From NCBI RefSeq assembly GCF_025772985.1, contig NZ_JAKMTB010000002.1:124001-188000 (forward strand): a DNA stretch of 64,000 nucleotides, read 5' to 3'. The notes beneath the pieces are model-generated. The model was not told the origin of the DNA and searched no databases. It worked only from the letters and a program-made list of their open reading frames with translations. The position numbers and the translations under genes were made by a program. Below are positions 1-64,000 of the stretch, in pieces; the first letter of the stretch is position 1, and every line of letters starts with the position of its first letter. This DNA is from Campylobacter sp. CNRCH_2014_0184h. GTDB taxonomy: Bacteria > Campylobacterota > Campylobacteria > Campylobacterales > Campylobacteraceae.

Positions 1-644
1 CTCATGAACAAGCTTTAAACTTAGCAAAAAGCTTAGATCATGTTTTTGTTGATGAGCAGGCTTTAAATGTATATGATTTAAATGCTATGCAAACTTTGAA
101 AGAATTTATTGATTTTATTTTCTCTAAAAATCCTTATGCTTTAATCTCGCCTCATTCTATCGCCTTAAGGCTTAGCTGGGCGAGTGAGAGCTTTTGTGCT
201 TATGTACTCAAGCAAATGCAAGAAAAATTAGATTTTAAAGACGGCATATGGTTTTTAAAAGGACAAAATTTTGAAAAATTGCAAGAAAAGGCTCATTGTG
301 AGCTTTATGAAATTTTAAAAAAAGAAGGTATAAAACCTACCGCACCTTACAATCTTTATGAATATTTAGAGCTTGATAGGAAAAATGGAGATCTTATCTT
401 AAAAAAACTCACCAAAGAAAACAAAGTCAAAAGATTAGCGCATAATCTTTTTATAGAAAAAAATGCCCTTGAAAATCTAATGCAAGAGTTTTTAAAGCTT
501 TTACAAAATTATCATTTAGATGTCGCTTTTGTAAAAAATCATTTTCAAATTTCAAGAAAATACGCCATAGCTTACTTAGAATACCTTGATAAAAACTATC
601 CTCAAGTGATAAAAATCGAGGAAAAAAGAATGCTAAAAGTCTAA
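1..644 (+). CDS. selB: SelB, selenocysteine-specific elongation factor (C-terminal part)
   Basis: The reading frame is open from base 3, before the first internal Met at 87, so this is the 3' end of a gene that starts outside the window. The visible part lacks the GTPase domain and is all helical winged-helix sequence. Its last 45 residues (ISRKYAIAYLEYLDK and the basic tail) resemble the final winged helix of SelB, which binds the SECIS hairpin of selenoprotein mRNAs and delivers Sec-tRNA. In C. jejuni selB is likewise followed by a DsbC-like gene and a lipoprotein gene, which supports the call. The UGA-decoding role is family knowledge; the recognition is by pattern. Confidence 0.85.
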   Translation, partial: HEQALNLAKSLDHVFVDEQALNVYDLNAMQTLKEFIDFIFSKNPYALISPHSIALRLSWASESFCAYVLKQMQEKLDFKDGIWFLKGQNFEKLQEKAHCELYEILKKEGIKPTAPYNLYEYLELDRKNGDLILKKLTKENKVKRLAHNLFIEKNALENLMQEFLKLLQNYHLDVAFVKNHFQISRKYAIAYLEYLDKNYPQVIKIEEKRMLKV

Positions 645-662
645 GTGTTAAAATTTACATTT

Positions 663-668
663 TATAAT
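663..668 (+). promoter_or_regulatory. -10 element (TATAAT) for the DsbC-like gene
   Basis: A perfect TATAAT lies 27 bases before the start codon at 696, in the AT-rich gap after selB. A purine-rich ribosome site (AAAGGA) follows. No clear -35 is present, as is usual for Campylobacter sigma-70 promoters. Confidence 0.6.
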
Positions 669-695
669 GATAAAAATTTAAATTAAAGGAAAAAA

Positions 696-1409
696 ATGAA
701 AAAATCTCTAGCTCTTTTGACTCTTGCTAGCTCTTTATTTGCTGCAAGTAATGAAGAAATTATTAATTTTTTTAAGAAAAATCCAAATTTATCAAATGCA
801 AATATTAGTGTTTCTAGTAGAGAAAAAATTCCTGATACTAACTTTGAAGCCGTGATAGTTAATTTTGAAATTAGTGGTAAAAATTTCCAAGAAATCGTTT
901 TCACTCAAGATAATATCATCACAACCGAAGTAATTGATGTAAAAAAAGGTGAGTTTTATTCTCAAGTTTATCAAGCAAAACTCATGGAAAAACAACAAGC
1001 TGAATTTTCAAAAAAAGCTCTAGTAGAACTTAAAAAAGAAAAAATGTTTGTTTCTTTAGGTGATAAAAATAAACCTTTGCTTTATGTTTTTAGCGATCCT
1101 GAATGTCCATACTGTAGAATGCATTTAGATAAAATAGAAGAAACACTAAAAACTCATCAAGTTAAATTTATCTTAACCCCTATCCATGATACAAGCGCAT
1201 TTGAAAAATCTGCATTAATCTATAAAGAAAGCAAAAATGCTAAAGATGATGCACAAAAAATCGCTATCATGAAAAAATACTATGATAAAGATATAAAAGA
1301 TTATAAAAAGCCTAGTGAAGCTGAAGTTAAAGCAGTAAGAGAAACTTTTGCAAAATACTCTAAACTTGGTCTTCGTGCCGTACCAACCATAATCGATGCT
1401 CAAAAATAA
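696..1409 (+). CDS. DsbC/DsbG-like periplasmic thiol:disulfide oxidoreductase
   Basis: The 237-residue protein starts with a signal peptide (about residues 1-17, AASNEE after the cleavage region). An N-terminal domain to about residue 95 would match the DsbC dimerisation domain. A helical linker leads to a thioredoxin fold with the active-site motif C137-P-Y-C140, and a cis-proline-like AVPT occurs near the C-terminus. DsbC enzymes isomerise or reduce wrong disulfides in the periplasm; isomerase versus reductase cannot be told from sequence. The stop overlaps the start of the lipoprotein gene by 14 bases, so the two are probably co-translated. The layout matches Cj1380-Cj1381 of C. jejuni. 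Confidence 0.85.
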   Translation: MKKSLALLTLASSLFAASNEEIINFFKKNPNLSNANISVSSREKIPDTNFEAVIVNFEISGKNFQEIVFTQDNIITTEVIDVKKGEFYSQVYQAKLMEKQQAEFSKKALVELKKEKMFVSLGDKNKPLLYVFSDPECPYCRMHLDKIEETLKTHQVKFILTPIHDTSAFEKSALIYKESKNAKDDAQKIAIMKKYYDKDIKDYKKPSEAEVKAVRETFAKYSKLGLRAVPTIIDAQK

Positions 1410-1923
1410 TCTTTTCTTGCTTGTGCTTGCACTGTTTTTAAGTGCTTGCACAGGCCCTATGCAAACTTTTATCCAAACAAATAATGAGGGTATTTTCCTA
1501 CATGCTAATAAAAATCAAAGTTTTTCTTTACACATCAATAATCCTTCAAAATTAAACACAAATTTAGAAGCCAAACTCACTCAAAAATTACAAAATTTGG
1601 GATTGGTTTTAGATAATACTCAAAGTGATTATAAAATCTATCTCAATATAGTAGATTTTAAGAAATTTTCTTACGCACAAAGACTAATTGCTTCTAATGC
1701 GAGATTTTTTTATAATGACTTTGATAAAATAGATGATGTTTTTGAAATGGAAGTAGAAAATTATTATCTTTTGCAAGTTAATTTACAAATTAGCTCCAAA
1801 AACTCTACTCAAAGCACCTCGCTTTTAGCAAGAACTGCTTATCTTAGCAATATAGATAGAGCCAAAGAATCTTTAGAAGAAAAAATTGCTAATCAAATAA
1901 CAAGCTTTTTTTATATGCATTAA
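1396..1923 (+). CDS. Lipoprotein, TraT-like N-terminal half
   Basis: A hydrophobic leader ends in the lipobox LSAC with the lipidated cysteine at residue 18, so the mature protein is membrane anchored. Residues 20-75 (FIQTNNEGIFL, then FSLHINN, then a helix and KIYLNIVDF) follow the same order of strands as the surface-exclusion/complement-resistance lipoprotein TraT, but identity is low and the glycine-rich TraT membrane stretch is not evident. The gene overlaps the DsbC-like gene and is closed by a strong hairpin. The function is unknown; the TraT link is a weak inference, while the lipoprotein call is firm. Confidence 0.75.
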   Translation: MLKNNLFLLVLALFLSACTGPMQTFIQTNNEGIFLHANKNQSFSLHINNPSKLNTNLEAKLTQKLQNLGLVLDNTQSDYKIYLNIVDFKKFSYAQRLIASNARFFYNDFDKIDDVFEMEVENYYLLQVNLQISSKNSTQSTSLLARTAYLSNIDRAKESLEEKIANQITSFFYMH

Positions 1924-1945
1924 AGATGGCATTTAAGCCATCTTT
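1922..1945. terminator. Bidirectional terminator between the lipoprotein gene and gdhA
   Basis: A perfect 9-bp inverted repeat (AAAGATGGC and GCCATCTTT, 6-base loop) lies between two convergent genes, with T-runs on either side. It can serve both strands. Confidence 0.85.
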
Positions 1946-3325
<1,380 letters not shown>

Positions 3326-3991
3326 TTATAGTATCTTGCTGTTTGTTTTAGCTAAAAATTTTTTTAGCGCCATTTGCTCCTTTGTTCCTATTTTGTAATA
3401 AATTAGCTTTAAGTATGCGCTAATTTCCTTTTGAGAAAGATTTCTTGATTTAGAATAATCTAGCAAAATATATTGTGGGATGAAAATTTTACTTTTTGTG
3501 AAATTTTTCATCATTTTTTTATAAATAGAAAAATTTTTAACACAAGAAAAACGTGCAAAAACAAAAGGAAGTTTTGTCTTTTTATACCATAATTCACACA
3601 AATCAATATAATCTTTTGGATTTTGCAAATAAAGTTTTAAAGCCTTATCACCGATGATAACCTCCCCTTTTTGCTTTAAAACTTTTGCAAGAGCATTAGA
3701 AGTTGCAGAACTTGCATCTTCTTTGCTTTGAGAATGTTTTTTTACTAAAACGCTTTTTACCTTTTTGCTTGCGCAAATTCCCACATTTAAGGTTTTGTAT
3801 TTTTTTCTACGACTTTCAATACTTGAAATAATCGCTGCGTCAATGCGTCTAAAATACAAATGGCGATTTAGCTTACTAGGAACCCCTTTTTTGTATTCTG
3901 TAGTTTGCTTAACATAGCTAGGAAAAGCTGTTTTTTTAAGATAGATATGCAAAGGGAGTAAATTAAGATAATCTATCTTTCCAAAAACCAT
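3326..3991 (-). CDS. mqnA: MqnA, chorismate dehydratase of the futalosine pathway
   Basis: The 221-residue protein opens with the MqnA/MqnD-type N-terminus GKIDYLNLLPLH and has the periplasmic-binding-protein-like fold pattern with VIGDKAL near the middle. MqnA converts chorismate to 3-[(1-carboxyvinyl)oxy]benzoate, the first step of futalosine-dependent menaquinone synthesis. Campylobacter lacks the classical men pathway. The C. jejuni homologue (Cj1285c) also lies close to malic enzyme and gltX2. The protein is lysine rich and slightly shorter than many homologues. The menaquinone methyltransferase UbiE is also in this window (56.3 kb). Confidence 0.8.
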   Translation of the reverse strand: MVFGKIDYLNLLPLHIYLKKTAFPSYVKQTTEYKKGVPSKLNRHLYFRRIDAAIISSIESRRKKYKTLNVGICASKKVKSVLVKKHSQSKEDASSATSNALAKVLKQKGEVIIGDKALKLYLQNPKDYIDLCELWYKKTKLPFVFARFSCVKNFSIYKKMMKNFTKSKIFIPQYILLDYSKSRNLSQKEISAYLKLIYYKIGTKEQMALKKFLAKTNSKIL

Positions 3992-4239
3992 CTTAGCCTT
4001 TCTATGATTAAGTATTAGTATCCTATAAAAAAATATCTTAAATATAAATTAATTTAATTAAAAATATAATCAATACTAAAATTTATATCAAAATTTAACA
4101 TTTATTGTAAAAAATTATTTTGTAATCTTAGATTATTAAGTAAAAAATTAAAATAATAGAAAAGTCAAATTGAAAGATTGAAAATAAAAATTAAGTTTTA
4201 TTCAAAAAAATATTTTAAATAAAACTTAATCTATAAAAA
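3992..4239. other. AT-rich spacer with the mqnA promoter region
   Basis: About 250 bases without a gene lie between the divergently placed 5' end of mqnA and 3' end of malic enzyme (both on the minus strand). The sequence is almost all A and T. The only clear structure is the malic enzyme terminator at its right end; the mqnA promoter must lie in the left half, but no single -10 stands out. Confidence 0.5.
4190..4230 (-). terminator. Terminator of the gltX2-malic enzyme operon
   Basis: A perfect 12-bp inverted repeat (ATTAAGTTTTAT, 17-base loop, ATAAAACTTAAT) starts 10 bases after the malic enzyme stop on the minus strand and is followed by a T-rich run. Confidence 0.75.
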
Positions 4240-5475
4240 CTATTGTAAGCTTACTAGATATTTTTGATAGTCAAATTCTTTTACTAAAGCCACTCCATCT
4301 TCAACTGCAGCTTTTGCCACAGCAGCACTAACTACAGCTTTTACCCTGCTATCAAATGGTTTTGGTATCACATAATCTCTACCAAAGCTAAGCTCTTCTA
4401 CTCCATAAGCTTGTTTTACCTCATCAGTTACCTCAAGCTTAGCTAAATCAGCCAAAGCTTTAGCAGCAGCTACTTTCATATTTTCAGTGATTTTAGTCGC
4501 TTTTACATCTAAGGCTCCTCTAAAAATAAAAGGAAAACCTAAAACATTGTTAATTTGATTTGGATAATCACTTCTACCTGTTCCAACTATAGCATCATTT
4601 CTAACCCTTTTAACATCTTCAGGCATTACTTCAGGCACAGGATTAGCTAATGCAAAAATCACAGGATCTTTAGCCATACTTAAAATCATCTCATCATCTA
4701 AAATCTTAGGTGCACTCAAACCCAAAAACACATCAGCACCCTTTAAAGCCTCTCTTAAAGTGCTATCTTTAGTATCGCTCACAAATTCTAGTTTGTATTT
4801 ATTTAAATCATCTCTTTGAGTATTAATCACACCTTTGCTATCTACTAAAACGATATTTTTAACCCCTAAATTTCTATACATTTTAGCACTTGCAATACCC
4901 GCTGCACCTGCACCACTTACTACTACTTTAATATCTTCAAATTTTTTACCACTAATTTCCATAGCATTCATTAATCCTGCTGTAGAAATGATCGCTGTAC
5001 CGTGTTGATCATCATGCATTACAGGAATTCCAAGATCTTGTAAAGCAGCTTCTATTTCAAAGCATTTTGGCGCAGATATATCTTCTAAATTAATCCCTCC
5101 AAAAGTAGGTGCTATAGCTTTACAAAAGGTAACAATTTCATCTACACTATGAGCATTAATTTCTAAATCATAAGCATTAACATTAGCAAATTTTTTAAAC
5201 AAACAAGCCTTTCCTTCCATCACAGGCTTACTTGCACTTGCTCCTATATTGCCAAGTCCCAAAACCGCACTACCATCACTTACTATGGCAACTAAATTAG
5301 CTTTATTAGTGTATTTATAAGCCAAAGTTTCATCTTTTGCTATCTCAACACAAGGTTCAGCAACCCCTGGAGAATAAGCTAAAGATAAATCATGCGCACT
5401 ATCCATAGGCTTTCTAGCAACAATATCTACTTTACCCCCTAAGTGGTATTCTAAAGCCTCTTCTTTTAAATTCAT
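4240..5475 (-). CDS. Malic enzyme, short form
   Basis: The 411-residue enzyme decarboxylates malate to pyruvate with NAD(P). The N-terminal part shows the family signature [12 protein letters not shown] and [16 protein letters not shown]; the Rossmann domain carries [10 protein letters not shown] near residue 190. Unlike E. coli MaeB it has no C-terminal phosphotransacetylase domain. Its ATG touches the gltX2 stop (one shared base at 5475), so the two form an operon ending at the hairpin 4190-4230, the same order as Cj1288c-Cj1287c. The enzyme probably supplies pyruvate and NAD(P)H for gluconeogenic growth on organic and amino acids. Confidence 0.93.
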
Positions 5476-6866
5476 TATTTCCCCTTCATGTAAGTTAGTA
5501 AATTTTCTATTCTAAGCTTAGCTTTTTGCACTCCTAAAAATTCTAATACTTCAAATATACTAGGACTTACCGAGATTCCAGTGAGTGCAATGCGTATGGC
5601 TTGAGCTAGATCTTTTAACTTAAGATTATTTTCTTCTAAGAATTGATTAGTTAATTCTTCAAATTCGCAAGCATTTTTTTGCTCATTTAAAACCATAGCG
5701 TATTTTTCCAAATAAGTTAAATTTGTTACATTAAGAAATTTATCTACAGCCTTTTGATCGTATTCTTTTGGGTCATTTAGTAACACTTTAGCCCCATTAA
5801 TGATATCATGCAAGGTTTTAGCTCTCTCTCTTAACATATCTAGTAAAAATCCCGCTTTTTCATACTGACTTAAATCAAAACCTAAATCTTTTAATTGTCT
5901 ATTGATTTCTTCAAAAGGTAAAGTTTTAATATAATGAGCATTAAGCCATTCTAGCTTTTTAAAATTATAGCAAGAAGCACTTTTATTAATATGATTTGGA
6001 TCAAAAAGCTCTTGCATGCTTTCTAAAGAAAAAATCTCATCATCGCCATGACTCCAACCAAGACGCACTAAGAAATTTAGCAGGGCTTGAGGTAAAATCC
6101 CCATATTTTTATACTCCATCACATCAGTTGCTCCATGACGCTTAGAAAGTTTTTTACCATCTTCACCATGTATCATAGCCACATGATAAAATTTAGGAAT
6201 TTTAAAGCCTAGTGCCTCATAAAGAACGATTTGTTTTGGGGTATTTGATAAATGATCATCCCCTCTTATAACATCACTCACACCCATTAGCGCATCATCA
6301 ATTACAACAGTTAAATTATAAATTGGGCTGCCATCGCTTCTTGCAATTACAAAATCATCTAAAATATCTTCAGCCTTAAAACTAACCTCGCCTTTAATAC
6401 CATCTATAAATTTAATCTCTCCACTTTGTGGTGCTTTTATACGCACCACAGGCTCAATACCACTTGGGGGAGTTCCTTTAAAATCTCTATATCTACCATC
6501 GTATTTTGGGCGCTCTTTGGCTGCCTCTTGCTTAGCTCTTAACTCATCAAGCTCTTCTTTGCTCATATAACAATAATAAGCCTTACCCTCATCTAATAAT
6601 TTTTGAATGTATTTTTTATAAATTTCAAATCTTTGGGATTGATACTCAATCGTCCCATCATAATCAAGCCCACACCATTTAAATGCTTCTATAATAGCTT
6701 GTGTAGCTTCTTGTGAATTTCTTTTTAAATCCGTATCTTCAATACGCAATAAAAATTTACCCTTATTTTTTCTTGCATAAAGATAATTATATAAAGCCGT
6801 TCTAAGCCCTCCTATGTGCAAATATCCTGTTGGAGAAGGAGCAAAACGCGTTGTGATTTCTTGCAT
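5475..6866 (-). CDS. gltX2: Glutamyl-tRNA synthetase 2
   Basis: A 463-residue class I synthetase with the HIGH-type motif HIGG at residues 17-20, RIEDTD at 41-46 and the KMSKS-type loop KLSKR at 239-243. Campylobacter and Helicobacter carry two GltX proteins and lack GlnRS. One charges tRNA-Glu and the other mischarges tRNA-Gln for the GatCAB amidotransferase. By position this is the gltX2 (Cj1288c) equivalent; in H. pylori GluRS2 is the tRNA-Gln-specific one. That specificity is inferred, not seen. The gene starts 64 bases from the divergent surA-like gene and is followed directly by malic enzyme. Confidence 0.93.
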   Translation of the reverse strand: MQEITTRFAPSPTGYLHIGGLRTALYNYLYARKNKGKFLLRIEDTDLKRNSQEATQAIIEAFKWCGLDYDGTIEYQSQRFEIYKKYIQKLLDEGKAYYCYMSKEELDELRAKQEAAKERPKYDGRYRDFKGTPPSGIEPVVRIKAPQSGEIKFIDGIKGEVSFKAEDILDDFVIARSDGSPIYNLTVVIDDALMGVSDVIRGDDHLSNTPKQIVLYEALGFKIPKFYHVAMIHGEDGKKLSKRHGATDVMEYKNMGILPQALLNFLVRLGWSHGDDEIFSLESMQELFDPNHINKSASCYNFKKLEWLNAHYIKTLPFEEINRQLKDLGFDLSQYEKAGFLLDMLRERAKTLHDIINGAKVLLNDPKEYDQKAVDKFLNVTNLTYLEKYAMVLNEQKNACEFEELTNQFLEENNLKLKDLAQAIRIALTGISVSPSIFEVLEFLGVQKAKLRIENLLTYMKGK

Positions 6867-6894
6867 ATTTTTACCTTTTTTAAATTTTTATTGT

Positions 6895-6900
6895 TATAAT
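6895..6900 (+). promoter_or_regulatory. -10 element (TATAAT) for the SurA-like gene
   Basis: A perfect TATAAT stands 30 bases before the start at 6931, preceded by a T-rich tract, in the divergent gap with gltX2. An AAAGG ribosome site is present just before the ATG. Confidence 0.6.
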
Positions 6901-6930
6901 GCTATATTTACACTTAAATAAAGGTTTTAT

Positions 6931-7758
6931 ATGAGAAAATTTTTAATATCTTGTTGTTTTGCTGCAAATATTTTATATGCTCAAACCCTTGGTGGCGTAG
7001 CAATGGTAGTAGAAAATCAACCTATTACTCTTTATGATATAGAACAAACCATGAAAGAATTAAAAACTAATGATAAACAAAAGGCTATAGCATTTTTAGT
7101 AGATGATAAAGTTCAACAAAGTGAAGCTAAAAAGTTAGGAATTTATGTAAGTACTTTTGAGCTTAATGAAAAATTAGCCCAAATAGCAAAAGGCAATAAA
7201 ACCGACATTAATGGTTTGCAATCAAAGATAGAAAAAGATGGTTTAAGTTTTGAAGTTTTTAAAAATAAGGTTAGAAAAGATCTTGAAAGAGAAAAGCTTT
7301 ATAGAAGCATAATGCAAAATGCAAAAATCAATATCGATGATGAAACACTAAAACATTTTTATGAAAGCAATCTTGATAAATTTAGCACTTTTTCAAATAT
7401 AGACTTAGTTGTTTATAATTCTACTAATCCTGAACTTTTACAACAGCTTGCACAAAATCCTATGTATAAAAATTCTCAAATTAAATCAAAAGCCATTAGT
7501 TTAAACGCAGCTAGTTTAGATCCAAGATTACTTGCTTTATTAAACAATACAAAAATAGGAGAATTTACTCCAGTATTAAATGGTGAAAATGCTTATATAG
7601 TATATTTTGTAAAAGAAAAATATGGTAAAAATCCTATCGAATTTGACTTAATCAAAGATCAAGTTAGCAATGTCTATACTCTAACTCAAAAAGAACAAGC
7701 CTTAAAAAATCATCTTGATAAAATAAGAGCAAATGCTCATATAGAAGAATTAAGATAG
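6931..7758 (+). CDS. SurA-like periplasmic chaperone / peptidyl-prolyl isomerase
   Basis: The protein has 275 residues: a signal peptide (about 1-17, ending LYAQ), then a SurA N-terminal chaperone domain (about 18-140) and one parvulin-like domain (about 145-255, FDLIKDQV near the end). It should help outer membrane proteins fold in the periplasm. It matches the position of Cj1289 in C. jejuni, a structurally studied SurA-like chaperone. It has one parvulin unit rather than the two of E. coli SurA. It has its own promoter and ends in the strong hairpin at 7750-7775. Confidence 0.85.
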   Translation: MRKFLISCCFAANILYAQTLGGVAMVVENQPITLYDIEQTMKELKTNDKQKAIAFLVDDKVQQSEAKKLGIYVSTFELNEKLAQIAKGNKTDINGLQSKIEKDGLSFEVFKNKVRKDLEREKLYRSIMQNAKINIDDETLKHFYESNLDKFSTFSNIDLVVYNSTNPELLQQLAQNPMYKNSQIKSKAISLNAASLDPRLLALLNNTKIGEFTPVLNGENAYIVYFVKEKYGKNPIEFDLIKDQVSNVYTLTQKEQALKNHLDKIRANAHIEELR

Positions 7759-7775
7759 GTTAAAACCTATCTTAA
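7750..7775. terminator. Bidirectional terminator between the SurA-like gene and accC
   Basis: A perfect 12-bp inverted repeat (TTAAGATAGGTT and AACCTATCTTAA, separated by 2 bases) overlaps the stop of the SurA-like gene and sits just before the end of accC on the other strand. Confidence 0.85.
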
Positions 7776-7776
7776 A

Positions 7777-9108
7777 TTAATGTCTTGAAAGATAATTTGT
7801 ATCATAATTATTATTGATAAAATCTGCATTATCCATCATCGCTAAATGAAAATCTTTTGTTGTTTTTATCCCACCTACAATAAGCTCTTGCAAGGCTATT
7901 TTCATTTTAGAAATAGCTGTGTTCCTATCTTCTCCCCAAACAACTAATTTTCCAATCATAGAATCATAATAAGGAGGCACGCTATAATCTTGATAACAAT
8001 GACTTTCCATTCTTACATTGCGTCCTGCTGGAGCTACGTATTTTGTGATTTTACCTGGGCAAGGTAAGAAAGTTTTGGAATCTTCAGCAGTGATTCTACA
8101 TTCTATAGAATGGCCTTTAAGTTTAATTTCTTCTTGCTTTGGTAAAGGATACCCTTCTGCTACTTTAATCATAAGCTCGATAATATCTACCCCACTTACC
8201 ATCTCACTCACACAATGCTCAACTTGCAAGCGCGTATTCATCTCGATAAAATAAAAATCTAAATTTTTATCCACTAAAAACTCAAAAGTTCCCGCACCCT
8301 CATAATCAATAGCCTTAGCAGCTTTAACTGCTGTTTCATGAAGTCTTGCTCTTGTTTTTTCATCTAGTAAAATTGCAGGAGATTCTTCTATAAGCTTTTG
8401 ATGGCGTCTTTGCATAGAGCAATCTCTCTCACCCAAATGTATCACGTTACCAAAGCTATCTCCTATGATTTGTACTTCTATATGACGTGGATTTTGGATG
8501 TATTTTTCCATATACATAGTACCATCACCAAAAGCACTCATAGCTTCACTTTCTGCTGACCAATAAGCTTTTTCCAAATCTTTTTCATCTTCAACTACAC
8601 GCATACCACGGCCACCACCGCCTGCTGCTGCTTTTAAAATCACAGGATAGCCGATTTCTTTGGCAAGTTTTTTTGCCGCTTCAACCCCACCTAAAGCTCC
8701 ATCGCTTCCTGGGATTACAGGTACGCCTGCTCTTTGCATTACTTGTTTTGCTTTACTTTTATCACTCATTAGTGCCATAGCAGCTACTGAAGGGCCTATG
8801 AATTTGATGTTGTGTTTTGCACAAATTTCAACAAAATTTTGATTTTCACTTAAAAATCCATATCCTGGAAAAATCGCATCCGCTTCGCTAATTTCAGCCG
8901 CACTAATAATAGCTGGGATATTTAAATAACTTTCTGAACTTCTAGCATTTCCTATACAAATACTTGCATCAGCGTATTTTAAATACAAAGCATCTTTATC
9001 TGCAGTAGAATACACACAAATTGCTTTTTTTCCCATTTCTTTTACAGTTCTTAAAGCTCTTAATGCAATTTCTCCACGATTTGCTATTAAAACTTTTTTA
9101 ATTTCCAT
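7777..9108 (-). CDS. accC: Biotin carboxylase subunit of acetyl-CoA carboxylase
   Basis: The 443-residue ATP-grasp enzyme carboxylates the biotin on AccB. Motifs: KVLIANRGEIA at the N-terminus, the glycine loop KAAAGGGGRGM, and the catalytic IEMNTRLQVEH. I start it at the ATG ending at 9108, which gives the standard MEIKKVLIANRGE start one base after the accB stop. A longer reading to 9144 would add 12 residues that overlap accB and are not conserved. accB-accC is a tight two-gene operon, as in C. jejuni (Cj1291c-Cj1290c); the accA and accD subunits are elsewhere. Confidence 0.95.
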   Translation of the reverse strand: MEIKKVLIANRGEIALRALRTVKEMGKKAICVYSTADKDALYLKYADASICIGNARSSESYLNIPAIISAAEISEADAIFPGYGFLSENQNFVEICAKHNIKFIGPSVAAMALMSDKSKAKQVMQRAGVPVIPGSDGALGGVEAAKKLAKEIGYPVILKAAAGGGGRGMRVVEDEKDLEKAYWSAESEAMSAFGDGTMYMEKYIQNPRHIEVQIIGDSFGNVIHLGERDCSMQRRHQKLIEESPAILLDEKTRARLHETAVKAAKAIDYEGAGTFEFLVDKNLDFYFIEMNTRLQVEHCVSEMVSGVDIIELMIKVAEGYPLPKQEEIKLKGHSIECRITAEDSKTFLPCPGKITKYVAPAGRNVRMESHCYQDYSVPPYYDSMIGKLVVWGEDRNTAISKMKIALQELIVGGIKTTKDFHLAMMDNADFINNNYDTNYLSRH

Positions 9109-9109
9109 T

Positions 9110-9559
9110 TTATAATTTCTCCACCACAAATAAAGGCATGCCAAATTCTACAGGCTGACCATCTGCAACTAAAACTTCTACTATTCTACAATCATATTCA
9201 GCTTCGATTTCATTCATGATTTTCATCGCTTCAATGATTGCTATAGTACTTCCTTTTTTAATAGTTTGTCCTGCTTTAGCAAAAGGTGCTGCACCTGGGC
9301 TTGGAGCTTGATAGAAAGTACCTACCATAGGACTGTTGATAGTTGGTTTATTAGAAGAGTTTGAGCTTGCTTTGGTTTCATTAACTACATTTACGTTAAT
9401 TGGTTGTGGAGCTGGAGCAACAGGAGCTGGAGCTGGTAATTCACAACACATATCTCTTTCAAGTTCTATTTCAAATCCGTCTTGTTCTTTTATTTTAATC
9501 TTGCTTATATTTGCTTCTGCAAAAAGTTGCATTAGTTCTTTGATTTCTTCTTTTGTCAT
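9110..9559 (-). CDS. accB: Biotin carboxyl carrier protein of acetyl-CoA carboxylase
   Basis: A 149-residue protein with a helical N-terminus, a proline/alanine-rich flexible linker at about residues 42-75, and a biotinyl domain with the motif EAMKIMNE (biotinylated Lys113). It carries the carboxyl group between AccC and the AccA/AccD transferase in fatty acid synthesis. The start at 9559 follows a good ribosome site (AAGGAG). The gap of 130 bases to dcd holds divergent promoters. Confidence 0.95.
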   Translation of the reverse strand: MTKEEIKELMQLFAEANISKIKIKEQDGFEIELERDMCCELPAPAPVAPAPQPINVNVVNETKASSNSSNKPTINSPMVGTFYQAPSPGAAPFAKAGQTIKKGSTIAIIEAMKIMNEIEAEYDCRIVEVLVADGQPVEFGMPLFVVEKL

Positions 9560-9651
9560 ATATTCTCCTTATTTATAAGACTTAATTTATAATTATATAT
9601 AAAAATACTAAAAATAACTTCAATTATTTATTTTTTACTTTTATTTTAAGA

Positions 9652-9657
9652 TATAAT
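9652..9657 (+). promoter_or_regulatory. -10 element (TATAAT) for dcd and possibly pseBC
   Basis: A perfect TATAAT with upstream TTTTAAG, the usual Campylobacter sigma-70 pattern, lies 33 bases before the dcd start. Only 50 bases separate dcd from pseB with no hairpin, so transcription from here could enter the glycan locus. Confidence 0.6.
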
Positions 9658-9689
9658 TTAAAAATTCACTTTAATTATAAAGGACAAAA

Positions 9690-10250
9690 ATGGGCTTAAA
9701 AGCAGATAATTGGATCAAAAAAATGGCATTAGAGCACAATATGATAGAGCCATTTTGTGAAGCAAATATAGGTAAAGGTATAGTTAGTTATGGGCTTTCA
9801 AGCTATGGATATGATATAAGAGTTGGAAGAGAATTTAAGATTTTTACTAATGTAAATTCCACTGTTGTAGATCCTAAAAATTTTGTAGAAGAAAATGTAG
9901 TAGATTTTGTAGGTGATGTATGTATAGTACCTGCAAATTCTTTCGCGCTTGCAAGAACGGTTGAGTATTTTAAAATGCCAAATGATGTTTTAGCGATTTG
10001 TCTTGGCAAAAGCACTTATGCAAGATGTGGCATTATAGTAAATGTAACTCCTTTTGAGCCAGGTTTTGAAGGACATATCACTATAGAAATTTCAAACACA
10101 ACCCCCCTACCTGCTAAAATTTATGCTAATGAAGGTATAGCTCAAGTTTTATTTTTACAAGGAGATGAGCCTTGTGATGTAACATATGCTGATAAAAAAG
10201 GCAAATACCAAGCCCAAACAGGCATAACCTTACCAAGAATTTTAAAATAA
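9690..10250 (+). CDS. dcd: dCTP deaminase
   Basis: The 186-residue protein has the full length of the trimeric dCTP deaminase/dUTPase family. Motifs: [14 protein letters not shown] near residue 31, the conserved GKSTYAR, and the catalytic segment GHITIEISN with its glutamate, then GIAQVLF. It makes dUTP from dCTP for thymidylate synthesis. The same gene (Cj1292) sits immediately before pseB in C. jejuni, so a housekeeping gene marks the left border of the flagellin glycan locus here too. Confidence 0.95.
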
Positions 10251-10269
10251 TTTTATTTTCAGCCGATAT
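10243..10269 (+). promoter_or_regulatory. Possible sigma-28 (FliA) promoter before pseB
   Basis: GCCGATAT at 10262-10269 fits the FliA -10 (CGATWT in Campylobacter), with a TAAA -35-like element at 10243-10246 about 16 bases upstream, overlapping the end of dcd. It lies 32 bases before the pseB start. It would tie glycan supply to late flagellar gene expression. Single-site pattern match only. Confidence 0.4.
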
Positions 10270-10279
10270 AAAAAATTAG

Positions 10280-12427
<2,148 letters not shown>

Positions 12428-12435
<8 letters not shown>

Positions 12436-13698
12436 AAGTATGTATGAGCTAGCTTGTGAGCTTTTTCCTATATGTAGAAGTATCACTGGGAAAGGCTTTA
12501 GACAAAGCTTGAAAATACTTGATGAAGCTATGGGGGGGGGTATATTAAAATTCACTCTATAGCAAGCGGAAGTAAGGTATTTGACTGGGAAGTACCTGCT
12601 GAATGGGAGATAAACGATGCTTATATCATCACTCCAGATGGAGAGAAAATTTGCGATTTTAAGCAAAATAATTTACATGTATTAAATTATAGTGAAGGCA
12701 TTGATACTGAAATTTCTTTGCAGGAATTACAAAATCATTTATATTCTATAGAAGATTATGAAGATGCCATACCTTATGTAACTAGCTATTATAAAAGATG
12801 CTGGGGATTTTGCATAAAACACAAAGATAGAAAAAAATTAAAAAATGGTAATTATAAAGTATTTATAGATGCAAAACATTTTGATGGTGTTTTAAATTAT
12901 GCTGATTTTATAATACCAAGTACTCAAAATTGTAAAGACGAAATTTTAATCTCTGCTTATCTTTGTCATCCATCTATGGCAAATAACGAATTAAGTGGGC
13001 CAATAGTAGCTACATTTTTAGCTAAATGGCTATTAAGTCAAAAAGAAAGAAAATACAATTATCGTTTTGTAATAATTCCTGAAACCATAGGAAGTATAGT
13101 TTATATAAACAAACATTTAAAACATTTGCAAAAATATACAAAAGCTGGCTTTGTACTATCTTGTATAGGTGATGATAATGCTTATTCTTTAGTACATTCT
13201 CCATATGAAAATACCTTAGCTGATAAAGTTGCTTTACATACTTTGAAAAATAAACAAAATTTTAAAGAATTTAACTTCTTAGATAGAGGATCTGATGAGA
13301 GGCAATATTGCTCGCCTTTAGTAAATTTACCCGTTGTTTGTATATGTAGAAGTAGATTTGGTGATTATAAACAATATCACACAAGCAAAGATGATCTAAG
13401 CTTTATAAACGAAGAAGGCTTGCAAGGTGGCTTAAAAGCCATGCAAGAAATCATCATGAATTTAGAAGTAAATGAAAATTATCAAAATACCGTATTTTGT
13501 GAACCCAATTTAGGCAAAAGAGATTTATATCATACTATCAATACTTCTTCAACCAATGATATACCAATATCATGTAATTTTTTAGCATATTGTGATGGAA
13601 AGAATGATGTTTTAGATATAGCCTCAAAACTAAATATACAAGCTTATAAATTAAAAGATTTAATAGAAAAATTAAAATTTCACGGATTAATAAAATGA
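12428..13698 (+). CDS. DUF4910/aminopeptidase-like glycan modification protein, phase-OFF by poly-G frameshift
   Basis: A GTG start at 12428 opens a frame beginning VSKSMYELACELFPICRSITG, which runs into a G9 tract (12532-12540) and stops at TAG 12560-12562. One more G would join it to the frame that continues to 13698 (YIKIHSIASG onward), giving a protein of about 420 residues. The downstream part carries the zinc-peptidase-like HPSMANNELSGP (His-Asn/Glu set) of the DUF4910/DUF2172 family. Its C. jejuni counterpart Cj1295 is poly-G controlled and, from memory of published work, is needed for di-O-methylglyceryl-pseudaminic acid. The stop overlaps the next gene by 4 bases. In this sequence the gene is OFF; the exact reaction is unknown. 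Confidence 0.85.
12532..12540 (+). repeat. Poly-G9 contingency tract (OFF)
   Basis: Nine Gs including the G of an in-frame ATG. Frame 2 upstream and frame 1 downstream do not match at this length; G10 (or G7) would restore the full gene. Slipped-strand change of such tracts switches Campylobacter surface genes. Confidence 0.9.
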
Positions 13699-14477
13699 AA
13701 TATTTCTTAGAACATAATGATAAAAAATACTCTAATATTGACTTAATAGAAGCTTTTAAAAAACTTGGCATCAAAAAAGGCGATATTTTGTGTGTACATA
13801 CTGAACTTTTTAATTTTGGCACACCCTTACTTCCTAGAAATGAATTTTTACAAACTATATTAGATTGTTTTTTTGAAGTTATAGATAAAGAAGGTACTTT
13901 AATCATGCCTACATTTACCTATAGTTTTTGCAAAAATGAAGTTTATGATAAATTAAATTCTCCTACAAAAATGGGTGCTTTAAATGAATATTTTCGCAAA
14001 CAAGTAGGAGTAAAACGCACCAATGATCCTATATTTTCTTTTGTTATAAAAGGAGCTAAAGAAGAATTGTTTTTAAAAGACACTACAAGTTGTTTTGGAG
14101 AAAATTGTGTATATGATGTTTTAACACAAGAAGGTGGGAAATATATACTTTTTGGAAGCACTACAGGACACACTCTAACTCATTATATCGAAGAAGAATA
14201 TCAAGTAGATTACAGATATTTTAAAGATTTTTACGGAAAAATAATAGATGAGCAAAACAGAATGCATGATAAAAAAATAAAATTTTATGTTAGACATTTA
14301 GATAAAAAATCTTTACCAAATGTCGATAATATAAACTATATTACTAAAAAAACAAAAAATTTTATATACGAAAATTTTGGTGGTGCAACTATATGTTTAT
14401 TTCATACAAAAGAATATAAAGAAGCGATAAAAAATGCTCTTGATGAAGATAAAAATATTTTTATATTGCAGGATTAA
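13695..14477 (+). CDS. AAC(3)-family N-acetyltransferase-like protein of the glycan locus
   Basis: The 260-residue protein follows the aminoglycoside 3-N-acetyltransferase fold: DILCVHTELFNFG, then LIMPTFTYSF, FSFVIKG, and GSTTGHTLTHYIEE. It is the intact counterpart of Cj1296/Cj1297, which I recall as split in C. jejuni NCTC 11168. Its position between the DUF4910 gene and an ACP gene suggests acyl transfer from a carrier or CoA to an amino or hydroxyl group of the flagellar sugar or its substituent. Resistance to antibiotics is not implied. Start overlaps the upstream stop (ATGA). Confidence 0.8.
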   Translation: MKYFLEHNDKKYSNIDLIEAFKKLGIKKGDILCVHTELFNFGTPLLPRNEFLQTILDCFFEVIDKEGTLIMPTFTYSFCKNEVYDKLNSPTKMGALNEYFRKQVGVKRTNDPIFSFVIKGAKEELFLKDTTSCFGENCVYDVLTQEGGKYILFGSTTGHTLTHYIEEEYQVDYRYFKDFYGKIIDEQNRMHDKKIKFYVRHLDKKSLPNVDNINYITKKTKNFIYENFGGATICLFHTKEYKEAIKNALDEDKNIFILQD

Positions 14478-14479
14478 TC

Positions 14480-14716
14480 ATGGAAAATAAATTTTATGAA
14501 ATTTTAGAAAATATACTAGAAGCAAAAGTTGATGAAAACTCAAATTTAAACATGCAAAATTGTAAAAATTGGACTTCTTTAAACCATATTGATATAATCA
14601 TGAGTTTAGAAGAAGAATTTGAAATCAAATTTAGCAAAGATGAATTAAGTCAGCTAAAATCACAAAATGAGCTTTTGCAAGCTATCAAATCAAAGGTAAA
14701 AAATGAAAAATATTAA
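14480..14716 (+). CDS. Acyl carrier protein of the glycan module (first)
   Basis: A 78-residue acidic helical protein of carrier-protein size. The phosphopantetheine serine is S33 in WTSLNHIDIIM, a variant of the usual DSL motif. It would hold an acyl group (probably a glyceryl-type unit given the FkbH-like neighbour) as a thioester. It lies 2 bases after the acetyltransferase-like gene and overlaps the methyltransferase gene by 14 bases. It matches the location of Cj1299. Confidence 0.8.
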   Translation: MENKFYEILENILEAKVDENSNLNMQNCKNWTSLNHIDIIMSLEEEFEIKFSKDELSQLKSQNELLQAIKSKVKNEKY

Positions 14717-15593
14717 AAACTTATTTGAGTTAATAGCTATAAAAAATCCAATTCACGCAAAATATTTAAATAAAATCAGTATAACAAATGAAGATAAAAT
14801 AGAATTTGAAAATCTCATTACATATTATCTTCAAAATAATATTTCTTTACAAGAGCAGTGCGAATGCTATTTAACTATACTTAATGACACTTTAGAAGAA
14901 ACAAAATATTTCATAGAAAATAACTCATACAGATATAAAAGTTTTGAAGAAGTAAAAGATAAAGTCTATTTTAATGAAACTTATATGAAAAAATACATGA
15001 TAGGGCTTGCACTTTCATCTTATATTTGGATTGCTCATATAAAAGTTAGAAAGTATTTTGAAAATTATCTTCAATCAAAAAGCAAACATGGTAATTATTT
15101 TGAAATAGGTCCAGGACATGGAGAATTTTTTACTAAAGCTGTTAAAAGTTTAAAATTTAATTATTATTTAGGTTTAGATTTGTCCCCTACTAGTTGTGAA
15201 TTGACAAAAAATATGGTGGAAAATCAAGTTAAAAATTTAATTAATAATTGTGAATTTTTATGTAAAGATTTTTTTCAATTTCAATTTCACAAAAAGGCTG
15301 ATTTAATAGTAATTGGAGAAGTTTTAGAACATGTTGAGCAACCTTTAGAATTTTTAAAAAGAGCAAAAGACTTATTAAGTGATGAAGGTGAAATTTTCGC
15401 AACCATACCTATCAACGCACCTGCAATTGATCATATATACTTATTTACACATCCAAATGAAATTTTTGAAATGGCAAAAGAAGCAAATTTAAAAATAAAA
15501 CAATATGAATGTTTTATGGCAAATGACTATTCTTTAGAAAAAGCTTTAAAATTTAAAAATGCTATAACTATGGCTGTGGTATTTGAAAAATGA
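14703..15593 (+). CDS. SAM-dependent methyltransferase
   Basis: The 296-residue protein has a helical N-terminal part (1-130) and a class I Rossmann methyltransferase domain with motif I FEIGPGHGEF at about 133-142, an acidic LGLDLS at the end of strand 2, and IVIGEVLEHVEQP (motif II region). Placement beside two ACPs suggests O-methylation of a carrier-bound acyl unit or of the sugar, consistent with methylated glyceric acid on flagellin in C. jejuni. The equivalent there is Cj1300. Substrate not provable from sequence. Confidence 0.8.
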   Translation: MKNIKNLFELIAIKNPIHAKYLNKISITNEDKIEFENLITYYLQNNISLQEQCECYLTILNDTLEETKYFIENNSYRYKSFEEVKDKVYFNETYMKKYMIGLALSSYIWIAHIKVRKYFENYLQSKSKHGNYFEIGPGHGEFFTKAVKSLKFNYYLGLDLSPTSCELTKNMVENQVKNLINNCEFLCKDFFQFQFHKKADLIVIGEVLEHVEQPLEFLKRAKDLLSDEGEIFATIPINAPAIDHIYLFTHPNEIFEMAKEANLKIKQYECFMANDYSLEKALKFKNAITMAVVFEK

Positions 15594-15994
15594 ATTTAAA
15601 TTTACCAATCCACCATATAGGTGTAGCATGTAAATCTTTAGAAAAAGAAAGAAAAATATTTGAAAAGCTAGGTTTTATTAAAGAAGCTGAATTTATAGAC
15701 GAACAACAGGGAGTAAAAGGGGAATTTATTATTCCAAAAAACAACTTACTTCCTCAATATCGCTTTGAACTTTTGTCAAATCTAAATGAAAAAGGTGTAT
15801 TAGATAGCTATTTGAAAAATAAAACTAAAATGTATCATATAGCTTATGAAAGCAAAAATATAGAGCAAGATTTATCTTTACTTTTAAATGATGGTTTGAT
15901 AGTTGTTGATATAATGAAAGCAAGTTATTTTGCAAAACTTTGCTTTGTGATGATGAGTAATAATTTATTGATAGAATTGGTAGAGCTAAAATGA
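15590..15994 (+). CDS. VOC/glyoxalase-fold protein
   Basis: A 134-residue single-unit vicinal-oxygen-chelate protein. Candidate metal ligands are seen in IHHIGVACKSLE at the N-terminus, YHIAYES in the middle and LIELVELK at the C-terminus, as in methylmalonyl-CoA epimerase. It may epimerise or isomerise the acyl unit carried by the ACP. It overlaps both neighbours by 4 bases. The role is inferred from context only. Confidence 0.7.
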   Translation: MNLNLPIHHIGVACKSLEKERKIFEKLGFIKEAEFIDEQQGVKGEFIIPKNNLLPQYRFELLSNLNEKGVLDSYLKNKTKMYHIAYESKNIEQDLSLLLNDGLIVVDIMKASYFAKLCFVMMSNNLLIELVELK

Positions 15995-17514
15995 ATCTTT
16001 TTTCACCAAGTTTAAAAAGAAATGATCTCATAAAACTTAGCAAGGAAAATCATTATAAAAAAATTGCTATTAATGTTTTTAGAAATCACTCTTTTGAAGT
16101 GATTTCAAGCATACTAAATGCATTTTTAGCCTTTAGTAAATTAAAGGCTGAATTTAAAATAAGCTCTTATGATGATAGTTTAAGTTATGATAATTTTCAA
16201 AAAGTAGATTTAAACATCATATTTATAGATTTAAACAATTATAAAAAAAATGTAGATGATTTTATCAAAGAAAAAATACAAGAACTATCAAGCATTAGCA
16301 ACGCTCCTATCATCACACTTTTACTTGGTAATACAAGCTTAAAAGAATATAGTATTTGCAAAATACTAAAGCCCTTTTTAGATGAAAATCTCATCATAGA
16401 TGATAGTAATTTTGAAATAAATGCAAGCAGACTTAGTAATAAAGCTTGTTTAAAATTAGCCCAATTTCTAGGACTAAAAATCCTACCTAGCTTCTTACAA
16501 CCAACTTTAAAAGCAATCATCATAGATCTTGATAATACCTTATACCAAGGAATTTTAGGCGAAGATGGCATTGAAAATCTTACTTTATCTAGCAATCATA
16601 AAGCCTTGCAAAGTGAGCTTTTAAATTTAAAAAATCAAGGTTTTTTACTCGCCATCGCTTCAAAAAATGAAGAAGAAGATGTAAAAAAACTTTTTTCACA
16701 AAGAAAAGACTTTTTATTACAACTTGATGATTTTAGTATGATCAAGGCCAATTGGAAAAGTAAAGACGAAAATATCAAAGAAATTGTAAAATTTTTTAAT
16801 ATAGCTTTTGATAGTGTGTTGTTTATTGATGATAATATAGCCGAAATTGAAAATGTATCACACCTTCATATTAACACCTTACTAGCTGATGAAAATAGTG
16901 CTTATAGTTTAAAGCTCTATCCTAGACTTTTAAAAACAAGCTTTAGCAAGGAAGATGAATTAAGAAGTGCTGATATTAAAGCAAATTTACAAAGACAAGA
17001 GCTTAGCAAGCTTAACCCTAAAGAGTATTTTGAAAAATTACAAATTTGTTTGAAATTTCATATCAACCATGCGAATGAACTTGAAAGAATTTCACAACTA
17101 CTTAATAAAACTAATCAATTTATATCAAATTACTCAAGATTAAGCTTAAAAGAGTGTGAAGAATTTATGCAAAAACATACTATTTTGACTATAAGCATGA
17201 GTGATAAATTAAGCGATAGTGGTATTATAGCAATTTTTGTAGCTTATAAAGATGAAACAAATTTAATCATAAAAGATCTTTGTATAAGTTGTAGAGCCTT
17301 AGGAAGAAAGCTTGAAAAAATTATGCTATATAAGGCTATAGAATTATTACACCTGCATTTTAATACAAAAGAATGTATTTTATACTTTCAAAAGGGCGAA
17401 AGAAATATGCCATTTTTAGAATTTTTATATAGTTTAAATGCAAATATAAAAGAAAATTTTGCTCTAATCCAAAAAGAAATGATAAATTACGAAGGACTTA
17501 TAATTGAAAGCTAG
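15991..17514 (+). CDS. FkbH-like HAD-family protein
   Basis: The 507-residue protein has an N-terminal region of about 170 residues, a HAD domain with the nucleophile motif D179-L-D181 (DLDNTLYQG) and FIDDN further on, and a C-terminal GNAT-like domain (about 350-500). FkbH and OzmB-type proteins take 1,3-bisphosphoglycerate and load a glyceryl group onto an ACP. Here two ACPs, a methyltransferase and a KAS III flank it, which makes a glyceryl-ACP origin for the glyceric-acid substituent of flagellar sugars likely. Counterpart of Cj1302. The reaction is inferred from the family. Confidence 0.8.
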   Translation: MNLFSPSLKRNDLIKLSKENHYKKIAINVFRNHSFEVISSILNAFLAFSKLKAEFKISSYDDSLSYDNFQKVDLNIIFIDLNNYKKNVDDFIKEKIQELSSISNAPIITLLLGNTSLKEYSICKILKPFLDENLIIDDSNFEINASRLSNKACLKLAQFLGLKILPSFLQPTLKAIIIDLDNTLYQGILGEDGIENLTLSSNHKALQSELLNLKNQGFLLAIASKNEEEDVKKLFSQRKDFLLQLDDFSMIKANWKSKDENIKEIVKFFNIAFDSVLFIDDNIAEIENVSHLHINTLLADENSAYSLKLYPRLLKTSFSKEDELRSADIKANLQRQELSKLNPKEYFEKLQICLKFHINHANELERISQLLNKTNQFISNYSRLSLKECEEFMQKHTILTISMSDKLSDSGIIAIFVAYKDETNLIIKDLCISCRALGRKLEKIMLYKAIELLHLHFNTKECILYFQKGERNMPFLEFLYSLNANIKENFALIQKEMINYEGLIIES

Positions 17515-18571
17515 TTTTAATAAGGCCAAAATAGCAGGCATAAGCGTTTGCGTGCCTAATAAATGCATAAATATAGATGATTGTTTAGAAGATGTTTTTC
17601 AAAATGATGTCAAAATGCTAAAAAGAATGAAAAAAATTTCAGGCACACAAGAAAGATTTATCGCTGATGAAAATATTAGCACAACAGATTTAGCCTATGA
17701 AGCAAGTATAAATTTATTTAAAATGCTTGATTTTGATAAAAATGAGCTTGATATGGTGATTTTTGTTACACAAACTCCTGATTTTTTTATGCCATCATGT
17801 GCAAACTATCTTCACAAACGATTAAATTTAAAGCCTCAAACCATAGTTTTTGATGTAAATCAAGCGTGTTCGGGGTATTTATATGGCTTATTTATAGCTT
17901 TTTCTTTTTTAGAAAATCAAAATGCAAAAAATATTTTATTAATTTGTGGTGATACTTTAAGCAAAACCATAAACCCTTTGAATGCAAATTTAGCTCCAAT
18001 CTTTGGCGATGGAGTAAGTGCAACACTCATAAGCTGTGCAAATGAAAAATCGTTTTTTAAGCTTTATTCTGATGGAGAAGGTTTTGACAAACTCATCATA
18101 CCTAATAGAGCTTTTGTTAAACTTGATGAGAGTAAAAGCTCTAATAAAGAAATATTTCAAACTAATGAGCATAGAAACCTAGATAATCTTTATATGGATG
18201 GGGCTGAAATTTTTAACCAAGCACTTAATCTTGAGAGCCAAAGCATAAAAGAAATGCTTGATTTTTGTGAAAAAAGTAAAGATGAAGTGGATTATTTTTT
18301 ATTGCATCAATCCAATCAATTTTTAGTTGATTCTATTATAAATGACTTGGGTATTGATAACTCTAAAACACCAAATTTTTTGATGTCAAAATATGCTAAT
18401 TTGAGTGCTTGCTCTTTACCTGCTTTACTTTGTGAAATACAAAAAAATGATTTTAATGCCATTTTAAGTGCTTTTGGCGCTGGATATGCCTGGGGGAGTG
18501 CTTATATCAATTTTGATAAAAACTTTAAAACTGATACAATTTCAATTTATAAAGGAGAAAAAAATGACTAA
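17504..18571 (+). CDS. KAS III (FabH-like) acyltransferase of the glycan module
   Basis: A 355-residue thiolase-fold protein with the complete KAS III triad: C122 in VNQACSGYLYG, H268 in LLHQSNQ and N299 in YANLSACSLP. It is distinct from the housekeeping FabH at 41.6 kb. KAS III homologues in such clusters extend or transfer ACP-bound acyl groups. The start is TTG at 17504, overlapping the FkbH-like stop by 11 bases; the next ATG would remove conserved sequence. Its stop overlaps the second ACP gene by 8 bases. Counterpart of Cj1303. Confidence 0.82.
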   Translation: MKASFNKAKIAGISVCVPNKCINIDDCLEDVFQNDVKMLKRMKKISGTQERFIADENISTTDLAYEASINLFKMLDFDKNELDMVIFVTQTPDFFMPSCANYLHKRLNLKPQTIVFDVNQACSGYLYGLFIAFSFLENQNAKNILLICGDTLSKTINPLNANLAPIFGDGVSATLISCANEKSFFKLYSDGEGFDKLIIPNRAFVKLDESKSSNKEIFQTNEHRNLDNLYMDGAEIFNQALNLESQSIKEMLDFCEKSKDEVDYFLLHQSNQFLVDSIINDLGIDNSKTPNFLMSKYANLSACSLPALLCEIQKNDFNAILSAFGAGYAWGSAYINFDKNFKTDTISIYKGEKND

Positions 18572-18782
18572 AGAAGAATTACTAGAAGCTATTAGCGAAG
18601 CTATGCATATGGATGAAACACTAAAAGAAGATATGATTTTAGATGATATTGATGAATGGGATAGCTTAGCTTTTGTATCTATCATGGTATTATTTAAAAA
18701 CTCACTTGGCAAGCAAATTAGCGGTGATGATCTTAAAAAATGTGAAAAAGTAAGTGATCTTTTAGCTTTAGCTGGTGTTTAA
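18564..18782 (+). CDS. Acyl carrier protein of the glycan module (second)
   Basis: A 72-residue carrier protein with the phosphopantetheine serine S34 in EWDSLAFVSIM. The start at 18564 is chosen because of the strong AAAGGAGAA ribosome site just before it; an open frame upstream is a shadow of the KAS III gene. It closes the pseB-to-ACP transcription unit, followed at once by a hairpin. Counterpart of Cj1304. Confidence 0.85.
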   Translation: MTKEELLEAISEAMHMDETLKEDMILDDIDEWDSLAFVSIMVLFKNSLGKQISGDDLKKCEKVSDLLALAGV

Positions 18783-18801
18783 ACAAAATATTTGTTTAAA
18801 C
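18777..18801. terminator. Bidirectional terminator
   Basis: A perfect 11-bp inverted repeat (GTTTAAACAAA, 3-base loop, TTTGTTTAAAC) between the convergent ACP and DUF2920 genes; it overlaps both gene ends. Confidence 0.75.
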
Positions 18802-20034
18802 CCTTTCCACGCTTAAAGCAATCTGCTCATTTTCCTCTTTAAAGGTATATATTAAATCATCACATTTATATGAGATTTCTTTTTTACAAGTTTTATCTTT
18901 TAAAGATTCTTGTAGAATTTGTGGTAAATGCTTTTTTATAAGTAGTTTCATAGGTATACCCATACCATGAGTTAGATTTTTAATAAACTTACCATCTATT
19001 TGTTTTTCATCTATAACTTTTATAAATTCAACATCAAATCCATGTTTTTTTAAAGTATCAACGTATTCTTCTTTTTCTTCTAAAGACACCCATTCATCAA
19101 ATTTAGAATGATAAGCAATGTATTTCGGATTTGGATATTTTGCTTGTATATTTAGATGATCTTTATTTAATGTTTCTCTAATTAGTTTTCTAGCAAGTGA
19201 AAAATAATAATGTGATTGTTTATTTGTAGTCCAAAATGTTTTATCACAACAGCATAATCTTATATTTTGAAAGAAATTAAAAGTCGCAACTGAATAATAC
19301 TCGGTAAAATCAACTTCTTTGCCAAAACCTATAACCCTCCATAAATCAGTAAGGCTAACATGGGAAGAATTATCCACCACAACATCAACAAGCCAAGGAG
19401 CTAATTTTGCACATAAATTTGCTAAATATCCTCCATGAGATGCTCCAACTAAAATATGCTTTATACCCCCCCCCATAGCTTTAAAAGCGAAATTTTTTCT
19501 AATATATAAAAGAGCATTTAGTATATCTGTTGCTTGCATGATACCAAAATTTTGATATTCATTCTTTGTAGGCTGTAAACTTGCACTTAAATCTAAATAA
19601 TAATTCCTATCAATCTCCCAATTATTTTTATTTTTTTGAATTTCTTTATCAAGATAATCCATAGCAGGATGAAATTCTTCAAAAGAATTAAGTTTTGATA
19701 TATCATAAGGAATTTCTATACCAATAGCCTTTAAACTTGTGTCAAATATAAGTCTATCAATATCATCAAGATAAATCTTAGCCCCAGTTTGAGGACGATT
19801 TCCTATGCAATGATAATTTACATTTAAAACTGCTACATTATAATTTCTAGCACAATAATCACTTATATATAAATCATCTTTTATATCCCCACCAATGCCA
19901 CTTATAATACAAACAATAGCCTCTATTTCTTTGCTATCATCATAAGTTAATTTAAATTCTAATTTACTTTCTCTTTTTATATTTAATTCTACATCATCGC
20001 AAGAGTCTATGAAATAAGTTTCATTTTTAAGCAT
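18796..20034 (-). CDS. DUF2920 (617 family) serine-hydrolase-like protein, phase-ON poly-G
   Basis: The 412-residue alpha/beta-hydrolase-like protein has a nucleophile elbow G-A-S199-H-G-G and an oxyanion-type ISGIGGD near residue 45. It belongs to the family that C. jejuni carries as Cj1305c, Cj1306c and Cj1310c in the same spot. A C9 run on the plus strand (G9 in the gene) encodes M187-G-G-G and the frame is intact, so the gene is ON in this sequence. It might deacylate or transfer acyl groups on the flagellar glycan. C. jejuni has several copies; here there is one. Confidence 0.85.
   Translation of the reverse strand: MLKNETYFIDSCDDVELNIKRESKLEFKLTYDDSKEIEAIVCIISGIGGDIKDDLYISDYCARNYNVAVLNVNYHCIGNRPQTGAKIYLDDIDRLIFDTSLKAIGIEIPYDISKLNSFEEFHPAMDYLDKEIQKNKNNWEIDRNYYLDLSASLQPTKNEYQNFGIMQATDILNALLYIRKNFAFKAMGGGIKHILVGASHGGYLANLCAKLAPWLVDVVVDNSSHVSLTDLWRVIGFGKEVDFTEYYSVATFNFFQNIRLCCCDKTFWTTNKQSHYYFSLARKLIRETLNKDHLNIQAKYPNPKYIAYHSKFDEWVSLEEKEEYVDTLKKHGFDVEFIKVIDEKQIDGKFIKNLTHGMGIPMKLLIKKHLPQILQESLKDKTCKKEISYKCDDLIYTFKEENEQIALSVERV
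19466..19474 (-). repeat. Poly-G9 contingency tract in the DUF2920 gene (ON)
   Basis: Nine Cs on the plus strand give ATG plus eight Gs in the gene. The reading frame is continuous at this length; gain or loss of one base would truncate the protein near residue 190, just before the catalytic serine. Confidence 0.88.
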
Positions 20035-20096
20035 GTTAAGCCTTTTAAAATTAAAATTTAATTATACTTATTTTTTATAAAAATTAAAGAGAGTTT

Positions 20097-20819
20097 ATGA
20101 AAAATCTTTGTATTATCCCAGCGCGTGGTGGTTCAAAAAGAATTCCTAGAAAAAATATCATTGATTTTTTAGGAAAACCTTTGATTGCTTATAGCATAGA
20201 AAGTGCTTTAAATTCGGGTATTTTTGATGATGTGATTATCTCAAGCGACGATGATGAGATCATCAAAGTAGCTTTAAAATACGGAGCTAAAGCTCCTTTT
20301 GTGCGTAAAAAAGAATTAAGTGATGATTATGCAAGCTCAACCGCTGTAATCCAAGATGCTATCATTACCCTAGAAATGCAAGATAAAATCTATGAAAATG
20401 TATGTTGTTTATATGCTACTGCACCACTTATAGATGAGTTTATCTTACAAAAAGCTTTTAAGCAATTTATTCAAGATGAGTGCAAATTTTTATTTTCAGC
20501 TTGTGAATTTGAATACCCTATACAAAGAGGTTTTTACCTTAATGAACAAAACAAAGTTTATATGTTTGATGAGTCAAATTATCACAAACGCTCACAAGAT
20601 CTTACTAAAGCTTATCACGATGGTGGTGCATTTTACTTTGGCAAAAAAGAAGCATGGCTAGAAAAAAATTTTATGTTTAAACCTCACTCTAAAGCTTTTT
20701 TACTACCTAGAAATAAAATTTGTGATATTGATACCTTTGAAGACTTAGAATTTGCTAAAATGCTTTATAAATTTCACAATACAAACAAAGCACATCTCAA
20801 AATCTATCATGAAATATAA
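20097..20819 (+). CDS. pseF: PseF, CMP-pseudaminic acid synthetase
   Basis: A 240-residue cytidylyltransferase with the CMP-sugar synthetase signature IIPARGGSKRIPRKN near the N-terminus, then ATAPLI and the metal site CDIDTFEDLE. It joins CMP to pseudaminic acid to give the donor for flagellin glycosylation. It starts the second plus-strand arm of the locus and is divergent from the DUF2920 gene, with a 62-base AT-rich gap for promoters. Counterpart of Cj1311. A legionaminic acid CMP synthetase is the alternative, but neighbouring pseG and pseH favour Pse. Confidence 0.9.
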   Translation: MKNLCIIPARGGSKRIPRKNIIDFLGKPLIAYSIESALNSGIFDDVIISSDDDEIIKVALKYGAKAPFVRKKELSDDYASSTAVIQDAIITLEMQDKIYENVCCLYATAPLIDEFILQKAFKQFIQDECKFLFSACEFEYPIQRGFYLNEQNKVYMFDESNYHKRSQDLTKAYHDGGAFYFGKKEAWLEKNFMFKPHSKAFLLPRNKICDIDTFEDLEFAKMLYKFHNTNKAHLKIYHEI

Positions 20820-20831
20820 GTTATTTTAAAG

Positions 20832-20837
20832 TATAAT
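20832..20837 (+). promoter_or_regulatory. -10 element (TATAAT) before maf
   Basis: TTTTAAAG followed by TATAAT, 28 bases before the maf start, in the 46-base gap after pseF. It could let the maf-to-pseH arm be transcribed apart from pseF. Confidence 0.5.
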
Positions 20838-20865
20838 AATTATTTATGCAATATAAGGAACAAAG

Positions 20866-22767
20866 ATGTTACAAAAAAATATTAAAAGTATAAAAACCAA
20901 ACTAGGGCAAACCTTATCAACAATTAAAAAAAATAAATATCAAGTTATTCAAAGTAATGATAGTTTAGATATTAATTTTTTAAATACTCAAGATAATACC
21001 TTAATTTACAAAAATCCTTTAGATGAATTAAATATTATGTTAAAAAATTACAATGAAAAATATCATTTATATCCTGTATTGTATTTTTTTGGTTTTGGTA
21101 ACGGAATTTTATATAAAGCTCTTTTGCAAAATCCTCACCATAAAGTGATTATAGTTTTTGAAAAAGACTTAGAGATCATCCACACGGCCTTTAGCATAAT
21201 AGATTTTAGCAAAGAATTACAAGAAGCTAGACTAGTAATCGCTGATATCAATTGCCTAAACACGATAGATTATGAACTAATGTGCAGCCAACAACCTATG
21301 CTCAATTTTGCAAGAACTTATTTTTTAGAATTACATTCTGATTACTATGAAAGATATCATGATGACATACTAAAAGTCAACAACAACATGCTAGAATACT
21401 TAAAAAAAGCTGTATTAAAATATGGAAATTTACCACTTGATGCACTTCAAGGTATAGAACAATTTACCTATAATCTTCCTAAAATGTTAACTCATCCAAA
21501 TTATAAAGAACTTTTAAAAAAAAGAAAAAACTTAAGTGATACAGCCATAATTGTCTCTACCGGCCCTAGTCTTTCTAAGCAACTTCCTTTACTAAAGAAA
21601 TATATCAACAAAGCAACAATATTTTGCGCCGATAGCGCTTATCCTATACTAGCCAAACACAACATTAAACCTGATTATGTATTATCACTAGAAAGAATAT
21701 TAGCTACAAGTGAATATTTTAATAATAACTTTGGTGATTTTGATAAGAATATTATTTTTGCCCTAAAATCATACACTCATCCAAAAACAATACAACATCT
21801 AGAAAATAACAACAGAAACTACATGTTAATTTCTCCCACTGATGCTAAATTTATTTATTTTACGCAATTACACACTTATGGTTATCTTGGAACAGGTTGG
21901 AGTGTGGCAAATATGGCCTCAAATCTTGCGTTTGATTTGAGTCATAAAAATATTATTTTAATTGGGCAAGATTTAGCCTATAGCGAAACTGGAGTATCTC
22001 ATTCTAGTGATTATACTTATCTTACAGATAGTTATATAACTAAAAAACCATATAAAAGAGATTTTGGAAAATATGAATGTGAAGCTTATGGAGGGGAAGG
22101 AGTTGTGCAAAGTTCAGCTGCATGGACTTTATTTAGACAAAATTTCGAAAGCGATATTGTTTTTTTTAAACATTTTGGAGTAACCACATATAACTGCACA
22201 GAAGGTGGAGCTAGAATCAAAAATGCTATAGAAAAACCTTTTAAAGAAACATGTGAAGAGCTATTAACGAAAGAACTAGATAAACCTTTTGCGCCTTTAG
22301 AAAAACCAACCTTAAACAAACAAATCGAACTCATGCTTAAAGCATATGTAAAAATAAAAAAAAGTATTTCAAATTGTCATACTTTAAACAATACCATTAA
22401 AGATCATCTGTCTCATTTAAAATGGTCTTATCAAAATACCCACTCCAAAGAAAATATAGAAAATACGTTCAAAAAAATAGATGAAATCAAACTATATATA
22501 GAAGAACTAAAAGATATGAAAGAGTTGCATGAAACTTTAAGCCCATTGCTTGCTCAGTTTGAATTTAACCTGGCTAAAATTTATGTTCTTAATCCTATTA
22601 ACGAAGATGATATACATAATAAATCACTCTTATGGATTAAAGAACATATTGATTGGCTTGAGTTAATTATTGCCCATATCAAAGCTCACGAACAAGCCCT
22701 ACATAGAGGTGTAATTCCTTTACAAGAAGCTATTATAAAAAGAGGATATGGTCATAAAATCAAATGA
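20866..22767 (+). CDS. maf: Motility accessory factor (Maf), flagellin nonulosonic acid transferase
   Basis: A 633-residue member of the DUF115/MAF family. The central domain shows [14 protein letters not shown] (about residue 225) and the following [13 protein letters not shown] and DYVLSLER, typical of Maf flagellin transferases. These proteins attach CMP-pseudaminic or legionaminic acid to serine and threonine of flagellin in the cytoplasm before export. C. jejuni carries several maf genes, some with poly-G tracts; this one has none. Its stop overlaps pseG by 4 bases. Which flagellar sugar it uses cannot be told. Confidence 0.9.
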
Positions 22768-23588
22768 AAGTTCTTTTTAGAAGCGATAGTTCTAGCGCTA
22801 TAGGACACGGACATATCAAAAGAGATCTTTTACTAGCTAAACAATACCAAGATGTATCTTTTGCTTGTTTACCACTAAAAGGCTCTTTAATAGATGAAAT
22901 TCCTTATCCTGTATATGAGCTAACAAGTGCTAGCATATACGAACTCATCAATCTCATCAAAAAGGAAAAATTTGATCTTTTAATCATTGATCATTATGAG
23001 ATCACTGCAGATGATGAAAAACTCATTAAATTAGAAACAGGAATTAAAATTCTTAGCTTTGATGATGAGATAAAAGAACATTTTTGCGACATATTGTTAA
23101 ATGTCAATGCTTATGCTAAAGAAAGTGATTATGAAAATTTAGTGCCAAAGTATTGTGAATTAAGATGTGGTTTTTCCTATGCTCTAATACGCGATGAGTT
23201 TTGTCAAGAAAGCAAGATAAAAAGAGAGAAAATTTATGATTATTTTATCTGTATAGGGGGAAGCGATCCAAAAAATATTTCTTTTGATATAGCAAACAAG
23301 CTTAATAAAAATAAAACTGTCATCATAGCTACCACAAAAGCAAATTCTCATCTAAACTTACTTCAAAAATTAAGCCAAAAAAACCCTAATATACAAATTC
23401 TAATAGACCATCCTAGCCTTGCTAGATTAATGAATGAAAGTAAAAAACTCATCATTAGCGCAAGCTCATTAGTCAATGAAGCTTTGATTTTAAAAGCAAA
23501 TTTTAAAGCCATAGCTTATGCTAAAAATCAAGAAAAAATTGCAACTTGGCTTGCTAAAAAAGGTTATGAAGTGGAGAATTTCACATGA
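22764..23588 (+). CDS. pseG: PseG, UDP-6-deoxy-AltdiNAc hydrolase
   Basis: A 274-residue GT-B fold protein like MurG, with the N-terminal loop containing the catalytic H17 (IGHGHIKRD) and the nucleotide-sugar region IGGSDPKN. PseG removes UDP from the 2,4-diacetamido sugar so that PseI can condense it with PEP. Counterpart of Cj1312. It overlaps the next gene by 4 bases. A second, more distant PseG-like protein lies at 31.8-32.7 kb. Confidence 0.92.
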
Positions 23589-24271
23589 AAATAATTATTG
23601 CTACTCTTAGACAACATAATATCAATAATTTCTACAAAATAAAAGAATTATATAAAACATACACTTTTTATCTCATAACAAAAAAAGATGATCTTACTTT
23701 AGAAAAAATAACAAAAATAAATCCAGATTACATATTCTTCCCGCATTGGTCTTTCTATATACCTCAAGAAATTTACAATAACTATCGATGTATTATTTTC
23801 CACCTTGGAAATTTACCATTTGGAAGAGGAGGCTCACCTTTACAAAATTTAATCATAAGAGGGATATATAAGAGTAAAATTTGCGCTTTAAAAGCTTGCG
23901 ATGTATTGGATGGTGGAGAAATATATTTAAAACATAATATTAGTTTTAAAATTTCAAATGCACAACAAATTTATGAAAAAATTTCAAAAATCATATTCTT
24001 TAAATTGATACCAAAAATTTTACATACAAAAATCAACCCTCACACGCAAAAAGGAAAAGTAGTAGTTTTCAAAAGAAGAACAAAAGAACAAAGTAATATC
24101 AATACACTTGAAAACCCAAATTTGATAAAAATATACGATTTTATACGCATGCTTGATGCTATTGATTATCCAAAAGCTTTTTTGGAATTTGAAAATATAA
24201 AAATGATTTTTCAAAACGCAAAAAAATACAACAATAAAATAAAAGCAGAGGTAATATTTTATGAAAAATAA
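23585..24271 (+). CDS. Formyltransferase-family protein in the pseudaminic acid operon
   Basis: The 228-residue protein has the core of 10-formyl-THF transferases: [19 protein letters not shown] in place of the usual NxHxSLLPxxRGxxP, and a later aspartate in [10 protein letters not shown]. The catalytic His and Asp are present, but the Asn two residues before the His is Ile here, so chemistry may differ. It is not Fmt: no tRNA-binding C-terminal domain, and it lies between pseG and a PIG-L deacetylase. Sugar N-formylation (for example at N7 or N5 of Pse) is the simplest idea. It was not expected from the C. jejuni order. Confidence 0.65.
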
Positions 24272-24929
24272 AAAAATATTAATAATAGCAGCTCATCCAG
24301 ATGATGAGGTTTTAGGATGCTTTGGAACTATAGCAAGATACATTCAAAAAGGATATGAGGCTTATACTTTAATACTTGGAGAAGGCAAGACAAGCAGATC
24401 AACCAATAACAAAAATGAACAAGAAATTTTAGAAGATGAGTTATTGAAAGCAAATAATTTTTTAGGTATCAAAAAAGTTTTTAGAAAGTTTTTTCCTGAT
24501 AATGCTTTTGACAAAATACCATTATTAGAAATAGTCAAAAGTATCGAAGAAATTAAAAATGAAATTAAACCAAATATAATTTTTACACATTATGAAAAAG
24601 ATCTCAATATAGATCATCAAATTACATACAAAGCAACAATCACTGCTACAAGATCTCTACCAGAAGAAAGCGTTAAAGAAATTTATAGTTTTGAAATTTT
24701 ATCTAGCACAGAATGGAACTATCCATTAAGCTTTCAACCCGATGTTTTTTTTGATATCAGCTCATCATTAGACCTAAAACTACAAGCTATGTCTTTTTAC
24801 CAATCAGAACTAAAACAATATCCCCATCCAAGAAGTTTAGAAGGAATAAAAATAAATGCACAATACCAAGGAATGAAAGTTGGACTTCAGTATGCTGAAG
24901 CATTTAAAAGCATCAAGGTAATAAAATGA
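24261..24929 (+). CDS. PIG-L (LmbE) family sugar deacetylase
   Basis: The 222-residue protein has the zinc motif A-H12-P-D-D15-E near the N-terminus (HPDDEVLGCFG) and the distal histidine in NIDHQITYKAT, so the metal site looks complete. PIG-L enzymes remove N-acetyl groups from GlcNAc-type sugars and related compounds. It overlaps the formyltransferase-like gene by 11 bases and the next gene by 4. Together they suggest replacement of an acetyl group on a nonulosonic acid or its precursor by another acyl group. This is inference from order; substrate unknown. Confidence 0.8.
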   Translation: MKNKKILIIAAHPDDEVLGCFGTIARYIQKGYEAYTLILGEGKTSRSTNNKNEQEILEDELLKANNFLGIKKVFRKFFPDNAFDKIPLLEIVKSIEEIKNEIKPNIIFTHYEKDLNIDHQITYKATITATRSLPEESVKEIYSFEILSSTEWNYPLSFQPDVFFDISSSLDLKLQAMSFYQSELKQYPHPRSLEGIKINAQYQGMKVGLQYAEAFKSIKVIK

Positions 24930-26524
24930 TTACTTATAAAAATTTTACAGAGCTTAGCAAAGAAGAAGAAAAAGAAATTTTTCATATAAGAAATTCTTCA
25001 CGTGTTTCTAAATTTATGAAAACACAACATATTAGCCTAGAAGAACATCAGTTATTTTTACAAAAACTCAAAGAAAATAACAAACAACAATATTTTTTAT
25101 TATTAAAAGACGGTATAAAAATAGGAGTAATATATTTTATCAATATAACCAACCATTCATGTGAATTTGGGCTTTATGGTATTCAAAAAGGCGCAGGTGA
25201 ACTTTTAATGCAAGAAGTTAAAAACTATACTTTTAATGTTTTAAAAGTTCAAACCCTAAATGCTTGTGTTTTTAAAGAAAATATAAAAGCTCTAAATTTA
25301 TACCTAAGACATGGATTTAAAATCATCAAAGATAAAGATGGATTTTACTATCTTGATAACGATGCTAAAACCAAAAGACATTTTTTTGTGATAGGTGGTG
25401 GAAGTCTTCAAGCAGATTTTTTATATGAAGTAAAAAAATACTTTATAACACACTTGTTTGATTATGACAAGCAGTGTTTTTTAAAAAAAGAAGCAGATGT
25501 CTTTCACCTTATAAGTATCCACGAAAAAGAAAAAATTTTAAAACTAGCTCGCCAATACAATATCATAGGTATAGGTACAGTAGCAACAGAATTAGGCAAT
25601 ATAACCTCTTGCTATGTGGGCGAGCATTTAAATTTAGGATTAAACTCCTACGAGGTCGCACTCAATACCACCGATAAATCAAGAATGAAAGATATTTTTA
25701 AAAAACATCATATTCCAACCGCAAAATACGAAAAGATATACAGCATTGATGAACTAAAAACCATCAAACTCAAATTTCCCCTAGTTGTAAAACCTAGCGA
25801 TAGAAGTGCTGGCAGAGGAGTAGTAAAAGTACACAATACACAAGAACTTACACAAGCTTACATCAATGCAAAAAAAATTTCTTATAACAAAATAGTCTTA
25901 GTAGAAGAAGTAGTGGAAGGATCACAATATAGTGTAGAAACCATCACCTCTAACGGAAAGCATCAAATTCTAGCTATCACAGAAGAATATCTACGAGATG
26001 ATGAAAACAAAGATGACTTTCTAGAAACCCAACATCTTGTTCCAGCTAGACTTTCCAAAGAAGATGAAAAATTCATCAAAAAAACCATACTAAAAACCTT
26101 AAAAGCTTTTAAAATTGAATATGGAGCATGTCATATAGAGCTAAAACTAAATAATAATAATGTAAAAATAATTGAAATTGCTAGTAGAGCTGGAGGTTGG
26201 AGGAATGTACTAATACAACATTCCATAGGATTAGACTATAACGCTTTAATTTTACAAAGCATTCTCAAACAAAACCTACAGCTTTGCAAAATTAATAAAC
26301 ACTATTATTGCCTAGTAAAAATGATTTTTACCAAACAAGATTTTCAATTTTATCAATTTTTAAAACAAAACAAACCTGATATGATAGTTAAAGACCATGT
26401 ACTAATAGACAATTCAACAGAATTTCAATATTCATCTTCGCTGCTAGACTCTAAAGGTTATTATTACATTAAAATTCCTAAAAATGAAAATCCAGATGAT
26501 TATATCAATGCTTCATTTTTCTAA
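24926..26524 (+). CDS. PseH-like N-acetyltransferase fused to an ATP-grasp ligase
   Basis: The 532-residue protein has two domains. Residues 1-147 are a GNAT domain close to PseH (IGVIYFINIT, SCEFGLY, then KENIKALNLYLRHGF), which acetylates N4 of the PseC product. Residues 152-532 form a full ATP-grasp unit: a Rossmann start FVIGGGSLQADF, the ATP lysine in VVKPSDRSAGRG (K289), EEVVEGSQYSVE, and the Mg site IELKLNNNNVKIIEIASRAGG. ATP-grasp enzymes join a carboxylate to an amine or thiol through an acyl phosphate. C. jejuni PseH is the GNAT alone. The fused ligase may add an amino acid or other acyl group to the same sugar. Confidence 0.85.
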   Translation: MITYKNFTELSKEEEKEIFHIRNSSRVSKFMKTQHISLEEHQLFLQKLKENNKQQYFLLLKDGIKIGVIYFINITNHSCEFGLYGIQKGAGELLMQEVKNYTFNVLKVQTLNACVFKENIKALNLYLRHGFKIIKDKDGFYYLDNDAKTKRHFFVIGGGSLQADFLYEVKKYFITHLFDYDKQCFLKKEADVFHLISIHEKEKILKLARQYNIIGIGTVATELGNITSCYVGEHLNLGLNSYEVALNTTDKSRMKDIFKKHHIPTAKYEKIYSIDELKTIKLKFPLVVKPSDRSAGRGVVKVHNTQELTQAYINAKKISYNKIVLVEEVVEGSQYSVETITSNGKHQILAITEEYLRDDENKDDFLETQHLVPARLSKEDEKFIKKTILKTLKAFKIEYGACHIELKLNNNNVKIIEIASRAGGWRNVLIQHSIGLDYNALILQSILKQNLQLCKINKHYYCLVKMIFTKQDFQFYQFLKQNKPDMIVKDHVLIDNSTEFQYSSSLLDSKGYYYIKIPKNENPDDYINASFF

Positions 26525-26654
26525 AACCACTACATAATCACTATCACAAATGGTATTATTTTCATGATATACTTCTAAGGTGTTTATTTCTATGTTTTTA
26601 AACATAGAAAAAACTCTTTTTACTTCTTCTTCATCAAAAAAATACATATTCATT
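26511..26654. repeat. Duplicated 144-base segment, copy A
   Basis: This segment, the 3' end of the methyltransferase gene at 26513-27178, recurs at 32717-32860 with about 14 differences by eye and no gaps. Copy A is part of the intact gene. Confidence 0.9.
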
Positions 26655-27178
26655 CCATTTTCAGCATAAGCTGAGCGTTTTGGGTTGTTTTCTTGAATAA
26701 TTATACGATATTTATTTTCACTTTTTATTCCGTATTTATATCTATAATCATTTAAATTGCGGGTTAAAATAAAAGCTTTTCCTTCTTTTTTTAAAACCCT
26801 ATAAATTTCTTGAGCTGCTTTTTCTATAATTTGCTGGTCATTATAATATAACACGCCCCAACATAAAATTCCATCAAAGATTTCATTTTCATAAGGAAGT
26901 TTATTCACACTAGCTAGTTCAACTTGAGCCGTTAAACCATAATGATTTAGTAATTTTTTTGTATACGCAACTCCATTGTTTGAATAATCACAACCATATG
27001 TAATATAGTTATTTTCTGCTAAGAATTTTACATGTCTACCTGCACCACAACCAAGATCCAAAATTTTAGAACCTTTTTTAAAATTTTTAAATACGCATTT
27101 TACATACATTTCATGAGGATAGATTGGATGATGCTTACTATCTCCATGAAGTTGCGACCATTTTTCTTGATTATTCAT
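26513..27178 (-). CDS. Class I SAM-dependent methyltransferase
   Basis: The 221-residue protein has SAM motif I DLGCGAGRH at residues 41-49, CDYS after strand 2, and DGILCWGVLYYN at the motif II region, a type 11 fold. It is the last gene of the minus-strand phosphonate arm and overlaps the kinase gene by 8 bases. It could N- or O-methylate a phosphonate or the glycan. Its 3' end overlaps the convergent PseH-ATP-grasp gene by 12 bases. A deletion remnant of a second copy lies at 32719-32859. Confidence 0.82.
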   Translation of the reverse strand: MNNQEKWSQLHGDSKHHPIYPHEMYVKCVFKNFKKGSKILDLGCGAGRHVKFLAENNYITYGCDYSNNGVAYTKKLLNHYGLTAQVELASVNKLPYENEIFDGILCWGVLYYNDQQIIEKAAQEIYRVLKKEGKAFILTRNLNDYRYKYGIKSENKYRIIIQENNPKRSAYAENGMNMYFFDEEEVKRVFSMFKNIEINTLEVYHENNTICDSDYVVVLEK

Positions 27179-27689
27179 TATTTTCCTTTATAGAGAGTTT
27201 GTCAATGATATTTGCTATTGTTTTTACATTGGTTTGGATTTGAAAATTATCTTTTAGCACTATATCGCTAGTTTTTGGAAACTCCAAAGTCTGATCCACA
27301 CCTGCGATATTTGTTATTTTTTGTTTGAAAAAATTTTTACTATCTCTTTGTTTTCTAATATCCAAAGAAACATCAAGAAATATTTCCAAATATCTTGCAA
27401 AATTCTGTCTATTATAATCTCTAATTTCATCAAACATAGATATGGTTGAAAGTATAACAATAAAATTTTGCTTATATAAAATTTGAGACAGTTTGATATA
27501 GTATTTCGCCATTTTTAATCGAGAATTCTTGGTATATTCAAAATTTTCAACACAAGCCCTCAATTCATCTCCATCTAAGACAATCGATTTTTTATGATAT
27601 TCTTTTTGAAGATATTCCTGCAAGGCATAAGCTAATGTAGTTTTTCCACTCCCACTCAATCCTGTAATAAAAACTAAAACTCCTTGCAA
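27171..27689 (-). CDS. APS-kinase-like (CysC family) kinase
   Basis: A 172-residue P-loop kinase with Walker A GLSGSGKTT at residues 10-18 and the APS-kinase substrate loop LDGDELR. The CysC fold phosphorylates a 3'-hydroxyl of a nucleotide. In C. jejuni capsule phosphoramidate synthesis a CysC homologue (Cj1415) phosphorylates cytidine diphosphoramidate. A similar act on a CMP-phosphonate made by the neighbouring cytidylyltransferase-PEP mutase is possible, but sulfate activation cannot be excluded; no sulfate adenylyltransferase gene is in the window. It overlaps the decarboxylase gene by 16 bases. Its last about 20 residues are related to the C-terminus of the aminotransferase at 32.8 kb. 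Confidence 0.8.
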   Translation of the reverse strand: MQGVLVFITGLSGSGKTTLAYALQEYLQKEYHKKSIVLDGDELRACVENFEYTKNSRLKMAKYYIKLSQILYKQNFIVILSTISMFDEIRDYNRQNFARYLEIFLDVSLDIRKQRDSKNFFKQKITNIAGVDQTLEFPKTSDIVLKDNFQIQTNVKTIANIIDKLSIKENNE

Positions 27690-28765
27690 AAATCTTCCTT
27701 TAACCGCAATATATTCTTAGGTCTCCCAAGGTCACTTCTTGTATACTGCTTGACTTTGATCTCTAAAAAAATCAAACCTTTAAGCTCTTTGATTTCTTTA
27801 AGTTTTCTTTTTAGCTGGCTTATATTAGAAATACTAAAGCAATAATCATAACCACATGATTTAGCTAATTTAACAAATGAAGCATTTTTTGCATTTGTAC
27901 TTTGACCACCTACACTATCATGGATTTCATTATTTAAAACTATATGCAAGAAATTTGAACCTTTAAAATTTAATATAGAACCCATATGCATTATAAAAGC
28001 CCCATCACCATCTAAACATACAACTTTTTTTTGGCTATATTTTGATAAAATATAAGCTAAAGAACTAGCATATCCCATAGATCCTACAACTAAAAAATCA
28101 TTATAATGCTTTTGATTTTTTATTTCACGCAACTCATAACACTCTCTTGAAATAAATCCAGTCGTTGCGACTATTTTTGCGTCAGCAAATACATCATGCA
28201 CCAAAGAAATAGCATGCTCTCTAATAATTTTATATGTATTTGTTTTGCGTTTTAAATGATAAGTGCTAAATGTATTTTTCTCGATTAAAAAAGCTATAAT
28301 TTTTGCTTCATTTTTACTTTTTTTTACTGCATTATAAATTTGTTGTTTTGCTATGGCAATATCTTTATCTAAAATATGATTTTCTATTTTACAAGCATCA
28401 AGGATATCCTTAGTTACCTTTCCTTGTTTTGCATGTTGTGGCTCATCATCCTTGCCCCCACGTAAACCAATAAACAGCACCATCGGAATAGCATAAACCT
28501 CAGGATCTGCAAGCGATAAAATCGGATTTATAGCATTTCCCAATCCGGAATTTTGCATATATACACATGCAATTTGTTTTGTTGCTAAATAATACGCACT
28601 AGCAAAGGCTATAGCTTGCCCCTCATTAGACGTGATAAAAAACTGTTCTTTTGGAAGAATTTCTTCCAAAGCGTTATTAATCGGCTTTAAAAGACTATCT
28701 GGAACGCCAGCGAAAAAAGAAAATTGGCTCTTTAGAATATGAGCAAATTCTAAAGAATCAATCAT
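27674..28765 (-). CDS. Phosphonopyruvate decarboxylase
   Basis: A 363-residue ThDP enzyme, the size of phosphonopyruvate decarboxylase (AepY/Ppd). It shows E48 for cofactor activation (SNEGQAIAFA), QNSGLGNAINP, DDEPQHAKQGK, and the ThDP-Mg motif GDGAFIMHMG to NN. It would turn phosphonopyruvate into phosphonoacetaldehyde, which pulls the unfavourable PEP mutase reaction forward. Sulfopyruvate decarboxylase is similar, but the adjacent PEP mutase decides the call. Its ATG overlaps the mutase stop by 4 bases. Confidence 0.9.
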   Translation of the reverse strand: MIDSLEFAHILKSQFSFFAGVPDSLLKPINNALEEILPKEQFFITSNEGQAIAFASAYYLATKQIACVYMQNSGLGNAINPILSLADPEVYAIPMVLFIGLRGGKDDEPQHAKQGKVTKDILDACKIENHILDKDIAIAKQQIYNAVKKSKNEAKIIAFLIEKNTFSTYHLKRKTNTYKIIREHAISLVHDVFADAKIVATTGFISRECYELREIKNQKHYNDFLVVGSMGYASSLAYILSKYSQKKVVCLDGDGAFIMHMGSILNFKGSNFLHIVLNNEIHDSVGGQSTNAKNASFVKLAKSCGYDYCFSISNISQLKRKLKEIKELKGLIFLEIKVKQYTRSDLGRPKNILRLKEDFCKEF

Positions 28766-30069
28766 TGATTTCCTTTTATTAGTTTAATTAAGTCTAATGC
28801 TGAAATATACTGCTCATCAGCCTCCAAACTTCTTCCATTTTGCAATATTGATGTAGCAGTTGCTTTCATGGAAGAATATGCCGATCTTAACAACTGGTTT
28901 GCATACACAACTAAATTTACACCAGCTTTTTCAAGGTCACTCTCACTTAATGAGGGATAATTTGTAGGTACAACCATCAAAGGTTTTTTATCAGTAAATT
29001 GCTTATATTTATCGCAAAACTCTAAAATTTCATGCCCATCTTTTTGTCTAGAATGTATCATAATAGCATCAGCACCAGCCTTGATATATGCACGAGCTCT
29101 AACCAGAGCATCATCCATTCCTTTTTGCAAGATTAAACTTTCTATTCTTGCTATAATCATAAAATCTTTACTTAATTGAGCCTGCTTTCCCTTTTTTATT
29201 TTTAGGCAAAAATTCTCTATTGTATCTTGTGTATGTCTTAAATCAGATTCACATAATGAATTCTGTTTTAATCCAATTTTATCCTCAATAACAACTGCAC
29301 TTACACCAAGTCGCTCTAATCTTTTAACTGTTAACACAAAATGCGGAATTTGCGATCCTGTATCTCCATCGTAAATAATAGGCTTTGTACAAACCTCTAA
29401 TATATCATTAACTGTAGTTATTCTAGAAGTCAAATCAACAAATTCATTATCTGGTTTTCCTTTTGAACTAGAATCTGTTAAAGAGCTTAGCCATAAAAAA
29501 TCAAAAGATTGCTTATTGCCATATTTATCTTTTGCTGTAAGCTCTTCAATAATCATTGCACTCAAACCACTGTGTGCTTCTATACCTTTAATAAGACTCT
29601 TAACTCCTAGTGCCCTTCTTAAAGATCCTAACCTTTCGTGCGGGAGTATACCTGTTTCTTTAATTTGTTTAATCAAAAGACTTGAAGAAATATCTTGCGT
29701 ATATTTAGGTTCTACAACCTTACCACCCCAAGTTTTCATTAATTCAATAGCTCTTTGACGCGAAGAATTTAAAGGACCGCTTCTCCAATCATCTCCATGA
29801 ACAAGAAAATCAGGTCTATATTTTAGTAAATTTATATCATAATCTTTCTGATCTTGCAACACCACCTCATCAACGCCTTTAATTGATTGTAAAATCATTT
29901 TTCGTTGCTCATAACTCATCAAAGGAATTCTTTTGTAACTAGAAATAGCTTTATCAGAAAAAAGCCCGACGATTACATACCCTAATTTAGAAGCCTCTTT
30001 AATGATGTTTAAATGACCTGGGTGTATAATATCAGCAGCCATTGGAACATAAACTATTTTTTTCTTCAA
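28762..30069 (-). CDS. Bifunctional cytidylyltransferase-phosphoenolpyruvate mutase
   Basis: The 435-residue fusion has a nucleotidyltransferase domain (about 1-138) with H16-P-G-H19 and ISSSLLIK in place of the ISTT motif, and a PEP mutase domain (about 155-435). The latter has WLSSLT near 193, DGDTG at 234-238, the diagnostic E262-D-K with N270-S271 (EDKxxxxxNS), and ARIES. PEP mutase makes the C-P bond by turning PEP into phosphonopyruvate. The N-terminal domain most likely activates the finished phosphonate as a CMP ester. It lies 3 bases downstream of the radical SAM gene. This is the key gene of the block. Confidence 0.93.
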   Translation of the reverse strand: MKKKIVYVPMAADIIHPGHLNIIKEASKLGYVIVGLFSDKAISSYKRIPLMSYEQRKMILQSIKGVDEVVLQDQKDYDINLLKYRPDFLVHGDDWRSGPLNSSRQRAIELMKTWGGKVVEPKYTQDISSSLLIKQIKETGILPHERLGSLRRALGVKSLIKGIEAHSGLSAMIIEELTAKDKYGNKQSFDFLWLSSLTDSSSKGKPDNEFVDLTSRITTVNDILEVCTKPIIYDGDTGSQIPHFVLTVKRLERLGVSAVVIEDKIGLKQNSLCESDLRHTQDTIENFCLKIKKGKQAQLSKDFMIIARIESLILQKGMDDALVRARAYIKAGADAIMIHSRQKDGHEILEFCDKYKQFTDKKPLMVVPTNYPSLSESDLEKAGVNLVVYANQLLRSAYSSMKATATSILQNGRSLEADEQYISALDLIKLIKGNQ

Positions 30070-30072
30070 ATT

Positions 30073-31083
30073 TTATCCTTTAAACAAACAAGTGTCACAG
30101 AGTTTTGTTGACTTTAAACAACCATTCTTATGTGCCATTCGAAGCTCATTCATTTTTTCACTATGCCATATTTCATAAATACTATTATTGTTAATATTTC
30201 CAACAGATATATGCTTTGCACGATGACTTGCGCATGGAACTACTAATCCATCTCCATGTATAAATAACGACTCAAAAGGATAAGAGCATTTTTGTTTTCC
30301 AGAAATTGGAGATTCAGAAATAGCCAAACTTCTATCATCATCAAAAGGTGATATTGGGACATAGCGTTGAATTGAAACATAATCTACCTTATCTACCCAA
30401 TAGCGCTTAAAATCCTCCAGCTCATGTTTGTTTATTTCCTGTAATAAAAAACTTACTCTTATAATGGGCAACTTTACATTTAATTTTTCTCTTAAATTTA
30501 TAAAATTTTCTATGTTTTTTATAACATTTTTAAAATTCAAACCAAGTCTTATTTTATTATATGTTTCTTCTGTGTAAGCATCTATACTAAAATTCATTCT
30601 AGTAATATTTGTGTCGAGTAATTTTCTTGACACCTCTTCTGTTAACAAAGAAGCGTTGGTATTAAAATGAATATCAATTATATTTTTTTTACTGCTAACA
30701 TACTGCAATCTTTCGATAATATCAGGATCCAATAAAGGCTCATTTGTTTGGGAAACACCAACAGAAGGACACTGATGTTCATCACATTCATCTACCAATC
30801 TTTTAAATACTTCAAAAGGCAAATACCCTTTATATTTATAATCATTTCTTAAATCTGCATGTCCATGTACACACATAATACACCTAGCATTACATTTAAA
30901 TTGATTTTCGAACCTTACAAATAAAGGGAAATCTTGAAAAATATAATTAGATGCATCATTCCATTTTTTTCTATATTCAGTCCATTTGCTTCCGTATTTT
31001 TCAACAAAAATAGCATCAATATCTTTTTTCGAATTATTAACCACTCTGCCTGCTGAAGTTGATTCTGTTTTTATTTCTGACAT
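30073..31083 (-). CDS. Radical SAM/SPASM domain protein
   Basis: A 336-residue protein with the cluster motif C64-x3-C68-x2-C71 (CNARCIMC) and a C-terminal SPASM-like set of cysteines (QKCSYP, VVPCASH, GCLKSTKLCDTCLF) for an auxiliary iron-sulfur cluster. It overlaps the phosphotransferase gene by 13 bases. Proteins of this type occur in surface-polysaccharide clusters and oxidise, epimerise or rearrange sugars or alcohols. Here it may tailor the phosphonate or its acceptor. No substrate can be named. Confidence 0.85.
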   Translation of the reverse strand: MSEIKTESTSAGRVVNNSKKDIDAIFVEKYGSKWTEYRKKWNDASNYIFQDFPLFVRFENQFKCNARCIMCVHGHADLRNDYKYKGYLPFEVFKRLVDECDEHQCPSVGVSQTNEPLLDPDIIERLQYVSSKKNIIDIHFNTNASLLTEEVSRKLLDTNITRMNFSIDAYTEETYNKIRLGLNFKNVIKNIENFINLREKLNVKLPIIRVSFLLQEINKHELEDFKRYWVDKVDYVSIQRYVPISPFDDDRSLAISESPISGKQKCSYPFESLFIHGDGLVVPCASHRAKHISVGNINNNSIYEIWHSEKMNELRMAHKNGCLKSTKLCDTCLFKG

Positions 31084-31757
31084 TCTATTACCTCTTTTTC
31101 TATTTTTTCATTAATTTTTAGTTCTATTAACCTATAAATCAAATCAAGAACATACAAAAATGCTACAACGCAAAACATCATTTTAATTTTACCAAAAAGC
31201 AAGAAAACACTCACTAAAAAAAGCATCAATGAGCAGTCCATTCCTAAAATAAAATTTCTCTCAAGTAACCACTTTTTGATCCCAAACCTTCGAATTTTTT
31301 TCAATCTCCTTAACCTACTAGAAAAATAAAACATACCAAAAAAATTATGGATATTCATACAACAAAGAACCAAAATTAAAAAAAACAATGAAAAATTCAT
31401 TGAGAAAGTTAAAACGATAAAAATAGCATTAAAAAAAATATTATCATTCAGTCGGTCTAGCCTTGAACCTATATAAGTTCTTTTGTTTGTATACCTTGCA
31501 AGCATACCATCTGTATGGTCAATCAAAGCGTAACATTGTATTAACAGTGCTGCTAATATAAAATTTTGAAAAAATAAACAGTATAAAATAAAGGGAAATA
31601 ACAAAGTATTTAAAAAAGTAATTGCTACAGGATGCACATTCATCTTGGCCAATAAAGGTAAAAATCTGCTTATAACTATTATCCTATATATATACTCTAT
31701 TATATACATACTTTTGCCTTCTAGCCGGTGGTGTTTTTTTATTTTTAATCTATCCAT
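31071..31757 (-). CDS. CDP-alcohol phosphotransferase family membrane protein
   Basis: A 228-residue integral membrane protein with several hydrophobic helices. The complete catalytic motif is at D80-x2-D83-G-x2-A87-R88-x8-G97-x3-D101-x3-D105. Enzymes of this family move a phospho- or phosphono-alcohol from a CDP/CMP donor to a hydroxyl, as in phospholipid and teichoic-acid-like synthesis. With a CMP-phosphonate made next door, it is the obvious transferase to a membrane-linked glycan or lipid. A shorter start at the Met 17 residues in is possible. Confidence 0.88.
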   Translation of the reverse strand: MDRLKIKKHHRLEGKSMYIIEYIYRIIVISRFLPLLAKMNVHPVAITFLNTLLFPFILYCLFFQNFILAALLIQCYALIDHTDGMLARYTNKRTYIGSRLDRLNDNIFFNAIFIVLTFSMNFSLFFLILVLCCMNIHNFFGMFYFSSRLRRLKKIRRFGIKKWLLERNFILGMDCSLMLFLVSVFLLFGKIKMMFCVVAFLYVLDLIYRLIELKINEKIEKEVIECQK

Positions 31758-31768
31758 AATTCTTCAAC

Positions 31769-32722
31769 TTAAAACAATTCGTTTGCTATTGTTTCTAACT
31801 TATTATAATTTTTGTACGTTTTCATTCTTTGTTGCATACTAAGTCTGTTATTATAATTACTATTTTCTAAAAATAAATTGATATCTTTAATACTTTTAGC
31901 GTAATAAAACAACCGCCTATCTCTTCCATACTCAGCAAGCCTTTTTTGATCCTCACTCAAAACCAAACCAATAATTGGAATTTTTAAGAATAAAAACTCA
32001 TATACAGTTTGCCCACATGCGCAAATACCCATATCATTTTTCATCATCAAATCAGACATTACTGGATTTTCAAAAAAAATTAATTTACTATGCTGGATTT
32101 TTAATAATTCAGTTTTATATTTAAATGCTCCGCCCAGAACAACGTTTAAATTAATATTATGTTTTTCTATAAAAGGCAAAATAGAACAAATAATCTCATA
32201 AGTTAGATTTTTATCATCACTTCCACCCAATGTTAATAAAATATTATTTATATTTTTACGAATTTTGATTGGTTTTTTGGTATAAAATTCATCTCGTAAA
32301 AATTTATAATTAAATAAAAATTTTGTTGCAGTATTTACTTTGTAAGCTAGTTCCTTTGCATAGGGATTTGGATTAATTAAAACATCAACATTATAGTATT
32401 TTAATACACACTCATCATCAATGCATATAATTTTTTTAAAATATTTTTTACAATCTTTGAAAAACTCTTCATCAACCATACAATCATCGCACAATAAATA
32501 ATCAGATTTAATAGCAAAAAGATTCTTAGTTCCATCAATTAAAATTAATTTAAACAAAGAATCTTCAATAAGCTTATGACCTGAAATGAAATCATCGTTA
32601 TTTAAGCTAACAAACTGAATATTAAAAGAATTTTGTATCTTTGAAGCCAATAACAAAGTTCTCATCACATGTCCAAGTCCTATTTTAAAACCTCCATTGG
32701 TATATATTAACATTGTCTTCAT
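31769..32722 (-). CDS. Second PseG/SpsG-like GT-B protein
   Basis: The 317-residue protein has the PseG-type N-terminal loop IGLGHVMR with His at 18 and LLTLGGSDDKN in the C-terminal half, so it is a nucleotide-sugar hydrolase or glycosyltransferase of the PseG/MurG group. It is longer than PseG at 22.8 kb and not closely similar. It could release a UDP-sugar in a second nonulosonic or related pathway, or transfer a sugar to the phosphonate acceptor. Its ATG overlaps the stop of a 46-codon methyltransferase remnant. Confidence 0.75.
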   Translation of the reverse strand: MKTMLIYTNGGFKIGLGHVMRTLLLASKIQNSFNIQFVSLNNDDFISGHKLIEDSLFKLILIDGTKNLFAIKSDYLLCDDCMVDEEFFKDCKKYFKKIICIDDECVLKYYNVDVLINPNPYAKELAYKVNTATKFLFNYKFLRDEFYTKKPIKIRKNINNILLTLGGSDDKNLTYEIICSILPFIEKHNINLNVVLGGAFKYKTELLKIQHSKLIFFENPVMSDLMMKNDMGICACGQTVYEFLFLKIPIIGLVLSEDQKRLAEYGRDRRLFYYAKSIKDINLFLENSNYNNRLSMQQRMKTYKNYNKLETIANELF

Positions 32723-32860
32723 TTTTCTAAAACCACTACATAATCACTATCACAAATATTATTATTTTCATGATATATTTCTAGAGTATTTATTTCTATA
32801 CTGCTAAACATAGAAAAAACTCTTTTTGCTTCTTCTTTATCTAAAAAATACATACTCATT
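32717..32860. repeat. Duplicated 144-base segment, copy B
   Basis: Copy of 26511-26654, about 90% identical by eye. It continues to the right for about 60 more bases into sequence related to the 3' end of the kinase gene near 27175-27231, but the methyltransferase body between is missing. Confidence 0.88.
32719..32859 (-). pseudogene. Deletion remnant of a second methyltransferase gene (46 codons, in frame)
   Basis: On the minus strand ATG at 32859 reads M-S-M-Y-F-L-D-K and ends in DYVVVLEK before a TGA at 32719-32721. This equals the last 45 residues of the methyltransferase at 26513-27178 joined to a start codon. In copy A the start region and the internal join site share AATGAATA, which suggests deletion by short-repeat recombination. 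It has an AAGGGAGA ribosome site, so a 46-residue peptide could still be made, but the SAM-binding part is lost. Confidence 0.85.
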
Positions 32861-33907
32861 ATCTCCCTTTGTAGAAAGTTTGTGAATTATTTTTACTATT
32901 GTTTTTATATTGTCTTGAATTTTTTCCATACTAGTTTTTTCATCAAGCCATAAATTTACTATTTGATTTTCCAAAATACTACTATTTTTCAATACCTTTT
33001 TTTTAAAAATTTTATTACATCCTATATACCAAGAACTACAATCAATATTATTTTTTCTTAAATTTACTAATAATTTTTCTCTATTACCCAAAAATCTAAA
33101 GGTATACCTCCATGCAATACTATCATGTGACAATTTTGGATGAATAATTAAATCATGAATCATTTCTTGCTTGTATATTTGCATCTTTTTAATTCTATTT
33201 TTACATATATGCTCTAGTTGATCTAATTTCTTATATAAAACAAAATTATACCGCTCTACTTTATAAAATTTTGTATATTTCAACAATAACTCTTGAAATT
33301 TAGTAAAATAATTATCATTTGACTTGTCTAAGTTATAAAATTCTTTGCGATATTCTTGTATATTATGATCCAAATCTTCAAAAACAGGATTAGCAAGAGT
33401 ATTATTAATGTATCTTAGCTTACTCAGGTCATTCATACTTAATATCCCCCCCCCCATAAAATCATTATCTAAAAATTTTGTATGACCAAAGCTAAATATA
33501 GATAAATCACAAAGTGGGTTAAATTTATATGTTTGAGCACAATCTTCAATAATAAATATATTATGAAATTTGCAAAAGCTAATAATATCATTACTACAAA
33601 TATGTCCATAAACATGAGCTAGTAACAATATATCAAAATTATTAATTTTATAAATTTGTTTTATGCTATTTAAGTCCATTACATAATCATCTAAATTAAT
33701 ATCACAAAACTCATACTCTAATCCTGCCCTAATAGCTGCTATAACTACCTGAGGACATATGATGTTTGGAATCAAAATTTTTGTTCTACCTAATGATTTT
33801 GCATATAAAAAGCTAACATATAACGCACTAGTTCCAGAGTAAGTATACAAACATTCTTTTGCTTTAAATTTACCAACTAACTTGTTTTCTAATTTTTTAA
33901 TCATCAA
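32837..33907 (-). CDS. DegT/DnrJ-type PLP aminotransferase, phase-ON poly-G
   Basis: A 356-residue aminotransferase-fold protein: SGTSALYVS for phosphate binding, E121-D122-C-A-Q for the cofactor ring, and the PLP lysine K144 (FGHTKFLD). A G10 tract encodes M151-G-G-G, and the frame is open, so the gene is ON. It may aminate a sugar or, less typically, phosphonoacetaldehyde, since no other 2-AEP transaminase is seen. Its C-terminus is chimeric: [13 protein letters not shown] resembles the end of the kinase at 27.2 kb and the last residues come from the methyltransferase remnant read in another frame. It overlaps the hisF gene by 4 bases. Confidence 0.8.
33446..33455 (-). repeat. Poly-G10 contingency tract in the aminotransferase gene (ON)
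   Basis: Ten Cs on the plus strand give ATG plus nine Gs in the gene, directly after the PLP-lysine region. Frame is intact at G10. A one-base change would remove the C-terminal 200 residues and could alter expression of the cotranscribed genes downstream. Confidence 0.9.
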
Positions 33908-34641
33908 AAAATCCTCACGGGGATATTATTTTTCAAAAGCTCATTTTTAATATCATTTGGAGTATATTGACTAAAATGAAATATAAAAGCACCTGCTAAT
34001 GCATTTGCACCAAGTTGTATAGCTTTTACCCCATCTTGAGGATTAGAAAGTCCTCCATTGATAATAAGTGGAATTTTTAATTTACCTTTGAAATACTCTA
34101 GTAATTCCCAATCATACCCCAAAGAACTTCCTTCTTTATCAACACTTGTTAAAAGTATCTCCCCTGCTCCGAAATACTCATATTTTAATGCAAGTTCTAA
34201 TGGATCAATATCTAAAATTTCATTATTAAAAACTTTAAATTTATTTTTGTCTTTTTTTACATCAATCGAGCATACTACACAAGAACTTCCAAAAGCATTT
34301 GCTACATTTTTGACAAAACCTGGGTTTTGCAAAGCCATAGAATTAATACTAATTTTATCAGCACCTATATCTAACACTTTTCTAATATCTTCTAAAGTTC
34401 TAATCCCACCTCCAATAGTTAAAGGCATAAAACATTCATTAGCTATATCTTCTAAGCTTTCAAAATCTATAACACCGTTTTTATTAATATCCAAAACTAT
34501 AAGCTCATCAACATTTCTAGCATTATATATCCTAGCTGTGCTTACCACATGTCCTATAGTCCTAAAAGAAGAAAAATTGATACTTTTTACAAGCTGATGA
34601 TCTTTTAATAACACACAAGGTATGATTCTTGTTTTAAGCAT
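33904..34641 (-). CDS. hisF: HisF-like ammonia-channel subunit for PseA
   Basis: A 245-residue TIM barrel of the HisF family. In true HisF the N-terminal segment has a catalytic Asp at position 11; here the segment is [11 protein letters not shown] with Leu11. The second aspartate (CSIDVKK) is kept. That fits a protein recruited with HisH to pass ammonia to an amidotransferase (as in WbpG-HisH2-HisF2) rather than to make histidine. Gene order pseA-hisH-hisF matches C. jejuni Cj1316c-Cj1314c. Confidence 0.85.
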
Positions 34642-34642
34642 G

Positions 34643-35254
34643 CTAGACCTTTAAATTTGCAAAATTTTCCAAAAGTTTCAAACCTACATTTTGGCTTTTT
34701 TCAGGGTGAAATTGCACAGCAAAAATATTATCTTTTTCAAAACTTACACAAAAAGGTTTTTCATACTCACAAAAAGAAGTCTCCACTCTCTCTAAACACT
34801 CTACATAATAAGAATGCACAAAATAAAAATCACTTTTTTCTAAAATTCCATCAAAAAGCTTGCTTTTTTTATCACTAAACTGTAAATCATCCCAACCACT
34901 GTGCAATAATTTTTCTTTACTTAAATCAAATTTCAAAACCTTTGCTTTTATAAAATCAAGCCCTTCACACTCTCCGCCCTCATATCCCTTACTAGCAAAA
35001 AGTTGCATACCAAGGCAAATCCCCAAAATAGGCTTTTTATCTTTTAAAACACATTCTTTTAAAAGCTCATCTAGTGCAAGTTTTTTTAAATTTTCCATAC
35101 CTTGTTTAAAAGATCCAACGCCTGGCAAAACTAATTTAGAAGCATTTTTTATATCTTCTTTTTTAGAACTTATAATCACTTCTTGATTAAGTTTTTCAAA
35201 AGCTTTTAAAACAGATTTAAAATTTCCAAGATGATAATCAACAATACAAATCAT
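34643..35254 (-). CDS. hisH: HisH-like glutamine amidotransferase for PseA
   Basis: A 203-residue class I glutaminase with the nucleophile C80 in GICLGMQLF and the FHPEKS His-Glu pair near the end. It releases ammonia from glutamine and, with the HisF-like partner, feeds PseA. It overlaps pseA by 4 bases and ends 1 base from hisF. The context and the altered HisF argue against a role in histidine synthesis. Confidence 0.88.
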
Positions 35255-36387
35255 TTCAAAATAAACTCATCTTTTTTTATCAACGACCCATCACTATCTC
35301 TTAAGAATTTACCATTTTCATCGCGTTTAAATATCTTTTTATTAGTAAAAGAATCTACAATTTTTTCAAATTCTTTTTCACTAAAACCACTAAATTCCAA
35401 ATACTTCTTAATAGCCTTTTTAGGTGGCTTTCCATCATATTTATTTACAAGTCTCACACCCTCTTCACGGCTAATATAGCCAAGTCTTATATCCAAACAC
35501 GCATTATCTGTAGCTCTTCCAAAACCATATTTGCAGTATTTTAAATAATCATGCACATGATTTGAATAACAATCTAAATTTTCAAAATTCTCATAAGTAG
35601 TTTCAACTGGTTTTGTACTAGTTTTAAAACCATTTTCTTGGGCTAATTTTAAATTATACTTATAATCCCATTTAAAATAATATCCCAAAAATAACCCTGT
35701 AACTCCTACTCTTTGAAGCTCTTCATCACTTGGATAAGTATAAAAATATAAATCCTTTTCTCTAATACCATCAACACCAATCATATCAGAAATTCTATTA
35801 CCCAAAAGTCCGCCAAATTCTTCAAGCCACTCTCTACCTAAAGTATTTTTTTCTTTAGAACTAGCTGGCCCACCATATTCAATCTGCGGACTTTCCCCCC
35901 AAATAATCAAAGGAATGTCAAAAGCAACAGCTACTTTTGGAACACATGTAAAAATCCCCAAATGGTTTTGCCATTCATTATCACCCGTTCTTATAAAAGC
36001 TTCGCGGGCTAATTTTTTATACACCAAAGGATTTCTTTTGATATGGATTAAATCAACACCAAGATTATTTAAATTTTTTAAATTCTTTTTACCTATTTTA
36101 GTAGGAATACTTGGTTCAAAACAAACACACAAAGGATTGAGTCCAAGTTCAAGACATTTTAAAACTTGAAAGGTAGAATCCTTACCACCACTTACTCCTA
36201 TCACACAATCATACACAGGATGTTTTTTATATTTTTTAACGAGTTCTAGAAATTCTTTTTCACGCTCTTGCCAATTTATCTCATGATTTTTAGCTTCTTG
36301 CGAGCAACACGCATCACAAATTCCCTCATCATTAAAATGCAAATCAGGCTTAGTATCTGGCATAACGCATTTTTTACAAAATTTCAT
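35251..36387 (-). CDS. pseA: PseA, amidotransferase for acetamidino-pseudaminic acid
   Basis: A 378-residue N-type PP-loop enzyme with an N-terminal cysteine cluster (FCKKCVMPDT, CDACC) and the PP-loop SGGKDST near residue 68. It converts the acetamido group of pseudaminic acid to acetamidino (PseAm), using ammonia from HisH/HisF. It is the first gene of the long minus-strand unit that runs through the phosphonate block to 26513. Counterpart of Cj1316c. In C. jejuni pseI follows next to it; here the next gene is a permease. Confidence 0.93.
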   Translation of the reverse strand: MKFCKKCVMPDTKPDLHFNDEGICDACCSQEAKNHEINWQEREKEFLELVKKYKKHPVYDCVIGVSGGKDSTFQVLKCLELGLNPLCVCFEPSIPTKIGKKNLKNLNNLGVDLIHIKRNPLVYKKLAREAFIRTGDNEWQNHLGIFTCVPKVAVAFDIPLIIWGESPQIEYGGPASSKEKNTLGREWLEEFGGLLGNRISDMIGVDGIREKDLYFYTYPSDEELQRVGVTGLFLGYYFKWDYKYNLKLAQENGFKTSTKPVETTYENFENLDCYSNHVHDYLKYCKYGFGRATDNACLDIRLGYISREEGVRLVNKYDGKPPKKAIKKYLEFSGFSEKEFEKIVDSFTNKKIFKRDENGKFLRDSDGSLIKKDEFILK

Positions 36388-36430
36388 ATTAACTCCAAAA
36401 AATCTTTATAGTCATCGTAAATCGACTATG

Positions 36431-36436
36431 ATTATA
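36431..36436 (-). promoter_or_regulatory. -10 element (TATAAT) for the pseA-to-methyltransferase unit
   Basis: Read on the minus strand, TATAAT lies about 45 bases before the pseA start. No internal terminator hairpin was seen down to 26513, so one promoter may serve twelve genes. A TACAAT at 36467-36472 on the plus strand likely serves the permease. Confidence 0.5.
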
Positions 36437-36498
36437 TTTTCTAAAGATAAATAAATTTTATTTTGTTACAATATTTTTTATTTAAAGGTTTATAAATT

Positions 36499-37278
36499 AT
36501 GGATTTAACTTTACTTCCTTATATGATTATAGGAATTTTTTCAGGTATGGCTTCAGGGGTTTTTGGCATAGGTGGTGGTATGATTATCGTTCCTTTCATG
36601 CTTACTTTAGGACTTAGCTCTCATCATGCTGTTGCAATTTCTGTTGTACAAATGATTTTTGCTTCTATTTTTGGTTCCTATTTAAACTATAAAAAGAAAA
36701 ATTTAATCTTAAAAGATGGACTTATCATAGGCTTTGGAGGCTTTTTAGGTGCGATGTTTAGCGGGCTTTTACTCTCGTATTTTTCAGATATAACCTTAAC
36801 AAGTATTTTTCTATGCGTGAGTATTGTATTCTTTTTAAAATTTGCTTTTAATCAAAAAAGCACCATTGGAAACATTAACCACTCTAATATCTTAAAAAAT
36901 TCTATTTTGCTAATTTGTGGCGTATTTACAGGAATTTTTGCTATATCTTTAGGGATTGGCGGTGGGCTTTTAATCACCCCTATTCTAGCTTATTTTTTAG
37001 GCTATGATACTAAAAAAGTAGTACCACTTAGTTTGTTTTTTGTGATTTTTGCTTCCATTTCAGGAATTAGTTCTTTTGTATATAATGACATCATTGATAA
37101 AGAAGTCTTGCAAAATGGAAGCTTAGTAGGACTTAGTTCTATGCTAGGGGTTTATCTTGGTATTAAAATCATGGAAAAAATCAACCTTAAATCCCACCGC
37201 ATAGCACTTTTGGGCATCTACACTCTTTCTATAACTATGACTATTATAAGCTTGATTAAAAAGCTAAATTTATTTTAA
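36499..37278 (+). CDS. TauE/SafE family membrane permease
   Basis: A 259-residue polytopic membrane protein (about 8 helices) with two internal repeats, each opening with the glycine-rich segment GIFSGMASGVFGIGGGM or GVFTGIFAISLGIGGG, the hallmark of the TauE/SafE (DUF81) family. Members export or import small organosulfur or carboxylate anions such as sulfite or sulfoacetate; the substrate here is unknown. The gene ends 9 bases inside the convergent flhB and begins the block of conserved housekeeping and flagellar genes. Confidence 0.85.
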   Translation: MDLTLLPYMIIGIFSGMASGVFGIGGGMIIVPFMLTLGLSSHHAVAISVVQMIFASIFGSYLNYKKKNLILKDGLIIGFGGFLGAMFSGLLLSYFSDITLTSIFLCVSIVFFLKFAFNQKSTIGNINHSNILKNSILLICGVFTGIFAISLGIGGGLLITPILAYFLGYDTKKVVPLSLFFVIFASISGISSFVYNDIIDKEVLQNGSLVGLSSMLGVYLGIKIMEKINLKSHRIALLGIYTLSITMTIISLIKKLNLF

Positions 37279-38346
37279 TCTATCAGCAAATTTTTGTCTA
37301 TTAGAAGTATAGACAAAGCTTAAAACTTCCGCCACTGCTTTAAAAAGCTCTGGTGGGATAAGATCATTTACCTCACATGCTTTATAAAGTTCTCTTGCTA
37401 AAGGAGGATTTTCATAAATCATCACATTATATTCATATGCCATATCTTTTATACGCAAAGCTAAAAAGTCCACTCCTTTAGCTAAAACTTTTGGTGCAGC
37501 TTCCTTAGAGCTATCATAACGCAAAGCAACCGCATAGTGAGTAGGGTTAGTAATCACCACATCAGCACTAGCGACATCTTGCACCATTCTGCGTCTTGCT
37601 GCTTCCATTTGCAAACGACGAATTCTTCCTTTTACCAAAGGATCTCCTTCGCTTTGTTTGTATTCATCTTTGATTTCTTGTTTGCTCATACGCAAATTTT
37701 TAAAGTACTGATACCTTACCAAAAGCACATCTAAAAGTCCAATAATCAAAAAAGCTATAATCACAATAGCCGCAAGTATAATAGCCTTATCCCTAAGCCA
37801 TAAAAGTTGTGGATAAATCGTATAAAGCTCCACTCTAGGAAGTTCTTTCATAAATTGTAATAAAAAAACAAAGGCTATTCCAAAAACCACTCCAACTTTA
37901 AGAGTAATTTTTAAAGCTTCAATGATTTTTTTCAAAGAAAAAAGATTTTTAAGACCATTAATAGGGTTAATTTTGTTAAAATTTGGAGTGATAGGCTTGG
38001 TGGTAAAAATAAAACCAAATTGCATTAAATTCCCAAGCACGCCTGCAACCATAATCGTTAAAGTAATAGGTAAAACCATAATAAACATTTCTATCATAGT
38101 TTTTATAATAATTTTTTGCAAGATTTTTAAATCAAGTTCTATACCTATAAAGCTTTGATAAAACCTATATAAACCACTAATTCTCTCACCTATAAAAGGT
38201 AGCATAAACAACACCACGACCACAGCTATAACAAGTACAGCCACAGCAGATGCATCTTGGCTTTTTGGAACATTACCCTCTTTACGAGCATCTTCTATTT
38301 TCTTGGACGTGGGTTCTTCTGTTTTTTCTTGATCATCAGCAGCCAT
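37270..38346 (-). CDS. flhB: FlhB, flagellar type III export switch protein
   Basis: A 358-residue protein with four N-terminal membrane helices (to about 210) and a cytoplasmic domain with the autocleavage site N267-P-T-H270. It is part of the export gate, and cleavage switches export from rod-hook to filament substrates. In Campylobacter FlhB also affects RpoN-dependent flagellar gene expression. Start MAADDQEKTEEPTSKK is typical. The motA, motB and fliFGH genes are in the same window. Confidence 0.95.
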   Translation of the reverse strand: MAADDQEKTEEPTSKKIEDARKEGNVPKSQDASAVAVLVIAVVVVLFMLPFIGERISGLYRFYQSFIGIELDLKILQKIIIKTMIEMFIMVLPITLTIMVAGVLGNLMQFGFIFTTKPITPNFNKINPINGLKNLFSLKKIIEALKITLKVGVVFGIAFVFLLQFMKELPRVELYTIYPQLLWLRDKAIILAAIVIIAFLIIGLLDVLLVRYQYFKNLRMSKQEIKDEYKQSEGDPLVKGRIRRLQMEAARRRMVQDVASADVVITNPTHYAVALRYDSSKEAAPKVLAKGVDFLALRIKDMAYEYNVMIYENPPLARELYKACEVNDLIPPELFKAVAEVLSFVYTSNRQKFADRLK

Positions 38347-38492
38347 AAAAAACCTTTAAATTTTTAAAGCAAAATTATAGCATTTAATCCACAAGTATCA
38401 ACAAATTTAAACTATTTTATTTGTTAAAAATTTTGATTTTAAATTTTAAAAGTATTAAATATAAAAATAAATGAGTAGAATAAATAAAATAT

Positions 38493-38518
38493 TAAAAGCC
38501 TACATAAGCAGGCTTTTA
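38493..38518 (-). terminator. Terminator of ahpC
   Basis: A 9-bp inverted repeat (TAAAAGCCT, 8-base loop, AGGCTTTTA) starts 5 bases past the ahpC stop on the minus strand and is followed by a T-rich run. The rest of the 176-base spacer to flhB is plain AT-rich sequence. Confidence 0.75.
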
Positions 38519-38522
38519 GTTT

Positions 38523-39119
38523 TTATAGTTTACTTTCGTTTTTGCTTAGATAATCAGCAACACCTTTAGGGTCAGCTTTCATACCTTCATCACCTTTGTT
38601 CCAGCCAGCTGGGCAAACTTCACCATGTTCATTAGTAAATAACATAGTATCAACCATTCTAATCATCTCATCAATGTTTCTTCCAAGTGGTAAGTCATTG
38701 ATCACTGCATGACGAATTGTTCCATCAGCATCAAGTAAGAAAGAACCTCTTAAAGCAACTGCCTCTTCAAATAAAACATCAAAATTTCTAGCGATTTGTT
38801 TAGTTAAGTCAGCTACTAAAGGAAATTTAACTTGACCTATACCACCTTGATTTACTGGCATATTTTTCCATGCAAAGTGAGAAAATTCATTATCGCAAGA
38901 TACGCCGATTACTTCAATACCTCTATCTTTAAAATCTTGATATCTTTTATCAAAAGCAATGATTTCAGATGGGCAAACAAAAGTAAAGTCTTTTGGATAG
39001 AAAAATACTACCGTGCCTTTTGGTCCTATATTTTTATAAAGATTAAAATCTTCAACTATTTGGTTATTTCCTAATACAGCTGGTGCTGTAAAATCAATAG
39101 CTTTTTTAGTAACTATCAT
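38523..39119 (-). CDS. ahpC: AhpC, alkyl hydroperoxide reductase (2-Cys peroxiredoxin)
   Basis: A 198-residue peroxiredoxin with the peroxidatic C49 in DFTFVCPSE and the resolving cysteine in GEVCPAGW near residue 170. It detoxifies peroxides and is important for oxygen tolerance in microaerophilic Campylobacter. No ahpF is present; thioredoxin is the likely reductant. In C. jejuni ahpC is repressed by PerR with iron, and perR is in this window at 58.2-58.6 kb. It is divergent from fdxA. Confidence 0.95.
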   Translation of the reverse strand: MIVTKKAIDFTAPAVLGNNQIVEDFNLYKNIGPKGTVVFFYPKDFTFVCPSEIIAFDKRYQDFKDRGIEVIGVSCDNEFSHFAWKNMPVNQGGIGQVKFPLVADLTKQIARNFDVLFEEAVALRGSFLLDADGTIRHAVINDLPLGRNIDEMIRMVDTMLFTNEHGEVCPAGWNKGDEGMKADPKGVADYLSKNESKL

Positions 39120-39150
39120 TTTTTATCTCCTAATTAATAAATTTTATTTG

Positions 39151-39173
39151 TAACAAAATAATATCATTTGTAA
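39151..39173. promoter_or_regulatory. AT-rich imperfect palindrome in the ahpC-fdxA gap, possible PerR/Fur site
   Basis: TAACAAAATAATATCATTTG and three more bases form an imperfect dyad (TAACAAAT-like arms) about 32-54 bases before ahpC and overlap its likely -10. The placement suits a repressor. The match to a PerR box is only suggestive. Confidence 0.3.
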
Positions 39174-39303
39174 ATTTAAAAATTTATTAATTGTGTAAAA
39201 TTATCCATAATTTAATTTTATTATCAAAATTAATAGATTTTAAGAATAAAATTAACACAATTTTGATAATCTTGCATTCAACATTAATATTAAGGAGTAA
39301 AAA

Positions 39304-39588
39304 ATGGCAGTTAAAATTACTGATATTTGTATAGCATGTGGTTCTTGTATAGATGAATGCCCAGTAAGTGCTATCGTAGATGATGCAAATAATCCTGAGG
39401 GCGAAGACAGATATTATGTTTATGCAGATAAATGTGTTGAATGTGTAGGACACAATGATCAACCAGCCTGTGCAAGTGCTTGCCCAACTGATGGTTGTAT
39501 TGTATGGAGTGATGTAGTAGGTGGTCAACCAAGTCGTGATAACATCGGTAGTGATTTAAGAGACGGTTCAACTCCAGTATTTGCTTAA
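39304..39588 (+). CDS. fdxA: FdxA, 2[4Fe-4S] ferredoxin
   Basis: A 94-residue ferredoxin with C9, C12, C15, C19 (CIACGSCIDEC) and C44, C47, C56, C60, the second motif having the 8-residue insertion seen in Alvin-type ferredoxins. It carries electrons in the cytoplasm. In C. jejuni fdxA is divergent from ahpC, is iron-induced and aids aerotolerance. A good ribosome site (AAGGAG) precedes the ATG. Confidence 0.93.
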   Translation: MAVKITDICIACGSCIDECPVSAIVDDANNPEGEDRYYVYADKCVECVGHNDQPACASACPTDGCIVWSDVVGGQPSRDNIGSDLRDGSTPVFA

Positions 39589-39598
39589 TAAATTTAAT

Positions 39599-39626
39599 GT
39601 AAGTATCTTGATTTCAAGTTACTTAC
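39599..39626 (+). terminator. Hairpin after fdxA
   Basis: GTAAGTA and TACTTAC enclose a second pair CTTGA/TCAAG, giving a near-complete 13-bp stem with one internal mismatch. It starts 11 bases after the fdxA stop. There is no long T-run after it, so it may stabilise the transcript rather than terminate it. Confidence 0.55.
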
Positions 39627-39676
39627 AAACCCTTCAATAACTCTAAACTTTTATATAAATTTAAAGCATTTTTTGG

Positions 39677-39682
39677 TATAAT
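39677..39682 (+). promoter_or_regulatory. -10 element (TATAAT) for ndk and the plsX cluster
   Basis: TTTTTTGG followed by TATAAT, 47 bases before the TTG start of ndk. It likely drives ndk through fabH, which are tightly packed. Confidence 0.6.
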
Positions 39683-39728
39683 TAGCTCTTTTATAAATAT
39701 AAAACTTATTTAAATTAAGGGGACGATT

Positions 39729-40142
39729 TTGGAAAAAACACTTTCTATTATTAAACCTGATGCAGTAAAAAAAGGTGTTATTGGTCAAATTTTAACACGC
39801 TTTGAAAACAATGGTCTAAGAATAGCAGCAACAAAAAAAATACAGCTTTCAGAAAAAGAAGCGCAAGAATTTTATGCTGTACACAAAGACAGACCTTTTT
39901 TTAAAGATTTAGTTGAATTTATGATCAGCGGTCCGGTTGTGGTTTCTGTTTTAGAAGGCGAAAATGCAGTGTTAAAAAACAGAGAATTAATGGGTGCTAC
40001 AAATCCAAAAGAAGCAGCTCCTGGTACTATTAGAGCAGATTTTGCAGATAGTATTGATGCAAATGCAGTTCATGGAAGTGATAGCTTAGAAAATGCAAAA
40101 ATTGAAATAGAATTTTTCTTTTCAAAAACTGAAATTTTATAA
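39729..40142 (+). CDS. ndk: Nucleoside diphosphate kinase
   Basis: A 137-residue enzyme with the phosphohistidine H115 in NAVHGSDS, the N-terminal [10 protein letters not shown] and the RADFADS segment. It balances nucleoside triphosphate pools. The start is TTG at 39729, giving the standard [10 protein letters not shown]; no ATG fits. The stop shares a base with the start of the next gene. Confidence 0.95.
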
Positions 40143-40495
40143 TGAAAATTGCCTTTGCAAAACTTAGCTCTGTGGCTTATCCTTTTAAGCTAGATCTTGA
40201 TAATATAGTTTTTGAAGGAACTATTACAAAAGTTAATCCAAAATTAGCAAAAATAAAAGCTAATTTCAAAGGATTTACTTATAGAAACTGCGATCGATGT
40301 GGCGATGAAATAGAGCTTGAAATCGATCAAAATATAGAGCTTTTTGCAAGCGATGGAATTTTTAAAGATGAAAATAATACTTTAAGTGATACTATGGAGT
40401 TTTTTGACTCTCATATAGATTTAATAGAACTTGCCACAAGTGAGTTACAATCTTATTTAAGTGATTATTTTTATTGTAATAAATGTTTAAATTAA
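40142..40495 (+). CDS. DUF177/YceD-like protein
   Basis: A 117-residue protein with two C-x2-C pairs (CDRCGDE in the middle and YCNKC at the end) that could bind zinc. It stands before rpmF and plsX, the usual place of YceD/DUF177, a protein linked with 23S rRNA in other bacteria. Short and lysine-rich compared with E. coli YceD. The family call rests on context and the cysteine pattern. Confidence 0.75.
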   Translation: MKIAFAKLSSVAYPFKLDLDNIVFEGTITKVNPKLAKIKANFKGFTYRNCDRCGDEIELEIDQNIELFASDGIFKDENNTLSDTMEFFDSHIDLIELATSELQSYLSDYFYCNKCLN

Positions 40496-40509
40496 TAAAG
40501 GAGTAAAAA

Positions 40510-40656
40510 ATGGCAGTACCTAAGAGAAGAGTGAGTAAAACTCGTGCAGCAAAACGCAGAACTCATTATAAAGTTACCTTACCTATGCCTATAAAAGACA
40601 AAGATGGTAGCTATAAAATGCCTCACCGTGTAAATCCAGTAACTAAGGAATATTAA
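40510..40656 (+). CDS. rpmF: Ribosomal protein L32
   Basis: A 48-residue basic protein starting [19 protein letters not shown], the standard L32 N-terminus. It lacks the zinc-binding cysteines of some L32 forms. A strong AAAGGAG ribosome site lies 5 bases before the ATG. It is placed between the DUF177 gene and plsX as in most bacteria. Confidence 0.95.
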
Positions 40657-40661
40657 TAACG

Positions 40662-41651
40662 ATGACAAGCATTGCTATTGATGCAATGGGTGGTGATTTT
40701 GGGGAAAAACCTATCATAGAAGGTGTGATTCAAGCTCTAAAAGAGCGTGAATTTAAAGCTATCTTGGTAGGGGATCCTCAAAAACTAAAAACCTTGATTC
40801 CTCAAGAATTAAACTCATACATAGAATACGAAGAAGCTTTTGATGTGTTTGCTATGGATGAAAATTCCACAGATGCACTAAAAAGAAAAGATAGTACTAT
40901 TTACAAAGCCATTGATTTAGTAAGAAATCAAAAAGCAAAAGCTGTTGTTTCTGCTGGGCATAGTGGAGCTACTATGAGTTTAGCTACATTAAGGCTTGGA
41001 AGATTAGCAAATATTGCTAGACCTGCAATTGCTACTTTAATGCCAAATATCCATTCAAGAACACTTGTACTAGATGTTGGAGCAAATGTTGATTGTAAAA
41101 GTGAGCATTTATTTCAATTTGCTATTATGGGTGAAGCCTATGCTAAAGAGATTTTAAAAATTGCCAAACCTAGAGTTGCTTTACTATCAAATGGCGAAGA
41201 AGAATGTAAGGGAAATGAGCTTACCAAAGAAACTCATCAACTCTTAAAACAACTTCCAAATTTTGTCGGAAATGCCGAAGGTAGAGATATCTTTAATGGT
41301 ACTATAGATGTATTAGTATGTGATGGATTTAATGGGAATATTTTGCTTAAAACAGGAGAAGGTGTAGCAAGTGTTATCACAAAGCTTCTAAAACAAGAAA
41401 TTCAAAAATCTTTTTTAGCAAAACTAGGCTATCTTTTAGCAAAACCAGCTTTTAATGAACTAAAAACTCATATTGACTATGAAGAATACGGTGGAGCTCC
41501 GCTTTTGGGTGTAAAAGAATGTGTCATTATAAGTCATGGAAAAAGTGGTCCAAAAGCTATAAAAAATGCTATTTTTCAAGCATTAAATTTCACACAATCA
41601 AATATAAATCAAACTATAGAAAAAGAACTTTCTAATTATGAAATCAACTAA
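40662..41651 (+). CDS. plsX: PlsX, phosphate acyltransferase
   Basis: A 329-residue protein starting [18 protein letters not shown], with [13 protein letters not shown] and [11 protein letters not shown] further in. PlsX makes acyl phosphate from acyl-ACP for PlsY in phospholipid synthesis. It follows rpmF by 5 bases and overlaps fabH by 14 bases. Confidence 0.95.
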
Positions 41652-42621
41652 AGCTTCCTTAAAAAGTATAGCTTCTTATATCCCTACAAAAACTCTGAGT
41701 AATTTTGACTTAGAAAAAATGGTTCAAACTAGTAATGAATGGATATTAAGAAGAACTGGTATAGAACAAAGACACATAGCAAATGATGATGAGAATACAA
41801 GCGATCTTGGTACTAAAGCAGCTATTAAAGCCATACAAAGAGCTAATTTAAATCCTCAAGATATAGATGCGATCATCGTAGCTACTTTAAGCCCTGATTA
41901 TTTTACCATGCCATCAACTGCATGTAAAATCGCTCATAATTTGGGCTTAAAAAATATCACCGCTTTTGATATTTCTGCCGCATGCTCAGGATTTATTTAT
42001 CTTTTAGAGCTTGCAAAATCTATGGTTGAAAGTGGTACTAAAAAAAATGTATTAATCATAGGAGCTGAAAAAATTAGTTCTATTATGGATTATACTGATA
42101 GAAGCATTTGCGTGCTATTTGGCGATGGAGCTGGGGCTGGAATTGTATCTTTAGATGATAATTTTCCTATTATAGACACTCATACTGCAAGCGATGGGGA
42201 ATTTGGAGATTTATTAATGACTCAAAGAGCTCAAAAAAGCAGTATCTGCTCTCCACTTTCCATGCAAATGAAAGGAAATGAGGTATTTAAAATCGCGGTG
42301 AATACTCTAAGTAATGATGTTATTGAAATTCTTGCAAAAAACAATATAAAAAGTGAAGAAATTGATCTTTTTATACCTCATCAAGCTAATTTAAGAATTA
42401 TCAAAGCCGTACAAGAAAAATTAAATTTTACAGATGAACAATGCGTAGTTACTGTCCAAAAATATGGCAATACCTCAGCTGCTTCAATTCCTATGGCAAT
42501 GAATGATGCTTACGAACAAGGTCGTTTAAAACAAGGTTCTTTAATATTGCTTGATGCTTTTGGTGGTGGTTTCACTTGGGGTTCAGCATTATTTCGTTTT
42601 GGTGGAGAAAATAACAAATAA
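41638..42621 (+). CDS. fabH: FabH, beta-ketoacyl-ACP synthase III
   Basis: The 327-residue housekeeping KAS III has C116 in ISAACSGF, a histidine in IPHQANLR and an asparagine in YGNTSAAS. It starts fatty acid synthesis from acetyl-CoA and malonyl-ACP. Gene order DUF177-rpmF-plsX-fabH is ancient and conserved. Compare the divergent KAS III at 17.5 kb, which belongs to the glycan module. Confidence 0.95.
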
Positions 42622-42640
42622 GTAAAAACTTATTTGTTAT
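42611..42640. terminator. Bidirectional terminator between fabH and motB
   Basis: A perfect 13-bp inverted repeat (ATAACAAATAAGT, 4-base loop, ACTTATTTGTTAT) spans the fabH stop and the end of motB, two convergent genes. Confidence 0.85.
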
Positions 42641-43370
42641 TAAAAGCTCCAATTTGATCTAACACTGACTTTCTAGTTTGATTATCTGAAGAATCTACGC
42701 GGATATAAAATTCAACTCTATTGTTTATTTCATCTTCTTTGTTTGCACTCAAAGGATAATTTTCACCAAAACTAACCACTATAAGTTGAGCTGGATTAAT
42801 TCCTCTAGTAATCAAATAATCAGCCACAACTTGAGCTCTTTTACTTGCTAAATCAAAATTTCTTTTAGGATCTTTATCACTTGCATCAGTATAACCTCTA
42901 AGTTCTATTTGAGCTTGTTTTGGCATTCTTTTTAAAACTTCGCTAATACGTTTTAGAAAATCTTGCACATCAGCTGAATCAATTTGTGTACTACCCCTAG
43001 CAAATTCAACCCTTGCAGGCAAATTTAAAACGATATTATTTTCTCTTTGATCTAATGCTGCTTTTAATTTTTCTATATTTTCTTGTTGGGTGATACTTAA
43101 TTTTTTAAGCTTTTCAAGCTCTTCAACATTTGCATTAGATGGTGCACTGTATTTATTATGCACTTCACTTTCTTTTTCTAAAGGATTTGAAGCAGTAAAT
43201 TCAAAAATTTTAACAAATTCAGTTTTTAAAGCCTCAGTTTTAGCGGGGTTACTTTCAGAAATCGCCCAAAGAGCAATAAAAAGCGCCAAAAGCAAACTTA
43301 AAAAGTCTGCATAAGGCACAGCCCATTTTTCACCTGCTGGACATTCTGGACATTTATGTTTTTTTCCCAT
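42630..43370 (-). CDS. motB: MotB, flagellar stator protein
   Basis: A 246-residue protein with one N-terminal membrane helix that carries the proton-binding D22 (PYADFLSLLLAL), a plug and linker region, and a C-terminal OmpA-like peptidoglycan-binding domain (ELRGYTDAS, ASKRAQVVADYL, NRVEFYI). With MotA it forms the stator. It is 10 bases downstream of motA. An unusual C-x2-C (KCPEC) is present at the N-terminus. Confidence 0.95.
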   Translation of the reverse strand: MGKKHKCPECPAGEKWAVPYADFLSLLLALFIALWAISESNPAKTEALKTEFVKIFEFTASNPLEKESEVHNKYSAPSNANVEELEKLKKLSITQQENIEKLKAALDQRENNIVLNLPARVEFARGSTQIDSADVQDFLKRISEVLKRMPKQAQIELRGYTDASDKDPKRNFDLASKRAQVVADYLITRGINPAQLIVVSFGENYPLSANKEDEINNRVEFYIRVDSSDNQTRKSVLDQIGAFNNK

Positions 43371-43380
43371 TTTTTAACTC

Positions 43381-44154
43381 TTACTTATCAAATTGAGAAA
43401 TTCTAGGCTCACCTTGTCCAAGGTAATTAAACAATTTAGCCTCTAAATCTCTAGGGTTAGCTCCCTCTGCAATACTTACTATAGCATGTGAGATCACTAT
43501 CCTTTCTTTAATGAGCTCATGAGCATTAGCTTTGATTTTATGACCCCAAGGTCCAAATAAAGCATAAGCACCAAAAATCCCAGTTACCGTTGCAGTAAAT
43601 GCTCCTGCAATACCTGCTGCCATAGCTTGAGGATCATCTAAAAGTTGCAAAGCAAGCATAAGTCCCATAACCGCACCAACAAGTCCCATAGTAGGACAAG
43701 TCTCACCAAAACGGATCCAGTATTCTGCCGTTTCTTTGTAATATTCTTCCATTTCCTCTATTTGGATTTCCATACTTTCTTTAATCTCTTCTACGCTCTT
43801 ACCATCAACCATCATCATCATGGTTTCTTTTAAAAACTCATTATCAATTTCATTAGTTTTTGACTCTAAAGCCAAAAGCCCATCTCTTCTTGCTATGATA
43901 GAGTATTCTACAAGCTCAGCTATCCTTTGACTTAAATTTACCCCCGCACCTTTAAAGGCAAGTTTTAATTCTTTATAAGCTGCTTTAACAAATTTTTTAT
44001 GAGTTGCTGTCATCGCACAAAAAGCCGCAGTTGGAACCACGATCAAAAATGAACTTAAATGCAAAACATGCAAAGGGTTACCACCCTCTAAAATATCCCC
44101 CACAGAAATACTAACAACAGCTAATACCATCCCAAGTATGGTTGAAAGATCCAT
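43381..44154 (-). CDS. motA: MotA, flagellar stator protein
   Basis: A 257-residue protein with four membrane helices. The cytoplasmic loop has RRDGLLALE with the conserved Arg and Glu that contact FliG, and TCPTMGLVGAVMGL precedes the third helix. FliG is encoded in the same window at 61.3 kb. motA and motB form an operon immediately downstream of polA on the same strand (12-base gap). Confidence 0.95.
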   Translation of the reverse strand: MDLSTILGMVLAVVSISVGDILEGGNPLHVLHLSSFLIVVPTAAFCAMTATHKKFVKAAYKELKLAFKGAGVNLSQRIAELVEYSIIARRDGLLALESKTNEIDNEFLKETMMMMVDGKSVEEIKESMEIQIEEMEEYYKETAEYWIRFGETCPTMGLVGAVMGLMLALQLLDDPQAMAAGIAGAFTATVTGIFGAYALFGPWGHKIKANAHELIKERIVISHAIVSIAEGANPRDLEAKLFNYLGQGEPRISQFDK

Positions 44155-44166
44155 TAATTATTCTCC

Positions 44167-46806
44167 TTATTTTAATGCGCCCCAATTTTTGGCAATACTT
44201 GATGAAGTTTTTAATTTAACTTTTAATTTTACAATATTTTCCATAATATCACTAGCATTTTTTGCAAATTCCTCACAAAGTTCATCTTTTACTTCAAAAA
44301 TAAGCTCATCATGGATTTGTAAAATCAAGCGTTTATTCTCATCTAAATCTTTTGCAATTTCTATCATTGCAAGTTTTATTATATCGGCAGCAGAACCTTG
44401 AAGTGTAGAGTTAATGCTCTCTCTTTCATACATTGCCACATGCATAGGCTTTGCATTTTCAAAGTCAAAATAACGCTTACGGCCTAGTAAAGTCTTTATA
44501 AAACCATTTTGCTTAGCTTCATTTTTTACCTTTTCAAAATAAGTTTTTATACTAGTAAAATTCTCAAAATATTTTTCAATATATTCTTTAGCCAACTTTG
44601 CTTCTATTTTTAAATTTTGACTCAAAGTCTTATAACCCATACCATAAATAAGACCAAAATTTATACTTTTAGCAATACTTCTTGTCTCATAATCACTACG
44701 GTTAAAAATCATAATAGCAGTTTTTGCATGAATATCCTCATTGTTTGAAAACGCTTCTAATAATTTCTCATCTTCACTAAAATGCGCTAGCATTCTAAGC
44801 TCAATTTGTGAATAATCAAGCGAGATAAAACTAAATCCTTCTTTTGCTACAAAACAAGATTTATAATCTTTAGCATATTGACCATGCGCAGGGATATTTT
44901 GCAAATTTGGATCTTTTGATGAAAGGCGTCCCGTGGCTGTTCCTGTTTGTAAAAAGCTTGAATAAATTCTTGAGTTTTCATCTTTTTTAGCTAATTTCAA
45001 CAAAGGTTCACAATAAGTGGAAACTAATTTAGCAAGCTCTCTATAAGCTAAAATTTCTCTCACAATCGGATGTTCATCTAAAATAGCATTTAAAACCTTT
45101 TCATCAGTAGAATATCCTGTTTTGCTTTTTTTACCACTTGGTAGCTTTAGTTTTTCAAATAAAATATCCCCTACTTGTTTTGGAGAATTAATATTAAATT
45201 TTTCACCTGCTAAATCATATATTTTTTCACTAAGTATTTTTATATCTTGATTAAAACTTTGCATTAGGCTTTCAAGCTTTTGAGTATCAAGTTTAATGCC
45301 ATTATTTTCCATCATAATAAGCACTTTGATAAATTCAAACTCACTTTTTTGCGCAAGCTCAAACAAAGGCTTTTCTAAATTTTTTAAAAAATACAAATAA
45401 AATCTTAAAGCAACATAAGCATCCTCGGCTGCATATTTACAAGCTTTTTCTATATCCACCCCTGCAAAGCTTTCTCCTTTTTTTACCAAGTCTTCAAAAT
45501 GCAAAGTCTCATAATCAAACAATCTTTTTGCTAAATCATCCATATTTACACGCAAACTTGGCTCTTTAAGCCATGCAAGTATCATAGTATCAGCATAGTT
45601 TTTTGGAGGAAGTAAATTAAAATTGTTTTTTATAATCTCAAAATCATATTTAAGATTATGACCTATAACCATGCTTTGATAGATTTTTTCTATACCCTTT
45701 TTAGCTACTTGCATAGAAATTTGCTTACAAACACCTAAATAATCATGTGCAAGTGGCACATAAAAAGCTTCACTTTCATGAAAACAAAAACTAAACCCTA
45801 CTATCTTTGCTTCTTTAGTATCTAAGCCCGTAGTTTCAGTGTCAAAAGCAACAATGCTTTGATCATCAATTTTTTCTAAAATTTCAAATAATTCTTTCTC
45901 ATCTAAAATTAATCTTGCATTAAATCCTAAATTTTTATCTTTATTAGTAGGATTAGTACGTAGTTTTTTTAATAAAGCATTTAATTCATAATGCTCCAAA
46001 ATATCCATAATCTTAAGCAAGGGCTCATCTTTTGGATACTTACAATTTAAAAGCATATCTTTTACATCTAAATTTTCATACAAAGAAGCAAGTTTTTTGC
46101 TTAAAAAGGCATTTTCTTTGCCCTCAAGCAATAAATTACGACTTCTTTCATTACGCACTAGTGTTAAGTTTTCATAGATTCCCTCAATGCTTTCAAACTC
46201 ATCAAGTAAATTCTTAGCTCCCTTAGCACCAATTCCTTTTACCCCTGGGATATTATCTGAGCTATCTCCACATAGAGCTAAAAAATCTCTTATTTGGCTA
46301 GGTTTTACCCCATATTTTTCTAAACACCCTGCTTCATTATAATCATTTTTTGAAATAGGACTATAAATACTAACTTTATCATCTTTTATAAGTTGATACA
46401 AATCTTTATCTTGAGTAATAATTCTTATAAAAATATCCTTATTTTCACACTCTTTAACCAAAGATGCGATGATATCATCAGCCTCATATCCTTCGCAAGA
46501 AAAACTTGAAAAACCCATTTTTTCTATCATTTGAATGCAAATTGGAATTTGAGCTAATAAATCAGGTGGAGGTGGAGTGCGGTTGATTTTATAATTTGGA
46601 TCAATTTCACTTCTAAAAGTTTTTCCTTTACTATCAAGAGCAAAAATAATCATATCACTAGGATGATCATTTTTCAAACTATAAATAAAATTAGCAAAAC
46701 CGCTAATCATATTACTAGCTTCGCCTTTTGAATTTTTCAAACCCTTTAAAGCATAAAAAAGTCTAAAGAAAAAGCCAAAAGTATCAATTATCGTTAAAGT
46801 TTTCAT
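44167..46806 (-). CDS. polA: DNA polymerase I
   Basis: An 879-residue family A polymerase with three parts: 5'-3' nuclease (about 1-280), 3'-5' exonuclease with DTETTGLD and YAAEDAYV intact, and polymerase with motif A LDYSQIELR, motif B SIAKSINFGLIYGMG and motif C QIHDELIFE. It fills gaps and removes primers. I start at 46806 (MKTLTIIDTFG) with a purine-rich site upstream; a longer reading adds 9 residues of no family character. It is on the same strand as motA. Confidence 0.95.
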   Translation of the reverse strand: MKTLTIIDTFGFFFRLFYALKGLKNSKGEASNMISGFANFIYSLKNDHPSDMIIFALDSKGKTFRSEIDPNYKINRTPPPPDLLAQIPICIQMIEKMGFSSFSCEGYEADDIIASLVKECENKDIFIRIITQDKDLYQLIKDDKVSIYSPISKNDYNEAGCLEKYGVKPSQIRDFLALCGDSSDNIPGVKGIGAKGAKNLLDEFESIEGIYENLTLVRNERSRNLLLEGKENAFLSKKLASLYENLDVKDMLLNCKYPKDEPLLKIMDILEHYELNALLKKLRTNPTNKDKNLGFNARLILDEKELFEILEKIDDQSIVAFDTETTGLDTKEAKIVGFSFCFHESEAFYVPLAHDYLGVCKQISMQVAKKGIEKIYQSMVIGHNLKYDFEIIKNNFNLLPPKNYADTMILAWLKEPSLRVNMDDLAKRLFDYETLHFEDLVKKGESFAGVDIEKACKYAAEDAYVALRFYLYFLKNLEKPLFELAQKSEFEFIKVLIMMENNGIKLDTQKLESLMQSFNQDIKILSEKIYDLAGEKFNINSPKQVGDILFEKLKLPSGKKSKTGYSTDEKVLNAILDEHPIVREILAYRELAKLVSTYCEPLLKLAKKDENSRIYSSFLQTGTATGRLSSKDPNLQNIPAHGQYAKDYKSCFVAKEGFSFISLDYSQIELRMLAHFSEDEKLLEAFSNNEDIHAKTAIMIFNRSDYETRSIAKSINFGLIYGMGYKTLSQNLKIEAKLAKEYIEKYFENFTSIKTYFEKVKNEAKQNGFIKTLLGRKRYFDFENAKPMHVAMYERESINSTLQGSAADIIKLAMIEIAKDLDENKRLILQIHDELIFEVKDELCEEFAKNASDIMENIVKLKVKLKTSSSIAKNWGALK

Positions 46807-46939
46807 TTTTTTCCTATATATAAAAAATAACAATAATTATCGCCCAAAATTATTTAAAAGTCGGTAAAAAGTATTAAATTTCCATTTTAAGCATTTTAGA
46901 TAAAATTATCATTTTGAAATTTCAAATAAAGGTTTAATC

Positions 46940-48292
46940 TTGCAAACAAAATCAATCGCGGATGAAAATTTTCAAACTCCACAAGGAAAAAAGGCCTTTA
47001 AAAAGGCTGTGTTTTCGTGTTGGCTAGGAACTGCTATGGAATATGCAGATTTTGCACTTTATGGCTTAGCTGCAGCTACTGTTTTTTCAGAAGTTTTCTT
47101 TCCTGAGCAAACTCCTGTTATAGCATTATTGCTTAGTTTTGTTACTTATGGTATAGGTTTTATTGCTAGACCTATTGGAGCTTTATTTTTTGGATATTTA
47201 GGAGATAAATACGGAAGAAAAAATGTATTGATGAGCACCATTGCATTAATGGGTATTTCAACTACTTTAATTGGTTTTATACCAAGTTATGCAGTAATTG
47301 GAATTTGGGCTCCTATATGTTTGGTTATTTTGCGTTTTATGCAAGGCTTTGGCGCAGGTGCTGAGCTTTCAGGTGGGACTGTCATGCTTGGAGAATACGC
47401 TCCTAGCAAACATAGAGGTTTAATCTCTTCCATCATCGCTCTTGGATCAAATAGCGGAACCTTGCTTGCAGCTTTTGTGTGGCTTTTAGTTACAAGCATG
47501 GATGATTCTAGTTTTAAAGAATGGGGATGGAGAATTCCTTTTATAGGAAGTATTTTTATAGCACTTTTTGCTGTTTATATGCGTTTAAATGTAAAAGAAA
47601 CTCCTGTTTTTGAAAAACAAAAAGAATTAATGCTAAAAATTCGTCATGAAAATGAAGTACATATGAAAAAAGATGAAAGAACTTTTTGGCAAAAAAGTCG
47701 TGCATTTTGGACTATGGTGGGTATAAGAATAGGAGAAAATGGGCCATCTTATCTCGCACAAGGCTTTATAGTAGGCTATGTAACTAAAATTTTACTTCTT
47801 GATAAATCAGTAGCCACAACTGCTGTTGTTATCGCTTCTTTGGTGGGATTTTTAGTTATACCTTTAGCAGGATATTTAAGTGATAAATTTGGAAGACGTA
47901 TTACTTATAGAACCTTTTGCTTACTTTTAATGCTTTATGCCTTCCCTGCTTTTATGCTACTTGATAGTAAAAATGAAATTATTGTAATTTTAACTATCAT
48001 CGTAGGTATGTCTTTGGCATCTTTAGGGATTTTTGGTGTGCAAGCTGCGTGGGGTGTAGAACTTTTTGGAGCAAAAAATCGCTATACCAAAATGGCGCTA
48101 GCAAAAGAATTTGGCTCTATACTTTCAGGGGGTACTGCTCCTATGATAGCTTCAGCTTTGCTTGCTTATTATGGCACTTGGTGGCCAATAGCCTTGTATT
48201 TTGTTATCACCGCAGGAATTGGTTTTATCACAACCTTCTTTGCGCCAGAAACTAGAGGTAGGGATTTAAATTTAATAGAAGATGCGATATGA
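46940..48292 (+). CDS. MFS transporter, metabolite:H+ symporter type
   Basis: A 450-residue protein with about 12 membrane helices and the MFS loop motif GYLGDKYGRKN after helix 2, repeated in weaker form as GYLSDKFGRR. The sequence WLGTAMEYADFALYG at the N-terminus is typical of the MHS subfamily (ProP, KgtP, ShiA). It should take up an organic acid or osmolyte. Start TTG at 46940 after AAAGG. It overlaps the nucleoside hydrolase gene by 4 bases, which hints at a nucleoside substrate. Counterpart of Cj0339. Confidence 0.85.
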   Translation: MQTKSIADENFQTPQGKKAFKKAVFSCWLGTAMEYADFALYGLAAATVFSEVFFPEQTPVIALLLSFVTYGIGFIARPIGALFFGYLGDKYGRKNVLMSTIALMGISTTLIGFIPSYAVIGIWAPICLVILRFMQGFGAGAELSGGTVMLGEYAPSKHRGLISSIIALGSNSGTLLAAFVWLLVTSMDDSSFKEWGWRIPFIGSIFIALFAVYMRLNVKETPVFEKQKELMLKIRHENEVHMKKDERTFWQKSRAFWTMVGIRIGENGPSYLAQGFIVGYVTKILLLDKSVATTAVVIASLVGFLVIPLAGYLSDKFGRRITYRTFCLLLMLYAFPAFMLLDSKNEIIVILTIIVGMSLASLGIFGVQAAWGVELFGAKNRYTKMALAKEFGSILSGGTAPMIASALLAYYGTWWPIALYFVITAGIGFITTFFAPETRGRDLNLIEDAI

Positions 48293-49296
48293 TACGCCTT
48301 ATTTTAGATACTGATATAGGTAATGGCGTAGCAGGGGCTAATACCGATGATGGTTTAGCTCTTGGACTTATTTTAGCCTCCAAAGAAATCAAACTTGAGA
48401 TGATTAGCACTTTAAGTGGTAATGTGCAAGCTTTAACCGCTTATAGTGTTGCTAAAGATTTATTAAATAAGCTTAATCTAGACATACCTTTGTATTTAGG
48501 TGCTCATGAAGCTTTATATGAAGATAGTCGTTTTTGGAGACAAAGACTAGATAAAAGCGTAGAAGAGTTTAAGCTTACTCATCTTTGGGATCATATAAAA
48601 CCTATAAAAATCTTAGAAAACATAAGCCCAAATGCTTGTATGAAAATGGGCGAACTTGTTATGCAAAATCCAGGTGAAATTTCAATTTGTGCTATAGGAC
48701 CTTTAACAAATATAGCCATAGCCATGAAGCTTTTTAAAGACTTTGATAAAAACGTGAAAGAAATTTTTATCATGGGTGGAAGCTTTGATATGCCTTATCA
48801 TATCAAAGATACAAATTTTGGTTTTGATCCTGAAGCTGCTAGTATAGTTTTAAACTCAAGAGCTAAAATCACACTTGTTCCTTATAATGCAACAATGCAA
48901 ACTATGCTCACTCATGAAGATTTAAATGCTTTAGAAAATCAAAATCCTCTTTGTGATTTTTTAGTACAGACTTTAAGAGTTTGGATTGATTATGCAAGCA
49001 AAACAAGAGGCACAAATGGCACATGGATACATGATGCATTAACTGTTGCTTATATGCTTGATCCTAATTTAGCAAATTTTAATGAGTATTTAGTAGATGT
49101 CATTTGTGATAGTACTTTTGCTAGAGGAAGCACGATAAGGTGTTTTAAAGATGCAAAAATGCCTATGAAAAATCATGAATTAAAAAACACTATAAAAGTT
49201 TTAAAAGATATTGATAATGCTAGACTTTTAAATCTTTTAAAATCAAGACTTTTAAATGGAATTTGCTATGAAAATTACAAAAGCATAACGACTTAA
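48289..49296 (+). CDS. Nucleoside hydrolase (inosine/uridine type)
   Basis: A 335-residue protein with the calcium-binding N-terminus LDTDIGNGVAGANTDDGLAL, an insertion relative to the usual DTDPGxDD, then ICAIGPLTNIA, MGGSFDMP and a catalytic-region HDAL near residue 246. It cleaves ribonucleosides to base and ribose. Pairing with the upstream transporter suggests nucleoside salvage. Its 3' end overlaps the convergent membrane protein gene by 45 bases. Confidence 0.88.
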   Translation: MIRLILDTDIGNGVAGANTDDGLALGLILASKEIKLEMISTLSGNVQALTAYSVAKDLLNKLNLDIPLYLGAHEALYEDSRFWRQRLDKSVEEFKLTHLWDHIKPIKILENISPNACMKMGELVMQNPGEISICAIGPLTNIAIAMKLFKDFDKNVKEIFIMGGSFDMPYHIKDTNFGFDPEAASIVLNSRAKITLVPYNATMQTMLTHEDLNALENQNPLCDFLVQTLRVWIDYASKTRGTNGTWIHDALTVAYMLDPNLANFNEYLVDVICDSTFARGSTIRCFKDAKMPMKNHELKNTIKVLKDIDNARLLNLLKSRLLNGICYENYKSITT

Positions 49297-49695
49297 TTTA
49301 CCCAAGGCTATAAAAATACTTGCTTTTAAAAAAGAATACTTAGCAAATCCAAGCCCTAGCGCAAAAAGATCTCCCACTATGGGCAAAAAAGTAAAAAAAG
49401 CATACAAAGAGCCAAATTTTTTAAAGTTTGCATTGATTTTTTCTAATTTACGTAAAGAGCCTTTAAAATATTTTTCTAAAATTTGGCTCTCTCCAAAATA
49501 AGCTAACGCATAAGTACTCAAACTACCCAAAGTATTCCCCAAACTTGCAACAAATAAAACCATATAAGCATTAAAATCTAATTTCACAAAAGCAAGCACA
49601 AAAGCTTCACTTGCCATAGGTAAAAGTGTGCTAGAGAGAAAACATACTATAAAAAGCCCTATATAGCTTATATCATTATATAAAAAATCAAACAT
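49252..49695 (-). CDS. YqaA-like (DedA/SNARE-associated superfamily) membrane protein
   Basis: A 147-residue protein with about four hydrophobic segments. It shows SSTLLPMASEAFVLAF and SLGNTLGSLSTYALAYFGE, the pattern of YqaA proteins. Related DedA proteins support membrane lipid carrier recycling. The function here is not known. Counterpart of Cj0341c. Confidence 0.8.
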   Translation of the reverse strand: MFDFLYNDISYIGLFIVCFLSSTLLPMASEAFVLAFVKLDFNAYMVLFVASLGNTLGSLSTYALAYFGESQILEKYFKGSLRKLEKINANFKKFGSLYAFFTFLPIVGDLFALGLGFAKYSFLKASIFIALGKLSRYAFVIFIANSI

Positions 49696-49759
49696 ACAAA
49701 TTTTCTTAGTATTTATTTTCTAAACTATCATTTTAAAGAATTTTTAATAATAATTATCT

Positions 49760-49795
49760 TAGAATGTAAAGTCATTTGGCAATTTTTTAAAAGGA
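49760..49795 (+). promoter_or_regulatory. Possible promoter and ribosome site before the trpB leader region
   Basis: TAGAAT at 49760-49765 may be a -10, and AAAAGGA just before 49802 is a good ribosome site for a 23-codon frame rather than for trpB itself. The whole 272-base gap between the YqaA-like gene and trpB otherwise holds only AT-rich sequence. Confidence 0.35.
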
Positions 49796-49801
49796 AAAAC
49801 T

Positions 49802-49873
49802 ATGGAAAGGGAAAAATTTTCTAAACTAAATTTAGAATACTCATTTAACAAAGCTTCTTTTTCTTGGCGTTAA
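49802..49873 (+). CDS. Candidate 23-residue Trp leader peptide
   Basis: ATG at 49802 with a good ribosome site (AAAAGGAAAAACT) opens a 23-codon frame ending in F-S-W-R and TAA, with its single Trp next to last. It sits 95 bases before trpB. A small GGC/GCC stem overlaps its end, but no strong terminator-antiterminator pair is obvious. It could be a leader for attenuation, or what remains of a leader after loss of trpEDF. Chance cannot be excluded. Confidence 0.4.
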   Translation: MEREKFSKLNLEYSFNKASFSWR

Positions 49874-49967
49874 GCCTGCTCTACATTTTCAATCATTTTT
49901 ATTTTACATTTTTAGTTTTAGTTGATCATTTTTGATTTTATATTATTAATCATTTTAAGGAAATACT

Positions 49968-51143
49968 ATGAAAAAATATTATGGAAAATTTGGTGGGCAA
50001 TTTGTGCCAAATGAAGTAAAAATAGCATTAGATGAAGTAGAAAAAGCTTTTTTAAAACTCAAAAAAGATAAAGATTTTAACACAGAATTAAAAGAACTCT
50101 TAGCTAATTATGTGGGAAGACCTACGCCTTTATACCATGCTAAAAATTTAAGCAAGCTTTATAATCATGAAATTTATTTAAAAAGAGAAGACTTAACTCA
50201 CACAGGAGCTCATAAGATCAACAATGCCATAGCTCAAGCCTTAATGGCAAAGAAAATGAATAAGAAAAAAATTATTGCTGAAACTGGAGCAGGACAACAC
50301 GGGCTTGCAACTGCTACTGCAGCAGCACTTTTGGGACTTGAATGTGAGATATTTATGGGGGCTATTGATGTAAAAAGACAAGCCTTAAATGTCTATAAAA
50401 TGGAGCTTTTAGGAGCAAAAGTTCATGCGGTAGAAAGTGGAAGTAAAACTTTAAGCGATGCAGTAGATGAGGCTTTAAATTTTTGGGTTAAAAATACTAA
50501 AGAAGTATTTTATGTAGTAGGAAGTGCAGTGGGGCCTTATCCTTATCCGCAAATTGTTACGCATTTTCAAAGTATTATAGGTAAAGAATGCAAAATGCAA
50601 CTTAGAAAATTAAATAAAAAAGTAGATTACATCATAGCAGCAGCTGGAGGTGGTAGCAATGCTGCTGGAATTTTTCATGCATTTTTAAAAGATGAAAAAG
50701 TTAAGCTTATAGGCGTTGAAGCAGCAGGTTTAGGAAAAGATACACCTTATCATGCAGCTACACTTACTAAAGGTAAAGAGGGTATTATCCATGGTATGAA
50801 AACTAAGGTTTTACAAGATGATAAAGGAAACATTGCTCATACTTTTAGCATCTCTGCTGGGCTTGATTACCCTGGCATAGGTCCTTTGCACGCATATTTA
50901 CAAGAAAGTAAAAGAGCAAGTTATTATGCTATTAGCGATGATGAGTGTATTAATGCTTTAAAATTATTATGTAAAGAAGAAGGTATTATACCCGCTATTG
51001 AAAGCTCACATGCATTAGCTTATCTAGAAAAACTTTGCCCTACTTTAAAGAAAAAAAGCGTGATAGTTGTAAATCTTTCAGGAAGAGGCGATAAAGATAT
51101 GCAAAGTATTTATGAGTATAAAAAAGGTGAAATTTATGGTTGA
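49968..51143 (+). CDS. trpB: Tryptophan synthase beta chain, isolated
   Basis: A 391-residue TrpB of the TrpB1 type with GGQFVP at the N-terminus, the PLP lysine K83 in HTGAHKINN, AETGAGQHG and the phosphate loop AAGGGSNAAG. It joins indole or an equivalent with serine. The gene stands alone: no trpA, trpE, trpD, trpC or trpF is adjacent, unlike the C. jejuni trpEDFBA cluster at this place. It could salvage exogenous indole. All key residues seem intact, so it is probably active. Confidence 0.93.
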   Translation: MKKYYGKFGGQFVPNEVKIALDEVEKAFLKLKKDKDFNTELKELLANYVGRPTPLYHAKNLSKLYNHEIYLKREDLTHTGAHKINNAIAQALMAKKMNKKKIIAETGAGQHGLATATAAALLGLECEIFMGAIDVKRQALNVYKMELLGAKVHAVESGSKTLSDAVDEALNFWVKNTKEVFYVVGSAVGPYPYPQIVTHFQSIIGKECKMQLRKLNKKVDYIIAAAGGGSNAAGIFHAFLKDEKVKLIGVEAAGLGKDTPYHAATLTKGKEGIIHGMKTKVLQDDKGNIAHTFSISAGLDYPGIGPLHAYLQESKRASYYAISDDECINALKLLCKEEGIIPAIESSHALAYLEKLCPTLKKKSVIVVNLSGRGDKDMQSIYEYKKGEIYG

Positions 51144-51158
51144 AGTAAAACTTCAGCC
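51138..51158. terminator. Bidirectional terminator between trpB and uvrA
   Basis: A 9-bp stem with one G-T pair (GGTTGAAGT, 3-base loop, ACTTCAGCC) overlaps the trpB stop, followed by a T-rich run on the plus strand, between convergent genes. Confidence 0.8.
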
Positions 51159-51161
51159 AAT

Positions 51162-53987
51162 TTATTTTTTTGTGTTTTTTAGCTCTAAATTTAGATAATA
51201 CCCCGTATAAGAACCACTTTTTTCATGATTTTTAGCAAGCTCTTCAACGCTACCTTTAGCTATAACCTTACCACCTTTAACTCCACCTTCAGGTCCCATA
51301 TCGATGATATAATCAGCATTTTTAATAACATCTAAATTATGCTCTATCACAAACACACTATTTCCAAGATCAACTAAATGTTGCAAAACTAAAATAAGTT
51401 TATTAACATCTTCAAAATGAAGTCCTGTTGTAGGCTCATCTAAAATATAAAGAGTTTTTCCTGTATCGCTTCTGCTTAATTCTTTAGCTAGCTTAATACG
51501 CTGAGCCTCCCCACCACTTAAAGTAGTTGCATTTTGTCCTAAGGTAAGATAATCAAGCCCAACTTTTACCAAAGTATCAAGCTTTTGTTTTATCTTTGGC
51601 ACAGAAGTAAAAAACTCACTTGCTTCAATAATACTCATATTTAAAACATCAGCTATGCTTTTACCTTTATATTTAATCTCTAAAGTTGCATCATTATATC
51701 TTTTACCATTGCAAACATCACAAGTTACCATCACATCAGGTAAAAAGTGCATTTCTATTTTAATTTCACCATCGCCGCTGCACTTTTCACATCTTCCACC
51801 TTTAACATTAAAAGAAAAACGCCCTGCTTTATAACCTCGCATTTTAGCTTCTTTAGTAGCTGCAAAAAGATTACGAATTTCATCCATAGCGCCTGTATAA
51901 GTAGCAGGATTTGAACGCGGTGTTCTTCCTATAGGACTTTGATCAAGATAAATCACCTTATCAAGTTTTTCCAAACCTTCTATTTTAGCCCCACTTAGTT
52001 TTTTAACTTTTTTAGCACGGTTAAGCTCTTCTTTTGCAAATGGAAGCAAAGTTTGTAAAATCAATGAGCTTTTACCACTTCCTGAAACGCCTGTAATTGC
52101 TACAAGATTGCGTAGTGGAAAATCTACGCTTAGATTTTGAATATTATTAATACTCACATCTTTTAAACTAATAAAATCTTTTTGTTCTCTATTTTTTTGA
52201 TGGGCAATTTGCTTTTTACCGCTCATATAAAGGGCGGTTTGGCTTTTGCTTTTTAATAATTCTTTATAAGTTCCACTAAATACAACCTCACCACCAAATT
52301 TACCAGCATTTGGACCAATATCTACGATAAAATCTGCCTCTTCTATAGTCATTTTATCATGCTCAACCACGATTAAAGTATTACCCTTTTGCTGAAGATT
52401 TCTTAAAGTTTTAATGAGTTTTGCCGTATCTCGCTCATGTAAACCAATGCTAGGCTCGTCTAAAACATACATCACTCCACTTAAACCACTACCAATTTGA
52501 GATGCTATACGAATTCTTTGAGCCTCACCCCCGCTAATGGTTCTTGCATCACGCCCTAAAGATAAATACCCAAGTCCTACATCATAAAGAAAAAACAATC
52601 TTTCATTAATTTCTTTAAAAATAGGCTTAGCTATCAATCTTTCTTGCTCACTTAAATACGCAAAATTAGCTTCTTTTGAAAAAAATGCAGTGGTATTTTC
52701 TATGCTCATATCTAAAATTTCACCCAAATTTTTCTCAGCTACTTTTACAGCTAAACTCTCAGCTCTTAAACGATGGCCATTGCAATCTTTGCAAGTTTTT
52801 TCGCTCATATACTCGCTTAAATCTTTTTCATCTTTTAGCATTTCATAGGCATATTTAACCGCACCTTCAAATTTACGACTTAAGCGATGTCTTTTCCATA
52901 AAAAGTTAATTTCCTTGGCATTACCATAAAGCACTAGACGCTTTTCTTCTTCACTTAACTCATTATATGGAATTTTTATCCTGATATCATTTTGCTCACA
53001 AAAGGCCATTAAAAACTTATAATAATAACTTTTATTAAACCCATATAAAAGCTTTATAGCTCCTGCTTCTAAGCTTAATTCTTCATTGATAAGCTTTTTC
53101 ATATCTAGCGTATATCTTATACCAAGACCATCACAACTTGGACAAGCACCTTTTGGAGAATTAAAAGAAAAACTCAAAGGCTCAAGCAAAGGAAAAGAAA
53201 TTTTACAATCAAAACAAGCATTATGCTCACTATAATGAAAATGTTTTGCTATGTTTAATTCTTCATTATTTAAAACTTCAATTTCCACTTCACCAAAGCT
53301 CTCACTAAGCCCTTTTTCTATATCGCTTGCAAGTCTTGCTAGCATATCATCTTGCACTTGGAGTCTATCTATTACAAGTTTTATTGTATGTTTTTTGGTT
53401 TTAGCAAGCTCAATATCCTCATCAAGACGCGTTAAAACCCCATCAATTTGTGCTCTAACATAGCCTTTTGCGACTAAATTTTCCAAAAGATCTGCAAAAG
53501 TTCCCTTTTTTTCTTTAATCAACGGCGCATAAATGATGATTTTTGCCCCTTTTGGAAGCTTTAAGATTTCACCTACGATATCTGCTGCACTCATAGATGA
53601 AATTTTTTGACCACATTGATGACAATGTTGCGAGCCAATCCTTGCGTATAAAAGTCTTAGATAATCATAAATTTCAGTAATAGTTCCAACGGTTGATCGA
53701 GGATTTTTAGAAGTTGTTTTTTGATCAATAGCAATAGCAGGAGTTAAACCTTCTATTTTATCAACATTTGGTTTACCCACTTTATCTAAAAACTGCCTTG
53801 CATAAGCACTTAAACTTTCAATATAGCGACGTTGTCCTTCTGCATAAAGCGTACCAAAAGCTAAAGTGGATTTACCACTTCCACTAAGTCCTGTAAAAAC
53901 TATGAGTTTATTTTTAGGAATTTCTAGGTTGATATTTTTAAGGTTATTCTCTTTAGCACCAATGATATTTATTTTGTCATTATTCAT
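51162..53987 (-). CDS. uvrA: UvrA, excision nuclease ATPase subunit
   Basis: A 941-residue ABC-type ATPase with two Walker A motifs (GLSGSGKST at 33-41 and GVSGSGKSS in the C-terminal half), two LSGGEAQRI signatures, and zinc-finger CxxC pairs (HCHQCG, CSGDGEI, CDVCNG). It recognises DNA damage and loads UvrB in nucleotide excision repair. Single gene with its 5' end 21 bases from the end of serC on the same strand. Confidence 0.97.
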   Translation of the reverse strand: MNNDKINIIGAKENNLKNINLEIPKNKLIVFTGLSGSGKSTLAFGTLYAEGQRRYIESLSAYARQFLDKVGKPNVDKIEGLTPAIAIDQKTTSKNPRSTVGTITEIYDYLRLLYARIGSQHCHQCGQKISSMSAADIVGEILKLPKGAKIIIYAPLIKEKKGTFADLLENLVAKGYVRAQIDGVLTRLDEDIELAKTKKHTIKLVIDRLQVQDDMLARLASDIEKGLSESFGEVEIEVLNNEELNIAKHFHYSEHNACFDCKISFPLLEPLSFSFNSPKGACPSCDGLGIRYTLDMKKLINEELSLEAGAIKLLYGFNKSYYYKFLMAFCEQNDIRIKIPYNELSEEEKRLVLYGNAKEINFLWKRHRLSRKFEGAVKYAYEMLKDEKDLSEYMSEKTCKDCNGHRLRAESLAVKVAEKNLGEILDMSIENTTAFFSKEANFAYLSEQERLIAKPIFKEINERLFFLYDVGLGYLSLGRDARTISGGEAQRIRIASQIGSGLSGVMYVLDEPSIGLHERDTAKLIKTLRNLQQKGNTLIVVEHDKMTIEEADFIVDIGPNAGKFGGEVVFSGTYKELLKSKSQTALYMSGKKQIAHQKNREQKDFISLKDVSINNIQNLSVDFPLRNLVAITGVSGSGKSSLILQTLLPFAKEELNRAKKVKKLSGAKIEGLEKLDKVIYLDQSPIGRTPRSNPATYTGAMDEIRNLFAATKEAKMRGYKAGRFSFNVKGGRCEKCSGDGEIKIEMHFLPDVMVTCDVCNGKRYNDATLEIKYKGKSIADVLNMSIIEASEFFTSVPKIKQKLDTLVKVGLDYLTLGQNATTLSGGEAQRIKLAKELSRSDTGKTLYILDEPTTGLHFEDVNKLILVLQHLVDLGNSVFVIEHNLDVIKNADYIIDMGPEGGVKGGKVIAKGSVEELAKNHEKSGSYTGYYLNLELKNTKK

Positions 53988-54008
53988 AAAAATCCTCTTT
54001 TTACCTAA

Positions 54009-55085
54009 TCAAGCATATTTTTTAGCAAAATCTTTCATAAATTCACTTAACTTTTGAACCTTTTCAATGCTGATAGAATTATAAATACTAGCGCGAATTC
54101 CACCTAAAATTTTATGCCCCTTAAGACCTATCATACCATTTTCTTCAGCTTCTTTTACAAAAACTGGCTCTAAGTTTTTATCACAAGCTATATTAAAACT
54201 AACATTCATTAATGATCTATCCTCTTTTTTGGCATGACCTTTATAAAAACCATTACTCTCATCAATCACATCGTATAAAATTTTAGCCTTTTGTATGTTT
54301 TGCTCATTGATTTTATCTAAGCCACCTTGATTTAAAAGCCATTTCATTTCAAGATTAAACATATATATAGCAAAGGTTGCAGGTGTATTAAATAAAGAAT
54401 TATTTTCAGCATAAACGCTATATTTTAACATACTAGGTATATTTTTGTTTTTACTACGCTCTACCATATCTTTGCGGATAAATGCACAAGCAAGTCCTGA
54501 AATTCCTGCATTTTTTTGCACTCCACCAAAAAGCATAGCAACATTAGAAAAATCTATCTTTTTAGAGAAAAAATCACTAGAAGCATCAATTATCAAAGGA
54601 CTTTTAGTCTTTGGATAGTTTTTATATTGGGTTCCATAAATGGTATTGTTAGAGCATATATAAGCATAATCTGCATTATCACTAAATTCAAATTGTGGGA
54701 TATGATCAAACTCACTTTCTTGGCTACTTGCTACTATTTTTGTATTTACTCCTAAAATTTCAGCCTCTTTAATAGCCTTTTTAGTCCAAACTCCCGTATT
54801 AGCAAATTCACAAACTCCACCCATATATAAATTCATAGGTATCATAGCAAATTGCAAACTAGCTCCACCTTGCATTAAAAGCACTTCATAATCATCATTT
54901 ACATCATAAAGTTCTTTTGCCATTTTAATAGCTTCAAAATGCACTTCTTCAAAAACCTTTCCACGATGAGAAACTTCCATAATAGAAAAGCCTTTACCAT
55001 GATAATCAAACAAATGCTCCTGTGCTTCTTTTAAAACCTCATCAGGCAGATTTGAAGGACCTGCACTAAAATTCATTACTCTCAT
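54009..55085 (-). CDS. serC: Phosphoserine aminotransferase
   Basis: A 358-residue class V aminotransferase with [14 protein letters not shown] at the start and the PLP lysine K191 in GGVQKNAG. It makes 3-phosphoserine in serine synthesis. It lies 12 bases after xseA on the same strand. Order serC-xseA-ubiE-perR-dxs-fliHGF follows C. jejuni Cj0326 to Cj0318. Confidence 0.96.
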
Positions 55086-55097
55086 TTTGTCTCCTTT

Positions 55098-56261
55098 TTA
55101 TAGTATTTGGGCTTCTTTACTCTCATTTATTGAGCAAAGTTTTATAATATCTCCTTTTTTTAGTTTTTCAAGAGAGATATTTTTGCCATCTTTTTGTAAA
55201 TTTATCAAATTTTTACTTTTATCAAAGAAATTTTTATGCTGAGTTAAAAGCTCTTCAAAATTATTAAGTTTGTTTTCATAATTTAATAATTTTAAATTTA
55301 AAACGCTCTTTAGTTGACTTTGTAAAAAACCAAGCTTTTGTTTTCTAAGAAAAAAAGCATTTTCTAAAGATTTCGCTTTGGCTAAATTTTGTAAATGATC
55401 GATTTTATTTTGATAAAACTTAAGATGATTTAACATTTGGTTTTTAAAACGCATAGCAAGCTCATCAAGTCCTTGTTCTAAGCTGAGTTTATTTGGAAAA
55501 ATCATATCAATAGCCGCACTTGGAGTTGGTGCTCTTAAATCTGCTACAAAATCACTAATAACATAATCAATCTCATGTCCAATAGCAGAAACAACAGGCG
55601 TTTTTAAAGAAAAAATACATCTTGCAAGTTCTTCATCATTAAAACAAAACAAATCTTCTCTGCTTCCGCCACCTCTTGCTAAAATAATCGCATCTAAATT
55701 AAACTCATCAGCTTTTTTTAAAGCATTTATCAAAGAATTTGGAGCGCTTTGTCCTTGAGTGAGGGCGTTAAAAATAATTATTTTGCAAAGATTATATTCT
55801 TTTTGTGAAATTAACTTTAACATATCTTGCAAAGCAGCTGAAGTAAAAGAAGTGATTATGCCTATTTTTTTAGGAAATTTAACAATGCTTTTTTTAGCAT
55901 TTGTATCAAACAAACCTTCTTTTTCAAGCTTTTCTTTTAGGGCTAAAAATTTAGCTTCTAAATCCCCAAGGCTTGTTTTTTGCATACTTTTAGCGATAAA
56001 TTGATACCTACCACTTGCTTCATATAAACTCACATAACCTCTAAGATCAAGCATATCGCCAACCTTAGGTTTAGTTTGAACAAATTGATTAAAGCCTTTA
56101 AACATCACGCAAGCTATGCTTGATTTTTCATCTTTTAAATCAAAATACCAATGTCCTGAACTATGAATGGTAATTTTAGAAATTTCTCCACTAAGCTCTA
56201 TATCATCAAGATGAAATTCTAATAAGCTTTTAGCTTTTAGATTAAGTTCTGAAACTTTCAT
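55098..56261 (-). CDS. xseA: Exodeoxyribonuclease VII large subunit
   Basis: A 387-residue protein with an N-terminal OB fold (GHWYFDLKDEKSSI) and the central catalytic region PKKIGIITS, ARGGGSREDLFCFND and SAIGHEIDY. It degrades single-stranded DNA with XseB, which is not in the window. I start at 56261 (MKVSELN), which overlaps the ubiE stop as ATGA. A longer reading would add nine residues inside ubiE. Confidence 0.93.
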   Translation of the reverse strand: MKVSELNLKAKSLLEFHLDDIELSGEISKITIHSSGHWYFDLKDEKSSIACVMFKGFNQFVQTKPKVGDMLDLRGYVSLYEASGRYQFIAKSMQKTSLGDLEAKFLALKEKLEKEGLFDTNAKKSIVKFPKKIGIITSFTSAALQDMLKLISQKEYNLCKIIIFNALTQGQSAPNSLINALKKADEFNLDAIILARGGGSREDLFCFNDEELARCIFSLKTPVVSAIGHEIDYVISDFVADLRAPTPSAAIDMIFPNKLSLEQGLDELAMRFKNQMLNHLKFYQNKIDHLQNLAKAKSLENAFFLRKQKLGFLQSQLKSVLNLKLLNYENKLNNFEELLTQHKNFFDKSKNLINLQKDGKNISLEKLKKGDIIKLCSINESKEAQIL

Positions 56262-56959
56262 TTTTTTCTTGCAATAAACATAGAGCAAACACCAAAGCTA
56301 AAGCTTTTATACTCTAACATTTCAAAGTGCCCACTCAATTCTTTAATAAATTCTTCTTTGCTTAAAAAATCTTCTATAGAATTTGGTAAATACTCATAAG
56401 CACTATAATTTTTACTAATAAATCCACCCACTTTTGGCAAAATATTTTTTAAGTAAAAATCTCTACAAGCAGCTATAAAACCACCCTGCTCTCTTTTGGT
56501 AAATTCAAGTACAAGTAAAATCCCATCCTTTTTTAACACTCTTGCAAATTCTTTTATAGCTTCTTTCCTATCTACCACATTGCGTATGCCATAACTTATA
56601 CTTATGATGTCTGCACTTTCATTTTCGAGTGGAAGTTCTTGTGCTTTTGCTTGTACAAAAGTCGCATCAGGATTTTTTTTCCTAGCCACTTCAAGCATGC
56701 CCGCACTTGGATCAACCCCTTTTATACTAATGATATTTTTATTTGCTCTTAAGGCTTGATTTTGCCATTCTATAATCATATCGCCCGTACCACAAGCTAC
56801 ATCGATAATATCAAGTTCATTATTAGAAAATTTAAAAACATCCAAACAAGCTTTTTTTCTCCAACTCACATCACTTCCAAAACTTAAAATTCTATTAGCC
56901 TTATCATAAGTTGGTGCTATATCATCAAACATTTTAACTATTTTTTCTTGTTTTTGCAT
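56258..56959 (-). CDS. ubiE: UbiE/MenG, demethylmenaquinone methyltransferase
   Basis: A 233-residue class I methyltransferase with MFDDIAPTYDKANRILSFG at the N-terminus, SAM motif I DVACGTGDM, and ISISYGIRNV. It carries out the last methylation of menaquinone and complements MqnA at 3.3 kb in the respiratory quinone pathway. It overlaps xseA at its 3' end. Confidence 0.95.
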   Translation of the reverse strand: MQKQEKIVKMFDDIAPTYDKANRILSFGSDVSWRKKACLDVFKFSNNELDIIDVACGTGDMIIEWQNQALRANKNIISIKGVDPSAGMLEVARKKNPDATFVQAKAQELPLENESADIISISYGIRNVVDRKEAIKEFARVLKKDGILLVLEFTKREQGGFIAACRDFYLKNILPKVGGFISKNYSAYEYLPNSIEDFLSKEEFIKELSGHFEMLEYKSFSFGVCSMFIARKK

Positions 56960-56966
56960 GTTTTTC

Positions 56967-58151
56967 CTAACTATATATTTTTAATTTTTTGATGCTTTTT
57001 GCAATTTGTTTTATTATATTTTCATCATAAGAATTTTGGTCTAAATGATTATATTTAAAATAATTTTTCAACTTTTTAATGCTTTTTTCTTCAAACATAG
57101 TTGCAAAATAGCATAATAAAAATTTTATTTTTTCTAATTCTTCTTCAAGATTTGTTTGAGATTTTACAATTTTTTTCTTTAAAAAAACTAATTCTTTTCT
57201 TAGTTTAAAAGCTATTAAAGACTTTAAAATTTGATTTTTTCCTTGATAAAATTCATAATCATTTTTTAAAATAAAATCCGCATCAAGAAAAATATCATTA
57301 ATTTTTTCATCGCTTAAAATAAAAATATATTTTTCTAGTTCAAACTCATGGTATTTTTTCATATTAATTTGATTTATCAAAAATGAAAATTGTTGTTTTA
57401 GCTTATTTTGAATATTTTTTTCAAAAAGAGCATCAAAAACATCAAGACAAAAACAAATTTGTTTAAGGCTTATAAAACATTGTTCCAAGTTTTTTTCACT
57501 TGAATTTTTTAAAAAATTTAATCTGTCATTTTTTAAGTTTTTTAAAAGAACGAAAAGTAAAATTTTACCAGCTGAAAAACTTTGAATTTGATTTGGAAAA
57601 TGCAAGTTAATATCTTTTTGTTTATCTAAAATTTTAATACATCTAGCACTATCAAAAACTTTAGAAAGATCCCCATATAATGCTAAATTTTTACTATAAA
57701 AATTCTCATCATCTGTAATTTCTTTATAATTTTTAAAAAAATGAGGTAAATCAAACCGCTTTGCTTCTTCAACGGTGGAAAAAATCACTTTTAAAATGAC
57801 CAAATTTTTTAAATTGTTTTTAAATTTATAAAGGAAAAATTGGGTATTATCAAGCTCAAAACTAATTCTTGTTTTTTTTATTATATTGGTTATAGCATTT
57901 TTACTTTTTTGATGTTTAAATTCTTTTTTAGATATTTTATGAGTTTTTTTATCTAAAATATCATGTAATTTATAAAATGTAAATTGATAATAATCTTGAT
58001 TGATTTTTTTATATTTGATATCACAAAAAGGATTTATACGTGTAAAAAATACACGTATTTTATCCTTAGAATAAGCAAGTTTTTCTTCTTTTAAAATTTT
58101 GATAAAATCATCGTTTTCAATTAAAAAGCGTCTTTGTACTTCACAAATCAT
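56967..58151 (-). CDS. Degenerate CYTH domain protein, possible CHAD C-terminus
   Basis: The 394-residue protein starts ICEVQRRFLI, a variant of the CYTH ExExK start (E-x-Q-x-R here). Later segments (KKTRISFELD, LVILKVIFSTVEEAKRF, YKEITDDENFYSKNLAL) follow the CYTH order, though the usual ExE of the sixth strand is gone. The rest (about 205-394) is helical and lysine-rich, as in CHAD domains, but histidines are few. Loss of tunnel acidic residues suggests no triphosphatase activity. Start at 58151 is two bases before the perR stop; a start at 58175 overlaps perR. Hypothetical in related genomes as far as I recall. Confidence 0.65.
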   Translation of the reverse strand: MICEVQRRFLIENDDFIKILKEEKLAYSKDKIRVFFTRINPFCDIKYKKINQDYYQFTFYKLHDILDKKTHKISKKEFKHQKSKNAITNIIKKTRISFELDNTQFFLYKFKNNLKNLVILKVIFSTVEEAKRFDLPHFFKNYKEITDDENFYSKNLALYGDLSKVFDSARCIKILDKQKDINLHFPNQIQSFSAGKILLFVLLKNLKNDRLNFLKNSSEKNLEQCFISLKQICFCLDVFDALFEKNIQNKLKQQFSFLINQINMKKYHEFELEKYIFILSDEKINDIFLDADFILKNDYEFYQGKNQILKSLIAFKLRKELVFLKKKIVKSQTNLEEELEKIKFLLCYFATMFEEKSIKKLKNYFKYNHLDQNSYDENIIKQIAKSIKKLKIYS

Positions 58152-58152
58152 T

Positions 58153-58563
58153 TTACTTGCAAAATTTACAACCATTCACATAAGCAAACACGCCAAGATA
58201 GTCAATAATATTACCAATCTTTTTCTCAAGATCTTCTTGGTATTTATTAATCCCGCTATCTTCATAGCGCACATCTTCTATGTGATTGCATTTACTGCAA
58301 ATTACATGAATATGTGGATATTCATAAATATCATAACAAGTTTTTTGATTTGGAGTATTAATTTCTACTACCAAACCTTGTTCTTTTAAGGTATTTAAAT
58401 TTTTATATACCGTAGCTAATGAGATAGAAGGATATTCTTCTTTAATACTTTCATACAAAGATTCTATATTAGGATGCTCGTGGCGTTTTAAAATTTTTAA
58501 AATACAAAGTCTTTGTGGAGTAGCTTTTAAATCACAGTTTTTAAGCATTTGAATAAGTTCCAT
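58153..58563 (-). CDS. perR: PerR, Fur-family peroxide regulator
   Basis: A 136-residue Fur-type repressor: winged helix with SLATVYKNLNTL as recognition helix, metal-binding HIHVICSKC, and structural zinc pairs C-S-K-C and C-K-F-C. The place between dxs and ubiE matches Cj0322 PerR of C. jejuni, which represses katA and ahpC with iron. ahpC is in this window. A Fur identity is possible by sequence alone. Confidence 0.88.
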   Translation of the reverse strand: MELIQMLKNCDLKATPQRLCILKILKRHEHPNIESLYESIKEEYPSISLATVYKNLNTLKEQGLVVEINTPNQKTCYDIYEYPHIHVICSKCNHIEDVRYEDSGINKYQEDLEKKIGNIIDYLGVFAYVNGCKFCK

Positions 58564-58591
58564 AGTCTATTCTCCAAATATTTTTACTTAT

Positions 58592-58597
58592 AGTATA
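58592..58597 (-). promoter_or_regulatory. -10 element (TATACT) for perR
   Basis: On the minus strand TATACT lies 29 bases before the perR start, with a TTGGAGA ribosome site after it. Confidence 0.45.
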
Positions 58598-58623
58598 ACT
58601 CTTTTTTTATAAAAAAATGATTA

Positions 58624-58652
58624 TATTAAAAGATATTTTTTATCTTTTAATA
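58624..58652 (-). terminator. Terminator of the fliF-fliG-fliH-dxs unit
   Basis: A perfect 12-bp inverted repeat (TATTAAAAGATA, 5-base loop, TATCTTTTAATA) overlaps the dxs stop; on the minus strand a T7 run follows after a few bases. Confidence 0.75.
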
Positions 58653-60476
58653 AATTTTAATTTTTTGACACAATGAATCAATATCAAGTTCTAAAAATTT
58701 TTCCACTTCACTTGTTTTGCCATGGGCTATAAATTGATCTTCAAATTCAAAACTTACTAGTTTTATATGATAAAGATTTTCTTTTTGTAAAAAATTTGCA
58801 ATCAAACTTCCCACTCCACCTATTTTAGCACTATCTGAAAAAACAAACCAAGTTTTTGTATCTTTTGCCAACTCTTTTAAAAGCTCTTCATCTAAAGGCT
58901 TTGCAAAAATCAAATCTATTAAGCTCGCATAATCTAGTCCAAGTTTATCTAAAGCTAATTTTGCCTTAGCCACACCTTGACCAAAACCTAAAAATACTTT
59001 ATCGCTTTGTACTTTAGATAAAATTTGAGCTTTAGCAAGTTTTATCTCACATGGATTAAAATCATCATTTAATAAAAAATTACCCCTAGGATAGCGAAAA
59101 GCAAAAACGCCTTGATGAAAATATGCATATTCCATAATATTTTCCATCATAGCCTCATCTCTTGGAGCTGCTAGAGTAATATTTGGTATAGCACTTAAAA
59201 AGCTAATATCAAAAACACCCTGATGAGTTTCTCCATCTTCTCCTACAATTCCTGCTCTATCCATAGCTATAACTACATTTAAATTCATAATAGCACAATC
59301 ATGAATTACTTGATCATAAGCTCTTTGCATAAAAGTACTATAAATTGCTATAAAAGGTTTAAAACCTTCTTTTGCCATAGCCGCCATAGAAGTAACTGCA
59401 TGTTGTTCTGCAATTGCGACATCCCAAAAACGTTCAGGGTATTTCTCTATTAATTTATCAAGTCCAGTACCACTTGGCATAGCAGCAGTTACACCCACTA
59501 TATTTTCATATTTTTGAGCTAAATTCAGTAGGGTATTTGAAAAAATTTCTGTGGCGCTTTTTTTACTTATATTTGCCTTTAAACTCTCCCCGCTACTTCT
59601 ATCAAAAGCACCTACTCCATGCCATTTAGCATTTTTTCCCTCGGCTAATGCATAACCCTTGCCTTTGATAGTTTGCGCATGCACAACGCAAGGTTTTTTC
59701 ATAGCTTTTGCTTGATTGAGCGCATTAATAACCTCATTTAAATTATGTCCATCAATGGGACCAATATACTCAAGCCCTAATTCTTCAAATAAAAGTCCAG
59801 GTGTGATAAGTCTTAAGCCCTCTTCAAAACGCTTTGCCATATAAGAAGCGCCTTGAGGAAAGTATTCTAAAAGATTTTCTATGCGTTTTTTAAATTTTTG
59901 ATAAAACTGCGTTGCCATTGCCTGAGAAAGGTATTTTGAAATAGCTCCAATTGGCCTTGATATACTCATTTCATTATCATTTAAAATGATCACACAAGGG
60001 TATTCTCTATCACCAAGTTCATTTAAAGCTTCATAAGCCATACCCGCACTTAGCGCTCCATCGCCTATTAATACAACAGGCAAACGATCTTCATCTTTTA
60101 ATCTTATAGCCTTGCAAGCTCCAACTGCTAAAGATATAGAAGTGCTTGAATGTCCTGCTACAAAATAATCTCCCTCATCAGGCTTTGTATAACCACTTAA
60201 ACCATTAAATTGCCTTAGAGTTTGAAAATTATTTATTTTACCACTTAAAAGCTTGTGTGGATAAGATTGGTGTGAAACATCAAAAATAAAAGGATCTTTT
60301 TTTACATCAAAAACATAATGCATTCCTATACTAAGCTCAACTACACCTAAATTTGAACTTAAATGTCCACCATTTTTACTCACTGTGTCTATAATAACTT
60401 CACGCAAATTGTTAGCTAAATTTTCTAGCTCTTTAATTTGCATATTTTTAATATTTAAGTTATTTAAGTCTATCAT
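58647..60476 (-). CDS. dxs: 1-deoxy-D-xylulose-5-phosphate synthase
   Basis: A 609-residue ThDP enzyme with HLSSNLGVVEL, the cofactor motif GDGALSAGMAYEALN to NDN, and AIAEQHAVT in the transketolase-like domain. It starts the MEP isoprenoid pathway. Its ATG overlaps the fliH stop by 4 bases, so a metabolic gene ends a flagellar operon, the same as in C. jejuni. Confidence 0.96.
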   Translation of the reverse strand: MIDLNNLNIKNMQIKELENLANNLREVIIDTVSKNGGHLSSNLGVVELSIGMHYVFDVKKDPFIFDVSHQSYPHKLLSGKINNFQTLRQFNGLSGYTKPDEGDYFVAGHSSTSISLAVGACKAIRLKDEDRLPVVLIGDGALSAGMAYEALNELGDREYPCVIILNDNEMSISRPIGAISKYLSQAMATQFYQKFKKRIENLLEYFPQGASYMAKRFEEGLRLITPGLLFEELGLEYIGPIDGHNLNEVINALNQAKAMKKPCVVHAQTIKGKGYALAEGKNAKWHGVGAFDRSSGESLKANISKKSATEIFSNTLLNLAQKYENIVGVTAAMPSGTGLDKLIEKYPERFWDVAIAEQHAVTSMAAMAKEGFKPFIAIYSTFMQRAYDQVIHDCAIMNLNVVIAMDRAGIVGEDGETHQGVFDISFLSAIPNITLAAPRDEAMMENIMEYAYFHQGVFAFRYPRGNFLLNDDFNPCEIKLAKAQILSKVQSDKVFLGFGQGVAKAKLALDKLGLDYASLIDLIFAKPLDEELLKELAKDTKTWFVFSDSAKIGGVGSLIANFLQKENLYHIKLVSFEFEDQFIAHGKTSEVEKFLELDIDSLCQKIKIY

Positions 60477-61291
60477 TCATTAACCATATTTTTGATTTTT
60501 TGCAAACGATTATTAAGGTTTGATTCTATATTGCCTGCATCACTTAATATTAAAATACTCCCCTTATTAATCGCATCATCAAGGCTAAATTTGATACTAC
60601 TTTGCTCTTGTTCTAAATGTGATTTTACATATTCAAAATCATCAGGATTTAATTTTAATTCTATCTTAGTAGCATTTTTAAGCTCATTCATAAGTTCTTT
60701 TGCCAAATTTAAGGCTATAAGTGAAGAATTTTCCTCAAGTTCTTTTGCAATTACCTCTTTTGCGATAATTACAGCTGTATCGGCTAATTCTTTTTCATTT
60801 TTAGATAAAAACTCATTTAAATTTTGCACTGTATTTTCAAGTTTTTCTACACTTTTTAAGTATTTTTCTTTTAAAGCTTCTAATTCACTTTCAAAATTTT
60901 TTTGAGCTTGTTCATAACCTTCTTTGGTAAATTTTTCTTTTGCATGTTCTAATTCTGTATTTAAGCGATTGTTAAATTCAGCCTCTTGGCTTTCTATTTG
61001 CATTTGTAATTTAATAATATTTCCTGACATTTCATCAGTTTTTTTAAGCAAATCTTCTACAAAATCAGGTTGGATTTGTGGTTGTGGGACTTGTGGGGTA
61101 GTTTCTACTGTTTGATTTTCCACTGCTTGCTGAGTAGTATTTTGAGCCAGAGGAGCTTGATTTATAGTTTGAGTTTCTTCTTGTTTTTGCTCTTCATTAG
61201 AAGACATTTCACTCATAACTTTAAAATGATATCCTTCAACTACATGAGCAGAAATATTTTCAGGTGAAATTACATTAGTTAATTTAGCCAT
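60473..61291 (-). CDS. fliH: FliH, regulator of the flagellar export ATPase
   Basis: A 272-residue protein with a glutamine/threonine/proline-rich N-terminal region (about 35-75), a long coiled coil (about 85-170) and a C-terminal globular domain with LNPDDFEYVKSHL, the FliH/YscL pattern. It binds FliI. Four bases separate it from fliG. Confidence 0.88.
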   Translation of the reverse strand: MAKLTNVISPENISAHVVEGYHFKVMSEMSSNEEQKQEETQTINQAPLAQNTTQQAVENQTVETTPQVPQPQIQPDFVEDLLKKTDEMSGNIIKLQMQIESQEAEFNNRLNTELEHAKEKFTKEGYEQAQKNFESELEALKEKYLKSVEKLENTVQNLNEFLSKNEKELADTAVIIAKEVIAKELEENSSLIALNLAKELMNELKNATKIELKLNPDDFEYVKSHLEQEQSSIKFSLDDAINKGSILILSDAGNIESNLNNRLQKIKNMVNE

Positions 61292-61295
61292 AATC

Positions 61296-62324
61296 TTACT
61301 CTATCATCTCATCAGCCTCACCCACTTGGATAAGACCTTGTTCTGCAAGTTTTTGCACCACTTCTACAACTTTTCTTTGTGCTTCTTCTACATCTTTTAC
61401 ACGCACAGCACCCAAAAAGCCCATTTCTTCTACAAAAGCTTCAGCAGCACGCGTTGACATATTTGCCATAAATTTTTGCTTTAAATCCTCGCTTGCACCC
61501 TTTAAACCTATCATCAAATCGCGTTTATCAGCAGCTTTTAAAACTTCTCTAATCGCATTAGTACTAAGCTGAGAAATATCATCAAAAGTAAACATTAAAT
61601 CTTTAATGGTTGTAGCAAGTTTTTCATCACTTTGCTCAATATAAGAAAGTGTTGTTTTGGATGCTTTTTGACCCAAGCGATTAAGCACTTCAGCAACCGC
61701 TCTTGGACCACCCACTTCAACTTTATAAGAAGTAAGACTTTCAAGTTTACTTTCAAGCACCGCAGATACTCTTTTGATAATTGAAGGTGAAATATCCCCA
61801 AGATTTGCCATTCTTATTACAACCTCAGCCCTTAACTCATCGCTAAAATATTCCAAAGTTTCAGCAGCTTGAGTAGTATCCATATGAGCTAAAATCAAAG
61901 CTATGGTTTGAGGGTGTTCTTTAATGATAAAGTCAGCAAGCTGTTGTGGTTTGATTTGAGAAAGATAAGCAAAATTTTGATTATTTTCCATACTTTTGGT
62001 AAGTTTTTCCAAAATTTTATTGGCAATTTCAGGGCCAAAAGTTCTAAATAAAATTTCTTTTGCATATTCCAAACCGCCACTTTTTAGGTATTGGTTTGAT
62101 TGTAATAAAGTATAAAATTCTTCTAAAACTGCAGTAGCAACTGGTTTGTCAACATTTTTTGCTAAAGCGATATAGCGAGAAATTTCAGTGATGACATTAA
62201 TATCCATATGAGAAAATAAAACTGTCGTTACATCTTCTCCAAGTTGAATTAAAAAAATTGCGACCTTTTCTGGCATAGAAAGGTCATCATAGACCATTTT
62301 TTGTTCTTCACTAAGCTTTATCAT
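61296..62324 (-). CDS. fliG: FliG, flagellar motor switch protein
   Basis: A 342-residue protein with the three FliG domains: the N-terminal part that binds FliF, a middle EHPQTIALILAH motif with GGPRAVAEVLN, and the torque domain with MFTFDDI, MIGLKGAS and SKRAAEAF-like NMSTRAAEAFVEEM. It contacts MotA, encoded at 43.4 kb. It shares one base with the fliF stop. Confidence 0.96.
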   Translation of the reverse strand: MIKLSEEQKMVYDDLSMPEKVAIFLIQLGEDVTTVLFSHMDINVITEISRYIALAKNVDKPVATAVLEEFYTLLQSNQYLKSGGLEYAKEILFRTFGPEIANKILEKLTKSMENNQNFAYLSQIKPQQLADFIIKEHPQTIALILAHMDTTQAAETLEYFSDELRAEVVIRMANLGDISPSIIKRVSAVLESKLESLTSYKVEVGGPRAVAEVLNRLGQKASKTTLSYIEQSDEKLATTIKDLMFTFDDISQLSTNAIREVLKAADKRDLMIGLKGASEDLKQKFMANMSTRAAEAFVEEMGFLGAVRVKDVEEAQRKVVEVVQKLAEQGLIQVGEADEMIE

Positions 62325-64000
62325 CAGATATCCTTCTCACCAAATTCAGCTTCATTTTCAACAAGTTTTTGTAACAATAATGCCACTTCTTCACCTTTTT
62401 CATTAGCCACTGCTCTTAATTTTTCGAGCAAGACATCATATTGAAGTGCATCTTCATCAAAATTATCCCCAAAGCCAAGTTGTTCTTCAACTTTCTTACG
62501 TGCTGCGTTGAATTTTTCAATAGCATCTTCAGCCTCGTCAATGATTTGCCCGTCTTTTCCTTCCATCTCTTCTTCAAGCTTGATATCTGCAAGCATTTTT
62601 TGTGAAAATGGCACAATAACTTTTTTATAAAAGATGAAAAGTAAAATCGCAGCAAAGACATACTTAACAGGCGGGATAAATGGCTCAACAAATCTTGAAT
62701 AGAAAGTTTGAACCTTATTTTCAACTTTAGCTGTTCTATGAAATTCCAAATTATTTACTTCAACCGCATCACCTCTAGCAAGATTAAAACCTATAGCGCC
62801 TTTAGTGAGATTTTCAATAGCTTGAATTTCTTTATCGCTCAAAGGAATATATTCATTAGTAATATTTCCCTGATCATCAGTAATTACTTTGTATTTTCCA
62901 TCTACTACAACGGCTGCAGAAATTCTTTTAACGGTTGCAAATTGCTTAGTGGTATTGGTGATTTTTTTAGAAATTTCATTATTAGTTGTAGTTTGGTTTT
63001 TAGTATAAACCTCGCGTGCACCTTTATCATCTAAACCTTCTACAGGACCGATGTTTGAAACAGCGCCTGGTACACCTTGATTTTCTTTATCTTTATAACC
63101 TTCTCTATGTTCTTCTAAAGTTTGCTCACTACGCACGACTGTGTTTGGATCATATACTTCACTTTGTGATTCTTCTTTAGAAAAATCATAATCAATACTA
63201 ACCTTTGCTACTACCCTATCATAACCACCCGCAAATGGAGCAATAGAAGCAACAATTTTTTGCTCTAATTCATATTCTTGATCTCTTTTATATTTAATTT
63301 GAGCAGCAATTAAATCACTCTCAAAAGCACCCTCATCATCTAAAGGAATACCTTTTTGATCCATGATTTTTACATTTTCAGGGGTGAGTTTTGTCACTGA
63401 AGAAGCAATTAAGTTTTTAATCCCCATAATTTGCTTTTTATTAAGCTTTAAGCCTTCTTTTATCGTCAAAGCTACTGAAGCAGTTGGTGGGACTTGTTGT
63501 TGAGTAAAAAGTGTATCTTTAGCAAAAGCAATATGCACTGTGGCGCTATGAATAGGCTCTAAACTTTCAATCGTTCTAGCAAGCTCACCTTCTAATGCTC
63601 TTTGGTATTTTACCTTTTGCTCAGCTTCTGTTGCGCCAAATTCTTGTTTATCAAAAAGCTCAAAACCTACTTTATTATCTTTTGGCAATAACCCTGCAGA
63701 AGCAATAGCTAAACGCTGCTTATATACTTGTTCATTAGGTACTAAAATAGTTCCTTCATCACGCAAAATATAAGGAACCCCACTTTTTTCAAGTTGCGTT
63801 ACTATCATCGCTGAATCGCTAGTATTAGCATTTTCGAATAATACTGAATATCCAGCCTCACTAGCTACTGTAGAACCACTTCTAAAAAGGGTTAAAAATA
63901 CTAAAAATCCAACTACAACAACAATAGAAGCAGCAATGATAATACGCTGTCTTAAACTTAAATTTTGATAAAGCTGACCTACTTGGTGCAGTATAGTTTT
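62324..64000 (-). CDS. fliF: FliF, flagellar MS-ring protein (5' end outside the window)
   Basis: The frame is open to the right edge. The visible protein includes a first membrane helix (IIIAASIVVVVGFLVFL) close to the edge, the periplasmic ring-building domains with LEGELARTIESLE and PFAGGYDRVVAKVSIDYDF, a second helix (YVFAAILLFIFY) and a C-terminal tail that binds FliG. Only about 10 codons seem missing. fliF-fliG-fliH-dxs form one unit. Confidence 0.95.
   Translation of the reverse strand, partial: KTILHQVGQLYQNLSLRQRIIIAASIVVVVGFLVFLTLFRSGSTVASEAGYSVLFENANTSDSAMIVTQLEKSGVPYILRDEGTILVPNEQVYKQRLAIASAGLLPKDNKVGFELFDKQEFGATEAEQKVKYQRALEGELARTIESLEPIHSATVHIAFAKDTLFTQQQVPPTASVALTIKEGLKLNKKQIMGIKNLIASSVTKLTPENVKIMDQKGIPLDDEGAFESDLIAAQIKYKRDQEYELEQKIVASIAPFAGGYDRVVAKVSIDYDFSKEESQSEVYDPNTVVRSEQTLEEHREGYKDKENQGVPGAVSNIGPVEGLDDKGAREVYTKNQTTTNNEISKKITNTTKQFATVKRISAAVVVDGKYKVITDDQGNITNEYIPLSDKEIQAIENLTKGAIGFNLARGDAVEVNNLEFHRTAKVENKVQTFYSRFVEPFIPPVKYVFAAILLFIFYKKVIVPFSQKMLADIKLEEEMEGKDGQIIDEAEDAIEKFNAARKKVEEQLGFGDNFDEDALQYDVLLEKLRAVANEKGEEVALLLQKLVENEAEFGEKDI

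Follow-up and report, generated by a model that had tools for sequence, protein, structure and literature searches.

A candidate phosphonate cassette within a flagellar nonulosonate-glycan operon of Campylobacter sp. CNRCH_2014_0184h

What would genes for a carbon-phosphorus (C-P) compound do in a flagellar-glycan operon, and which compound would they make? The question is raised by eight open reading frames, all on the minus strand, at 26513-33907 of the 64,000-nucleotide stretch of Campylobacter sp. CNRCH_2014_0184h DNA that we analysed (hereafter, the window). They are bounded by pseA-, hisH- and hisF-like genes (acetamidino-nonulosonate synthesis), located upstream on the same strand (33904-36387), and by a plus-strand PseH::ATP-grasp gene (24926-26524). 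The latter belongs to a plus-strand series (pseF, Maf, pseG, formyltransferase, PIG-L-type deacetylase and PseH::ATP-grasp; 20097-26524) that converges on the block. The order of further genes (dcd-pseB, flhB, ahpC, fdxA) is in keeping with Campylobacter. An earlier note on this DNA had described eight genes on one strand downstream of pseA-hisH-hisF and regarded them as a single phosphonate block. Profile searches confirmed the arrangement and assigned the families, and the phosphonate genes are real, but the region falls into two modules, a phosphonate cassette and, distinct from it, a flagellar-glycan module also found where PEP mutase (PepM) is missing. The inner block is bracketed by direct repeats. 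In a blastn self-comparison, a scar at 32717-32922 (minus strand) comprised two segments: 32717-32860 matches the 3' end of the methyltransferase gene (26511-26654) at 90% identity, and 32853-32922 matches the junction of the APS-kinase-like and methyltransferase genes (27172-27241) at 81%. Our overall reading, to which we give a probability of about 0.5, is that the cassette, inserted in the flagellar nonulosonate-glycan operon, supplies a CMP-activated phosphonate that is used via a dedicated CDP-alcohol phosphotransferase.

The protein encoded at 28762-30069 was previously read as a PEP mutase. This identity holds, but its N-terminal CTP-transferase domain had been overlooked: the protein is a bifunctional, Fom1-like fusion of a PF01467 domain (CyT, aa 13-134) to PEP mutase (CyT::PepM). 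The mutase domain scores 369.2 bits with TIGR02320, above the curated equivalog cut-off of 319.55, carries the EDKxxxxxNS motif as EDKIGLKQNS, and retains its catalytic and Mg residues (DGDTG, ARIES and the catalytic Asp in SSKGKPD) according to a motif check and an alignment with 5unc. The adjacent gene (27674-28765) encodes a TPP enzyme, phosphonopyruvate decarboxylase (Ppd), with 382.5 bits against a TIGR03297 equivalog cut-off of 312.5; a search of Ppd for type-specific residues found none. The claim that mutase and decarboxylase represent the committed steps to a C-P compound is thus borne out by scores over curated cut-offs and by intact motifs. Strong homology predicts that PepM converts PEP to phosphonopyruvate, from which Ppd would yield phosphonoacetaldehyde. 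Chance similarity is no concern, since scores exceed the curated cut-offs, the catalytic motifs are complete and gene order is kept across genera.

The cassette, which combines the radical-SAM, CyT::PepM, Ppd and APS-kinase-like genes, was found in ten genomes from three genera. Its gene order is shared by G000, G002, G011, G367 and five genomes of another family, and partially by G044, in which Ppd aligned in part only and no APS-kinase was seen. G367 has the architecture of the window, next to neuB, pseF and pseH. In the five second-family genomes, the cassette has neither the CDP-alcohol transferase nor the DegT gene and lies outside any pse locus, in a different glycan locus. HisF/HisH/PseA-like genes occupy the corresponding place in G046 with no cassette, and MeOPN-type methyltransferases adjoin the cassette in G078 and G340.

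Two routes usually lead on from the intermediate aldehyde: a reductase gives hydroxyethylphosphonate (HEP) and a transaminase gives 2-aminoethylphosphonate (AEP). For the Group III Fe-ADH (PF00465), nothing exceeded the cut-off genome-wide in nine of the ten cassette genomes; the best score in the window's genome was 22 bits (cut-off 31.3), and none was present in the cluster. The AEP transaminase model (TIGR03301, cut-off 360.8) stayed below its cut-off genome-wide in all ten, with maxima of 37 bits in the window's genome and 134 across the cassette genomes, while two AEP-type control genomes scored over it, at >400 bits. The earlier proposal of AEP is therefore unsupported. Either enzyme was encoded nearby in 38 of 43 other PepM loci of Campylobacterota and in 0/10 cassette loci (Fisher p = 1.5e-7), although these ten genomes represent only about three lineages and the counts are not independent. 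Since both usual aldehyde enzymes are missing and a radical-SAM enzyme is always there instead, the decoration is probably neither AEP nor HEP.

This radical-SAM/SPASM protein (30073-31083; PF04055, PF13186; twitch-type) contains the CX3CX2C motif and the auxiliary cysteines C266/C284/C329/C332, and is the best conserved protein of the cassette, with 77-83% identity to those of the other nine genomes. It passed no cut-off among profiles of characterised subfamilies. Its predicted structure (pLDDT 78) resembles MoaA, BtrN, BlsE and viperin alike; such generic matches single out no reaction. Roles as a tungsten-cofactor maturase or viperin-like enzyme were also set aside, as the similarity was confined to sub-cut-off scores or to the level of the fold. 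From gene content, we infer that this invariant enzyme is a candidate for the missing branch step: the aldehyde would bypass both the AEP branch and the usual Fe-ADH route to HEP, and the radical-SAM enzyme would act on an aldehyde-derived or CMP-bound phosphonate.

The closest solved relative of the CyT domain is that of Fom1 (5x3d, E 1e-43), the enzyme that makes CMP-HEP in the fosfomycin pathway. The two proteins share the CyT-PepM domain order, the HxGH motif and the PepM motifs, and a radical-SAM enzyme follows in the fosfomycin pathway too. The CMP activation suggested in the earlier note thus gains a gene, since the Fom1-type cytidylyltransferase is encoded in the same protein as the mutase. 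The catalytic motifs HxGH (HPGH/HTGH) and SYK are kept in all cassette sequences. In contrast, residues 9/11/75/100 are P/A/K/L in the window, where Fom1 has the HEP-type S11/L75/Q100. Positions 75/100 are K/L in all ten cassette genomes but L/Q in Fom1, in 46/47 HEP-type loci and in the 7/7 added ones, so that the L75/Q100 signature of HEP cytidylyltransferases is absent from every cassette genome. By analogy with the GCT/Fom1 fold, positions 11, 75 and 100 may line the pocket. These residues suggest that the CyT domain would put the phosphonate on CMP using a substrate pocket unlike that of HEP enzymes.

A tentative alternative, which we take seriously, is that the product is HEP after all. 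An unlinked cellular aldehyde reductase would then produce HEP, the CyT domain would make CMP-HEP like Fom1, the radical-SAM enzyme would modify CMP-HEP or the sugar, and only the reductase gene would lie elsewhere. The relationship to Fom1, the HxGH and SYK motifs that match HEP-type loci and the numerous HEP-type clusters in the phylum are consistent with this scenario. Fom1 with Fom3 offers a precedent for a radical-SAM enzyme working on CMP-HEP, and an unrelated housekeeping reductase could provide the activity. However, the near-invariant L75/Q100 pair of HEP-type enzymes is lost in 10/10 cassette genomes, Fe-ADH is missing from nine of them, and the reductase stays in the cluster in the other HEP-type loci of Campylobacterota. 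The fosfomycin parallel also has its limits: Fom3 is a cobalamin-type radical-SAM enzyme, in contrast to the SPASM/twitch-type enzyme of the window, and Fom1 belongs to an antibiotic cluster, whereas the CyT::PepM described here is in a glycan context.

The APS-kinase-like protein (27171-27689; PF01583) exceeds the PRK05541 subfamily cut-off and falls short of the ApsK equivalog TIGR00455 (101.7 bits vs 138.7). It retains the P-loop and DGD motif and has TISMF where CysC has ISPF. The cassette proteins form a separate clade beside that of Cj1415-like proteins, and are not orthologues of Cj1415, the 3'-kinase of the pathway (Cj1415-Cj1420) that puts MeOPN on the capsule of Campylobacter jejuni and proceeds via a CDP-amidate. 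By analogy with this cytidine diphosphoramidate kinase, the protein may phosphorylate the 3'-OH of the CMP-phosphonate; an APS-kinase-fold protein beside a CMP-activated phosphorus group would then be a logic common to both systems. They differ in that MeOPN has a P-N bond and a capsule locus, while the window would encode a P-C bond in a flagellar locus. As homologues of Cj1416-Cj1418 are missing from the window's genome, the kinase is not a remnant of MeOPN synthesis. Its assignment is weakened by the APS-kinase of G046, which adjoins an ATP-sulfurylase-like gene and groups with Cj1415-like sequences.

The last step before Maf would fall to the class-I CDP-alcohol phosphotransferase (31071-31757; PF01066, 2.4e-14), which carries the full DxxDGxxARx8Gx3Dx3D motif (DHTDGMLARYTNKRTYIGSRLDRLND). 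The transferases of four cassette genomes form their own clade (support 99/98), apart from homologues in genomes without PepM; the existence of the latter indicates that the family is not phosphonate-specific. We propose that the enzyme is a putative, cassette-specific phosphonate transferase. From its context, it would place the phosphonate on a hydroxyl of a pseudaminic-type flagellar sugar, and Maf would then join the decorated sugar to flagellin. An extra region of about 200 aa on the G022 transferase, mistaken for a cytidylyltransferase, is a C-terminal methyltransferase domain.

The sugar itself would be shaped by the remaining three proteins, which constitute the glycan module. The PseG-like protein (31769-32722; GT-B fold) scores 152.7 bits with TIGR03590, just short of 153.55, has a 72% identical orthologue in the PepM-less G022, and is predicted to be a nucleotide-sugar hydrolase or glycosyltransferase. 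The SAM-dependent methyltransferase gene (26513-27178; PF13649, 9e-19) also occurs in PepM-less modules, as does that of the DegT/DnrJ/EryC1-type PLP aminotransferase (32837-33907; PF01041, 1.1e-20), which matches sugar aminotransferases and has a 50% identical orthologue in G367. A G10 tract on the DegT coding strand (C10 at 33446-33455) probably makes this gene phase-variable; in G034 and G036, the DegT gene is broken at the matching site and reads as two ORFs.

The CDP-alcohol phosphotransferases are a family of membrane proteins, and lipids are frequently their substrates. A phosphonolipid, or a decorated LOS, capsule or other surface glycan, is a possible but less likely destination, the flagellar locus being an address only. 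The best curated matches of the transferase are lipid synthases, far under cut-off; the second family carries its cassette in a different glycan locus; and HEP-type PepM genes lie within the capsule locus in G013 and G036. On the other hand, the closest architectures (G000, G367 and G044) adjoin pse/neuB genes, and related transferases are located by Maf and flaA in G036 and by Maf/pse genes in G043, G022 and G046. Some HEP-type PepM loci of other Campylobacterota also adjoin flagellin, Maf or neuB. The link to flagellar and nonulosonate glycan genes drawn in the earlier note stands, with the same context in G367 and G044 and related transferase modules by Maf, neuB and flaA elsewhere.

An AEP branch, as the earlier note proposed, appears unlikely; DegT or an unlinked aminotransferase would then make AEP for CMP activation and attachment. 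Among surface phosphonates AEP is the most common (PMC6697681), and Clostridioides difficile carries it on flagellin, in the type A glycan (PMC8861647); DegT, moreover, is PLP-dependent and inside the operon. Nevertheless, AEP transaminase is over cut-off in 0/10 cassette genomes, and we rejected DegT as the aldehyde transaminase because it tracks the glycan module, occurs without PepM, and is missing from the second family's cassette. In addition, the PepM-fused CyT domain is often degenerate in AEP-type loci (HPGL in 12/30), and intact here; this degeneracy also led us to drop the variable residues of those domains as AEP-binding. Least probable is that no C-P compound is made and the mutase-like domain is a hydrolase or lyase in a decayed or repurposed gene set, as might be allowed by the PepM fold, which methylisocitrate lyase and phosphonopyruvate hydrolase also have, given 369 bits with the PepM equivalog vs 141 and 87 with the phosphonopyruvate hydrolase and lyase models, EDKxxxxxNS in all sequences, an adjacent Ppd equivalog and 72-77% identity of CyT::PepM across cassette genomes and genera.

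Described surface-phosphonate (Pnt) pathways proceed to AEP via PntC and commonly contain PepM-NTase fusions (~60%; Rice et al. 2019, PMC6697681). They share with the window PepM, Ppd, nucleotidyl activation and a transferase in a surface-glycan locus, but the window's block has no AEP transaminase or LicC-type PntC, and its radical-SAM and APS-kinase-like genes fall outside the described Pnt logic. The C. difficile type A glycan likewise has a phosphonate on flagellin, with no PepM, an AEP source that is not known, and GlcNAc with phospho-N-methylthreonine (PMC8861647). In line with the earlier note, we found no described phosphonate on Campylobacter flagella in the open-access literature. 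It is tempting, if still speculative, to see the radical-SAM cassette as a third PepM-dependent branch. Its SPASM-type enzyme would turn phosphonoacetaldehyde or its CMP conjugate into a phosphonate other than AEP or HEP. A Fom1-type domain with altered specificity would activate this product with CMP, and after 3'-phosphorylation it would be put on the nonulosonate glycan of the flagella in Campylobacter-type bacteria.

If true, Campylobacteraceae relatives of pathogens would bear a phosphatase-resistant C-P group on their flagella or other surface glycan, made by a branch in which the known enzymes for the aldehyde play no part. This would offer a genetically tractable case in which both a new phosphonate and a new radical-SAM reaction could be identified, and would show that 3'-phospho-CMP activation of the MeOPN type serves P-C as well as P-N groups. 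It would also explain from what source gut bacteria may acquire phosphonates, or where they may display them. As part of the operon looks phase-variable, such a decoration may bear on how flagellin is recognised, on the binding of phages and on antigenic variation.

The eight genes at 26513-33907 lie on the minus strand and encode, in gene order, a DegT aminotransferase, a PseG-like protein, a CDP-alcohol phosphotransferase (CDPOH), a radical-SAM protein (rSAM), a cytidylyltransferase::PEP mutase fusion (CyT::PepM), a phosphonopyruvate decarboxylase (Ppd), an APS-kinase-like protein (APSK) and a methyltransferase (MTase_A). From CDPOH onward, adjacent genes are 3 nt apart or overlap (CDPOH/rSAM by 13 nt, CyT::PepM/Ppd by 4 nt, Ppd/APSK by 16 nt, APSK/MTase by 8 nt), and the stretch from CDPOH to MTase_A is therefore one operon. 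Both PepM (369 bits) and Ppd (382 bits) pass their curated equivalog cut-offs (320 and 313, respectively), which bears out the phosphonate gene block recognized in the earlier note. To this we add that the PepM protein begins with a CTP-transferase domain (PF01467); among solved structures, the Fom1 CyT domain is closest to it (5x3d, E 1e-43). A PseH acetyltransferase::ATP-grasp ligase fusion is encoded at 24926-26524; its parts are two separate genes in G367, a genome of another genus.

Of the 49 genomes of the genus, 6 encode a PEP mutase over the cut-off, and four of these (the window genome G000, G002, G011 and G044) share the rSAM neighbour at 78-83% identity. The same series, rSAM, CyT::PepM, Ppd and APSK on one strand, recurs in G367 and in five genomes of another family (G169, G157, G093, G078 and G340), with 77-79% (rSAM) and 73-76% (CyT::PepM) identity to the window; rSAM is the best conserved member of this cassette. 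G044 is an exception, with only a partial Ppd alignment and no APSK seen at its locus. Across the whole phylum, 44 of 397 genomes have a CyT::PepM homologue. At two loci, APS-kinase-like domains next to the cassette are fused to a methyltransferase or GNAT acetyltransferase (L146, 8544-9722 and 13784-14773; L149, 5898-6872) and are followed by a LicC-like::aminotransferase fusion.

Phosphonoacetaldehyde usually has one of two fates: a group III Fe-ADH reduces it to 2-hydroxyethylphosphonate (HEP), or a transaminase converts it to 2-aminoethylphosphonate (AEP). In a set of 80 loci of other bacteria, the Fe-ADH family is present in 34 and the transaminase family in 28, and both sets also contain Campylobacter capsule loci or their relatives. 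One or the other enzyme is encoded at 38 of 43 non-cassette Campylobacterota PepM loci (28 Fe-ADH, 9 transaminase, 1 both; one genome was entered twice, as L194 and L022), whereas neither is found at the ten cassette loci (Fisher p = 1.5e-7, a value that overstates the contrast because few lineages are involved). Genome-wide, no Fe-ADH exceeds the cut-off in nine of the ten cassette genomes, G367 being the exception, and no AEP transaminase does so in any of them, although two AEP-type control genomes score >400 bits. The missing transaminase argues against AEP, which (or a derivative of it) had been proposed earlier as the product. Since rSAM is invariant in the cassette and the branch enzyme is missing, rSAM is a candidate for the branch step. 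It combines a CX3CX2C motif with a BtrN/twitch-like auxiliary set; none of the curated radical-SAM subfamilies fits it, and its predicted model (pLDDT 78) matches MoaA, BtrN, BlsE, DesII and viperin about equally.

The CyT domain also departs from the HEP type. HxGH and SYK are intact in every cassette sequence, and K75/L100 (window numbering) are found in all ten cassette genomes. In contrast, Fe-ADH-linked homologues of many phyla carry L75/Q100 in 46 of 47 cases, as do 7/7 added Campylobacterota ones and Fom1, whose substrate is HEP. Position 11 is A in the cassette and S (or A) in HEP-type domains. Judged from the GCT/Fom1 fold, positions 11, 75 and 100 would lie on loops around the active site. 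The cassette CyT thus looks re-specified and is probably a functional cytidylyltransferase whose substrate is some phosphonate different from HEP. The residues of AEP-linked domains vary, and reading them as AEP-binding was dropped because many of these domains are degenerate (HPGL in 12/30, SYK lost). PepM-fused CyT is often degenerate (HPGL) in AEP-type loci such as L240, L241, L248, L250 and L251, and several AEP-type loci have a separate LicC-type nucleotidyltransferase.

Cytidine diphosphoramidate kinase is Cj1415 in C. jejuni. According to Taylor and Raushel (2018; cited in PMC6429109), cytidine diphosphoramidate kinase takes part in making the P-N capsule group (MeOPN) of this species. 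The window APSK scores below the ApsK cut-off, and the cassette APSK forms its own clade, neighbouring but separate from kinases encoded beside Cj1416-like MeOPN genes; both have TISMF where CysC has ISPF. In G013 (L101, 7071-12785), a HEP-type cluster (Fe-ADH, Ppd, CyT::PepM) with APSK replaces the MeOPN genes Cj1416-1418, yet the MeOPN-type Cj1419/1420-type methyltransferases are kept; such methyltransferases also adjoin the cassette in G078 and G340. No Cj1416-like gene was found in the window's genome. By analogy, APSK may 3'-phosphorylate a CMP-phosphonate. Against this role, a G046 kinase encoded beside an ATP-sulfurylase-like gene groups with Cj1415-like kinases. APS-kinase-like, ATP-sulfurylase-like and pyruvate-kinase-like genes stand in series there, adjoining a pse locus (L216, 550-3090). 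HEP-type genes (Fe-ADH, Ppd, CyT::PepM) occupy the Cj1415 position of the Campylobacter capsule locus in L101 and in L102 (G036), and MeOPN-type (P-N) and HEP-type PepM (P-C) genes are adjacent in several other Campylobacterota (L200, L246, L247, L249).

The earlier note described a single block in a flagellar glycosylation locus. Its flagellar part holds for Campylobacteraceae, as G367 repeats the entire window architecture beside neuB, pseF and pseH-like genes, but the block itself resolves into two modules. The CDPOH-containing glycan module, in varying combinations with MTase_A, DegT or PseG-like genes, adjoins pse, neuB, Maf and flaA genes in the PepM-less G034, G043, G022 and G046; in G036 it lies on a flagellar contig and a HEP-type PepM in the capsule locus. 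The second family carries the cassette without CDPOH in another glycan locus, and the flagellar link, good for Campylobacteraceae, therefore does not belong to the cassette as such. Cassette-joined CDPOH proteins (G000, G002, G011, G367) form a separate clade (support 99/98), which would fit a dedicated candidate phosphonate transferase. In other Campylobacterota, flagellin or Maf genes directly adjoin HEP-type PepM clusters (L192, L197).

DegT contains a G10 tract at 33446-33455 and is frameshifted into two ORFs at the corresponding site in G036 and G034 (L190, L213); it therefore looks phase-variable. Between DegT and the PseG-like gene, a scar at 32717-32922 repeats, at 81-90% identity, the junction of APSK with MTase and the 3' end of the MTase gene. 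The inner block from PseG-like to MTase is flanked by direct repeats, suggesting that it was gained or rearranged through recombination. Two further genes are probably phase-variable flagellar glycan genes: a Cj1295-like gene with a G9 tract at 12532-12540, whose listed ORF begins only at 12718, and an alpha/beta-hydrolase gene (18796-20034) with a C9 tract at 19466-19474.

Nucleotidyl activation and PepM fusions are already known (Rice et al., 2019, PMC6697681), and C. difficile flagellin carries AEP (PMC8861647). In agreement with the earlier note, we found no description of a phosphonate in Campylobacter flagella or glycans in the open-access literature. The new features are a radical-SAM cassette that has neither Fe-ADH nor transaminase, the changed residues of its CyT domain, a CDPOH clade dedicated to it and its placement in a flagellar glycan locus. 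We file it as a variant of PepM-dependent surface phosphonate pathways rather than under the AEP or HEP pathways.
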